IMG/VR virus record: IMGVR_UViG_3300032199_000008
Location: 1 to 38,377 of that record
Source: a virus
Reading direction: 5' to 3' (one strand)
Length of the DNA: 38,377 bases
This document shows, in pieces, positions 1-38,377 of the stretch. The position numbers were made by a program, and so were the translations under genes. Position 1 is the first letter of the stretch, and every line of letters starts with the position of its first letter. The notes under the pieces were generated by a model. The model was not told the origin of the DNA. It was given only the letters and a program-made list of their open reading frames with translations, and ran no database searches.

Positions 1-1
1 G

Positions 2-124
2 ATCAGCGCCAGCACGATCAAGCGCCACCAAAAGAACCCAGGGGCATTATCCGAGTGGCTGGCCGAGTTTGGGCCGAACGACGGCAGACAGTGGAAGCGA
101 GCCATTGGCCCGATAGAGATGTGA
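2..124 (+). CDS. 3' end of an unidentified phage gene (partial)
   Basis: The frame is open from the first bases of the window to a TGA at 122-124 and encodes the last 40 residues of a protein. The tail has SASTIKRHQKNP followed by an amphipathic stretch and a basic end. Some helix-turn-helix proteins end like this, but nothing diagnostic is left and no function is claimed. It reads in the same direction as everything downstream, so it is probably the preceding gene of the early operon. The start lies outside the window. Confidence 0.5.
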   Translation: MSASTIKRHQKNPGALSEWLAEFGPNDGRQWKRAIGPIEM

Positions 125-131
125 GGGGGGA

Positions 132-150
132 CGATCCAAAAGGAGGATCG
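132..150 (+). promoter_or_regulatory. Hairpin enclosing a strong Shine-Dalgarno sequence ahead of the replication gene
   Basis: CGATCC (132-137) and GGATCG (145-150) form a perfect 6-bp inverted repeat. The AGGAGG (141-146) lies in the loop and right arm. Folding would hide this ribosome site. The site is followed by a tiny reading frame (GTG 156 or ATG 162, stop 207-209, 17 codons from GTG) that overlaps the replication gene start at 187. This could couple or gate translation of the replication protein, which also has its own AAGGAA site at 175-180. The pairing is seen directly; the regulatory role is inference. Confidence 0.35.
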
Positions 151-186
151 GAACCGTGACAATGGACGAATACCAAGGAAAAGAAA

Positions 187-1344
187 ATGGCGACAAGTCT
201 ACTCATTGAGGAAAGCCCCCTTCAGGTGTTGCCCACACTGGCAACAGCGGTGGGCTTGAACGAGGCGATCATACTACAGCAGATCCATTACTGGGTCGGG
301 CTGTACCGGAAAGCAAAGGACGCGCACCACAGACATGACGGGGAATGGTGGGTGTACAACACCATCGAGGAATGGCAAAGCAATTTCCCGTTCTGGAGTC
401 AGAGCACCATCGTTCGCACCCTGGACAACCTGCGCAAGCCGTACACCAACCAGGGCGAAAAAGACCCTTGCCCGAGCCGTGGGCCGTTGGTCACGACGGG
501 GCACTACAACCGCAAGGGCTACGACCGCACGCTGTGGTACCGGATCGACTACAAAGAACTCGACAGGCTGACCGCTGCCATTTTGTCAAAATGCCAAAAT
601 GGAACCACGCAAGATGACAAAATGGATCATGGCATTTTGAGTGGACCAATACCAGAGACTACCCAGGAGATTAACGCAGAGACTACTTTTACTGGCGCAT
701 CCGCGCCAGAAACCGGGGATTTGTCTCCTGACGCTATGTTTCCCCCGCAACCCAAGCAAACACGTCGGCGCGCACCTATTCCCAGGGCACGGGATAACCT
801 GGAGTTGTCGGCGGAACTGGTCAAGCGTGGCGCGTCGAACCACTCAGCGTCCGTACCGCCGGCTGCCGGTGGGGCCGACCCGTACATGGACGGGGCACTC
901 GACATTACCTGTTGCCTGCTCCGTATCCGCCGGGACACGCTGACCGAAAAGGAACAAGGGAACTGGGCACGCCGCATTCGAAAAATTGCCGAGGGGGTCG
1001 GCGGCGGCACACCGCTCCTGTACCGTCAAGCCGTGGCCCAGTGGTACCCATACAGCGGGGAAGCGTGGAAGGCCAGGGACGGCGCGCCATACAGCAGCAC
1101 CCCGTTTCGAGACGACTATGAACGATCCATTCAGGGTCTTATGCGCCAAATTTTGAGCGGCACGATCCCGGCGCCTCGCGGCGACGACCTGATCGCCGAC
1201 GTACAAAAAGGAGAACGCGACAATGGCACTAACCACCATCAAGGGCGAAGCGGAACGCCTGGCACAAGCGAAGCTTCAGCGAAGCTTCAGAGAGACATGG
1301 CAGCAGCACTTGCAGGAACGCACGCCGGCGGAGCTGGCGGTTGA
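187..1344 (+). CDS. Phage replication initiation / replisome organizer protein (winged-helix)
   Basis: A 385-residue protein. The N-terminal ~125 residues match the widespread phage replication protein pattern: a LLIEESPLQVLPTLA opening, then NEAIILQQIHYW, then a winged-helix region with WWVYNTIEEWQ and FPFWSQSTIVRTLDNL. These proteins bind the phage origin and recruit the helicase loader. Residues 150-230 are low-complexity linker. Residues ~235-330 form a helical domain comparable in position to DnaD-type C-terminal domains. Start ATG 187 follows AAGGAAAAG. The last 122 nt overlap the helicase-loader gene in another frame, and the extra residues there are simple (Gly/Ala/Thr-rich). The neighbouring DnaC-like gene supports the replication role. 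Origin binding is inferred. Confidence 0.75.
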   Translation: MATSLLIEESPLQVLPTLATAVGLNEAIILQQIHYWVGLYRKAKDAHHRHDGEWWVYNTIEEWQSNFPFWSQSTIVRTLDNLRKPYTNQGEKDPCPSRGPLVTTGHYNRKGYDRTLWYRIDYKELDRLTAAILSKCQNGTTQDDKMDHGILSGPIPETTQEINAETTFTGASAPETGDLSPDAMFPPQPKQTRRRAPIPRARDNLELSAELVKRGASNHSASVPPAAGGADPYMDGALDITCCLLRIRRDTLTEKEQGNWARRIRKIAEGVGGGTPLLYRQAVAQWYPYSGEAWKARDGAPYSSTPFRDDYERSIQGLMRQILSGTIPAPRGDDLIADVQKGERDNGTNHHQGRSGTPGTSEASAKLQRDMAAALAGTHAGGAGG

Positions 1345-2197
1345 ACTGGATCGCCACTGTCCGCACTGCCATCGGTTACTCGTGCCGGATGTTGTCGAGT
1401 ATCCGGCCCCGTGGCTGGAGTCGGGCGTCATTCGCCGTGAGGTATTTGCCGAATGTGACTGCCCGGGTGCCGAACGGGAACGGGAACGCCGCATCGAGAC
1501 CCAGGTCGAATTTGAGGCCAAGCAAAAAGCTGAGGCGCTGCGCCAGGCGTTGGTGCGTGCCGGCATTGTCGGCGACCTGGCCCGGTGCACGTTCGACCAG
1601 TTCAAGCGCCGCGAGAACTGGGGTGCTGCGTCGGCCCTGGCCGGCAAGGTTCGCAAATATGTAGACGCAGTGTTGGGCGACAACCTCCAGGGCAAGCCGT
1701 GGCTGATCATGTACGGGCGTTACGGCACGGGCAAAACCCACCTCGCAGCGGCGGCGATCATTGAGACGGTTACGGCGGGGATGCGTGACTGCTATTTTCG
1801 GGGGTGGACGCAGTACCTATCCCGGCTCAAGGCGAGCTGGAACGACGGGGCCACCGAGCGCACATCAGACATTGAGGCCGAGTTACAGCGGGGGCGGCTG
1901 ATCGTCCTGGACGACATTGACAAGGCCCGTGACCCGTCGGGGTGGGCACGAGAGACGCTGTACACGGTCCTGGAGCGCCGGTATCAGTTACAACTGCCGA
2001 CGATCCTGACGTTCAACTATTCCATGACCGAGACGGACACCGACGCGCCAGGGCAGTATCTACTGGAGCGGTTCATGACGCGGGCCGTGATCGACCGCAT
2101 CCTGGGCGCGAAATGGGACGTGTTGAATTTCGACGGCCCGAGCTACCGCAGCGGGTTGGCGTGGGACGTGACCGCGCCACAGACGGCGAGACGGTAA
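1223..2197 (+). CDS. DnaC/IstB-type AAA+ helicase loader
   Basis: A 324-residue ATPase that would load the replicative helicase at the phage origin. It has a basic, helical N-terminus; a probable zinc site with CPHC (C46, C49) and CDC (C78, C80); and an AAA+ core with Walker A GRYGTGKT (165-172) and Walker B RLIVLDDID (225-233). The order of N-terminal Cys motif, helical linker and ATPase core is that of phage DnaC-like proteins, and the length is normal. ATG 1223 is preceded by AAAAGGAG at a good distance, which supports this start despite a 122-nt overlap with the upstream gene. Directly downstream of the initiator gene, it completes an initiator-loader pair. No helicase gene is visible here, so the loader may use the host DnaB. 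Confidence 0.88.
   Translation: MALTTIKGEAERLAQAKLQRSFRETWQQHLQERTPAELAVELDRHCPHCHRLLVPDVVEYPAPWLESGVIRREVFAECDCPGAERERERRIETQVEFEAKQKAEALRQALVRAGIVGDLARCTFDQFKRRENWGAASALAGKVRKYVDAVLGDNLQGKPWLIMYGRYGTGKTHLAAAAIIETVTAGMRDCYFRGWTQYLSRLKASWNDGATERTSDIEAELQRGRLIVLDDIDKARDPSGWARETLYTVLERRYQLQLPTILTFNYSMTETDTDAPGQYLLERFMTRAVIDRILGAKWDVLNFDGPSYRSGLAWDVTAPQTARR
1268..1289 (+). repeat. Perfect 11-bp tandem duplication in the overlap of the two replication genes
   Basis: GCGAAGCTTCA occurs twice head to tail (1268-1278 and 1279-1289). The unit is 11 bp, so duplication or loss changes the reading frame of both the initiator's 3' end and the helicase loader's 5' end, which overlap here. It looks like a slippage or duplication scar. 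Confidence 0.7.
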
Positions 2198-2221
2198 GAC
2201 CACCAAAAAGGAGCGATGACG

Positions 2222-2446
2222 ATGGCATACTTTCCGAACGGCATGGCAGCCGAGGCGTACAAAGAGCAGTACTGTTACCGCTGTGTCCATTGTGATGGGG
2301 AATACTGCCCCGTCCTGGACATTCACGAGTTGCACAACTATGACCAGGTAAAAGACCCGATATTGCGGGGCATTCTCGACACGCTGATCCCGTCGAAGGG
2401 CGCGACGAACGAGCAATGCGCGATGTTTGTGGAGCGGGTGAAATGA
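2222..2446 (+). CDS. Small Cys-rich protein, probable zinc binder
   Basis: A 74-residue protein of unknown function. It carries a Cys cluster CYRCVHCDGEYC near residue 20 and an acidic C-terminal half, suggesting a treble-clef or ribbon-like metal site. Two in-frame ATGs exist. The one at 2222 is preferred because AAAAAGGAG (2205-2213) lies 8 nt upstream, whereas ATG 2216 is too close to it. The stop overlaps the next ATG (ATGA). Position between replication genes suggests a role in early nucleic-acid metabolism, but that is context only. Confidence 0.7.
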   Translation: MAYFPNGMAAEAYKEQYCYRCVHCDGEYCPVLDIHELHNYDQVKDPILRGILDTLIPSKGATNEQCAMFVERVK

Positions 2447-2601
2447 GACGCATAGTACAGGCATTCATTTATCAGACATACCGGCGGCACCTCGACGAAC
2501 GGCACAACGCCGACTTTGAGGTCTGCCGGCGTCCGTTGTGCCGGTTGGCGGCAGCGGCAGAGCGCACGTTGTACGCCTGGCTGTACGACTGGGGGATGTA
2601 G
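2443..2601 (+). CDS. Small basic hypothetical protein
   Basis: A 52-residue Arg-rich protein whose ATG overlaps the preceding TGA (ATGA), showing translational coupling. It contains several Tyr/Trp (YQTYRRHL, LYAWLYDW) and two Cys (CRRPLC). No recognisable family. A longer in-frame version would start at 2416 inside the previous gene but lacks SD support. Confidence 0.55.
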   Translation: MRRIVQAFIYQTYRRHLDERHNADFEVCRRPLCRLAAAAERTLYAWLYDWGM

Positions 2602-2604
2602 CCA

Positions 2605-2904
2605 ATGCCACGTCGTCCGCGTTACTCAGCCCATCCCGACGGCAACCAACCGCAGATCGTCCAGGAACTAGAGGACTGTGGTTACTACGTCGTCAACCTG
2701 TCGCGCACCGGGCACGTGTTCGACCTGGCCGTGTGGGGCTTTGACTGGCACATCCAGGACCACGTGTGGCGCATGATCGAGGTTAAAACCGACGATGGCA
2801 AACTGACCGCCGCACAGCAGGCATTCCAGGAGGAACACCCCGGCGCAGTACACACGGCGCGCAACCTGGAGGACGTGCTGCGTGCATTTGGGAGGGGGCA
2901 ATGA
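2605..2904 (+). CDS. VRR-NUC-like PD-(D/E)XK nuclease
   Basis: A 99-residue protein with the pattern of phage VRR-NUC nucleases, small Holliday-junction-resolvase-like or structure-specific endonucleases of the PD-(D/E)XK fold. The sequence shows an early Gln region (NQPQIVQELED), FDLAVW supplying the metal-binding Asp, then MIEVKTDDGKLTAAQQAF supplying the E-x-K and the conserved Gln helix. Length is normal for the minimal domain. It follows the helicase loader and probably processes branched replication or packaging intermediates. The stop overlaps the next ATG. Substrate specificity is inferred. Confidence 0.82.
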   Translation: MPRRPRYSAHPDGNQPQIVQELEDCGYYVVNLSRTGHVFDLAVWGFDWHIQDHVWRMIEVKTDDGKLTAAQQAFQEEHPGAVHTARNLEDVLRAFGRGQ

Positions 2905-3119
2905 CCACCGAGGGCTGCGCCTATCGCCTGTATCGTCTATCTGACCAGGACCGGGCGTGCTTTACGTGCCAACTGCCCGAGTGCGACTAGGACAACCCAG
3001 CGTGTCCGTTCTGTGCGGTGGACCCGGTGACGGTGGTCATTCGGGCGTTCGAGAAGATGTTGAGCGAACAGGTAAGCCGCGCGGCGGCGCGCATTTTGAG
3101 GGAGGCGAACCGTGTCTGA
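2901..3119 (+). pseudogene. Small zinc-finger-like gene interrupted by an in-frame amber codon
   Basis: ATG 2901 overlaps the stop of the nuclease gene. The frame runs 29 codons to TAG 2988-2990, then stays open in the same frame to TGA 3117-3119. Across the stop it reads CFTCQLPECD-stop-DNPACPFC, where the two halves together make a typical phage Cys motif (C-x2-C, C, CPxC). The second half continues as a plausible helix. A single change from a sense codon such as GAG to TAG would explain this. Many undoubted genes here end in TAG, so genome-wide TAG recoding is unlikely. Options are a decayed gene, a sequencing error or programmed readthrough. Confidence 0.5.
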
Positions 3120-3273
3120 CATTCTCTACGACGCATTGGGTATCCTGTTGTTGGCCGGCTGGGTGCTGTCCCTGGCCCTGTCGGCGCGTGGCTGCCCAGG
3201 GCGGGAGTACATGCACCGCAAGCCGAAAGAGATCACCGGGGTGGCCTATTGGCTGTGGGAGAAGCGACGATGA
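3112..3273 (+). CDS. Small single-TM membrane protein
   Basis: A 53-residue protein starting with GTG 3112, preceded by a strong AGGGAGG. Residues ~4-24 form one hydrophobic segment (ILLLAGWVLSLAL), followed by a basic cytoplasmic-type tail (MHRKPKE, EKRR). The start overlaps the end of the amber-split frame, and the TGA overlaps the next ATG. Unknown function; one of several one-TM mini-proteins in this operon. Confidence 0.65.
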   Translation: MSDILYDALGILLLAGWVLSLALSARGCPGREYMHRKPKEITGVAYWLWEKRR

Positions 3274-4061
3274 CACTGATCGAGCACACCTTATGGGGCA
3301 CGCGGGACAAGGTGCAGGTTGCCATCGACCGGCTGCGCAGCTTTGAACCGCCGGAGGGTTACTATCTGGCCTTTTCCGGCGGCAAGGACTCGATCACTGT
3401 CCACCGACTGGCAGAGTTGGCGGATGTGCGTTTTGACGCGCATTACAACGTGACCACGGTCGATCCGCCCGAGCTGACGGCATTTATCCGAGCCAACTAT
3501 CCCGGCGTCGAGTGGCACAGGCCGGAAATGTCGATGTTTCGGCTGATCGTTCACAAGCGATGGCCGCCGATGCGCCAGAAGCGGTACTGCTGCGAACGTC
3601 TGAAAGAGCACGGCGGGACAGGTCGGCGGGCAGTCACGGGCATCCGCTGGGAAGAGTCATACCAACGCAGCACGCGCCGCATGGTAGAGTCCTGTCACGC
3701 GGACAAGACCAAAGTCTATATCAACCCGATCCTAGACTGGACCGAGGGCGACGTGTGGGAGTTCATTCGCGCTGAGGGCCTGGCTTATTGTTCGCTCTAC
3801 GACGAGGGCTTCGACCGGCTGGGCTGTATTCTGTGTCCGATGGAAACCAACCCCGACGCCATACAGCGGCACATCGAGCGATGGCCCCAGTTTGCGGACG
3901 CATACGTCCACACATTCGACCGGGTGATCGCGCTGCGCAAGGCAGAGGGGCGGCGGTGCACGTTCGACACGGGGCGGGCGCTTTTTGACTGGTGGATCGA
4001 CCGGCGCCCGCGACCGCAACAGGAACAGGATGAGCGCCTGTTCGAGATGGAGGCAGTATGA
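3270..4061 (+). CDS. Phage PAPS-reductase-family PP-loop protein
   Basis: A 263-residue adenylate-binding protein of the PAPS reductase/DndC superfamily. The P-loop-like SGGKDS is near residues 40-45. It is followed by KRYCCERLKEH (~110-120) and a C-terminal pair DRLGCILCPM, the Cys arrangement usual in phage members and potentially an Fe-S or zinc site. ATG 3270 overlaps the preceding TGA. Such genes are common in phage early regions and have been linked to sulfur transfer and nucleic-acid modification, but most lack a proven reaction. Here it sits 450 bp before a TGT/DpdA-like gene, making a base- or tRNA-modification role attractive. It is not QueC by motif, and no other Dnd genes are present. 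Confidence 0.8.
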   Translation: MTLIEHTLWGTRDKVQVAIDRLRSFEPPEGYYLAFSGGKDSITVHRLAELADVRFDAHYNVTTVDPPELTAFIRANYPGVEWHRPEMSMFRLIVHKRWPPMRQKRYCCERLKEHGGTGRRAVTGIRWEESYQRSTRRMVESCHADKTKVYINPILDWTEGDVWEFIRAEGLAYCSLYDEGFDRLGCILCPMETNPDAIQRHIERWPQFADAYVHTFDRVIALRKAEGRRCTFDTGRALFDWWIDRRPRPQQEQDERLFEMEAV

Positions 4062-4222
4062 ACATAGCCGAGTACCATGTCGTGTGGGCCGCCGCCGCCA
4101 CCGGACTGGTGGTCCTTCTCACTGGCCTGCCCTGTGCGCTGTGGCTGGCGCAGGTTATCCTCGACCGGCGTGCCGAACGTGACGGTCCGGTCATTCGCAA
4201 CAGAGGGAAGGTAGTCAAATGA
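4058..4222 (+). CDS. Small single-TM membrane protein
   Basis: A 54-residue protein translated through an ATGA overlap with the PP-loop gene, and itself overlapping the acetyltransferase start. One hydrophobic segment at residues ~9-34 (AAATGLVVLLTGLPCALWLA) precedes a basic tail. The function is unknown. Confidence 0.6.
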   Translation: MNIAEYHVVWAAAATGLVVLLTGLPCALWLAQVILDRRAERDGPVIRNRGKVVK

Positions 4223-4539
4223 TATTCGAGATCCTGACGGATGCCATGGCGCACGGCGAGTTGATCCTGGTAGAGGGCGGTTTTTGTAACTGGCACCTGT
4301 GCCGCAATGGGCAGTTGACCATCCGCGAGATCATGGTCCTGCCAGAACGGCGGGGCCAGGGGGTCGGGCGCGGAATGCTGGAGACACTGAAACAAACGCC
4401 GGGCGCAACGTCCATTTTCGCAAAATGCCCGGTAGACCTGCCGAGTAACGGATGGTATCGGGCAATGGGGTTTGAGAACGTCGGGGCCGAGACAACGCCA
4501 AGTGGACGGGAATTGAACCTATGGAGACTCCCACTTTGA
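4219..4539 (+). CDS. GNAT-family N-acetyltransferase (short)
   Basis: A 106-residue protein with the acetyl-CoA-binding motif A of GNAT enzymes, VLPERRGQGVGRGML (~40-54, the Q/R-x-x-G-x-G loop), and the closing NGWYRAMGFE (~77-86). It transfers acetyl from acetyl-CoA to an amine on an unknown substrate. It is at the short end of the family (usually 140-180), lacking much of the first helices, but the core is intact. Translation starts in an ATGA overlap, and the end overlaps the next gene by 19 nt. Confidence 0.8.
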   Translation: MIFEILTDAMAHGELILVEGGFCNWHLCRNGQLTIREIMVLPERRGQGVGRGMLETLKQTPGATSIFAKCPVDLPSNGWYRAMGFENVGAETTPSGRELNLWRLPL

Positions 4540-5216
4540 TCTTTTGTGGCGGCGGGAATGAACGCTTTTACCGCATCGCAACCGAGGCCGGGTTCGAGTA
4601 CGGCGCACGCCTGCCGGATACGGTGTACGGGCCATTGTATTTCGCTGACCAGGAATACAAGGCGCCCGACCGTGCGGCATATATGGCAGCGTTGGCGGAG
4701 CACCGTCCGTACATGGCGACGGTGCTCGACCTGGAGCGTGCCGACCAACTGCCCGAGGTGCTCGGCTGGGCCGAGGAAGCGGCGCGGCATGTCCAGGTTG
4801 TGATGCTCATTCCCAAGGCGTCCGGGGTGATCACCCGGCTGCCCCGGCGTATTGGCGGAGCCGATGTGCGGTTGGGGTATTCAGTCCCTACCCGGTACGG
4901 CGGAACGTTCGTGCCCGTGTGGGAGTTCGACGGTTGGCCGGTGCACCTGTTGGGCGGATCGCCACATAAACAAATGGCCCTGCGCCGGTATATGGATGTG
5001 GTCAGTGTGGATGGCAACATGTCCAGCAAGATGGCGACGAAATTCTGCGGCTTTTGGGTACCTGGGACTGCCAGGTATGCGAGTGATCGATGGTGGCCCA
5101 CCTTACTTGAAGCGGACGGCGTGCGGTGGGGGGATGGATCAAACTCGGCAGGCGGGCCAGACGAGGCGTTCCGGCGGTCGTGTGAAAACATTATGCGAGC
5201 ATGGAGGAAGCAATGA
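4521..5216 (+). CDS. TGT/DpdA-like queuine tRNA-ribosyltransferase-fold protein
   Basis: A 231-residue protein resembling phage TGT-like TIM-barrel proteins related to DpdA, which exchange guanine for a 7-deazaguanine in DNA or tRNA. Seen: LIFCGGGNERFYRI at the start, a strand-rich middle, HLLGGS (142-147) recalling the TGT HLLG signature, then VVSVDGN (160-166), whose D164 is a candidate nucleophile. It is shorter than bacterial TGT (~370), as phage versions can be. No preQ0 synthesis genes (FolE, QueC, QueD, QueE) or transporter occur here, so a base would have to come from the host or from elsewhere in the genome. The call rests on pattern resemblance only. Confidence 0.5.
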   Translation: METPTLIFCGGGNERFYRIATEAGFEYGARLPDTVYGPLYFADQEYKAPDRAAYMAALAEHRPYMATVLDLERADQLPEVLGWAEEAARHVQVVMLIPKASGVITRLPRRIGGADVRLGYSVPTRYGGTFVPVWEFDGWPVHLLGGSPHKQMALRRYMDVVSVDGNMSSKMATKFCGFWVPGTARYASDRWWPTLLEADGVRWGDGSNSAGGPDEAFRRSCENIMRAWRKQ

Positions 5217-5302
5217 TCAAGCCGTGGTTACGTGTGATCCTGTGGTGTGTCCTGGTCGCCATCGTCGCCGGGCTGGCGGTGTACCTGGGGGTGGTGAGAT
5301 GA
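5213..5302 (+). CDS. 29-residue membrane peptide
   Basis: ATG 5213 overlaps the previous TGA, and the TGA overlaps the next ATG. The product is almost entirely one TM helix (WLRVILWCVLVAIVAGLAVY) with positive residues at both ends. Its tight coupling on both sides argues that it is real. Unknown function. Confidence 0.5.
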   Translation: MIKPWLRVILWCVLVAIVAGLAVYLGVVR

Positions 5303-5703
5303 ACGAGACGCCACAAAAAACCGTCGAACAACAGGTGTACGACAACATCAAGGCGCGCAAATACGCCGACTATCCGCCCGACGTGCTCCTGGTGCGCCAA
5401 CTGGTCAAGGCCACCGAGGAACTAGCCGAGGCGCTGAGTCATTGCCGGACGGCGGTCCAGTACACGCAGGTCAACCAACTCATTGACGACGTGTCCCGAC
5501 TCGGGCGGCAGGCGCGGGCGTTGTTCGACAACCGCCTGGTATGGAACCTGGTGCAACTGACGCCAGAACAGCGGGCTGCGTTACCTGAAGAGGTTGTAGA
5601 CGTGGCTATCCCGTTGGACGTGGCGGCTGTTGTGCTGGACATGGACATGAGCGTTGCCAAACTGGAAAAGAGCAGCAGGGACATCAAGAGGGGTGTGAGA
5701 TGA
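5299..5703 (+). CDS. MazG-like NTP pyrophosphohydrolase-fold protein
   Basis: A 134-residue helical protein with the metal-binding signature of all-alpha NTP pyrophosphatases: KATEELAEAL (E40, E41, E44) and EEVVDVAI (E98, D101). MazG-like enzymes hydrolyse dNTPs or alarmone precursors to monophosphates and are frequent in phages. The spacing between the two acidic motifs is longer than in minimal MazG, with a Gln/Asn-rich insertion between. The ATG overlaps the stop of the membrane peptide gene, and the TGA overlaps the next ATG. Confidence 0.68.
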   Translation: MNETPQKTVEQQVYDNIKARKYADYPPDVLLVRQLVKATEELAEALSHCRTAVQYTQVNQLIDDVSRLGRQARALFDNRLVWNLVQLTPEQRAALPEEVVDVAIPLDVAAVVLDMDMSVAKLEKSSRDIKRGVR

Positions 5704-5888
5704 AACGTTTTACCTCATACCCGGCGCTGTTCGGGCGGCTTGAATTTCACGCAGAGTCTATCGACGATGACGGTCAGTGGCGTGTGGCCCTGATGCTACT
5801 GCCATCCGAGGCCGTGCGGATGGCGTTCGCCCTGCTATGGGGCGCGGCTTGCACGGTAGTTCGTACATGGTGGGAGAAGATGAGATGA
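5700..5888 (+). CDS. Small hypothetical protein with hydrophobic C-terminal segment
   Basis: A 62-residue protein coupled by ATGA overlaps on both sides. The first half is mixed (FGRLEFHAESIDDDGQWRV). The second half, MAFALLWGAACTVVRTWW, could be a membrane or amphipathic helix. No family recognised. Confidence 0.55.
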   Translation: MKRFTSYPALFGRLEFHAESIDDDGQWRVALMLLPSEAVRMAFALLWGAACTVVRTWWEKMR

Positions 5889-6208
5889 CCATTCATACCG
5901 TCTACATTGCCGGGCCGTACACCAAGCCGGACCCGGTGCTGAATGTGCGGGCGCATTGCATGGCAGCCGAGCAGGTGCGCAAGATGGGCCTGTTGCCCTT
6001 TGTACCGCTGTTGTCTCACCTGTGGCACCTCGTCTCTCCGCACGACTATGACTATTGGATGGAAATGGATCTCGAATGGGTGGCGCAATGCGACGCCGTG
6101 CTGCGCCTGCCGGGTGAGTCTGCCGGCGCGGACAGCGAGGTGCGCATGGCGAAAGAGATGGGCAAGCCGGTGTTTTACTCGGTCGATGAACTGAGGGAGG
6201 CAAGATGA
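5885..6208 (+). CDS. Nucleoside 2-deoxyribosyltransferase-like protein (DUF4406 type)
   Basis: A 107-residue protein with the hallmark VYIAGPY at residues 6-12 and GADSEVRMAKEMGKPVF near 81-97. This is the fold of nucleoside 2-deoxyribosyltransferases and DUF4406 proteins, which bind nucleotides and cleave or exchange N-glycosidic bonds. A role in nucleotide salvage or clearance of modified nucleotides fits its neighbours (MazG-like and NrdD-like genes). The start at ATG 5885 overlaps the previous stop; an upstream in-frame ATG at 5777 lies wholly inside the previous gene and is not favoured. Confidence 0.78.
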   Translation: MTIHTVYIAGPYTKPDPVLNVRAHCMAAEQVRKMGLLPFVPLLSHLWHLVSPHDYDYWMEMDLEWVAQCDAVLRLPGESAGADSEVRMAKEMGKPVFYSVDELREAR

Positions 6209-6390
6209 GCGAACAGGAAAAGCCAAAGGTCAAGCGGGTTCGGTGTGAAGTTTACTCCAGGATCGTGGGGTATCTTCGCCCCGTACAGAACTGGCACGAA
6301 GCGAAGCGGCTTGAATTCTCGCAGCGCCGCACCTACGACGTGCCAGCGGCGGCGAAACTGGAAACGATGGGGGACGAGGAGGCCACATGA
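6205..6390 (+). CDS. Stand-alone C-terminal tail of anaerobic ribonucleotide reductase (NrdD-like)
   Basis: A 61-residue protein almost wholly consisting of a segment like the extreme C-terminus of class III ribonucleotide reductase NrdD: CEVYSRIVGYLRPVQNW followed by EAKRLEFSQRR. In full NrdD the R-x-x-G-Y loop carries the glycyl radical; here that glycine would be G22. There is no upstream zinc-ribbon Cys set and no catalytic barrel. Similar solitary tails are known in phages and anaerobes and are usually annotated only as NrdD-related. The protein could act as a radical-domain spare part, as GrcA does for pyruvate formate-lyase, but that is inference. ATGA overlaps on both sides. Confidence 0.65.
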   Translation: MSEQEKPKVKRVRCEVYSRIVGYLRPVQNWHEAKRLEFSQRRTYDVPAAAKLETMGDEEAT

Positions 6391-6623
6391 CCCAACCAAC
6401 GGAGCCGAGGGGCGCGGCGACTGAGGATGGGGGGACTGACGCGGGCATGGCGCGGCTGTGGCTGTGCCCGTCTTGCCATTTCGCGGTGGGTTTCATTGAC
6501 GACGAAAACAACCTGGTTATCTGGCGACCGGAGGGCAGTATCACGCTGCGATCCGGCGTGTTCGTGTGCGCGTGTGGAGAAGTTATTCACTGGATAGAAG
6601 CGGTCAAGCCGCTGCCATTCTAG
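6387..6623 (+). CDS. Small zinc-ribbon protein
   Basis: A 78-residue protein with CPSC near residue 27 and CAC near residue 60 (LWLCPSCHF ... FVCACGEV), a four-Cys ribbon likely to bind one zinc. A disordered N-terminus precedes it. It is the last gene of the early run and is followed by hairpins. Unknown function; possibly nucleic-acid binding. Confidence 0.65.
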   Translation: MTQPTEPRGAATEDGGTDAGMARLWLCPSCHFAVGFIDDENNLVIWRPEGSITLRSGVFVCACGEVIHWIEAVKPLPF

Positions 6624-6677
6624 TCTGACAACTGAGCAGGCGCGGGGACGGATAAAGCCCCGGCCACGTCGGAGATG

Positions 6678-6732
6678 AGCGCCCGACCTGTAACACCGTT
6701 TGGTGGTATGGGTCGGGCGCTGTTCGTTGTTT
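6678..6732 (+). terminator. Hairpin terminator at the end of the early operon
   Basis: AGCGCCCGACC (6678-6688) pairs perfectly with GGTCGGGCGCT (6711-6721). The loop holds a second small stem (CACC-gttt-GGTG), and the T-rich TGTTCGTTGTTTT follows. A smaller hairpin CGGGG/CCCCG (6643-6647 and 6658-6662) lies just upstream. The 119-nt gap between 6623 and 6743 holds no gene. It separates the early genes from the sigma-like gene, which therefore probably has its own promoter, although I see no clear one. Confidence 0.7.
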
Positions 6733-6742
6733 TGGAGGATGC

Positions 6743-6964
6743 ATGTTTGACCTTGACCTAGAGGACCAACAGGTAATGGACCAGGCGCTGCGGACGGCGC
6801 TGCCAATGTGGTCAGGCAGAGAGAAGGACTGCTTTATCTTGCAGCTGCTTGGCTATTCCCAAGAGCAGGCGGCGGGGATGCTAGGAATATCACAACCCGC
6901 CGTGTGTCAGTACCTTGCTTGTGCAATGGGCAAAGTACGCGAGATTGCAAAATCGGCCTTATAA
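6743..6964 (+). CDS. Sigma-70 region 4-like helix-turn-helix regulator
   Basis: A 73-residue acidic-to-helical protein. Residues ~25-65 (REKDCFILQLLGYSQEQAAGMLGISQPAVCQYL) read as a sigma region 4-type HTH: a hydrophobic helix, a GYSQEQAA turn and the SQPAVCQ recognition helix. Phage proteins of this type commonly act as late-gene activators or small sigma-like factors. ATG 6743 is preceded by GGAGG at optimal distance. It is the first gene after the terminator, a fitting place for a switch to later expression, which is inferred. Confidence 0.72.
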   Translation: MFDLDLEDQQVMDQALRTALPMWSGREKDCFILQLLGYSQEQAAGMLGISQPAVCQYLACAMGKVREIAKSAL

Positions 6965-7008
6965 AACACCCCCTATCTTGTCCCCTTACATGTAGAGGGA
7001 GGTATGCA

Positions 7009-7434
7009 TTGTCGCGATTCAAGTTATGTCCAGCTTGCAGGGAAAGGCCAAAGCCAAGCGATTTGGCCTTGTGTCACGCCTGCCGCAGCAAATATGGACT
7101 GAACGCCGATAACTGGCCCGAGTGGCTCAGGGAATTGGTCAACTCTGAACGCCGCGACAGGTATGCCGACAAGTGTATCAGGGAGCACGAGGTCAACATG
7201 CCACCCGATTGCGAGTCATGGGTGGGTACGCCAACATGGACCGACGGTGTTGCTATGCCGTCCAACCATTACGACGATCCCGACACTATGATCCTTGTCC
7301 CTGATGACCAGTTGCTAACCCGTGGCCCAGGTGAAATGGCCTGGGCTGGTAGGGTTTTGTTGCCCTACGCACCTTACGACAACGAGGAGGACAACCGCAG
7401 CTATCGGCGCGCCAATGGCATCCCCGAGAGGTAG
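7009..7434 (+). CDS. Zinc-ribbon protein, TTG start
   Basis: A 141-residue protein with CPAC and CHAC (LCPACRERPK, LALCHACRSKYG) in the first 30 residues, a likely zinc ribbon, followed by acidic, Pro-rich sequence. The frame is open further upstream, but GAGGGAGG (6995-7002) sits 6 nt before TTG 7009, and the Cys motif starts shortly after, so TTG is chosen. No enzyme motif is visible. Base composition is slightly richer in A/T than its neighbours. Confidence 0.62.
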   Translation: MSRFKLCPACRERPKPSDLALCHACRSKYGLNADNWPEWLRELVNSERRDRYADKCIREHEVNMPPDCESWVGTPTWTDGVAMPSNHYDDPDTMILVPDDQLLTRGPGEMAWAGRVLLPYAPYDNEEDNRSYRRANGIPER

Positions 7435-7436
7435 CG

Positions 7437-7685
7437 GTGTTGAGTGTCCCCTTTGTCGGCAAAGGGCGCAACTATGCCGATAGCCGCCCCGTCGAACTGG
7501 AGGGGCTTGACCTGGCCATGATCGACCAACTACGCCGGGAACTGACGCCGGCAGAGTGGTTTTTGCTGGCGACACCAACCGACGAACTGATCGAGACGGC
7601 GCACGGGTACGGGGTAAGCGCAAGGGCGGTACTTCATAGGCGGGCCGTGTTACAGGATCGCCTGAGAGATAAATATCACACGTAG
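7437..7685 (+). CDS. Small HTH-like hypothetical protein
   Basis: An 82-residue protein with GTG at 7437, three bases after the previous stop and behind GAGAGG. The C-terminal half (LIETAHGYGVSARAVLHRRAVL) looks like a helix-turn-helix of the kind seen in small phage DNA-binding proteins. The function is unknown. Confidence 0.55.
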   Translation: MLSVPFVGKGRNYADSRPVELEGLDLAMIDQLRRELTPAEWFLLATPTDELIETAHGYGVSARAVLHRRAVLQDRLRDKYHT

Positions 7686-7693
7686 GAGGGCCA

Positions 7694-8080
7694 ATGATCG
7701 ACTGGGGAAGCATTATCGAAAAAGTCTTGCTGGCAGTGATCAGCGTGGCGCTGCCGCTGCTGCTCAAGTGGCTGTTCGACTGGCTGAAGTTGAAGCGGGC
7801 CGAGTTCGAGCAGAACGTCGGGGAACAGTGGGTCTATGCGCTTGACGAGGCCGTGCGTCTCGCCGTCCGTGCGGCTGAGCAGTCCGGGCTGGCAAAACTG
7901 ATCACAGACACGGCTGAGGCAAAAAAGCGGTATGCCATCGACAGGGCAGAGAGTTACCTGCACGAGCGTGGGTTCGACATTGACCTGGACGTGCTGGAAG
8001 CCGCTATCGAGGCTGAGGTGATCCGGCAGTTTCCCAAGCCGGCGCCGGTGCAACCGCTGCCGAGCGACGTGGGACTGTAA
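7694..8080 (+). CDS. LLH-type phage holin
   Basis: A 128-residue protein with an N-terminal membrane segment (VLLAVISVALPLLLKWLF, ~11-28), then a long charged helical region with AVRAAEQSGL, KKRYAIDRAESYL and a C-terminal IEAEVIR helix. This matches holins of the phage LL-H family (Phage_holin_6_1), which form the inner-membrane lesions that end the infection. Size and topology are normal. No peptidoglycan hydrolase is recognisable nearby, so the endolysin is either outside the window or of an unrecognised type. The TAATG overlap couples it to the next frame. Confidence 0.8.
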   Translation: MIDWGSIIEKVLLAVISVALPLLLKWLFDWLKLKRAEFEQNVGEQWVYALDEAVRLAVRAAEQSGLAKLITDTAEAKKRYAIDRAESYLHERGFDIDLDVLEAAIEAEVIRQFPKPAPVQPLPSDVGL

Positions 8081-8121
8081 TGCCTAGCCCCATCCGAGGG
8101 GCGCGGAATGGAGCTAGAGCT

Positions 8122-8346
8122 ATGACAGAAAACGGGCGCGTTTCTCTACGTGAGTACATCGAAGCACGGTTCGATGCGCTTGAGGAGAAACTGGCAGTAC
8201 AACAGGCGCACTATCAGTCGTGCATGGATGACCACGAGGGCCGGATCAGGGATCTGGAGAAACGCGAGCCGGTGCGGAACGTAGCCGAGGCGGTGATCGG
8301 TATTGTCGCCGTCGCCGCTGCCGCGTTGGGCATCAAAGCGCCGTAG
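8122..8346 (+). CDS. XhlA-like coiled-coil membrane protein (holin partner)
   Basis: A 74-residue protein: a coiled-coil N-terminal half (YIEARFDALEEKLA ... HEGRIRDLEKRE) and a C-terminal hydrophobic segment (AVIGIVAVAAAALGI). This is the layout of hemolysin XhlA-like proteins that act with holins. ATG 8122 is preceded by GGAG 8 nt away. An alternative ATG at 8080 overlaps the holin stop and would add 14 low-complexity residues; the internal start is preferred. Confidence 0.65.
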   Translation: MTENGRVSLREYIEARFDALEEKLAVQQAHYQSCMDDHEGRIRDLEKREPVRNVAEAVIGIVAVAAAALGIKAP

Positions 8347-9393
8347 ATGCCCGAGACAACCGTATCGCGATACGTGCGCCGGCTGGACTCGGGGCGGTAT
8401 CGTGTGGTGCTGCCCGAAAGCGTGACTGGCATTCGCCATTATGGCACGTTCGACACGCAAGCCGAGGCCGAGGCCGCACGCGACCGGGCGCTGGCTGAGC
8501 CGGAACCAGTAGACGACGCGCCGATAGTCGAGGGCTTAACAACCGAGTACGCCGAATGGACCGCCGACGAACTGTGGTCCGCCGCATTCGCTGCGCAGGA
8601 CCGGGCCGCAAAGCGCGAACAGGCGAGGGCGGACCAGTCTATTACTGTCCCCGGCGTGCGCGCGTTTGCCATTGCCTATACGTCAGACTGGCACATTGGA
8701 GACGCGCGCACAAATTATCGCCAGCTCAAGACCGACCTGGAGACGATCCGAGACACCGACCGCATGTGGGCCGAATACCACGGCGATGGGTGGAACAATT
8801 GGATCGTCGGGAAACTCGCCGGCCTGCAACGTGGCGAGCCGATCCCGTTCGACGCCGAGGTCCAATTGTTCGCTGAGGCCGTGGGCCTGTGCCGGGGCAA
8901 GTGGCTGTGGGCCATACCCGGAAACCACGACAACTGGTCAAAGCTGCTGGCGGGGATCGACAAGGTGCGCGACGTGTTTGCCGGCTGCCGGGTGCTGTAC
9001 GATCCTGACGAGATCGTGTTTGCGCTGAAATGGAACGGGCACCAACTGACCTACAAGGCGCGGCACAAGTGGCGGTACAGCAGCATCTACAATGCCACAC
9101 ACGGCATAGAGGCCGGGTGGCAGCGGGGCGACGTGGCGTTCGACATTGGCCTGGGTGGTCACACGCACCGGGGCACCTACTGCCGGCCATTCACGGCACA
9201 CGGGCGGCGGCGGTTTGCGGTCCTGACCGGGACGTATGAGACCACCAGCGAGTACGGGCGCGAGTTGGGGTTCGCCCCGACGGATGGGATGGGCAGCGGC
9301 GCGCACGTGTTTTACCCAGACGGACGCTGCCCGGCATTTTTCGAGGACGTGCAGACCGCCGCCGACTTTTTGCGGTGGCTGAATAGGGAGTGA
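8347..9393 (+). CDS. Calcineurin-like metallophosphoesterase with an N-terminal AP2-like segment
   Basis: A 348-residue protein. Residues ~18-50 (YRVVLPESVTGIRHYGTF, then Ala-rich) resemble the small beta-sheet AP2-like DNA-binding unit. From ~105 a calcineurin-type phosphoesterase is clear: DWH (114-116), GNHD (192-195) and GHTH (271-274), the dinuclear metal ligands seen in SbcD/Mre11-like and other phage phosphoesterases. It probably cuts phosphodiester or phosphomonoester bonds in nucleic acids. The ATG directly follows the previous stop. Its site between holin and tail-spike-like genes is unusual for a DNA enzyme. Confidence 0.82.
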   Translation: MPETTVSRYVRRLDSGRYRVVLPESVTGIRHYGTFDTQAEAEAARDRALAEPEPVDDAPIVEGLTTEYAEWTADELWSAAFAAQDRAAKREQARADQSITVPGVRAFAIAYTSDWHIGDARTNYRQLKTDLETIRDTDRMWAEYHGDGWNNWIVGKLAGLQRGEPIPFDAEVQLFAEAVGLCRGKWLWAIPGNHDNWSKLLAGIDKVRDVFAGCRVLYDPDEIVFALKWNGHQLTYKARHKWRYSSIYNATHGIEAGWQRGDVAFDIGLGGHTHRGTYCRPFTAHGRRRFAVLTGTYETTSEYGRELGFAPTDGMGSGAHVFYPDGRCPAFFEDVQTAADFLRWLNRE

Positions 9394-9398
9394 GGATA

Positions 9399-9575
9399 AT
9401 GCTCCACGCAGTGCCGAAACCGGATGCATCCGGCACGCAAGCTGTAGGTCGCGTGGGGCATTTTGGGATAGGTTGGGATATGCCGATATTGATGGTGATC
9501 CTGGGAGTTATCGTCATAGGCGCGGCGGTTGCGGCCCTTGTGGCCCGCGACAACGCCCGCTACATCTATAAATAG
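9399..9575 (+). CDS. Small single-TM membrane protein
   Basis: A 58-residue protein with one TM helix near its C-terminus (ILMVILGVIVIGAAVAALVA). ATG 9399 is preceded by GGGAG; GTG 9390 is an alternative that overlaps the previous stop. It could belong to the lysis set (spanin or antiholin-like), but no lipobox or other signature is visible. Confidence 0.55.
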   Translation: MLHAVPKPDASGTQAVGRVGHFGIGWDMPILMVILGVIVIGAAVAALVARDNARYIYK

Positions 9576-9593
9576 TCCCCTCCTCCTCAGTGG

Positions 9594-9638
9594 CTGGGCG
9601 CGGGCACCGGTTCTCCTCCTTTCCCGGACCCGCCCCAG
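9594..9638 (+). promoter_or_regulatory. Leader hairpin with an anti-Shine-Dalgarno-like loop
   Basis: CTGGG-GCGGG-CCGG (9594-9610, with two small bulges) pairs with CCGG-CCCGC-CCCAG (9624-9638). The loop contains CCTCCTTTC (9615-9623), which is identical to the core of the 16S rRNA 3' end and complementary to GAAAGG (9649-9654), the SD of the downstream gene. Loop-SD pairing could block translation of the beta-helix protein. There is no T-run, so a terminator is less likely. Role inferred. Confidence 0.35.
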
Positions 9639-9660
9639 CCCGAGGGTTGAAAGGTGCGAC

Positions 9661-10968
9661 GTGAGGCAATACGGTTACGTCCATAGCGAATTTGGCGACC
9701 CGGGCCGGGTCATCCGGGTGACGAACAATAACCCGGACGGACCAGGGTCGCTGTATGCCGCACTGCGCATGACCGAGCCACGTGTCGTCGTGTTCGAGGT
9801 TGGCGGCCTGTTTCGCCTGCCGGGCAGTGGGCTGTGCTATTTCGGCCTGGGACATGCCGACGTGTCGGTGTACGGTCAGACGGCCCCCACTCCGGTGATC
9901 ATCGATGGCAACATCCGCATCTGCTCGCATGACGTGCTGTTCGAGCACGTGACCATCGTCGGGCGACGCAGCGCGTCCGAGGCGCAATGCGCCGACGTGA
10001 TGGGCAACCGCGACAACATCAGGACTGAGAACGTGGTATTTAGCCACTGCTCCATGTTTCGTGGTTACTCCAAGGCGTTTCAGTCCTGGAGTTACGAACC
10101 GGGCCAAAAAGCGAACCAGGGTGGCGTGCACGGTCTGACGCTGCAAGATTGTCTGTTCGCCGAGCCGCTGCTGGGGCCAAAGGGCGACAGCCGGCGGCTG
10201 GTCATTCTCCAGGAAGCGACATACCGGGCCGCGATCTTGCGCTGTCTGTTCGTCGGCGGCGACTGTCGAAACCCGGCGCTGCAAGAGGATCTAAGCGCGC
10301 TCATTGCCAATAACCTGGTGTATGACGCGGGCACCGAGTCCATTCACACCATCCGCACCAATGGGCAGGGGCCTACCGACGCGGTGATCGTCAACAACGT
10401 GATCCGTCCCGGCCCGAACACACAAACCGGGGTCCAGTGTGGCGACCGCATCCTGATCAACAGATGTCACTCGGGGAGCCGCATTTACATGTCGGGCAAC
10501 GTCGCCCCGCGCGCGGCGGTGGTCCATTCGCCGGAAGCCATTGTGACCGCCTCGCCGCCGCTGACGATCCCTGTGCCGCTTTTGACGGCGGACCTCGTGC
10601 CAGAGTACGTGCTACAGAACGCCGGGGCAACACTGCCTATCCGTGAGCTGAGGTCACAGGAAACCGTCGAGCGTGTGCGCGCCGGGATGGGCTACCGTGC
10701 CGACACCAACGAACAATGGGACGCCATTCCCTACCGCCGCCCGGTGGACACGTCGGGCAGCGTGGACGAATGGTTGGCGCGGTATGACCGGCCCGCGCCA
10801 GTGCCTGCGCCGCCCGTAGACACCGAGGCGCTGAGGGCGAGCCTGGAGCGGGCCAGTGTCGTGTTGGCCGAAACGGCAGACGCGACCAGGGAGCACGCCG
10901 CAGCGCAGGCGTTACGGTTGGCGGCGGCAAGCGGGGAACTGGCGCGGGGGCTGGAGGCGTTGGGGTGA
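9661..10968 (+). CDS. Pectate-lyase-like right-handed beta-helix protein
   Basis: A 435-residue protein with the opening of polysaccharide-lyase-type beta-helices: RVIRVTNNNPDGPGSL, then RVVVFEVGGLFRL, a SVYGQTAP segment, and repeating short strands (VLFEHVTIVG, ENVVFSHCSM, LTLQDCLF). Such folds serve phage tail spikes and depolymerases that cleave capsule or pectin-like chains. The C-terminal ~60 residues form an Ala-rich helix. Start GTG 9661 is chosen because GAAAGG is 6 nt upstream and the conserved region begins at once. No signal peptide is seen. Its place between lysis and terminase genes, rather than in a tail module, is odd. Catalytic residues cannot be assigned by eye. Confidence 0.72.
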   Translation: MRQYGYVHSEFGDPGRVIRVTNNNPDGPGSLYAALRMTEPRVVVFEVGGLFRLPGSGLCYFGLGHADVSVYGQTAPTPVIIDGNIRICSHDVLFEHVTIVGRRSASEAQCADVMGNRDNIRTENVVFSHCSMFRGYSKAFQSWSYEPGQKANQGGVHGLTLQDCLFAEPLLGPKGDSRRLVILQEATYRAAILRCLFVGGDCRNPALQEDLSALIANNLVYDAGTESIHTIRTNGQGPTDAVIVNNVIRPGPNTQTGVQCGDRILINRCHSGSRIYMSGNVAPRAAVVHSPEAIVTASPPLTIPVPLLTADLVPEYVLQNAGATLPIRELRSQETVERVRAGMGYRADTNEQWDAIPYRRPVDTSGSVDEWLARYDRPAPVPAPPVDTEALRASLERASVVLAETADATREHAAAQALRLAAASGELARGLEALG

Positions 10969-11648
10969 AACACTACGCCGACAACCCCCGCCGTATCAGC
11001 GAAAAGCGGTTCAAGCGCCTGAAGGACACCTTGCGCCGGTTGGGCGACCTGTCCGGCATTGTCCACGACCTGAACACCGACCAGGTGATCGGGGGCAACC
11101 AACGGACGCGGGCGCTGGATCTGCTCAAGCGGCAGCCGGTCATTGTGGCAGAATACGACCCGCCGACGGCGACGGGCACGGTGCGCGAGGGGTACTATGA
11201 GGTAGACGGCGAACGGTTTGCATACCGCGCCGTGCGGTGGACGGCAGAGCAGGCGAGAGAAGCGAACATTGCCGCCAACCTGGAAGCGGGCGTGTGGGAC
11301 TTTGACGCCCTGGCGGGTTGGGATGTAGACGAGTTGAAAGACTGGGGGTTCGACGCCGACCTGTTGAAAGACTGGAATATGGAGGCGTTGAACCTGAGGG
11401 AGATGATGAATGCGGGCGCGCCCGATGAAGTGAACTATGAGGAACTATGGCAGGGGATGCCAGAGTTTGAGCAAGAGGACAATTTCGGGGCCATTCATAG
11501 CATCAAAGTCCATTTTGCAACTGAAGATGATATAAGGGCTTTTGCTGAATTGGTGGGGCAAGGGGTATCAATAAAAACCAAGTTCATCTGGTATCCCAAG
11601 CAAGAACGGGCGGACCTGTTGGGGTCATTGTGCGAAGATGAATCCTAG
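10965..11648 (+). CDS. ParB/Srx-fold (ParB-like nuclease domain) protein
   Basis: A 227-residue protein. The N-terminal 50 residues carry the ParB-like core with ADNPRRIS and GGNQRTRAL (43-51), used by ParB-family nucleases and CTPases. The C-terminal ~50 residues (SIKVHFATEDD, then FIWYP) form a small separate module often seen beside phage DNA-modification glycosyltransferases. Here the next gene is exactly such an enzyme. GTG 10965 overlaps the previous TGA. From about 11450 the codons become clearly richer in A/T than in the first two-thirds, suggesting a recombination joint within the gene. Confidence 0.75.
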   Translation: MKHYADNPRRISEKRFKRLKDTLRRLGDLSGIVHDLNTDQVIGGNQRTRALDLLKRQPVIVAEYDPPTATGTVREGYYEVDGERFAYRAVRWTAEQAREANIAANLEAGVWDFDALAGWDVDELKDWGFDADLLKDWNMEALNLREMMNAGAPDEVNYEELWQGMPEFEQEDNFGAIHSIKVHFATEDDIRAFAELVGQGVSIKTKFIWYPKQERADLLGSLCEDES

Positions 11649-12492
11649 ATACCCGGTCTATGTCATATCCAAGGGGCGATGGGAATCACGACTCACCGCC
11701 AAGGCTCTAGAAGCCAGGGCAGTACCCTATCATATTGTCATCGAGCCTCAAGAATATGACCAGTATGCAGCGGTCATTGATCCGGCAAAGATTCTTGTCT
11801 TGCCATTTAGCAACCTGGGACAAGGGTCCATACCGGCTCGTAACTGGGTGTGGGAGCATTCAATAGAACAGGGGGCCGAACGGCACTGGATACTTGATGA
11901 CAACATAAGAGACTTTTACCGAGTACATGAGAATATCAAATATTACACGACTTCGGGCACGACATTCAGGTGTATAGAGGACTTTGTAGACAGGTATGAG
12001 AATGTGGCGCTGGCGGGGATGCAATATGAGATGTTCGTGCCGCGCAAAAAGAAACACAATCCTGTCATACTCAACACGCGGATCTATTCTTGCATCCTGA
12101 TTCTCAACAGTCTGCCCTATCGTTGGCGCGGACGCTACAATGAGGATACCGACTTGTCGCTAAGGGCGCTCAAAGATGGGTGGTGTACAATTCTCTTTGT
12201 TGCTTTTCTGGCGAAGAAGATAGCCACCATGAGAATGAAGGGCGGAAACACAGATGAGCTTTACAAGGGAGATGGGCGTCTCAAGATGGCTCGGTCCTTA
12301 CAGCAGCAACATCCTGACATTGTGACAATCGTCCAAAAGTGGGGGCGTTGGCAGCACGAGGTTGATTATAGTTCATTTAAGCGGAATCAACTCAAGCTCA
12401 AGCCGGGGGTGGAGATTCCCCAGGGAGTGAACAATTACGGGATGGTACTGACTGGGGTAGATGAAGGCGGCGTGCCTGAGTTGGTGGGGTAG
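11638..12492 (+). CDS. TET-associated-type glycosyltransferase (TAGT), GT-A fold
   Basis: A 284-residue protein resembling the TAGT family defined in phages encoding TET/JBP oxygenases, where it is proposed to glycosylate hydroxymethylated bases. Seen: YPVYVISKGRW at the start, IPARNWVWE, the acidic WILDDN with D87-D88 as the metal/nucleotide site, then YNEDTDLSLRAL. Linkage to a ParB-like gene before the terminase genes is the characteristic TAGT setting. No TET/JBP oxygenase or hydroxymethylase is in this window, so the acceptor is unknown. The gene is AT-richer than its surroundings, suggesting transfer. Confidence 0.75.
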   Translation: MNPRYPVYVISKGRWESRLTAKALEARAVPYHIVIEPQEYDQYAAVIDPAKILVLPFSNLGQGSIPARNWVWEHSIEQGAERHWILDDNIRDFYRVHENIKYYTTSGTTFRCIEDFVDRYENVALAGMQYEMFVPRKKKHNPVILNTRIYSCILILNSLPYRWRGRYNEDTDLSLRALKDGWCTILFVAFLAKKIATMRMKGGNTDELYKGDGRLKMARSLQQQHPDIVTIVQKWGRWQHEVDYSSFKRNQLKLKPGVEIPQGVNNYGMVLTGVDEGGVPELVG

Positions 12493-12514
12493 GTTTGCGG
12501 CATGAGGTTTGCGA

Positions 12515-13117
12515 ATGGCATCGCCTAAGCGGACGGCGATACAAATAGAGAACGACCGGCGCGAGATTGCAGCCATGTACCTGGAGGGCAAGACCCAACA
12601 GGAGATAGCCGACGCGCTGGCACAGGACCGGGGCTATGCACTATCCCGGCAGATGATCGGCTACGACCTGCAACGCATCCAAGAGCAGTGGCTTGCATCG
12701 GCGCTGCGTGACTTTGACGATGCCAAGGCGCAGGAACTCGCCAAGATCGATCACCTGGAGCGCACATACTGGGACGGGTGGGAGCGTTCGTGTGAGGACG
12801 CCGAGACGCTGCGCGTGGAGGGCAACCAGGAAGGGCCGGACAAAAAGGTGCTGACGCGCAAGGGGCAGGCGGGTGATCCGCGTTTCCTGCAAGGCGTGGA
12901 ACGGTGCATCGAACGACGGTGCAAGATCCTGGGCATTGACGCGCCGACGCGAATGGAGCACACCGGACGCGACGGCGGCCCGATAGAGACGGAGACACGT
13001 GACACAACTCCCGTCGAACGAAGAGCTGATGAGGTTATGGCCCTACTTGACCTTGCCCGAGCAAGATCGGCTGGCGCGGGCGCTGGCGGCGATAGCGGGG
13101 GTCCCGCTCCGTCCTGA
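12515..13117 (+). CDS. Terminase small subunit
   Basis: A 200-residue protein with an N-terminal HTH (DRREIAAMYLEGKTQQEIADAL, read in two helices), a central coiled region and a disordered Gly/Ala tail. It lies directly before the large terminase, so it should recognise phage DNA for packaging. ATG 12515 has GAGG 7 nt upstream; TTG 12509 is possible. The last 119 nt overlap the large subunit gene in a different frame, and the overlapping residues are the low-complexity tail. Confidence 0.78.
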   Translation: MASPKRTAIQIENDRREIAAMYLEGKTQQEIADALAQDRGYALSRQMIGYDLQRIQEQWLASALRDFDDAKAQELAKIDHLERTYWDGWERSCEDAETLRVEGNQEGPDKKVLTRKGQAGDPRFLQGVERCIERRCKILGIDAPTRMEHTGRDGGPIETETRDTTPVERRADEVMALLDLARARSAGAGAGGDSGGPAPS

Positions 13118-14465
13118 CCCGATAGACTGGATCGAGCGCGAGTTCTGGATACCGGAACTCAACGGCCCGATCCAGTTAGCACCTTACCAAAAGCGGTGCT
13201 TGTCGGAAGCCCTGAGCACCGACGCGCGGGGCCTGTACCGCTATTCGACCATCGTCTGGTCGGACATCAAGAAAAGCGCCAAGAGCACCATCGCGGCGGC
13301 GGTGGCGGCCTACGTGTGCGCCCATTCTCCCTACGGTCAGGTGGTCAGTGTCGCCAACGACCTCAAGCAGGCCGACAGCCGGGTGGCCTACTATTACCGC
13401 CGGGCGCTCCAGCTCAACAAAACCCTGGGCGAACGGGCGACGGTCCGCAACTACAAGGCGACGTGGGACAACGGCTGTATCTTTGAGGCCGTGCCCATCG
13501 ACCCGACGGGTGAGGCCGGCGGCGGCGCGGACATGGTGGTGTTCTCGGAATTGTGGGGCAGCCACTCTAAGGCGCAGCAGGCCATGTGGAGCGAAATGAC
13601 CCTTAGCCCGCTCAAGTTCGGGCGGTCCTTCCGTTGGGTGGAAAGTTATGCCGGTTACGTCGGCGAGTCGCCTACCCTGGAAATGCTGTACGAGCAGGGG
13701 GTCAAGCAGGGGCGGCAGTTGTGGCCCGACCTGCCGGTGTGGGTGAACGACACGGCCCGGCTGTTTGTGCTGTGGAACGAGACGCCCCGCCTGCCGTGGC
13801 AAACGCCGGAATACTACGCTACCGAGGCGGCGACGCTGGTACCGACTGAGTTCCAGCGCCTGCACCGTAACCAGTGGGTGTCCAGCGTGGCGCAGTTTGT
13901 ACCCGACGCCTGGTGGCAAGCGTGCAAGAGCGAGCCGCCCGAAATAGCGGACAACGAGTGTGCGGTATTCGCCCTCGACGCCGGGGTCAGTAACGACTGT
14001 TTCGCCCTGGTGGGGGTCATCCGCAACCCGGCAGACGAGCGGGGCGTGGTAGTGCGCTATGCACGCGCGTGGCGCCCGGAACCGGGGACGCAGCTCGACT
14101 TTGCCGAACCGGAGGCCGAGATCCGGCGCATCGCAGAGCGGCATAATGTGGTAGAATGGTGTTATGACCCGTACCAACTGCACTCGATGTGCACGCGGTT
14201 GGCGAGCGAGGGGATCGGGTGGTTTCGTGAGTTCTCGCAGGGCCAGGACCGATTGGTGGCGGACAAGCAGTTACACGACATGATCCGCGACCGGAAACTG
14301 GTACACACGGGAGATCCGACATTGACGCAGCACGTACAGAACGCCAACGCCAAGACCGAGGGGGAGAACAAGCTGCGCATTGTCAAGAGGGCGGACCATT
14401 TGAAGATCGACCTGGCCGTGGCCCTGAGTATGGCGACGGCGGAATGTCTACGGTTGAACTTGTAG
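12999..14465 (+). CDS. Terminase large subunit
   Basis: A 488-residue packaging motor and nuclease. The ATPase domain has a deviant Walker A KKSAKST (91-97) and Walker B ADMVVFSE (177-184) ending in the catalytic Glu. The RNase-H-like nuclease domain shows FALDAGVSND (D327, D333), WCYDPYQ (D390) and a C-terminal LKIDLAVAL. It cuts concatemers and drives DNA into the prohead through the portal. GTG 12999 with GGAG upstream gives a 119-nt overlap with the small subunit. Length is typical. Confidence 0.92.
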   Translation: MTQLPSNEELMRLWPYLTLPEQDRLARALAAIAGVPLRPDPIDWIEREFWIPELNGPIQLAPYQKRCLSEALSTDARGLYRYSTIVWSDIKKSAKSTIAAAVAAYVCAHSPYGQVVSVANDLKQADSRVAYYYRRALQLNKTLGERATVRNYKATWDNGCIFEAVPIDPTGEAGGGADMVVFSELWGSHSKAQQAMWSEMTLSPLKFGRSFRWVESYAGYVGESPTLEMLYEQGVKQGRQLWPDLPVWVNDTARLFVLWNETPRLPWQTPEYYATEAATLVPTEFQRLHRNQWVSSVAQFVPDAWWQACKSEPPEIADNECAVFALDAGVSNDCFALVGVIRNPADERGVVVRYARAWRPEPGTQLDFAEPEAEIRRIAERHNVVEWCYDPYQLHSMCTRLASEGIGWFREFSQGQDRLVADKQLHDMIRDRKLVHTGDPTLTQHVQNANAKTEGENKLRIVKRADHLKIDLAVALSMATAECLRLNL

Positions 14466-14479
14466 AAAGGAAAAGGGGA

Positions 14480-14797
14480 ATGAGCGGGAGCGGATATTTT
14501 CGGGGATACATTTCTCGTGACTGGGGCACGCGATGTTGCTATCGTGGTGTCGAGGACGGTCCGCCACCTACGGATAGCACACACATTGATTACTATGCCG
14601 ATTTTTGGACCGGCACGATTACCGTTGGCGACCTGAAACTTGACCTGGCATCATTTCAGAAGGCAGCGTCAATGATTAGCCGTGCACACGGCGAATTCGA
14701 GATGGCACGCAAGGTGGCGGGGATTAAAGCGGAACTGGTACAGACCGGGAAGATTGTCGGTCGAACGCCATACGAAAGCGAGGAAAAAGGGGAATGA
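14480..14797 (+). CDS. Hypothetical protein, first gene of the terminase-portal cargo cluster
   Basis: A 105-residue protein that I do not recognise. Aromatic- and Gly-rich at the start (GYFRGYISRDWG, then CCYRG), with a helical C-terminus (SFQKAASMISRAHGEF). ATG 14480 is preceded by AAAGG at 9 nt and a purine tract. The words AAAAGGGGAATGAGCGG at this start recur almost exactly at the start of the next gene (14794), as if the two leaders share ancestry. Codons are less GC-rich than in the terminase. Confidence 0.6.
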   Translation: MSGSGYFRGYISRDWGTRCCYRGVEDGPPPTDSTHIDYYADFWTGTITVGDLKLDLASFQKAASMISRAHGEFEMARKVAGIKAELVQTGKIVGRTPYESEEKGE

Positions 14798-15222
14798 GCG
14801 GCACAGCATATGCGGTCATAGTTTGGGACTATGAAGACCTGGAGAAACTCGCCGTCTTTACGACCACAGAAAAGCGGGACGCCTATTTGACGGAATGCCT
14901 CAAGGCAGACAGTTCCGCCTGGGGCTTGGATGTAGAATTGGACCCGGACCCGCCCGAGATTTCTCACGCAACAACCGTATGGATACATAAGGATGGAAAG
15001 ATCGGACGGACCCAGTTGTGGTCGTTTTTGCCTTGGTCCTGGTCTTGGGCGCGGATGGGATTCTTACACTATGGCGATGACGGAGACTGGATGGCCTATG
15101 CGGTCCCGACTGGCGATCAAGATGAGGCGATCAAGGTGGTCAAGGAAAAGCAGTCCCAAATTCTCGCCGCCGATGCGTGGGGTGATTTCACAAAGACACG
15201 GCAGGTGTTGGGAGAACAATAA
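14794..15222 (+). CDS. Hypothetical protein
   Basis: A 142-residue protein starting in an ATGA overlap. Trp-rich (WSFLPWSWSWARMG) in the middle, with alternating strand-like and helix-like segments; no signal peptide and no family recognised. Its TAA overlaps the ATG of the membrane protein gene (TAATG). Probably accessory cargo, given its location between terminase and portal. Confidence 0.6.
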   Translation: MSGTAYAVIVWDYEDLEKLAVFTTTEKRDAYLTECLKADSSAWGLDVELDPDPPEISHATTVWIHKDGKIGRTQLWSFLPWSWSWARMGFLHYGDDGDWMAYAVPTGDQDEAIKVVKEKQSQILAADAWGDFTKTRQVLGEQ

Positions 15223-15998
15223 TGTTCTATGACTGGCACCGGTTCTTTGACAACATAGCGGCCATCCCGGCCTATTACCCACCCTGGACTGCCGGTGTGT
15301 CGTTCCTGCCGTTGTGGCTCATTCTGGCAGTGACGGTCCTGGCGTTCGTCTGGGCAGCATACCGGCAAGCCAACTCGCTCGCCAGCGTGGCTTGTGCGGC
15401 ACTTTGCCTGCCGTTGTTCTGGACGCTGTTCCTGGGCCAACTGGACGGCCTGGCGCTGTTGGGAGTACTCGCGCTGCCATGGGGTGTGCCATTGGCGCTG
15501 CTCAAGCCGCACATTGCAGCGTTCACCCTGTTGGCCCGCAAGCAGTGGGCCATCGTCGGGGCGGTATTCATCCTGGCGACGGTGCTCATTTGGGGGCTGT
15601 GGCCGCTGCGCCTATTCGAGTGCAACACCGACCCGGCACAGTGGCCCCAAGACATTGCGTTGGGGTTGTGGGGCCTGCCGGCGTTCGCTGTTGTGGCGTG
15701 GTGGCTGCTGAGGCCGGGAAACAAGGCAGCGCGCGCCGATCCGTATTGGTGGATGCTAGCAGGGGCGTTTATGACACCCCGGCTGATCCCGTACAACCTG
15801 CTGCCGTTGTACCCTGCGGTGGCTCGGCTGCCCTGGCCCTGGGCGCTTGCGGTGGCATTGACCTCGTGGCTGCCCTTCGCCGCCAATTGGGTAGGCCCGT
15901 GGGGATGGTACCTGGGGTGGGTATCGGTGGTGCTGTTGGGCGTGGGGATGTGGGTAGAGGCACAAGCCGGAAAGGGGAACCATGTGGACGAGCGGTGA
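15222..15998 (+). CDS. Polytopic membrane protein resembling GT87-type (GT-C) glycosyltransferases
   Basis: A 258-residue protein with about seven or eight hydrophobic segments. The stretch LFLGQLDGLALLGVLALPWG followed by ALLKPHIAAF resembles the GQ-to-LKP signature of GT87/DUF2029 polyprenyl-phosphate-sugar mannosyltransferases. It is much shorter than full GT-C enzymes (~400), so it may be a C-terminal-type remnant or a minimal membrane homologue. If active it would move a sugar from a lipid carrier on the outer face of the membrane. It starts at the TAATG junction and overlaps the next small gene. Confidence 0.55.
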   Translation: MFYDWHRFFDNIAAIPAYYPPWTAGVSFLPLWLILAVTVLAFVWAAYRQANSLASVACAALCLPLFWTLFLGQLDGLALLGVLALPWGVPLALLKPHIAAFTLLARKQWAIVGAVFILATVLIWGLWPLRLFECNTDPAQWPQDIALGLWGLPAFAVVAWWLLRPGNKAARADPYWWMLAGAFMTPRLIPYNLLPLYPAVARLPWPWALAVALTSWLPFAANWVGPWGWYLGWVSVVLLGVGMWVEAQAGKGNHVDER

Positions 15999-16122
15999 AC
16001 CGTCGGGCATTCTACTGTCTCTTGTGTGCTGCGCGCTGCCCATCGTCCTGTTGGGCGGCGTTGGCGTACTTGTCTACCTGGCGTTGCTGTACGGAAGGAA
16101 GCCGAATGATCCGAGGATGTAG
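15982..16122 (+). CDS. 46-residue membrane peptide
   Basis: ATG 15982 follows AAAGGGG and lies inside the last codons of the preceding gene. A single TM segment (LLSLVCCALPIVLLGGVGVLV) is followed by a basic tail. Unknown function; possibly a partner of the adjacent polytopic protein. Confidence 0.5.
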   Translation: MWTSGEPSGILLSLVCCALPIVLLGGVGVLVYLALLYGRKPNDPRM

Positions 16123-16134
16123 GAAAGGGGAAAG

Positions 16135-16824
16135 ATGAACCGTCGTGAATTTCTCAAGGGGGCGTTGGCGGCGCTGGCCGTGGTCATACTGCCCAAGGGG
16201 AAGCAGACCAAAACGGACCAGACGGCGGACAACTTGGACGCTTTTTGTGAGGAAGTCGCGCAAGCCGACCCGGCGTTGACGTTCGACGTTGTGCCGGAAC
16301 CTCAGAAGCGGGGCGAACTGTGGGACGCCTTGCATGAGATAGGCGATGTCATTCGGCGGAATAGTGAGGCGTGCGCCGGGACACAACCCGAATGGTGGGT
16401 GACGATGCACCCTGATGACTGGGAGGAATTGCGCTACGCGTGCACGAATAGCAACCTGACGCCACCACTCGACCCGCCAGAATACGAACCAAAAGACGCT
16501 GGCGCTTGGCGACTTTACACGGATCGTGGTGTGTATACCTGTGACGACATCGAAGCTGACAGGCCGGAATGGGTATGCGGTATTGACGCCGCAAGCCCTG
16601 ACGATGACTATACCGGCGTGACGTTGGGATGCACAGACGGCGACGGGGTGTGGCACACGATGGAGACGGTGAGTGTCCCTGGCAAGTTTGATCCTTACGA
16701 GGTCATCGTCAACACGGGCCACATAGACGCGCCGATAGCCGGCGCTTCGTGGCAATTTCCGCCAACGACACAGGAATGCTTGGACCGGCTGAAGATGAGG
16801 ATCGAAAGAGGCCCTGATGCCTGA
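16135..16824 (+). CDS. Hypothetical protein with a Tat-type signal sequence
   Basis: A 229-residue protein opening with MNRREFLKGALAALAVVIL: an R-R-x-F-L-K twin-arginine motif, then a hydrophobic core, as in Tat-exported proteins. The rest is acidic, with many Trp and Cys, and no recognised domain. Export of a folded, perhaps cofactor-bearing protein by a phage gene is unusual. ATG 16135 has AGGAAAGGGG upstream. The Tat assignment rests on the N-terminus alone, and no clear AxA cleavage site follows. Confidence 0.6.
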   Translation: MNRREFLKGALAALAVVILPKGKQTKTDQTADNLDAFCEEVAQADPALTFDVVPEPQKRGELWDALHEIGDVIRRNSEACAGTQPEWWVTMHPDDWEELRYACTNSNLTPPLDPPEYEPKDAGAWRLYTDRGVYTCDDIEADRPEWVCGIDAASPDDDYTGVTLGCTDGDGVWHTMETVSVPGKFDPYEVIVNTGHIDAPIAGASWQFPPTTQECLDRLKMRIERGPDA

Positions 16825-16933
16825 CCGTGAGTTCTGGCTTGCCATCCGGCAGGCGCTGCTGATGATGGTAGACGCCATCGAACGGCTGTGCAACGTCACG
16901 CCGCGAACGGCTGAGGTGCGCAAACAGCGATAG
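16817..16933 (+). CDS. 38-residue conserved-type phage mini-protein
   Basis: ATG 16817 lies 8 nt inside the end of the preceding gene. The product contains EFWLAIRQALLMMVDAIER and a basic end (TPRTAEVRKQR). Helical mini-proteins of this form, with a run of hydrophobics before DAIER, are often found near terminase and portal genes in phages. The function is unknown. Confidence 0.5.
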   Translation: MPDREFWLAIRQALLMMVDAIERLCNVTPRTAEVRKQR

Positions 16934-16965
16934 TCTGATAACCGCATAACCGGCAGTCTTTCGAG

Positions 16966-17016
16966 AACGCCGCTACGTTGTGGGAGTGATGAACCCCGCA
17001 GCATAGCGGCGTTTTT
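16966..17016 (+). terminator. Strong rho-independent-type terminator before the portal gene
   Basis: AACGCCGCTA (16966-16975) pairs perfectly with TAGCGGCGTT (17004-17013), and the T-run TTTTT (17012-17016) follows. The loop contains a second stem (TGTGGG with CCCCGCA). This separates the cargo cluster from the head genes, so the portal operon is likely to have its own promoter or rely on antitermination. The 96-nt gap holds no gene. Confidence 0.8.
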
Positions 17017-17029
17017 GTTTGGAGAGCGA

Positions 17030-18823
17030 ATGGCAAAGACACGACGGCGACAACCAATAACCCAAGAGGCACGCAACGTCCGGCTGGAGCGTGAGTGGCG
17101 GCAGAAACTGGCGACGGCGGAAAAGGCCGCCCCATCCCTACCACCGACCGAGCCGCCCACGCCGGCCTACGTGGAACAGGTGCGCCAGGAAGCCGAGGCG
17201 CTGGTCAACGCGGCCCCGGCGCTGCCCGAAACCGACAAGGCGGCGGCGACCGTGCCCTACAGCGTCCAGACCGGCCCACAACACGGCGGGGTGTCCGTCG
17301 CCGACGCCGGGGCGCTTTTGTGGTGGAACTCGATGACCATTGACGACTATATCCCGGTCAACGAGTACCACGACCCCAAGCGCCAGCAGCAGCTCAGGAC
17401 GTTCGCCCTGATCGCGCCGTTCATCCTCAACGCCATTTCGATCATGACCAAAAAGGCGCAGGGCCTGGAGTGGTCGATCACCGCCGGGCGCAACCTGGCG
17501 AGTAAGTGGCAGGACCGGATCGCCAACATGGGCGAGAACTGGGACCTGTTTATCGGGCGTTGGGTGCGGGCCTATTGCGAGTCAGACAAGCCGGCCTATG
17601 CCGAGTTGATCCGCGCTGCCCCCCGTTGGGCGGTGGACGAACGGGGGCAGTTGACACTCCGTGGCGAGCGGGCGATGGAACGCGGGGACGATGCCGCGTG
17701 GGAAATTGTGGATGCCCGCGTGATGGATCCTTTGTGTGTGTGGCCCACCTCGTCAGACGAGTTCCCGGTAGTCTACCGCAACCCGTTCAACGGGCAGCGG
17801 CACCAACTGCGCGACTACCAGTTTATGAAGCTGACCGACATGCCGATGGTGGACGACCGCATGCCACAGTGGGGCGTGTGCGCCGTCTCCCGTGCCGTGT
17901 GGGCCGCGCAAGAGGACCGCATGGTCCAGCGGTATGTGTACGAGAAGCTGAGCGACAACCCCGGCGCGGGCATCGTCCTGGCGAACGTCAACCCGACGAT
18001 GTTGGAAACAGCGCTCAAGGGTGCGACAGCCCAGAGGGATTCTCGGGGGCTGGTCTATTACAAGGGCGTTATTTTCCTGCCGGTCCTCAACCCAGAGGGC
18101 AACACGGTCCTGGAGTATCTCAACTTTTCGGGCGCTCCCGAGAATTTCAACCGCACCGAGGTCTACAACATCTGCAAAGAGGTCACCGCCACGGCGTTTG
18201 GCCTGGACGTGCTCGAATTTGGCAGCATCCCGGCGGGCGGACTGGGCACCGGGGCGCAAGCCGAGGTCGCCAGTCTCAAGGCCAAGGGCAAGGGCATGGG
18301 GGCGCTTGTCTCGGGCATCAAGCGCGAGTTTCGCCACAAGCTGCTGCCCGACTCGGTGCAATTCGAGATCCGGGCGTTGGACGAAGAGCAGCGGAAACTG
18401 CAAGCCGAGATCGAGGGCAAGTTCTTCGAGAACGCGGGCGCATTCGTCAACCTGGGCCGCCCCGACCTGGGCCTGCAATACCTGGCCGACCGTGAGGTCA
18501 TCCCCGACGTGTACCTGCCCGCCGACATGACCGGCACCGAAACCCTGGAGGATACCGAGGCTCCCGAGTTGGGCAAGGCATATCGCGAGCCGTGGGTGCG
18601 GGTAGACCGGTGGGGCAAAATGACGGCGCTGCCGGTATTCGCCCCGGTGCACGCGCACGCACACGAGGCCGAGAAGCAGATCGAGCGGGTACAGCCGCCG
18701 CCCGGCCCGCCATTGCCCGAATTGGACGCGACGATCACCGAGGCCGATGTGGACCGGGCCAATGCCGCATTTGACGCGCTGTTTCCCGAGTTCGCCGGGC
18801 TGCTCGACGCGAGGACGCAATGA
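17030..18823 (+). CDS. Portal protein
   Basis: A 597-residue protein that forms the dodecameric ring at the capsid vertex for DNA entry and exit. Seen: YHDPKRQQQLRTFALIAPF leading into the wing/clip region, DARVMDPLCVWPT, then a stem region (NRTEVYNICKEVTATAFG) and the crown-like helix with a Gly-rich GLGTGAQAEVASLK. Position after terminase and before a MuF-like gene confirms it. Residues 1-85 are a basic, disordered N-terminal extension. ATG 17030 has GGAGAG upstream. The ATGA at 18820 couples the minor head gene. Confidence 0.88.
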   Translation: MAKTRRRQPITQEARNVRLEREWRQKLATAEKAAPSLPPTEPPTPAYVEQVRQEAEALVNAAPALPETDKAAATVPYSVQTGPQHGGVSVADAGALLWWNSMTIDDYIPVNEYHDPKRQQQLRTFALIAPFILNAISIMTKKAQGLEWSITAGRNLASKWQDRIANMGENWDLFIGRWVRAYCESDKPAYAELIRAAPRWAVDERGQLTLRGERAMERGDDAAWEIVDARVMDPLCVWPTSSDEFPVVYRNPFNGQRHQLRDYQFMKLTDMPMVDDRMPQWGVCAVSRAVWAAQEDRMVQRYVYEKLSDNPGAGIVLANVNPTMLETALKGATAQRDSRGLVYYKGVIFLPVLNPEGNTVLEYLNFSGAPENFNRTEVYNICKEVTATAFGLDVLEFGSIPAGGLGTGAQAEVASLKAKGKGMGALVSGIKREFRHKLLPDSVQFEIRALDEEQRKLQAEIEGKFFENAGAFVNLGRPDLGLQYLADREVIPDVYLPADMTGTETLEDTEAPELGKAYREPWVRVDRWGKMTALPVFAPVHAHAHEAEKQIERVQPPPGPPLPELDATITEADVDRANAAFDALFPEFAGLLDARTQ

Positions 18824-19467
18824 GCCAGCCACAGCCGAGCGCCTGGGTATGGGACCCGCGCACCGGGAACTACCGCGACCTGGCGACGGGGCGTTTTCTG
18901 CTTCGCGACCAGGTGGTCAACCTGGTCGATACGTTGGTGGACCGGGCCAACGAACAGGGGGCCGGCACGTTGGCGACGATGTTGTCTGATGGGCGGCTCA
19001 ACACAGCGGACTGGCAGGCCGGGATGGCCCGGCTGATCAAAAACACCTACATCCAACAGACCGAATTGGCAGCCGGCGGGCGGGCCAACGTCACGCGGGA
19101 AATGTGGGGCAGCGTCGGCGGTCAGGTGGCAGAACAGTACCGCTACCTGCGGGACTTTGCCCGCGAGGTCGAGTCAGGCAGCCTGACGGCGGCACAGATC
19201 CGCGCCCGGTCGGAGATGTACATTTCGTCGAGCAGAGAGGCATTTTGGAGAGTAAAGGACCGGCAGGCGAGGGCACAAGGGTTCACCGAAGAGCGGTGGG
19301 TACCTATAGGGGATGATAGCACCTGTGGCCCCTGCTCCGATGCTGGCGCGATGGGCTGGCAGCCTATAGGCACGTTCGCTCAGCCGGGCAGCGGGCGGGT
19401 GCGTAACAGCCCCGAGACCAGTTGCCAAGGTTTGACCAGATGCAGATGCCAAAAGGAGTACCGCTGA
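18820..19467 (+). CDS. MuF/gp7-like minor head (head morphogenesis) protein
   Basis: A 215-residue protein whose C-terminal third has the metal-binding signature of SPP1 gp7/Mu F minor capsid proteins: DDSTCGPCSDAG, W-x-P-I-G, then SCQGLTRCRCQKEY. The N-terminal part is helical. It interacts with the portal during prohead assembly and may be injected with DNA. It starts in an ATGA overlap with the portal and is coupled by TGATG to the next gene. No extra toxin domain is fused. Confidence 0.82.
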   Translation: MSQPQPSAWVWDPRTGNYRDLATGRFLLRDQVVNLVDTLVDRANEQGAGTLATMLSDGRLNTADWQAGMARLIKNTYIQQTELAAGGRANVTREMWGSVGGQVAEQYRYLRDFAREVESGSLTAAQIRARSEMYISSSREAFWRVKDRQARAQGFTEERWVPIGDDSTCGPCSDAGAMGWQPIGTFAQPGSGRVRNSPETSCQGLTRCRCQKEYR

Positions 19468-20000
19468 TGGCCCTCGTCATTCAAATGAAGGCGATCCGTC
19501 CGGGGCGACTCAACATCGAGACGATCATGCAAGAGATCGAGGCACAACTGCAACTTGAGGGCAAGTACATCGAAAGCGAGTTCGAAAAGACCACGGCGAC
19601 GTGGACGAACAGGCCCGCCTTCGAGACCTTGACCGATACGACCGGCGGCAACCTGGCAGTCCTGGTCGGCACGGACGATCCCATTTACCGCTACGTAGAC
19701 GAGGGGACGCGCCCGCACCGCATTGTACCCAAGTCGTCGAACCGCAGCGGTCGGCTGTTTTTCCAGTCCGGTTACGTCGCCAAGACCTCGCCGGGCGTGA
19801 TCGGATCACGTGCGGGCGGCAAATTCGGAAACGTCGTCGTCGCCAGGGCGGTCAACCATCCCGGCACCAAGGCGCGCGGTTTCTCGAAGCAGATCGAGGC
19901 CAAGACGCGCAACCGGTTCAAGCGCAACATGCAAGCGGCGATGAAGCGGGGCGCGGAAAAGGCACAGGCCGACATGGCCAAGGGGCAAGTTGTCCCGTGA
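19467..20000 (+). CDS. HK97 gp10-like tail completion / neck protein
   Basis: A 177-residue protein with YRYVDEGTRPHRIVPKSS and VNHPGTKARGF, both typical of HK97-gp10/tail-completion proteins that cap the tail end facing the head. ATG 19467 follows AAGGAG at 8 nt. In most phages this gene follows the connector genes; here it lies between the minor head protein and the protease, an unusual order. The C-terminus is a basic helix. The role is taken from the family. Confidence 0.65.
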   Translation: MALVIQMKAIRPGRLNIETIMQEIEAQLQLEGKYIESEFEKTTATWTNRPAFETLTDTTGGNLAVLVGTDDPIYRYVDEGTRPHRIVPKSSNRSGRLFFQSGYVAKTSPGVIGSRAGGKFGNVVVARAVNHPGTKARGFSKQIEAKTRNRFKRNMQAAMKRGAEKAQADMAKGQVVP

Positions 20001-20004
20001 ATAT

Positions 20005-20019
20005 GTACACAAGGTGTAC
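20005..20019 (+). repeat. Short perfect inverted repeat before the protease gene
   Basis: GTACAC-AAG-GTGTAC forms a 6-bp perfect dyad in the 32-nt gap before ATG 20033, just upstream of the SD GAGGTGAG. It could be a small hairpin or an operator-like site. No function is proven. Confidence 0.4.
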
Positions 20020-20032
20020 TGTGAGGTGAGAG

Positions 20033-21307
20033 ATGCCAGACCCCCAACCGGGTGAAACGAGAGTAGAATGGATGGCCCGCTGTATCCCCGAGACGATGCG
20101 CGATGGCGGGGCGGAAAGCAACGAGCAGGCCGTCGCCATTTGCGCCGCCAAGTGGGAGGACGACAAGGCCGTGCGTAACAAGTTCGTCAGTTACAAAGCG
20201 GCGGATGGTCGCTGGCGGTGGATGGCCGTGTCGAGCATGGCCATTATGGACCGTGAGGGCGAGATCGTCAGCGAAAAAGCCTATGATGACGCCATCGCCC
20301 TGGCCGACCGGGACGGGCGCGGTGAGTTGGACCTGGTGCACCTCAATGGCACCGACGTAGGCGACTGTGACACACAGACCCGACTGGGGATGATGTTGGT
20401 CGAAGGGGGCACGTGGCGCGATACGCCCCTGGCGCGCAAGGTGCGCCAGGCCGTTGCTGCCGACCCCGACCGATGGGGCGTGTCCATCAAATTCAGGTAC
20501 GACCCGTCGCAATTTGACGGGAGAACCTATACAGGCGGTATCCAGATCCGTAAACGCAGCATTCTACCGCGAGAGATGGCTGCATCGTTCGGGACCGCCA
20601 TCACCACGACAGGAGGTGATATGGAAATGACCGAGCAGGTAAAAGAGGCGCTTGGGGCGATGGGCCTGGACGAAACCGAGATCGAGGAGATCGCCGAGCG
20701 CCAGAAGAGCGTGGAGGCAGAAACCCACGTCGTCAACAAGGCCGAGACGGTCCTGCAAAAGGTGCGGGACATGATCGGTAAAGCTTTCGGGAGCGGTGCT
20801 GAGGCCCCGGACGCCGGCGGGGCGGAAAACGTGACGGAGGTTCCCCCGGCAGAACCGGCAGAGCCGGAACCCGCGCCCGAGACAGAACCGGAGGCCGAAA
20901 AGGCCACTGAACCGGAAGCGCCACAGGAGCCGCCGTCGTTCGTGTTGTCCGAGGACGCACAAAAAGCCATTGCCGCGAGCGTGGCCCAGTCGATGGCAGG
21001 CGGTGTGGCCCAGGCCCTGCAACCCGTCGCCGAAAAAATGGCACAGATGCAGGTCACGATGGATGCGTTGGTTGCCCGGTTGGCCGAGGTCGAAAAGACG
21101 ACCGAGGACCGGGTGATGGAACGGTTGCGCCAACTGCCGCCGGTGGTCAAGGCGGCTCCGACCCAGGTAGCGGCGACGGTCACACAAGACGACCCGAGCA
21201 CGCCCGCGCCGGAAGCCGAAAAGACCTACGCGCAGGCCTTGTTCGCGCAAGTGGAAAAGTCTTTGGCGGACGCCCTGAAGGGTGTCGAAGTGAAATACCG
21301 GATGTAG
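20033..21307 (+). CDS. Prohead protease fused to scaffold (XkdF/HK97-protease-like)
   Basis: A 424-residue protein. Residues 15-45 hold a small helical C-and-W motif (CIPETMRDGG, then AICAAKW) found at the front of phage protease proteins. Residues 55-190 look like a prohead serine protease: MAIMDREGEIVS, H103 in LVHLNG and S151 in WGVSIKF as candidate catalytic residues. Residues 200-424 are helical, acidic and Pro/Glu-rich, as in scaffolds. It sits directly before the capsid gene, and the SD is GAGGTGAG. Self-cleavage and release of scaffold would be expected. Confidence 0.72.
   Translation: MPDPQPGETRVEWMARCIPETMRDGGAESNEQAVAICAAKWEDDKAVRNKFVSYKAADGRWRWMAVSSMAIMDREGEIVSEKAYDDAIALADRDGRGELDLVHLNGTDVGDCDTQTRLGMMLVEGGTWRDTPLARKVRQAVAADPDRWGVSIKFRYDPSQFDGRTYTGGIQIRKRSILPREMAASFGTAITTTGGDMEMTEQVKEALGAMGLDETEIEEIAERQKSVEAETHVVNKAETVLQKVRDMIGKAFGSGAEAPDAGGAENVTEVPPAEPAEPEPAPETEPEAEKATEPEAPQEPPSFVLSEDAQKAIAASVAQSMAGGVAQALQPVAEKMAQMQVTMDALVARLAEVEKTTEDRVMERLRQLPPVVKAAPTQVAATVTQDDPSTPAPEAEKTYAQALFAQVEKSLADALKGVEVKYRM
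20611..20616 (+). promoter_or_regulatory. Internal ribosome binding site for the scaffold
   Basis: AGGAGGTGAT at 20611-20620 is an exact anti-SD complement inside the protease-scaffold gene. In-frame ATGs follow at 20621 and 20627. Such a perfect site at a domain boundary is unlikely to be a coding accident. Confidence 0.65.
20627..21307 (+). CDS. Nested scaffold protein (internal start)
   Basis: Translation from ATG 20627 (10 nt after AGGAGG) would give a 226-residue protein equal to the C-terminal part of the protease-scaffold. It has a helical start (VKEALGAMGLDETEIEEIAE), a Pro/Glu-rich acidic linker, then amphipathic helices (VAQALQPVAEKMAQM, LVARLAEVEKTTEDR). This mirrors lambda C/Nu3, where scaffold is made in excess from an internal start. 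ATG 20621 is an alternative two codons upstream. Separate production is inferred. Confidence 0.55.
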   Translation: MTEQVKEALGAMGLDETEIEEIAERQKSVEAETHVVNKAETVLQKVRDMIGKAFGSGAEAPDAGGAENVTEVPPAEPAEPEPAPETEPEAEKATEPEAPQEPPSFVLSEDAQKAIAASVAQSMAGGVAQALQPVAEKMAQMQVTMDALVARLAEVEKTTEDRVMERLRQLPPVVKAAPTQVAATVTQDDPSTPAPEAEKTYAQALFAQVEKSLADALKGVEVKYRM

Positions 21308-21328
21308 ATCCGGGAAGGAGGTGGACAT

Positions 21329-22807
21329 ATGGACATGTCCCCTGAAGTTTTGAAAAGTGTGATGACCCCCGACTTTGCGGCTGCAATGGGCCGCGAGATC
21401 GGCAAAGCCATGGCGGCTGTGATGAAGGCATCGACCGCCAGTGGCTCCACCCATAACCTGGTCCACGGCCCTGGGTCTATGTTCGGGCAGGGGCAGGTCG
21501 GGATCGAGCCGGAAGTCATTTCGACGATGATGCACTGGCGCGGCGTGGCGGATATGCTGCCGACCGTTGGCGTGCGGACCCGCGAGCTGCTGCTGCCGTT
21601 CATCACCGGTGTAGAGCCGACCAGCTCGACCGAGCCAAGCACCGAGTGCGCGAACTGTATCTCGGGTGAGACGGAAGCCTGTCTCCAGCACTTCCCGCTG
21701 GGCAAGGTCTGCCGCCAGACGCAGACCATGACCCCCGAGCGGATCATCGAGCGGTTGAACCGGGGCGACATCGATCTGACGCTGCTCAACGATCAACTGG
21801 GCAGCGACAGCCCGTGGCATCCCGGCGACTCGTTCGCCTCCATGGGCCAGCAGGGCCTGATGCAAGTCGCCGCCGCGTGGGCGCTGATGTTCGAACTGCC
21901 CCCGCTCTTTATGGCGGCCCTGTCGCCGATGGTGTACTCGGGCAACCCGGTCAACAACCGGGGCGACGGGTACCGCGAGTTCCGCGGCCTCCAACTCCTG
22001 GTCAATACCGGGTTCCGTGACGCACTCTCGAACGTGACTTGCCCTGGCCTGGACAGCGATGTCAAAAACGCCAACTACAAGGACGTGGCAAACACCGCCG
22101 CGACCACGGTTTACCAGTTGGTCGAGATGGCCCACTACTACGTCCGCAACAACGCGGAAGGTCAGCGGTTGGCGCCGGTGCGTTTCGCCGCCGTGATGCG
22201 GCCCGAGATGTGGCAGGTGCTGTCGGGGTATGTGCCGCAGCAGGCCATCCTGAACACCATCGCCAACATGACCATCCCCAATGGCGTGACGGTCAACCTG
22301 GACGGACAGACCATCGTCAACGAGCGCAACGCCATGCGCCAGGGGCTGTACATCCCGCTGAACGGCGAGATGGTACAGGTCATCCTGGACCACGGCATCC
22401 CCGAGTTGAACAATGCCAACGACGCCCACCTGGCAGCCGGCCAGTACGCATCGGACATCTACATCCTGCCGTTGACCTACCTGGGCAACCGGCCCGCACT
22501 GCGCGTCGAGTACAAGGACTACCGGTTCATCAGTGAGGAAGTACGCGCCACCGATGACCTGATCGGCGGGCTGTACTCCTGGTCTCCCGATGGCCGGTTC
22601 TCGTGGACCTGGGTCAAGGATGGCCCGTGCTTTTTGATCCGGGCGAACATCGAGCCGCGCATCATCCTGCGCACGCCGCAACTGGCGGCCCGTATCCAAA
22701 ACATCAAGTATGTGCCGGTCCAGCACCTGCGCGAGCCTGACCCGGATTCGAGCTATTTCTTTAAGGGCGGGGTTTCTACCCGTAGCCCGGCTACTTATTA
22801 CTATTGA
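21329..22807 (+). CDS. Major capsid protein
   Basis: A 492-residue protein directly after the protease-scaffold gene, with a very strong SD (AAGGAGGTGG), as expected for the most abundant virion protein. The N-terminal ~100 residues, with a Gly/Ser linker, could be a delta-domain-like segment. A Cys-rich loop (CANC, then CLQHF and VCRQT) lies at ~108-130. The remainder, with VRFAAVMRPEMWQVL and DIYILPLTYLG, is compatible with an HK97-like fold of a divergent type. Identity comes from position, size and expression signal more than from clear motif matches. Confidence 0.75.
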   Translation: MDMSPEVLKSVMTPDFAAAMGREIGKAMAAVMKASTASGSTHNLVHGPGSMFGQGQVGIEPEVISTMMHWRGVADMLPTVGVRTRELLLPFITGVEPTSSTEPSTECANCISGETEACLQHFPLGKVCRQTQTMTPERIIERLNRGDIDLTLLNDQLGSDSPWHPGDSFASMGQQGLMQVAAAWALMFELPPLFMAALSPMVYSGNPVNNRGDGYREFRGLQLLVNTGFRDALSNVTCPGLDSDVKNANYKDVANTAATTVYQLVEMAHYYVRNNAEGQRLAPVRFAAVMRPEMWQVLSGYVPQQAILNTIANMTIPNGVTVNLDGQTIVNERNAMRQGLYIPLNGEMVQVILDHGIPELNNANDAHLAAGQYASDIYILPLTYLGNRPALRVEYKDYRFISEEVRATDDLIGGLYSWSPDGRFSWTWVKDGPCFLIRANIEPRIILRTPQLAARIQNIKYVPVQHLREPDPDSSYFFKGGVSTRSPATYYY

Positions 22808-22827
22808 GTTCAGTAGTATAAGTAGTC

Positions 22828-22846
22828 GCCATTTGCATAAAATGGC
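22828..22846 (+). terminator. Short hairpin after the capsid gene
   Basis: GCCATTT (22828-22834) pairs with AAATGGC (22840-22846) around a 5-nt loop and is followed by CCTTTGTGG. It may attenuate transcription after the capsid gene. The T-run is poor, so read-through into the endonuclease gene is likely. Confidence 0.35.
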
Positions 22847-22861
22847 CCTTTGTGGTACACT
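22833..22861 (+). promoter_or_regulatory. Possible weak promoter for the homing endonuclease
   Basis: TTGCAT (22833-22838) and TACACT (22856-22861) are spaced 17 bp apart. Both are imperfect matches to sigma-70 elements, so this is tentative. Transcription would begin near 22868, inside the left arm of the long leader hairpin. Confidence 0.2.
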
Positions 22862-22862
22862 T

Positions 22863-22930
22863 GTTCTAGTGGTCAAAGTCGCCGGGGGAGTTGGAAGCTC
22901 CCCCGGCACCAACAGAAAGGACACTAGAAC
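22863..22930 (+). promoter_or_regulatory. Nested leader hairpin abutting the homing endonuclease start codon
   Basis: GTTCTAGTG (22863-22871) is the exact reverse complement of CACTAGAAC (22922-22930), which ends immediately before ATG 22931. Inside it is a 10-bp GC stem GCCGGGGGAG (22881-22890) with CTCCCCCGGC (22898-22907). The SD-like AGAAAGGA is held between the two stems. The structure would be expected to restrict translation from long capsid-gene transcripts. Confidence 0.6.
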
Positions 22931-24058
22931 ATGGCTGGCAAGAAGTGGACTGAAGCAGAACTGGCGTACCTTAACAACCAATACGGCAAGCAAGACGCGG
23001 AGGACATCGCCCGCGCAATGGGGCGCACCAAGTCGTCAGTACAGACCAAGGCCGCCGAGCTTGGACTCAAGGACGAGCGGGTCTTGTGGTCTGACGAAGA
23101 TGTGGTGTTTCTGAGAGAAAACTACCTGACCCTGGGCGCGGACGAAGTAGCAAGGCGGTTGGGTAAGACTGTGGGTGCCGTACATGGCAAGATCCGCAAG
23201 GTAGGGGGTGGTCGCCCATCTATCGGCCCACGGGTCGAATGGACAGAAGCAGAGGACGAGTTCTTGCGGGAAAACTACCAAGGGCTGACGATAGACGAAC
23301 TAGAGCAGCATCTTGGCCGGACAAAGGGCGCGATCTATGCGCGAGCGCAACTGCTCGACGTGGTGCGCTACGTCGATCCGTTCCCATTCTTCGAGACCTG
23401 GACAGAGCAGAGCGCCTACGTCGTTGGACTGTTCGCCGCCGATGGGTGGGTAAGCAAGCGCGGGCCGGAAAGCATACGCATCGCCTTCGACGTGAAAGAG
23501 CCGGACATTTTGTATGCCCTACAAGAAGCTATCGGTTCGGGGCGTATGGGCCGCAAGGCGAGTGGGATGTACTCCTACTACATCCAAAGCACCAAGGTGT
23601 ACGAGTGGCTCTGCAACCTATTCGGGCGTGACGTGTGCCGCAAGTCCAAGACGCTCCAATGGCCGAATGTACCAACTGAGTTCATGCGGCACTTTATCCG
23701 TGGCGCAATGGACGGCGACGGCGCGCTGTTCAAGACCCGAGACAACTTGTGGTCTATCAGCTACGCAAGCGGCTCCGAGGGCTTCGTTTATGGAATGGAG
23801 AAAGCCATTTTTGACCATACGGGTATCGTGATGAACACCGGACTCAACAAGATCCACGTTTGGCACACTCGTTGTACCGGCATCAAGGCGGTTTGCTTGG
23901 CGGACTGGTTGTACAGAGATGCAACCATTGCCTTGGAGCGCAAGGCGTGGATCGCACGAGAAATGATGCAAACACGCGGCACAGCGCACAAGGGAAGCAT
24001 TACCGACAAGATGCGAGAGATGTTTCCGCACATCATCAGCGGATACCGGCTCTTGTAG
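22931..24058 (+). CDS. Free-standing LAGLIDADG homing endonuclease with three Myb/SANT-like repeats
   Basis: A 375-residue protein. The N-terminus has three tandem helical DNA-binding repeats (~5-46, 52-92, 103-143), each with W at the start, an E-rich helix and a GRTKSSV / GKTVGAV / GRTKGAI turn. A double-motif LAGLIDADG domain follows: YVVGLFAADG (163-172) and FIRGAMDGDG (255-264), with Asp at both catalytic positions. It would cut a specific DNA site and spread by recombination. The capsid gene upstream is intact, so this is an intergenic insertion, not an intron product. Confidence 0.88.
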   Translation: MAGKKWTEAELAYLNNQYGKQDAEDIARAMGRTKSSVQTKAAELGLKDERVLWSDEDVVFLRENYLTLGADEVARRLGKTVGAVHGKIRKVGGGRPSIGPRVEWTEAEDEFLRENYQGLTIDELEQHLGRTKGAIYARAQLLDVVRYVDPFPFFETWTEQSAYVVGLFAADGWVSKRGPESIRIAFDVKEPDILYALQEAIGSGRMGRKASGMYSYYIQSTKVYEWLCNLFGRDVCRKSKTLQWPNVPTEFMRHFIRGAMDGDGALFKTRDNLWSISYASGSEGFVYGMEKAIFDHTGIVMNTGLNKIHVWHTRCTGIKAVCLADWLYRDATIALERKAWIAREMMQTRGTAHKGSITDKMREMFPHIISGYRLL

Positions 24059-24068
24059 AAAGGACTGT

Positions 24069-24998
24069 ATGAACATCGTCAAAGCTCCTTTGCGGGTCTC
24101 TCTGTTCGGTGGCGGGTGTGACCTGCCGGAATACGCGGACGAATACGGCGCGACGATCCTGTCGTTCGCCCTGGACGCCGCGATCTATGTCACGTGGAAC
24201 CGGCGCCCGACCGGCGGCTGCCGGCTGACCTACAGTGAGGTAGAGGAACTGGACACCCTGCGGAATGCACGGCACGACCTGGTGCGCGCGGCGGCGGCAA
24301 CCTACGGGCTGCCCGAGCCGTGCACGCTGAGCATCGTTTCGGATATCCCGAAGGGCACCGGTCTCGGCTCGTCGTCGGCGTTGGCTGTGGCCCTGTGTGC
24401 CTTGGCTGACGCGGCGCGGCAAAGCGGTGAGGACCTGGCGACAACGGCCTATCACCTGGAGCGCACCGTCGCCAATGTCGGTTGGCAGGACCACCTTCCG
24501 GCGACGTTCGGCGGCGTGCACGTGTACCGCTACGCCCCGGACACGGCGCGGGTGACGATGTACCCCGTCCCTGAGTTTTTGCACTGGGTCATCGAGAACT
24601 ATGGGCTGCTGTTGTACACCAACCGCTCCCGGCCTGCCGCGCAGATCCTGCGCACGTGGGCCGAGCAGGTGGACACACTGCACCAGATCCGCTACGTGGC
24701 GGAAGGGGTCGCTGATGACCTGGACACCCTGGGCATGATCGACCTGGTGGAAGCCCTGCGCGAAACGTGGGAACTGAAGGCCACCATCCCCGGCGTGGTC
24801 GATGACGAACTGCGCGCACAGTATGCCGCCGCACTCAAGGCGGGCGCATTGGCGGGCAAGCTGCTGGGCGCGGGTGCGGGCGGGTGCTGGTTTTTCCTGG
24901 TACCGCCCGAGTTACGGCGGCGGGTAATCGACCGGTTGGGGATGACCGAGATCCCGTTTCAGATCTCGCCGGCGGGGGTGAGTTATGGCACGCTCTAG
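24069..24998 (+). CDS. GHMP kinase, D-glycero-D-manno-heptose-7-phosphate 1-kinase-like
   Basis: A 309-residue GHMP-fold kinase. It opens KAPLRVSLFGGGCDLPEY (5-22), the form typical of heptose kinases (HddA), and has the ATP loop PKGTGLGSSS (94-103), a GWQDHLPATFGG segment and a C-terminal GKLLGAGAGGC. HddA phosphorylates D-glycero-D-manno-heptose 7-phosphate at C1. The next gene encodes a GmhB-like phosphatase, the following enzyme of that route, which supports the assignment over fucose or mevalonate kinases. First gene of the glycan cassette, SD AGAAAGGA. The stop overlaps the next gene by 14 nt. Confidence 0.82.
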   Translation: MNIVKAPLRVSLFGGGCDLPEYADEYGATILSFALDAAIYVTWNRRPTGGCRLTYSEVEELDTLRNARHDLVRAAAATYGLPEPCTLSIVSDIPKGTGLGSSSALAVALCALADAARQSGEDLATTAYHLERTVANVGWQDHLPATFGGVHVYRYAPDTARVTMYPVPEFLHWVIENYGLLLYTNRSRPAAQILRTWAEQVDTLHQIRYVAEGVADDLDTLGMIDLVEALRETWELKATIPGVVDDELRAQYAAALKAGALAGKLLGAGAGGCWFFLVPPELRRRVIDRLGMTEIPFQISPAGVSYGTL

Positions 24999-25491
24999 GG
25001 CTGTGTTTTTGGACCGTGACGGCACCATCATCCGTGACGTGCCCAACCTGGCAGACCCGGAGCAAGTCGAACTGCTGCCCGGCGCGGCGGATCGGATACG
25101 GGCGATCAACGAGGCGGGTTGGCTGGTCATCGTCGTCACCAACCAGGCGTGCATCGGGCGCGGCGACGTGGCGGTCTCACAAGTCGAGGCCGTCCACAAG
25201 CGCATGATCCAACTGCTGAAAGACGAGGGCACGGGCATACACCACATTGTCCTGTGCCCCCACACGCCGGAACAGGCGTGCTTTTGTCGCAAGCCCGAGC
25301 CGGGGATGCTGTACGCCGTGGCGACGTTGTTCCAACTGGACCTGCGCGAGTGCCTGATGATCGGCGACGCATTGACCGACATGCAAGCGGCGAAGGCGGT
25401 CAACATGCCCCGGTTTAAGGTCAAGGACGGCTTGGGGGAGTGGGACCCGAGACAATTAGGGCACATCGCTGTGCCGGGGAGATCGGGATGA
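24985..25491 (+). CDS. GmhB-like D,D-heptose 1,7-bisphosphate 7-phosphatase (HAD)
   Basis: A 168-residue HAD phosphatase of the HisB-N/GmhB type: FLDRDGT with nucleophile D10 and D12, VTNQACIGRG (51-60), the zinc ligands C91-x-H93 and C99-x-C101 (CPHTPEQACFC), RKPEPGM with K103, and IGDALTD (127-132). It removes the 7-phosphate from heptose 1,7-bisphosphate to give heptose 1-phosphate for nucleotidylation. Length is typical. It overlaps both neighbours, indicating a coupled pathway operon. Confidence 0.86.
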   Translation: MARSRAVFLDRDGTIIRDVPNLADPEQVELLPGAADRIRAINEAGWLVIVVTNQACIGRGDVAVSQVEAVHKRMIQLLKDEGTGIHHIVLCPHTPEQACFCRKPEPGMLYAVATLFQLDLRECLMIGDALTDMQAAKAVNMPRFKVKDGLGEWDPRQLGHIAVPGRSG

Positions 25492-26654
25492 TCCGCATCG
25501 GCGATCTACAGTTGGGGACAGAGGAGCGGGCGGCGCTGCAAACGGTCATCGACTCGGGCCGCATTACCGAATGGCGCGAGGTGCGGGCATTCGAAGAAGA
25601 GTTCGCCGCGTGGGTAGGCGTGCGCCATTGTGTGGCGGTATCCAGCGGCACGGCGGCCCTGATGGTCGGCCTGGCGGCGCTGCGACTCGATCCGCGTTAC
25701 GACGTGCGGCGGGTACTCGTGCCGGCCCTGACGTTTATCGCCACCGCCAATGCGGTCACGCTGTCCGGCCTGGAACCCGCCTTCGGGGACATTACCCCCG
25801 GTCTGACGTTGGACCCGGCGGAACTACGGCGGCTGCGCTACGACGCCGTGCTGCCCGTCCACCTGTTCGGCTACCCGGCGGATATGGATGCCTTACGCGC
25901 CAATGCCTGGGCCGGGCGCAACATTCCCATCCTGGAGGATGCCTGTGAGGCCCACGGCACGACGTACCGGGGGCAGATGGCCGGAAGTATCGGCCTGTGG
26001 GGCGCGTTCTCGTTTTACGTGGCCCACACCATTCAGGCCGGCGAGTTGGGCGCGTTCGTCACCGACGATGCCGAGCTGGCGCAGATGGCCCGGCGGCTCA
26101 AGGCCCACGGGCGGCGGTGTGCGTGCCGGTTATGCACGCGCAACACAACGGGCTGCCCGGTCCTGGAGCGGGGCGATCCCGACCCGCGTTTCACGGCCAT
26201 CTATCCCGGCTGGAATTTCAAACCGATGGAGTTCCAGGCGGCATTGGCCCGCGTCCAACTGCGACACGCACAGGACAACATCGACCGGCGGCGCGAGCAC
26301 GTGGCCCGGCTGACGATGCGCCTGGCGCAAGTTGAGGACTATGTGGACTTGCCGGCCTATCACGACCACGTGGCGTATATGGCCTACCCGCTCGTGCTGC
26401 GCGTGCCGGGTATCCGTGACCGGGTGGTCGCAGAATTGGCCCGGCGGGGTGTCGAAAGCCGCCCGATGTTCGGCTGTATCCCGACGCAGCAGCCGGCCTA
26501 TGCATCCTATCGGGATAGCGGCATGTGGCCCGTGGCAGACCGGGTGGGAGCAAATGGGTTTTACGTCGGCTGTCACCAGTACCTGACGGGCGACGAAGTA
26601 GACGAGATGGCAAGGACTATCGTGGACGTGGTGAAAAGTGAGGCGCAAGCCTAG
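25488..26654 (+). CDS. DegT/DnrJ-fold PMP-dependent sugar 3-dehydrase-like protein (E1-type, [2Fe-2S])
   Basis: A 388-residue aminotransferase-fold protein (SSGTAALMVGLAAL, ~52-65; EDACEAHG, 150-157). The internal-aldimine Lys is replaced: SFYVAHTIQAGELG has H180 where aminotransferases have Lys, as in dehydrases E1 and ColD. Cysteines C153-x57-C211-x1-C213, with C223 or C216 as fourth ligand, reproduce most of the E1 (CDP-6-deoxy-hexulose 3-dehydrase) cluster pattern C-x57-C-x1-C-x7-C. So it probably removes a C3 hydroxyl from a nucleotide sugar, not transaminates. No E3-type reductase is seen nearby. ATG 25488 overlaps the previous TGA. The NDP-heptose substrate is inferred. Confidence 0.75.
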   Translation: MIRIGDLQLGTEERAALQTVIDSGRITEWREVRAFEEEFAAWVGVRHCVAVSSGTAALMVGLAALRLDPRYDVRRVLVPALTFIATANAVTLSGLEPAFGDITPGLTLDPAELRRLRYDAVLPVHLFGYPADMDALRANAWAGRNIPILEDACEAHGTTYRGQMAGSIGLWGAFSFYVAHTIQAGELGAFVTDDAELAQMARRLKAHGRRCACRLCTRNTTGCPVLERGDPDPRFTAIYPGWNFKPMEFQAALARVQLRHAQDNIDRRREHVARLTMRLAQVEDYVDLPAYHDHVAYMAYPLVLRVPGIRDRVVAELARRGVESRPMFGCIPTQQPAYASYRDSGMWPVADRVGANGFYVGCHQYLTGDEVDEMARTIVDVVKSEAQA

Positions 26655-26667
26655 AAAGGGTATGGCA

Positions 26668-27042
26668 ATGCTGTACAAGATCGTTGGACAAGACGGCGCG
26701 ACTTTGGCGAGAGTAGAGGCAGACCTGGTTCGCTGTGATGAGAATGCGATCTATCTTTACGCGGTTGGGCGTCCCAGGATGGCAGCAGATGCTGTTGCCG
26801 TGATCCCGCTCGTATCCGGCTATTTCGTGTGCGAGGCGCAAGAACAGAGCGGGGATACGGACAACTCTACCATTCGCCCCGCGCCGGGCGTAGATCCAAA
26901 AAAGGGCGGCATTATGGATTGTGGTGAGGACGGTACTATTGTCTGGGACGAAGTGAGGCCATTGGCAACCCACGAGGTCCGGCACGATAGCACCGGTAGC
27001 GACAACGTGAACCGCTTTAATTGTTACGAGGCGAACCAATGA
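26668..27042 (+). CDS. Hypothetical protein within the glycan cassette
   Basis: A 124-residue protein that I do not recognise. The first half is strand-rich (MLYKIVGQDGATLARVEADL) and the second polar (VDPKKGGIMDCGEDGTI). ATG 26668 has AAAGG 8 nt upstream; ATG 26662 is an alternative. It is AT-richer than its neighbours and interrupts the sugar genes, so it may be a later insertion. The stop overlaps the epimerase start. Confidence 0.55.
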   Translation: MLYKIVGQDGATLARVEADLVRCDENAIYLYAVGRPRMAADAVAVIPLVSGYFVCEAQEQSGDTDNSTIRPAPGVDPKKGGIMDCGEDGTIVWDEVRPLATHEVRHDSTGSDNVNRFNCYEANQ

Positions 27043-28022
27043 CCACCTGTAACTGCGAGCACTGCGCCTGTTACTGGCGTGGCAAGAACGTCGTCGTCAC
27101 CGGCGGACGGGGGATGGTCGGTTCGTTCCTGGTGGACAACCTGGTCGGCAAAGGCGCACGCGTCACCGTCATGGACACCGGGGTGCGGGGCCGAAACCAC
27201 AACCCCCTGGCCCATTATGTGGACACGCGGCTGGCGGACGCCGGGCACCAGGGCAACTGTGGCGCGGCCTTTCGCAATGCCGACGTGGTATTCAACCTGG
27301 CGGCGGCGGTTGGCGGGGTCTACCACAACCTGGCCCACCAGGCCGAGCAGTATGCCGAGAATATGCGCCTGCAAACCGCCCCGGTCCTGGCGGCGGTCGA
27401 GATGGGCGTGCCGGTCTTTGTCCAGGTATCCAGCGTGTGCGTGTACGCGACGGGCTACAACAACCCGGCCCTGGAGGAACACGGGCACGAGGGCGAGCCG
27501 GAAGCCGCCAATGCCGGGTACGCCTGGGCCAAGCGCATGGGCGAACGGCTGTGCCATTGGGCATTTGAGCCGACACAGACCCGCTACGTCATCGTGCGCC
27601 CGACCAACATTTACGGGCCGCGTGACTATTTCGACGACCGGGCACACGTTATCCCGGCACTCATTCGCAAGTTCGAGACGCAGGATCACGTGCAGGTGTA
27701 CGGCGGGCCACAGACGCGTGAGTTCATTTACGCGCCCGACGTAGCGGCGGGCATGATCGCGGCGGCGGAACACGGCCTGCGCGGCGACATCATCAACCTG
27801 GGCACCGGCGGCGACACACAGACCACCATCGCCCACCTGGTAGACGCGATCCGCAAGTGGACGCTGAGCCGGGCGACGGTTGAATTTGTGGACACCCGCC
27901 CGACCGGCGACGCACACCGCCGCACCGATAGCGCCCGCGCCTGGGCATTGGGTTGGCGGCATACCGTCGGCCTGGACGAAGGCATCATGCGCACCGTGGC
28001 CTGGTACCGGGAGCAGCAATGA
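27039..28022 (+). CDS. NAD-dependent epimerase/dehydratase (extended SDR) for nucleotide sugar
   Basis: A 327-residue extended SDR with VVVTGGRGMVGSFL (NAD-binding G-x2-G-x2-G, 18-31), VSSVCVY (130-136), the catalytic Y161-x3-K165 (YAWAKRMGE), RPTNIYGPRDYF and a C-terminal YGGPQTREFIY. Such enzymes epimerise, dehydrate or reduce NDP-sugars; GDP-fucose synthase-like and heptose-modifying forms look alike. Unusually, 11 residues before the fold carry C4-x-C6-x2-C9-x-C11, a possible metal site not usual for SDRs. ATG 27039 overlaps the previous TGA; an earlier in-frame start at 27021 is less likely. Confidence 0.82.
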   Translation: MTTCNCEHCACYWRGKNVVVTGGRGMVGSFLVDNLVGKGARVTVMDTGVRGRNHNPLAHYVDTRLADAGHQGNCGAAFRNADVVFNLAAAVGGVYHNLAHQAEQYAENMRLQTAPVLAAVEMGVPVFVQVSSVCVYATGYNNPALEEHGHEGEPEAANAGYAWAKRMGERLCHWAFEPTQTRYVIVRPTNIYGPRDYFDDRAHVIPALIRKFETQDHVQVYGGPQTREFIYAPDVAAGMIAAAEHGLRGDIINLGTGGDTQTTIAHLVDAIRKWTLSRATVEFVDTRPTGDAHRRTDSARAWALGWRHTVGLDEGIMRTVAWYREQQ

Positions 28023-28447
28023 CCGGCCCCATCGTCGGCTTTGTGTGTGGCGCGTTTGACTGCCTGCATCCGGGGCACGTGCTGATGTTGGCGGACGCGG
28101 CGGGTCAATGCGACTACCTGGTGGTCGGCCTACACGTCGATCCCAGCGTGGAGCGGCCCGACAAGCACGCGCCGGTCCAGACGGTAGACGAGAGGATGGT
28201 GCTCCTCCAGGCCATAAAGTGGGTGGGGCGGGTGGTCGTCTACCGCACCGAGCAAGACCTGGCGGACCTATTGAACGAGCTGCGGCCCGACGTGCGGATC
28301 ATCGGTTCCGACTGGCGGGGCAAGGCGATCACCGCGCCGGATGCATGTGGGCGCATCTACTGGCACGAACGGGGCCACACGTGGTCAAGCAGCGAGCTGC
28401 GGCGGCGGGTGTATGAGGCTGAAAGGAAAGCGCGAAATGGACAGTGA
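28019..28447 (+). CDS. TagD/HldE-type nucleotidyltransferase (cytidylyltransferase-like)
   Basis: A 142-residue enzyme of the cytidylyltransferase fold: GAFDCLHPGH (11-20) with the H-x-G-H nucleotide site, IIGSDWRGK and the closing WSSSELRRR (122-130), equivalent to the ISST-x-R motif. It joins a nucleotide to a phosphorylated sugar or alcohol. With a heptose kinase and phosphatase in the same operon, heptose 1-phosphate is the likely partner. TagD-like sequence and the E1-like dehydrase both favour CDP over ADP or GDP, but this is inference. ATG 28019 overlaps the previous TGA. Confidence 0.8.
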   Translation: MTGPIVGFVCGAFDCLHPGHVLMLADAAGQCDYLVVGLHVDPSVERPDKHAPVQTVDERMVLLQAIKWVGRVVVYRTEQDLADLLNELRPDVRIIGSDWRGKAITAPDACGRIYWHERGHTWSSSELRRRVYEAERKARNGQ

Positions 28448-28694
28448 AAACGAGACGGTGGCTTATTGGCTGTCCCTGTTGTTCAAGGGGATCTCGTCTT
28501 TCGGGCTAATAGCGGTGCTATGGAAAGTTACCGATCCAGATGAGATGATAAAGTGGATCTTTGTGCTCTATTTTCTGACCGTGATCGCTTGGTCCTGCAT
28601 GAATGCCCACGCAACAGTCCTGGGAGATCGGCTGAAACAACAGGCGCGACGGGAAAGGCGGGCACGGTGGGAGAAGGCGATACACGATGGATAA
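28437..28694 (+). CDS. Small two-TM membrane protein
   Basis: An 85-residue protein with two hydrophobic segments (LLFKGISSFGLIAVLW, ~14-29; MIKWIFVLYFLTVIAW, ~37-52) and a very basic tail (RLKQQARRERRARW). ATG 28437 lies behind AAAGGA and overlaps the preceding gene; its end overlaps the first FkbM gene by 8 nt. It may anchor or regulate a membrane step of glycan assembly. No family is recognised. Confidence 0.58.
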   Translation: MDSENETVAYWLSLLFKGISSFGLIAVLWKVTDPDEMIKWIFVLYFLTVIAWSCMNAHATVLGDRLKQQARRERRARWEKAIHDG

Positions 28695-29244
28695 TGACCC
28701 GGTTCCCGACGGCTTGACGGGCGGCATCGTCATCGAGGCGGGCGCGTATGAGGGCGCGTGGGCAGCCAAGGCGGCGGAACGGGGTTGCCTGGTCTACGCC
28801 TTCGAACCCGCGTCGCGGGCCTATGCCATCGCCAAGGTACGCCTGGCGGGGCGGCCCAACGCGCATCTGTACCCGTTGGCCCTGGGCGGCGGGTACCACG
28901 TGGCGGCACTCCACGACTGCCAGCGCGACGGGGCGACGTGGCTCCCGGCGGACGGGCCGAGCGAGCCGGTCCAGGTCGTGGACGTGTCGTTGGTCGTGAG
29001 CCTGTTGGGCCACGTGGACCTGATGCACCTGAACGCTGAGGGCGGCGAGGTGGACATCTTAGAGCGGCTGGTCGAAACCGGGCAGATCCGCGACGTGGGG
29101 GCCGTGATGGTCCAGTGGCACCCACGCCCCGAGACGAACGAACGGATCGCGGCATTGGAAACAGCCTTGCGGCGGACACACGTCAAGCTGCCGCTCTATC
29201 ATTGCTGGGGTTACTGGCAGAGGAAAGCGGTGGGCAATGAGTGA
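28687..29244 (+). CDS. FkbM-like methyltransferase 1
   Basis: A 185-residue SAM-fold protein: IVIEAGAYEGAWA (SAM loop), FEPASRAYAIAK with the acidic strand-2 end, then VDLMHLNAEGGEVDIL, the FkbM signature strand. FkbM-family enzymes methylate hydroxyl groups, often on sugars. It partly overlaps both neighbours and is followed by a second FkbM-like copy, suggesting two O-methylations of the glycan. Acceptor unknown. Confidence 0.72.
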   Translation: MDNDPVPDGLTGGIVIEAGAYEGAWAAKAAERGCLVYAFEPASRAYAIAKVRLAGRPNAHLYPLALGGGYHVAALHDCQRDGATWLPADGPSEPVQVVDVSLVVSLLGHVDLMHLNAEGGEVDILERLVETGQIRDVGAVMVQWHPRPETNERIAALETALRRTHVKLPLYHCWGYWQRKAVGNE

Positions 29245-29719
29245 GTTGTTCGTTGACATCGGCGCGGGGGACGGTGAGCGCGCGGCAGGCCTGGCACGGA
29301 TGGGCCACATCGTCCACGCTTTCGAGCCGTGTACCGCAATGCGCGATCTGGCCTACCGGGCGCTGCGCGGGCTGCCCGGCGTGACCCTGATGCCCTACGC
29401 CATCGGCGGCAACGACCGGCAGGCGACATTGTACCGCTGCGATGGAGAGGACGCCAACCTGTACACCCCCGGCGAGCCACACGAGGGCGTGACCGTGGTC
29501 AGTATGAACCACTGGTTTGTGTACGCCCGCATTGCCGAGATCAATACGCTCTACCTGGACTGCAACGGCAGCGAGGTCGAGATCCTGGAGCAAATGGTGA
29601 AATGTGGCCGGATGCGACAGGTGAAATACATCAGCGTTTGGTGGGCCGGCGACGAACGGCCCGAGCTATTGGAGCAGACACACCGCAAAAGCGCGGGCGC
29701 CTGGGAAAGGATCGAGTGA
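29237..29719 (+). CDS. FkbM-like methyltransferase 2
   Basis: A 160-residue protein with LFVDIGAGDGERAA at the SAM site, HAFEPC and LYLDCNGSEVEILEQM, the same layout as the gene before it but divergent, so an old tandem duplication or separate acquisition. It is shorter than classical FkbM (~200-250) but keeps the core. TGATG coupling to the following glycosyltransferase. Likely O-methylation of a sugar residue. Confidence 0.7.
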   Translation: MSELFVDIGAGDGERAAGLARMGHIVHAFEPCTAMRDLAYRALRGLPGVTLMPYAIGGNDRQATLYRCDGEDANLYTPGEPHEGVTVVSMNHWFVYARIAEINTLYLDCNGSEVEILEQMVKCGRMRQVKYISVWWAGDERPELLEQTHRKSAGAWERIE

Positions 29720-30498
29720 TGGACTGGCCTACAGTGTGGGTCTTGTTTGCGACGTACAAACGAACGGCGGCGGCATTGGCGACGGTCGAGAGCCTGGAGC
29801 GATACCTCGTCTATCCCAACCTACATTTTCACATCTGCGACGACGGCAGCCGCGAGGCCGATGACGGCTCAGGACAGGGGCATGTCGATGTCCTGGCTGA
29901 GCGGTTCGCCCAATTCCACCCCGAGGTCACCTGGCACGAGATGGACACCCCGCCCGGCGCATTCAACACCGGCGGTAACATCAACCGGGGCATCCGTGTG
30001 GCGGCAGAGAATGGGGCGGACATTCACATGCTGGTATTCGATGACTGGGCCTTGTTCCGCGAGTTGGACATCCGCCCGATGGCCGATCTGCTGGACACCA
30101 ACCCGGCGGTTGGGTTTATCCGTCTCTCCTACCACGTGCCGGGGAATAACGGCTGCGTGGTGGACTATCACTGTCCCCGCTCCGGTGGCAGTTATATGTG
30201 GTATCGGCTGATCCGCGAATGGTCGCTGCGCAACCCATGGGGTCCATCGGACTCCTACATGATCAGCACGCAGCCCTACATCGCACACCGGCGCTTTTTC
30301 GACGCCTACGGCTGGCACCCCGAGCACGTCAACCCCGGCCTGGCCGAGGTCGGCCTGGGGGCGCAGTATAACCACAGTCCCCTGGGCGAAAGCGGCCCGC
30401 AAGTCCTGTTCCCCATCGGGCCGGGCGTGGTCCACGCACCGTGGGCGCACCTCGTGGGGCGGGCGCACGACTATCTGGCGCAGTGTGGGCCAGCGTGA
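29719..30498 (+). CDS. GT2-like (GT-A) glycosyltransferase
   Basis: A 259-residue protein with a GT-A start (WVLFATYKRTAAALATVESL), ICDDGSRE (~40-47) for the nucleotide-sugar region, and MLVFDDWALF (~108-117) supplying the D-x-D-equivalent acidic pair. It would transfer a sugar to a growing chain. GC-rich and in tight TGATG linkage with both neighbours, it belongs to the cassette. The acceptor and donor cannot be read from sequence. Confidence 0.7.
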   Translation: MDWPTVWVLFATYKRTAAALATVESLERYLVYPNLHFHICDDGSREADDGSGQGHVDVLAERFAQFHPEVTWHEMDTPPGAFNTGGNINRGIRVAAENGADIHMLVFDDWALFRELDIRPMADLLDTNPAVGFIRLSYHVPGNNGCVVDYHCPRSGGSYMWYRLIREWSLRNPWGPSDSYMISTQPYIAHRRFFDAYGWHPEHVNPGLAEVGLGAQYNHSPLGESGPQVLFPIGPGVVHAPWAHLVGRAHDYLAQCGPA

Positions 30499-31208
30499 TG
30501 ACTCAATACCTGATCTATCAAGGGGAACGGGGCGGCTCGTTCACCGTCAACAGCCGGGCGCATCCCGGTCTCAAATTGCGCGTGACGCCGGACTTGCCGT
30601 TCGGCATAGATACGGGAGACGAATGGATCGCCGCCATGCCCGGCTTTTTTGCTCTAACGGCGAGCGACTGGCGCCCACAAACCAAGCGCCTGCCGGGGAC
30701 AGACGAGAGTTACTGTTCCCGCTACGAGGGTGCATTCCTGGAGGGGTTGGTTTCGACCTGCCCCGACCCGGCGCGCGTGGTCGAGATCGGCACCGGCAAG
30801 GGCAACAGCCTGCTACACATCCTGTACGGGTTGGCCTTGCACCGGGACGTGAGCGTGTGGAGCGTAGACCTGTTGGAATGTGCCGACACACGCCGCTACG
30901 TGGACGGCGCGGGGGTACTGCCGGGACGATACACGTACCTGACCGGCGACTCGTGCGACCTGGCGACAGAGATCGACGATCCGCTTGACCTGGTGTACGT
31001 GGACGGGGCGCACGACGACGCGGGTGTGCGGCGGGATATCCTGGCCTGGCGGGGCAACGTCAAGCGCGGCGGTGTGATGGCCTTTCACGACTATGGCGAT
31101 CCACGGCATGAGGTCACGGCGGCCATTGACGAACTGATGACCGATGGGTGGCGGCAGGTCGGGCTGGTCGGGCACGTGATCGCATTCGAGAGGATGGGCG
31201 ATGCCTGA
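30498..31208 (+). CDS. Class I SAM methyltransferase with an N-terminal phage-type beta module
   Basis: A 236-residue protein. Residues ~3-52 (IYQGERGGSFTVNS, then LRVTPDLPF) form a small beta-rich module strikingly like one at the C-terminus of the giant glycosyltransferase (YEGPQSGSFTVNS, then YRVQPGQPF). Residues ~70-236 are a Methyltransf_24-like domain: VVEIGTGKGNSLL (94-106), SVDLLE, DLVYVDGAHDDAGVRRDI and GGVMAFHDYG. It probably methylates sugar or a related small molecule. ATG 30498 overlaps the previous stop. Confidence 0.78.
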   Translation: MTQYLIYQGERGGSFTVNSRAHPGLKLRVTPDLPFGIDTGDEWIAAMPGFFALTASDWRPQTKRLPGTDESYCSRYEGAFLEGLVSTCPDPARVVEIGTGKGNSLLHILYGLALHRDVSVWSVDLLECADTRRYVDGAGVLPGRYTYLTGDSCDLATEIDDPLDLVYVDGAHDDAGVRRDILAWRGNVKRGGVMAFHDYGDPRHEVTAAIDELMTDGWRQVGLVGHVIAFERMGDA

Positions 31209-31644
31209 CTATCTGCAACTGCTGAACGACCACGGCATGATCCTGGGCACATGGGACCAGACAAAGGTCCATGTCTCGCCTCAGTGGTTTTGGGACCGGC
31301 GGATCGACCTGATAGACTTCCGGGGCGACCTGCGCTTTTTCGAGCCGAACTCGATCACGTTCGGCTTTCGGATCAAGGTGCTCACCGCGTCACACGACAT
31401 GAGCGCCGGGACGGTCGGCCCGATGGCGATCAAGCGAGTATGGGTACATGGGCCGGTGTTCGTCGGGTCGGGGGCGCTGCTCTACAACTGCGAGCTGATG
31501 CCCCGCAGCGTCGTGGCCTGTGGGGCCGTGGTGCGCAATATGACGGTCCAGTCAGACACCATGGTCGAGGGCAACCCGGCGCGGGTGGTCAAGCGATACG
31601 TCAACGGTCAATGGCAACGAGTAGAAAGGCAGTGCGATGAGTGA
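31201..31644 (+). CDS. Left-handed beta-helix (hexapeptide) acyltransferase
   Basis: A 147-residue protein of the maltose/galactoside O-acetyltransferase (WbbJ-like) type: TASHDMSAGT with the catalytic His-Asp region, then hexapeptide turns (VWVHGPVFVGSGALLYNCEL, VVACGAVVRNMTV) and MVEGNPARVVKRY at the end. It would O- or N-acetylate the sugar using acetyl-CoA. It is shorter than the 180-200 typical but complete in motifs. Overlaps neighbours by 8 nt on both sides. Confidence 0.8.
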   Translation: MPDYLQLLNDHGMILGTWDQTKVHVSPQWFWDRRIDLIDFRGDLRFFEPNSITFGFRIKVLTASHDMSAGTVGPMAIKRVWVHGPVFVGSGALLYNCELMPRSVVACGAVVRNMTVQSDTMVEGNPARVVKRYVNGQWQRVERQCDE

Positions 31645-32221
31645 GGACTATGCCAGCCGGGAGTGGTTCGAAAGCCTATCCTGGCAGCACCAATGGATCG
31701 AGAAAATGGCCGGCTGGTGGATCGGCGAGTTCGGCAAGCCGCGCAGCGTCGTGGACTATGGCGCGGGCGACGGCTGGTGGTGCAAAGCATTTCACGACGT
31801 AGGCAGCACAGTATGGGCGGTCGAATTGCACGAGATCGCACGCGAGTTCATCCCGCCACAGGTACAATTCGTGCAGCATGACCTGACGCTGCCGCTCGAA
31901 ATTGTCCAGCGGCTGGACCTGGTGATCTGCCTGGAGGTAGCCGAGCATATACCCGAGCGGTATGCCGACATTCTGTGCCAAACGTTGGCGGCATCTACCG
32001 GGCAGCACCTGCTCTTCAGCGCCGCCGGGCCTGGGCAGTCGGGGACGGGACACGTCAACCTCAAGCCACAGGAATGGTGGCGCGAGCGGCTATCCCGGCA
32101 AGGCATCGAGTTTTCGCCGTTCAAAACGGGCAAGACGCGGCAAGCATTCGAGCACATCGTCAATGAGTGTTTCGAGTTCCTACCGCGCAACGTCCAGGTG
32201 TACGCGAGGGTGAAGGGGTGA
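31637..32221 (+). CDS. Class I SAM-dependent methyltransferase
   Basis: A 194-residue Methyltransf_23-like protein: SVVDYGAGDGWWCKAF (SAM loop), VWAVELHE, LVICLEVAEHIPERYAD (motif after strand 4) and a HVNLKPQEWW segment typical of glycan-cluster methyltransferases. It completes four methyltransferases in the cassette. Coupled to both neighbours; the stop is overlapped by the GTG of the next gene. Target unknown. Confidence 0.78.
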   Translation: MSEDYASREWFESLSWQHQWIEKMAGWWIGEFGKPRSVVDYGAGDGWWCKAFHDVGSTVWAVELHEIAREFIPPQVQFVQHDLTLPLEIVQRLDLVICLEVAEHIPERYADILCQTLAASTGQHLLFSAAGPGQSGTGHVNLKPQEWWRERLSRQGIEFSPFKTGKTRQAFEHIVNECFEFLPRNVQVYARVKG

Positions 32222-35133
32222 AAAAAGCATCGATGAAACTCTACATCAACCCTTCCCCTTGTGACTATGCCGAGGACGGGCACGGATCGGGCGGTATCTG
32301 GCGCGTCGTGTGCGCACAGGGGCGGTGGCTGCCTGAATATGGCATCGAGATCGTAGACAACCCCGACGACGCCGACGTGGTGAACGTCCACGCGGGAATG
32401 GTGGTCGATACCGGCAAGCCGTTGGTACAAAGCTGTCACGGGTATTACTGGACCGGCGACGCGATGGCCTGGGGGCCGGAAGCGTGGGGCTGGAACAACG
32501 CCGTCATCGAGGCATCCCGCCGCGCCCATCGGATCATCGTCCCCAGTGAGTGGGTGGCGGTTCCCATTCGCCGGGATATGCGCTGCCAGCCGGTGGTCAT
32601 TCCCCATGGCATCGACGGCGACGAGTTCGAACCGCTGGCAGAACACGGCGACTATGTGCTGTGGGCCAAGCCACGGGTGGACGTGGTATCCGACCCGCGC
32701 CCGGTCAACGAGTTGGCCATGCTGGCGCCCGACGTGGCGTTTCGCACCACCTACGGACGTGCGACGCAGAACGTAACCGTCATCGGCGCCCAGCCGCACG
32801 CGACGTTCCGGCAGACCCTGGCCCACGCGGCGGTGTACCTGGCGACGGCCCGCGAGACGGGCGACATTGCCAGCCGTGAGGCGATGGCCTACGGCGTGCC
32901 GGTGTTGGGCTGGGACTGGGGCGGAACGGGCGAACTGGTGCGCCACCGGGAGACCGGCTACCTGGCCCGCGTGGGGGACTATGAGGACCTGCTGGATGGG
33001 CTGCGCTACTGCCTCCACAACCGGGATCGGTTGGGAGAGGCGGCACGGGCGGACGTGCTGGCCCGTTTCCAATGGCGCGACCTGATGGGCCAATACGCGG
33101 CGGTGTACCGCGACGTGCTGGCGGCGGATGACTACCCGGTGGACGTGTCGGTAGTCATCCCCACGTTCAACTATGCGCGGTTCTTGCCCGAGTGCCTGGA
33201 GAGTGTGCGTGCGTCACAGTTTGCGGGCACGGTTGAGATCGTCGTCGTAGACGACTGCTCGACAGACGAGACACCCGCCGCGCTGAGTCATTTCGACGGG
33301 TTGAACGTCATCCGCCATCCTGAAAACCGGGGCCTACCGGCGGCATTGAACACCGGGCATGCGGCGGCGCGGGGGCGTTACATCGTCAACCTCGACGCCG
33401 ACAACACCCTGGAGCCGGGGGCCTTGCAGGTGCTCTATGACGCCATGCAGGCCCGCCCCTGGGTAGACGTGGGCACCGGGTACTATCGCATTATGGGCAC
33501 CGACCGGGTGCATGGCGGGCCGGTGGACCCGCGCCGGCAGTTGGACCACCAGAACCAGGTACCGTCTACGTGCATCATGCGCGCCCGCTCGATGCGCCGG
33601 TTGGGCGGCTACCGGGTCCGCCAGCGCAAAAACGAGGACGCCGAGTTGTGGTGCAGGGCATTGTCCGCCGGGCTGCGTGTCGAGAACGTGACCACCGAGA
33701 TCGTCTTTAACTACCGCTGGCACGGGCAGAACAAAAGCGCCTTGGAGGGCGGAGAGGATGAGCCGGACGGGCCGCTCAGTTGGACCTTTTACTACCCCTG
33801 GCGGGTGCGGCCCGAGATCACGCCGTTCGCCCAAACCGGCATGCCGGAACGTGGATCGTGGGCGGTGCGCTCCTACGACCGGCCCCACGTGGCGGTGATC
33901 ATCCCTTGCGGCCCCGGCCATGATCGTTACCTGATGGACGCCCTGGACAGCGTGGCCGGGCAGACGTTCCCTAACCTGGAGTGTATCGTCGCCAACGATA
34001 CCGGCGCGCCGCTTGACGTGGCAGCGATGGGCCACCCCTGGGTGCGCGTCGTGGAATGTGGGGCACACAACGCCGCCATCGCCCGCAATACGGCCATCGC
34101 CGCCGCCCACGCGCCGCTCATTGTGCCATTGGACGCCGACGACATGCTCTATCCCGGCACGGTGGGCCGTTATTACCAGGCATGGCTGGACAACCCCGAC
34201 AACGTGGTCTATGCCGACTGTGACATCGAGGACAAGCCGGGCCAGCGCCACAACTACGACTCGGGGCCGTGGACGTGGGAGCACATCCGCCGCGAGGCCA
34301 TTTACCAGGACACGGTGCTGTACCCGAAAAGTTGGTGGCGCGCCGTGGGTGGCTACCCTGTCGGGCAGCACCGCGAGATGTGGGAGGACTGGCTGTTCGC
34401 CGTGATGCTGGCTATCCTGGGCAAAGGAGCGACGTACATTCGCGGCAAGCCGTGGGGGGTGTATCGCCACTGGACCTCGTTGGCGAGCGGGCAGAGCAAA
34501 AACGACGGGGACTCGGCGGACTATAACACCCCGGCCTACCGGGAAAAATATCAGCACCTGCTAGACTGGATCGCAGAGAGGATACCGATGTGTAGAGCGT
34601 GTGGCAAAGGCAAAGGCGTGACCGTAACGGACAAGATGACCCTGGTTGCGGCGGCGATGACCGGTGACGACGTGACGGTGGTGTACGAAGGCCCACAGTC
34701 CGGCTCGTTTACCGTCAACTCGCTGGCTGTGATGGGGCGAAAATACAGAGTACAGCCGGGCCAGCCGTTCGTCGTTCCGGCGGGCGACTGGGCGCTGCGG
34801 TTTTCCAGGCTGGGCGACTTTCGCCAGGTGTTGGACGAGGAAATGGCGCCGGAACACGAAGCGCTGCCACAAGAGCCGGTCACCGTCGCCCCGGTCGAAC
34901 CGCTGCCTGTGCCGCCCCCGGTGGTAGCCGAGCAGCCCAAGCCCGAACCCAAGCCCGAGCCGGCGCTGGACACGCTCGATCTGCCGGCGACGATCCTGGG
35001 CAAACTGGCGGCGGCGGGGTTCACCGTGGCCGAACTGCGGTCTGACGTGTTGGCCGGCGGCGCCAAGGTGCGGGCCATTCCCGGCCTGGGCAAAGCGTCC
35101 CTGGCGCGCATCAAAGAGGCCATCCTTGGCTAA
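32218..35133 (+). CDS. Giant multi-domain glycosyltransferase (GT4-GT2-GT2) with C-terminal phage module and helix-hairpin-helix
   Basis: A 971-residue protein. Residues ~1-300: GT4/GT-B domain (PHGIDGDEFEPL; ETGDIASREAMAYG, the E-x7-E region). ~305-540: GT2 domain (VSVVIPTFNYARFLPEC; VNLDADNTL D-x-D). ~555-785: second GT2 domain (VAVIIPCGPGHDRYL; VPLDADDML). ~791-971: MCRACGKGKG Cys start, beta module (YEGPQSGSFTVNS), Pro/Glu-rich linker and helix-hairpin-helix (IPGLGKASLARIKEAI). The first three could build a three-sugar unit; the last part resembles small phage head-neck proteins. GTG 32218 overlaps the previous TGA; ATG 32233 is an alternative. No frameshift or stop interrupts the fusion. 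Confidence 0.82.
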   Translation: MKKASMKLYINPSPCDYAEDGHGSGGIWRVVCAQGRWLPEYGIEIVDNPDDADVVNVHAGMVVDTGKPLVQSCHGYYWTGDAMAWGPEAWGWNNAVIEASRRAHRIIVPSEWVAVPIRRDMRCQPVVIPHGIDGDEFEPLAEHGDYVLWAKPRVDVVSDPRPVNELAMLAPDVAFRTTYGRATQNVTVIGAQPHATFRQTLAHAAVYLATARETGDIASREAMAYGVPVLGWDWGGTGELVRHRETGYLARVGDYEDLLDGLRYCLHNRDRLGEAARADVLARFQWRDLMGQYAAVYRDVLAADDYPVDVSVVIPTFNYARFLPECLESVRASQFAGTVEIVVVDDCSTDETPAALSHFDGLNVIRHPENRGLPAALNTGHAAARGRYIVNLDADNTLEPGALQVLYDAMQARPWVDVGTGYYRIMGTDRVHGGPVDPRRQLDHQNQVPSTCIMRARSMRRLGGYRVRQRKNEDAELWCRALSAGLRVENVTTEIVFNYRWHGQNKSALEGGEDEPDGPLSWTFYYPWRVRPEITPFAQTGMPERGSWAVRSYDRPHVAVIIPCGPGHDRYLMDALDSVAGQTFPNLECIVANDTGAPLDVAAMGHPWVRVVECGAHNAAIARNTAIAAAHAPLIVPLDADDMLYPGTVGRYYQAWLDNPDNVVYADCDIEDKPGQRHNYDSGPWTWEHIRREAIYQDTVLYPKSWWRAVGGYPVGQHREMWEDWLFAVMLAILGKGATYIRGKPWGVYRHWTSLASGQSKNDGDSADYNTPAYREKYQHLLDWIAERIPMCRACGKGKGVTVTDKMTLVAAAMTGDDVTVVYEGPQSGSFTVNSLAVMGRKYRVQPGQPFVVPAGDWALRFSRLGDFRQVLDEEMAPEHEALPQEPVTVAPVEPLPVPPPVVAEQPKPEPKPEPALDTLDLPATILGKLAAAGFTVAELRSDVLAGGAKVRAIPGLGKASLARIKEAILG
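34588..35133 (+). CDS. Nested phage structural-type module (internal start within the giant glycosyltransferase)
   Basis: In-frame ATG 34588 is preceded 5 nt upstream by AGAGAGGA and begins MCRACGKGKG, which looks like a true protein start. The 181-residue product holds the beta module, an acidic Pro-rich linker and the C-terminal helix-hairpin-helix. Phages often carry a small protein like this between capsid and connector genes, so this may be the ancestral gene joined to the glycosyltransferases. Separate translation is inferred. Confidence 0.45.
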   Translation: MCRACGKGKGVTVTDKMTLVAAAMTGDDVTVVYEGPQSGSFTVNSLAVMGRKYRVQPGQPFVVPAGDWALRFSRLGDFRQVLDEEMAPEHEALPQEPVTVAPVEPLPVPPPVVAEQPKPEPKPEPALDTLDLPATILGKLAAAGFTVAELRSDVLAGGAKVRAIPGLGKASLARIKEAILG

Positions 35134-35449
35134 CCTGCTGTGTGTCCTGGCGGCCCTGGCCTGTTGGCGGATCACGTCGCTACTGTACCGCGAGCACTGG
35201 CTGGACGGGTTGCGCGAGTGGTGCGGTGTGGAGCACGACGACAACGGCCCGGCGGTGTACCGGGGCTGGCTGGCACAGGTATTCGAGTGTTTTTGGTGTC
35301 TGTCGCTGATCGTGGCCCTGCCGGTTGCGGCGGGCGTGACGTGGGCGGGCGGGTTTCGTTGGTGGTTTGGGGTGCTTTTGTGGCCCGCATTATCGGCGGC
35401 GGCGATCTGGCTAGAGACGCGGACGGGGCATTTTCAGACCCGTCAATGA
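35126..35449 (+). CDS. DUF1360-like small membrane protein
   Basis: A 107-residue protein starting at TTG 35126, overlapping the end of the giant gene, with AGAGG upstream. It shows LACWRITSLLYRE near the N-terminus, CFWCLSLIVALPVA (~54-67) and a C-terminal TM segment, matching the DUF1360 layout of two or three TM helices with a C-x-W-C motif. Such genes are frequent near phage neck genes. The role is unknown. Confidence 0.65.
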   Translation: MANLLCVLAALACWRITSLLYREHWLDGLREWCGVEHDDNGPAVYRGWLAQVFECFWCLSLIVALPVAAGVTWAGGFRWWFGVLLWPALSAAAIWLETRTGHFQTRQ

Positions 35450-35455
35450 GGGACA

Positions 35456-36580
35456 ATGGCACGATCAAAAAGCGGTTCGCCCTATTTCAGCCTGGACATG
35501 TATGCCGAGTGGTTCAACCTCCCGACCTGTGCCTTCAATGGCGTAGAGAACGCGAGCGAGACCGTCGGCGGCTGTGACCACATTTGGTCCCAGTGGGAAC
35601 GGGACATGCTGGCCCGCGCCCTGGCCCGCGCCGAGAACACACTCGCCAACCAGGTCAAGTTTTACTATGGCGAGCGGTTCTTGACCGACGCCGACCTGCC
35701 GTGGACTGACCCAACGCAGCTCAAGTACCACTATGTCACCGACGGCGGGGCGCTTGTCCAGACGACGATCACCCCGGTGGCGAGCGACTTTACCACCGAC
35801 CCGGCGACGATCACCATCGCCCAGGCCAGCCTGCCATCGGGCACGGACGAACTCAAGATCCTGGAAACAGCCTACGACCTGGAGATCCACCCCGACCGGA
35901 TAGACGAGTCGGGTGCAAACTATATCGTGTATATCAGTCAGTGCAAACTGGTCGAATGGGACAACATCCGCAGCCAAACCACAGGCGCGCCGGTTGAGTA
36001 CGACGCGGCGTTTCCCGGTGCGACGTGGTTGAAACTCGCGGATCTGTCCATCTATCGGGAGACGTGCAGCGATAGCGACCAGGCGACGATCACCTTTGGG
36101 CCGTCGTGTGCCTGTGGCCTGTGTGGCACGGCGGGCGCCGGTTCCGAGCATACTGGCGTGGTGTATGTACAGGACACCGATATCTCGCGTGTCCGTGTGC
36201 AACTCGCGGACTATGACAGTACGACCGGAACATGGTCCTGCTCGTACCCCGAGCTGTGGGGCTGTTACGACGGCAGCAAGGTGCAAGTTCACTACAAGGC
36301 GGGCACGACGGCAGTACCGGGATACGACGCGGCGATCCTGGCGCTGGCACACACCTATATCGTCGTGGAGCCGTGCGGGTGCTCCCTGTTTCGGCAGTGG
36401 GTACAGCGCGATCAACGAGTCCCGCCCACGCTCACCGCCGAGCGCATCAACTGCCCGTTTGGTGAGGCAGACGGCGCGTGGCAGGCGTGGCAGTGGTGCG
36501 AGACCAACCGCCACGGCATTGCCATCCTGGCGGGCGAGAGCAACAGTTCGTGGCATCAATTCAAGAGCTGGCTCCTGTAG
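35456..36580 (+). CDS. Head-tail connector-like protein with a large Cys-rich insertion
   Basis: A 374-residue protein. The N-terminal part has WERDMLARALARAENTLAN and YYGERFL, as in phage connector/adaptor proteins with paired helices; the C-terminus resumes with LTAERINCPFGEADGAWQAW. Between them lie ~230 strand-rich residues with Cys pairs (CACGLC, CSCSYPELWGC, CGCSLF), suggesting a disulfide- or metal-stabilised decoration. Ordinary connectors are 100-200 residues. Location after capsid and before the tail gene supports the call. Confidence 0.55.
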   Translation: MARSKSGSPYFSLDMYAEWFNLPTCAFNGVENASETVGGCDHIWSQWERDMLARALARAENTLANQVKFYYGERFLTDADLPWTDPTQLKYHYVTDGGALVQTTITPVASDFTTDPATITIAQASLPSGTDELKILETAYDLEIHPDRIDESGANYIVYISQCKLVEWDNIRSQTTGAPVEYDAAFPGATWLKLADLSIYRETCSDSDQATITFGPSCACGLCGTAGAGSEHTGVVYVQDTDISRVRVQLADYDSTTGTWSCSYPELWGCYDGSKVQVHYKAGTTAVPGYDAAILALAHTYIVVEPCGCSLFRQWVQRDQRVPPTLTAERINCPFGEADGAWQAWQWCETNRHGIAILAGESNSSWHQFKSWLL

Positions 36581-36602
36581 GGGGCCGAAGGAGGCATGAC
36601 GC

Positions 36603-38147
36603 ATGCCTGTCAAAAGCGTAGCAGTTTTTACCAACCAGTCTACCCGGTCCTTCATTCAGGAGAACGGCATCGGCACCACGTTTACCCTGTACGACTGCCA
36701 GGCCATCACCGAATGGAGCCGGGACTATGACGACCCGACTTACGTCAAGGTCAAAAGCCCCAACCAGTACGGCAAAAAGGTCATCAAGGAGACCATCGCC
36801 GGATCGCCGAACGAGCCGACGTTTACGGTCATGGCCTACACGTCGGACGACGAGGACTGGCTGTTGGGCCTCGACTGCCCGGTGGACTTCCAGGTCCATT
36901 TCGGGCGCTGTTCGTCCCCGTCAGACCTGACCGGGTACACCAAGATCAGGCACTTTTACCGGGCCAGTCCGACCAGCGAGCAGGAAAGCAACCTGGACTT
37001 TATCGGCGACGAGGAATATGCCGGGATCGAACAGCAGGTGCAGTTCACCTGTGAAGAGATCATCACGATCCTGCAAACCGCCGTCGCATCCAGCGCCAAC
37101 GGCGTGACCGAGGTCCAGGCGTTCAACGACATTGACTTCCTGACCGAGGCGCGCTGTGAGGGCAACTGCGGGCAGGAGATCAAAGCCTGTCGCTGGGGCC
37201 TGGCGGTCGCTGACAGCAACTATGGCAGCGCCACGGCCAACGTGTGGTACTCGACCGACGGCGGCGCGTCGTGGACCGTGACGGCGGTGGATCCCTTCTC
37301 GGAGAACAGCGCCGACATGTCGGCCTGTGTCATCCTGCAAGGCGAGACCGCGCCACGGTTCATCGTGTTCCGGGGCACCATCTCGGGCACTTACGGCGCG
37401 CGGGCCAGCATCTCGGATGACTGGGGCGCCACGTGGACCGAAGTGGACATGGGGGGCAACACCAACGGCTCGTTTGTCACGTCCGCGTTTGCCTTTTCGG
37501 CAGGGGTCATCCTGGCGACGGGCAACGGCGGGTACGTGTACAAGTCCGAGGACCGGGGCAGTTCCTGGACGGCCTACTCGAACACCACGACCGGCACGGC
37601 ACAAAACCTGTGGGATATCCACACCCCCGACGGCGTGACGCTGTTTGCTTGTGGCACCAACAATGTGGTCATCAAGTCGGTAGACGGCGGCGTCTCGTGG
37701 ACGGCGATCACCGGGCCATCGGCGACGACAACCCTGTGGACCATCCAGGCGCCGAGCAAGTACAGGCTCCTGGTGGGCGGCTCCATCGACGCGTCGTCCG
37801 ACTGCCTGTGGTACTCGGAGGACGGCGGGTCCACCTGGAACGATCTCGACTTTACCGGATCGACCACGGCGCTGGGCCAAGTGCGGCGCTTGCGACTGAC
37901 CCCCGACGCGCCACTGCAACACTGGACGTTCATCCACGGGGTGAACAACGGCAGCACCCAACGGTGGGGGCCGGGCACCAACTTCCGGTTCTATCGCACC
38001 CTGGACGGTGGCGGCTCATTCGAGCGCAAGTCGGTGGTCACCAACTCGGGCCTGAACGGCCTGGCGGTGTGTGACATCAATACCGCGTTCGCAGCCGGCG
38101 AGCCACAGGCCGGGGTGGGCGTCATCCAAAAGATGTACAACGACTAG
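36603..38147 (+). CDS. Major tail protein fused to an Asp-box (BNR/Ycf48-like) beta-propeller
   Basis: A 514-residue protein. The N-terminal ~160 residues look like a tail tube protein (strand-rich, FTVMAYTSDDEDWLLGLDC). From ~190 on, six Asp-box repeats are visible: YSTDGGASWT, SDDWGATWTE, SEDRGSSWTA, SVDGGVSWTA, SEDGGSTWND and TLDGGGSFER, spaced as in sialidase or Ycf48 propellers. This places a propeller on each tail ring subunit, well suited to binding surface glycans or proteins. ATG 36603 has AAGGAGG at 8 nt. Followed by a hairpin terminator. No catalytic sialidase residues were assigned. Confidence 0.78.
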   Translation: MPVKSVAVFTNQSTRSFIQENGIGTTFTLYDCQAITEWSRDYDDPTYVKVKSPNQYGKKVIKETIAGSPNEPTFTVMAYTSDDEDWLLGLDCPVDFQVHFGRCSSPSDLTGYTKIRHFYRASPTSEQESNLDFIGDEEYAGIEQQVQFTCEEIITILQTAVASSANGVTEVQAFNDIDFLTEARCEGNCGQEIKACRWGLAVADSNYGSATANVWYSTDGGASWTVTAVDPFSENSADMSACVILQGETAPRFIVFRGTISGTYGARASISDDWGATWTEVDMGGNTNGSFVTSAFAFSAGVILATGNGGYVYKSEDRGSSWTAYSNTTTGTAQNLWDIHTPDGVTLFACGTNNVVIKSVDGGVSWTAITGPSATTTLWTIQAPSKYRLLVGGSIDASSDCLWYSEDGGSTWNDLDFTGSTTALGQVRRLRLTPDAPLQHWTFIHGVNNGSTQRWGPGTNFRFYRTLDGGGSFERKSVVTNSGLNGLAVCDINTAFAAGEPQAGVGVIQKMYND

Positions 38148-38152
38148 CGATG

Positions 38153-38180
38153 GGGCGGGCGTTTATCGCGCCCGCCCTTT
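38153..38180 (+). terminator. Hairpin after the major tail gene
   Basis: GGGCGGGCG (38153-38161) pairs with CGCCCGCCC (38169-38177), followed by TTT. The short T-run suggests a partial terminator that lowers expression of genes after the abundant tail protein. Confidence 0.6.
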
Positions 38181-38195
38181 CCAGAAAGGCAGACC

Positions 38196-38377
38196 ATGGG
38201 TAACTACAAAGACGTAACTTTGGACTCGGTGGGCACCGTGCGGCTGTACACCCCGCCGACAGAAAAGGTCCGGCAGATCCTCAACCGCCTGTACCCCGAG
38301 CCAAGGCCGCCGGTCCGAACGGACAAGACGGCGACGGGCAAAGAGATCAGCATGGAGATCACCGACGATCCCGACTA
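38196..38377 (+). CDS. 5' part of the next tail gene (probable tail assembly chaperone)
   Basis: ATG 38196 with AAAGG upstream opens a frame that runs off the window (60 codons). It reads VRLYTPPTEKVRQILNRLY with a Pro-rich charged continuation. A gene right after the major tail protein is normally the tail assembly chaperone, often with a frameshift further on, but too little is present to confirm. Confidence 0.5.
   Translation, partial: MGNYKDVTLDSVGTVRLYTPPTEKVRQILNRLYPEPRPPVRTDKTATGKEISMEITDDPD

Follow-up and report, generated by a model that had tools for sequence, protein, structure and literature searches.

Why does a phage keep a run of sugar genes behind its capsid gene, and what do the sugars end up on? 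The question is raised by a 38,377-nucleotide stretch of viral DNA (IMG/VR record IMGVR_UViG_3300032199_000008, here called the window), in which a block of glycan genes follows the gene for the phage head. A few mycobacteriophages are known to glycosylate their virions, which shields the particles against antibodies. In the environmental setting of the present phages, antibodies can hardly be the selective force.

The cassette and its neighbors

The cassette occupies positions 24069 to 35133 as a single coupled run of 14 genes, all on the plus strand and spaced by −14 to +7 nucleotides, negative values being overlaps (Table 1). The last gene, which encodes a triple glycosyltransferase (GT), overlaps its downstream neighbor at 35126. 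These limits and this direction agree with the original prediction, which had put the count at about 13 genes. The capsid gene predicted upstream is confirmed by structure search: the AlphaFold model (pLDDT 78.8) has HK97-fold shells, nearly all of them phage capsids, as its best 50 PDB fold matches. The homing endonuclease that follows is of the LAGLIDADG type and does not occur at the corresponding place in the relative G003 described below. Downstream, the connector and tail genes that had been expected could not be confirmed, as Pfam, PHROG, and fold searches gave no informative family for this flank. The flank as a whole was considered as connector or tail tube; for the protein starting at 36603, the fold search recovers only its beta-propeller.

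Table 1. Genes of the cassette and its flanks, with window positions and the evidence for each assignment.
Feature	Position	Strand	Evidence
Major capsid protein, HK97 fold; upstream anchor, first candidate acceptor	21329..22807	+	AlphaFold model and PDB fold matches
LAGLIDADG homing endonuclease, separate insertion	22931..24058	+	PF14528 above cut-off
GHMP kinase, HddA-like (heptose 7-phosphate kinase type)	24069..24998	+	Pfam above cut-off; NCBIfam HddA 95 bits; PDB heptose kinases
HAD phosphatase, GmhB-like	24985..25491	+	NCBIfam 150 of 178 bits
DegT-family enzyme, E1/RfbH-type dehydrase; closest RfbH/PseC	25488..26654	+	Family matches; Lys to His180; Cys cluster
Small ORF	26662..27042	+	No Pfam match
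Extended SDR, nearest GDP-fucose synthase	27039..28022	+	Family matches
Cytidylyltransferase-like nucleotidyltransferase, RfaE domain II type	28019..28447	+	Family matches
Small ORF, hydrophobic by eye	28437..28694	+	No Pfam or PHROG match
FkbM-family methyltransferase 1	28687..29244	+	NCBIfam fkbM above cut-off; Pfam slightly below
FkbM-family methyltransferase 2	29237..29719	+	Pfam above cut-off
GT2-like protein, by motif only	29719..30498	+	75% identity to G003 counterpart; no supporting family or PDB match
Methyltransf_24 methyltransferase with N-terminal GSFTVNS domain	30498..31208	+	Family match
Hexapeptide acyltransferase (weak)	31201..31644	+	PDB matches up to 1.6e-4
Methyltransf_23 methyltransferase	31637..32221	+	Family match
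GT4-GT2-GT2 glycosyltransferase, 971 aa, C-terminal GSFTVNS domain	32218..35133	+	GT4, GT2, and GT2 matches
phrog_781 protein, downstream anchor	35126..35449	+	PHROG match; order conserved in relatives
Conserved protein g35456	35456..36580	+	No Pfam or PHROG match; co-diverges with capsid protein
Conserved protein, N-terminal beta domain and YCF48-type beta-propeller	36603..38147	+	Family and fold search

The sugar

Most of the predicted sugar genes are borne out by family evidence: the kinase, phosphatase, dehydrase, SDR, nucleotidyltransferase, methyltransferases, and triple GT. The acyltransferase is a weaker assignment made through weak PDB matches, and the single GT2 did not gain a supporting family hit. 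A link from this GT2-like protein to the “LEDYW” family, which is frequent in other slots, was tried and rejected at an hhalign probability of only 3.7%.

The kinase, phosphatase, and nucleotidyltransferase are all of the heptose type at the family level, with none above an equivalog cut-off, and together they would yield a nucleotide-activated heptose. A GmhA isomerase is not among the cassette genes of the window; the heptose pathway is nevertheless strengthened because the cassette of G003 carries an additional GmhA-like isomerase (SIS) gene. The SDR and the E1-type dehydrase would then modify the activated heptose. In the dehydrase, the active-site lysine is replaced by His180, as expected of the E1/RfbH type, and the same holds in G003 and most relatives. 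Its cysteines follow the pattern C-X57-C-X1-C-X9-C, whereas the Fe-S motif of E1/RfbH is C-X57-C-X1-C-X7-C. No separate 4,6-dehydratase and no E1 reductase partner (E3) was recognized among the cassette genes. With the four methyltransferases and the probable acyltransferase as candidate decorating enzymes, the sugar made here would probably be a modified, methylated heptose.

Parts of this route have counterparts elsewhere. The capsular 3,6-dideoxy-heptose pathway of Campylobacter jejuni also proceeds from an activated heptose through an SDR and a PLP-type C3-dehydratase, but it serves a bacterial capsule, is GDP-linked, and uses a ColD-like dehydratase without the Cys cluster as well as a separate 4,6-dehydratase (PMC10440746). 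The D,D-heptose 7-phosphate kinase of Caulobacter phage Cr30 belongs to the same GHMP family and is likewise phage-borne (25.5% identity), although Cr30 is a larger phage (156 kb).

A slot kept by a lineage

The original prediction described the cassette as inserted, noted that phages usually carry a few such genes as morons, and called for a comparison of related phages at the head-tail interval. In this comparison the slot behind the capsid gene recurs in about 30 related contigs, all without cultured relatives, and holds from 0 to 13 variable sugar-modifying genes. The full cassette is found at the same place in G003, a near-complete 68-kb genome from another sample, with the same gene order as the window and mostly 50–75% protein identity.

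What stays constant is the triple GT, found in this slot in 28 distinct contigs. It is present in 18 of the 24 capsid-retrieved records, that is, in every one long enough to reach it, since the remaining six end within 4.5 kb. In the minimal slots (L047, L049, and L094), it directly adjoins the capsid gene. Its GT4 and first GT2 catalytic motifs are invariant in all 40 of the 40 sequences compared, and those of the second GT2 are nearly so. The terminal GT behaves as a core gene of the lineage, and because the slot is also lineage-wide, the reading of the cassette as inserted or moron-like is not supported.

The triple GT diverges in step with the capsid protein (rho 0.71), much as the portal does (0.79), while the sugar-pathway genes do not track it (rho 0.23 for the E1-type dehydrase and 0.04 for the SDR). 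An alignment of 29 capsid proteins proved too diverse to scan for patterns. A domain of about 50 amino acids, marked by “GSFTVNS,” recurs at the C terminus of nearly all aligned GTs and at the N terminus of one methyltransferase; speculatively, it may tether the enzymes to a common partner. By eye, the C terminus of the triple GT looks HhH-like.

What the glycan may be attached to

Two features that virion glycosylation would call for are present: the GT is phage-encoded with intact catalytic motifs, and it is inherited with the virion genes, at a constant place and diverging with the capsid protein at rho 0.71. The lineage-wide presence of the triple GT and its co-divergence with the capsid protein suggest that the phages cover their own particles with unusual sugars. 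The reading we prefer, at a probability of roughly two in three, is that an entire lineage of uncultured phages has a virion-glycosylation module in its morphogenesis operon, for which the cassette provides the sugar supply and the transfer. In the cytoplasm, the triple GT would assemble a short oligosaccharide straight onto a virion protein, and the likeliest acceptor would be the upstream capsid protein or a protein encoded just downstream. Of course, the linkage and co-divergence of the GT and capsid genes could also reflect shared inheritance in a late operon without a functional link.

The original prediction left two targets side by side, the virion and the host surface, and the virion is now favored. 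That the cassette instead acts on the host during infection or lysogeny, rewriting a surface glycan for superinfection exclusion or serotype conversion, seems unlikely. The GT2 domains do resemble GtrB-like and exopolysaccharide transferases at the family level; decoration of this kind (heptose, methyl, acyl) is a typical trait of glycans on bacterial surfaces; and hydrophobic proteins are encoded at 15222–15998 and, a small one, at 28437–28694. This option is disfavored, however, because the 37 related records contain no lipid-carrier (initiating) transferase (Bac_transf, PF02397), flippase (Polysacc_synt, PF01943), or GtrA (PF04138), families matched in 9, 13, and 7 of the control genomes, respectively; since most of the records are fragments, these absences are no proof. 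The position within the late operon and the co-divergence with the capsid protein also speak for a target on the particle.

Lower odds still attach to the idea that the cassette makes glycans and attaches them to the phage’s own DNA, a hypermodification against restriction. Phage GTs that hypermodify DNA are on record (cited in PMC12619734), and the window has a transferase gene of the TAGT family (PF20691) at 11638–12492. This gene is of the DNA-glycosylating type and counts against the virion reading; it is unmatched in the other fetched lineage members, while the triple GT is constant. A TET/JBP base hydroxylation enzyme was found above cut-off in 0 of 37 records, a weaker test in that no control genome matched, and the thymidylate synthase family (hydroxymethylase) was likewise found in 0 of 37, the window itself being a fragment.

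The sugar genes have bacterial relatives and vary between phages, but host DNA misassembled into the contig, or inserted there recently by chance, is very improbable because the upstream junction recurs in two further contigs from the same sample series (99.9–99.99% identity) and the other-sample genome G003 has the same gene order, besides which there is no sharp GC break at the cassette and the slot is lineage-wide.

If virion glycosylation is indeed the role, environmental phages would have it as a module that is inherited and linked to the capsid, with sugar pathways that can be exchanged. By exchanging sugar genes, the phages would change the outer particle glycan while the transferase stays. 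The chances are about even for a broader proposition: that capsid glycosylation is a core trait of this tailed-phage lineage, with one universal capsid-linked, three-domain GT building the particle glycan and exchanged pathway cassettes for various rare sugars (deoxyheptoses and methylated or sulfated sugars) giving serotype-like variation in the particle. Why a phage should sugar-coat its head would then become testable, by setting minimal slots (GT only) against full ones. The family also supplies multi-domain glycosyltransferases and rare-sugar enzymes.

Known systems and possible hosts

Capsid and tail-tube glycosylation in mycobacteriophages offers a precedent; for Che8, Corndog, and Myrna, both PMC12363180 and PMC12619734 cite Freeman et al. 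2023. As outlined there, these phages also encode their GTs, and the proposed target is a capsid or virion protein. The system predicted here differs from that outline in a three-domain GT fixed behind the capsid gene lineage-wide and in a phage-borne sugar-nucleotide pathway. Chlorovirus PBCV-1 glycosylates its capsid protein Vp54 autonomously and, as here, encodes sugar-nucleotide enzymes, multi-domain GTs, and methylation (PMC4691112); it is a eukaryotic NCLDV with another capsid, and no homology is claimed.

In the literature searched, there was no published account of the lineage or the slot, and neither the capsid protein (two queries) nor the triple GT matched any of 50,697 phage records. 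Among the protospacer-like matches listed from 400 Chloroflexota genomes, there was short coding-type similarity only, nothing usable. The search for a host through prophages returned three MAG contigs, two of the Anaerolineae type and one from Desulfuromonadales; these may be free phages that were binned along with the MAG. Among 301 Chloroflexota genomes, the capsid protein was matched only in that Anaerolineae MAG.

Layout and enzymes of the cassette

The late genes of the 38,377-nt window lie on the + strand, and those behind the capsid gene include a tightly packed cassette of 14 genes for making and attaching sugars. Neighboring genes are separated by -14 to +7 nt, with an 8-nt overlap between the final one and the gene after it; the whole can be read as a single translationally coupled run. 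The cassette has a G+C content of 0.646; the head block has 0.633 and all sequence outside the cassette 0.611, which leaves no abrupt change in composition at its edges. Family matches from Pfam, NCBIfam, and PHROGs agree with the gene content given in the original prediction, whose coordinates and direction were also right. The putative acyltransferase has weak structural relatives only, and no family (Pfam) or structural relative was found for the single GT2-like protein.

Features of the window and endonuclease-type genes of related contigs
Feature	Position	Evidence or remark
Putative PAPS-reductase-like protein	3249-4061	By eye
Putative beta-helix (pectate-lyase-like) protein	9529-10968	By eye
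TAGT-family transferase (TET-associated glycosyltransferase)	11638-12492	PF20691; adjoins ParB-like gene (by eye)
Polytopic membrane protein	15222-15998	Lies between the terminase and the portal; resembles GT87 by eye; without a match in Pfam or PHROGs
Major capsid gene	21329-22807	Upstream border of slot
LAGLIDADG homing endonuclease	22931-24058	PF14528 above cut-off
Cassette, 14 genes	24069-35133	Between endonuclease and PHROG family 781 gene
GHMP kinase		Closest HddA; 95 bits, equivalog cut-off 600
HAD phosphatase		Closest GmhB; 150 of 178 bits
DegT-family enzyme		Closest RfbH and PseC
SDR		Closest GDP-fucose synthase
Nucleotidyltransferase		Closest RfaE domain II and phrog_7878
Two FkbM methyltransferases, one Methyltransf_24, one Methyltransf_23		Family matches
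GT4+GT2+GT2 protein (triple glycosyltransferase)	32218-35133	Family matches to all three domains
PHROG family 781 gene (phrog_781)	35126-35449	Downstream border
Conserved protein g35456	35456-36580	
Beta-propeller protein	36603-38147	
Endonuclease-type gene, L032	6908-8053 (-)	Related contig
Endonuclease-type gene, L084	10057-10866 (-)	Related contig
Endonuclease-type gene, L087	14083-14850	Related contig

The DegT-family protein has His180 in place of the active-site lysine, and its cysteines (C153-X57-C211-X1-C213-X9-C223) were compared to the Fe-S motif of the E1/RfbH type. Together, the histidine and the cysteine pattern point to a dehydrase of this type (E1) and are the reason it is favored over an aminotransferase. 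In Campylobacter jejuni, GDP-heptose is converted to 3,6-dideoxy-heptoses by a C4,6-dehydratase and a PLP-dependent C3-dehydratase (PMC10440746), so by analogy a deoxy-heptose is a plausible product of the cassette. DegT homologues of the His type (dehydrase-like) that lack the cysteine cluster are found in other large phage contigs (L013, L015, L016, L019-L026, L029, L030, and L033), where they co-occur with SDRs and, in some contigs, with a GHMP kinase.

The cassette is real and very unlikely to be misassembled host DNA. Two contigs from the same sample series match the window at 99.9% (L002; 20577-27983) and 99.99% identity (L003; 11329-28347), and the same cassette is carried by G003, a 68,190-nt contig from a different sample that is probably a complete circular map, given its 30-nt end overlap. 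Its capsid gene is at one contig end and its cassette at the opposite end, in the order kinase, phosphatase, E1, SDR, FkbM, nucleotidyltransferase, FkbM, GT2-like, two Methyltransf_24, an extra FkbM-like gene, Methyltransf_23, a GmhA-like SIS gene, and the triple glycosyltransferase, followed by phrog_781, g35456, and the beta-propeller gene. Most of its proteins are 50-75% identical to their window counterparts; the first FkbM protein and the phrog_781 protein reach about 31-36%. The GmhA-like gene (SIS_2 above cut-off; gmhA 40 bits) strengthens the heptose reading. No homing endonuclease is found behind the G003 capsid gene, which argues that the one in the window is a separate insertion; homing-endonuclease-type genes lie behind the capsid gene, in both orientations, in several lineage members.

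An accessory slot ahead of a core glycosyltransferase

The cassette had been described as inserted into the morphogenesis region. Instead, it occupies a lineage-wide accessory slot ahead of a core glycosyltransferase that tracks the capsid protein. IMG/VR scans with the E1 enzyme, the triple glycosyltransferase, and the capsid protein as queries found a triple glycosyltransferase gene of >700 aa behind the capsid gene in 28 distinct contigs, at distances of -64 to 9,322 nt (median 3.5 kb) and with 0-13 same-strand genes in between. The window slot (9.4 kb including the endonuclease) is near the long extreme. In L047 and L049 the glycosyltransferase starts within about 60 nt of the capsid gene, and in L094 the two ORFs overlap. 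L047 and L049 are two capsid-glycosyltransferase modules on one 143-kb contig (IMGVR_UViG_3300031566_000001), possibly two phages fused by assembly. Capsid similarity on its own retrieved 24 records; the glycosyltransferase is present in 18 (one being a MAG with the gene on a different contig of the same bin), and the other 6 stop 0-4.5 kb past the capsid gene. In some relatives (L077, L078) the enzyme is divided into separate GT4 and GT2-GT2 genes. No recognizable relative of the capsid protein or glycosyltransferase was found among the isolated phages of INPHARED.

The genes within the slot differ among relatives and include Methyltransf_24, His-type dehydrases, SDRs, sulfotransferases, FdtA-type enzymes, GT10, FkbM, PIG-L, and formyltransferase, among others. 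Also common is a family of about 240 aa with a seemingly invariant LEDYW motif (L086 11465-12184 and 39 other ORFs), which has no Pfam or PHROG match and is perhaps a GT-A-type transferase.

In 40 aligned glycosyltransferases, the GT4 E-x7-E glutamates and the DxD and ED motifs of the first GT2 are invariant, and the motifs of the second GT2 nearly so. Pairwise divergences of the glycosyltransferase and the capsid protein rise together (Spearman correlation 0.71, n=31; 0 of 500 permutations as high), and the portal (0.79) and g35456 (0.69) follow the capsid protein likewise. The correlation is weak for Methyltransf_24 (0.37) and the LEDYW family (0.22) and absent for E1 (0.23) and the SDR (0.04). 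By these comparisons, the triple glycosyltransferase behaves like a core gene of the structural module. An AlphaFold model (pLDDT 78.8) backs the capsid assignment: its 50 top PDB matches are HK97-fold shells, nearly all of them phage capsids.

About 50 residues past the last GT2 of the window glycosyltransferase resemble the N terminus of the window Methyltransf_24 protein (score 99; maximum of 57 in 2,000 shuffles). This domain is C-terminal in nearly all triple glycosyltransferases of the family and stands alone in two ORFs of 74-77 aa in L081 (10622-10855 and 10855-11079); one guess is that it tethers enzymes.

Function and target

The original prediction had left the target as either the virion or the host surface, and the virion is the better supported of the two. 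Stepwise glycosylation of a virion protein in the cytoplasm would fit how the genes are ordered and coupled, the constant presence of the glycosyltransferase, and the exchange of sugar genes. Candidate acceptors are the capsid protein, followed by the proteins encoded at 35456-38147. The host-surface option loses ground because GtrA, a Bac_transf initiator, and a Polysacc_synt flippase were found in none of 37 related, mostly fragmentary records, while control genomes gave a signal; the enzyme set thus appears to be missing components that a surface-glycan system requires. As for DNA glycosylation, its base-hydroxylating enzymes were not found in the mostly fragmentary lineage records. The window does encode a TAGT-family transferase, with no TET gene beside it within the window and no match in the other fetched lineage members.

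In mycobacteriophages, phage glycosyltransferases make capsid and tail-tube glycans, according to work cited in PMC12363180 and PMC12619734. The cassette would work in a comparable way; the mycobacteriophage system is defined by a glycan on the particle, and the present lineage is likened to it from its genes. The likeness to the chlorovirus system (PMC4691112) lies in having its own supply of sugar donors.

The downstream genes are putative connector or tail genes. The 36603-38147 protein, kept across the lineage directly behind the slot, is perhaps a decorated tail protein; in it and its homologues, a beta-rich N-terminal domain is joined to a YCF48-type beta-propeller.
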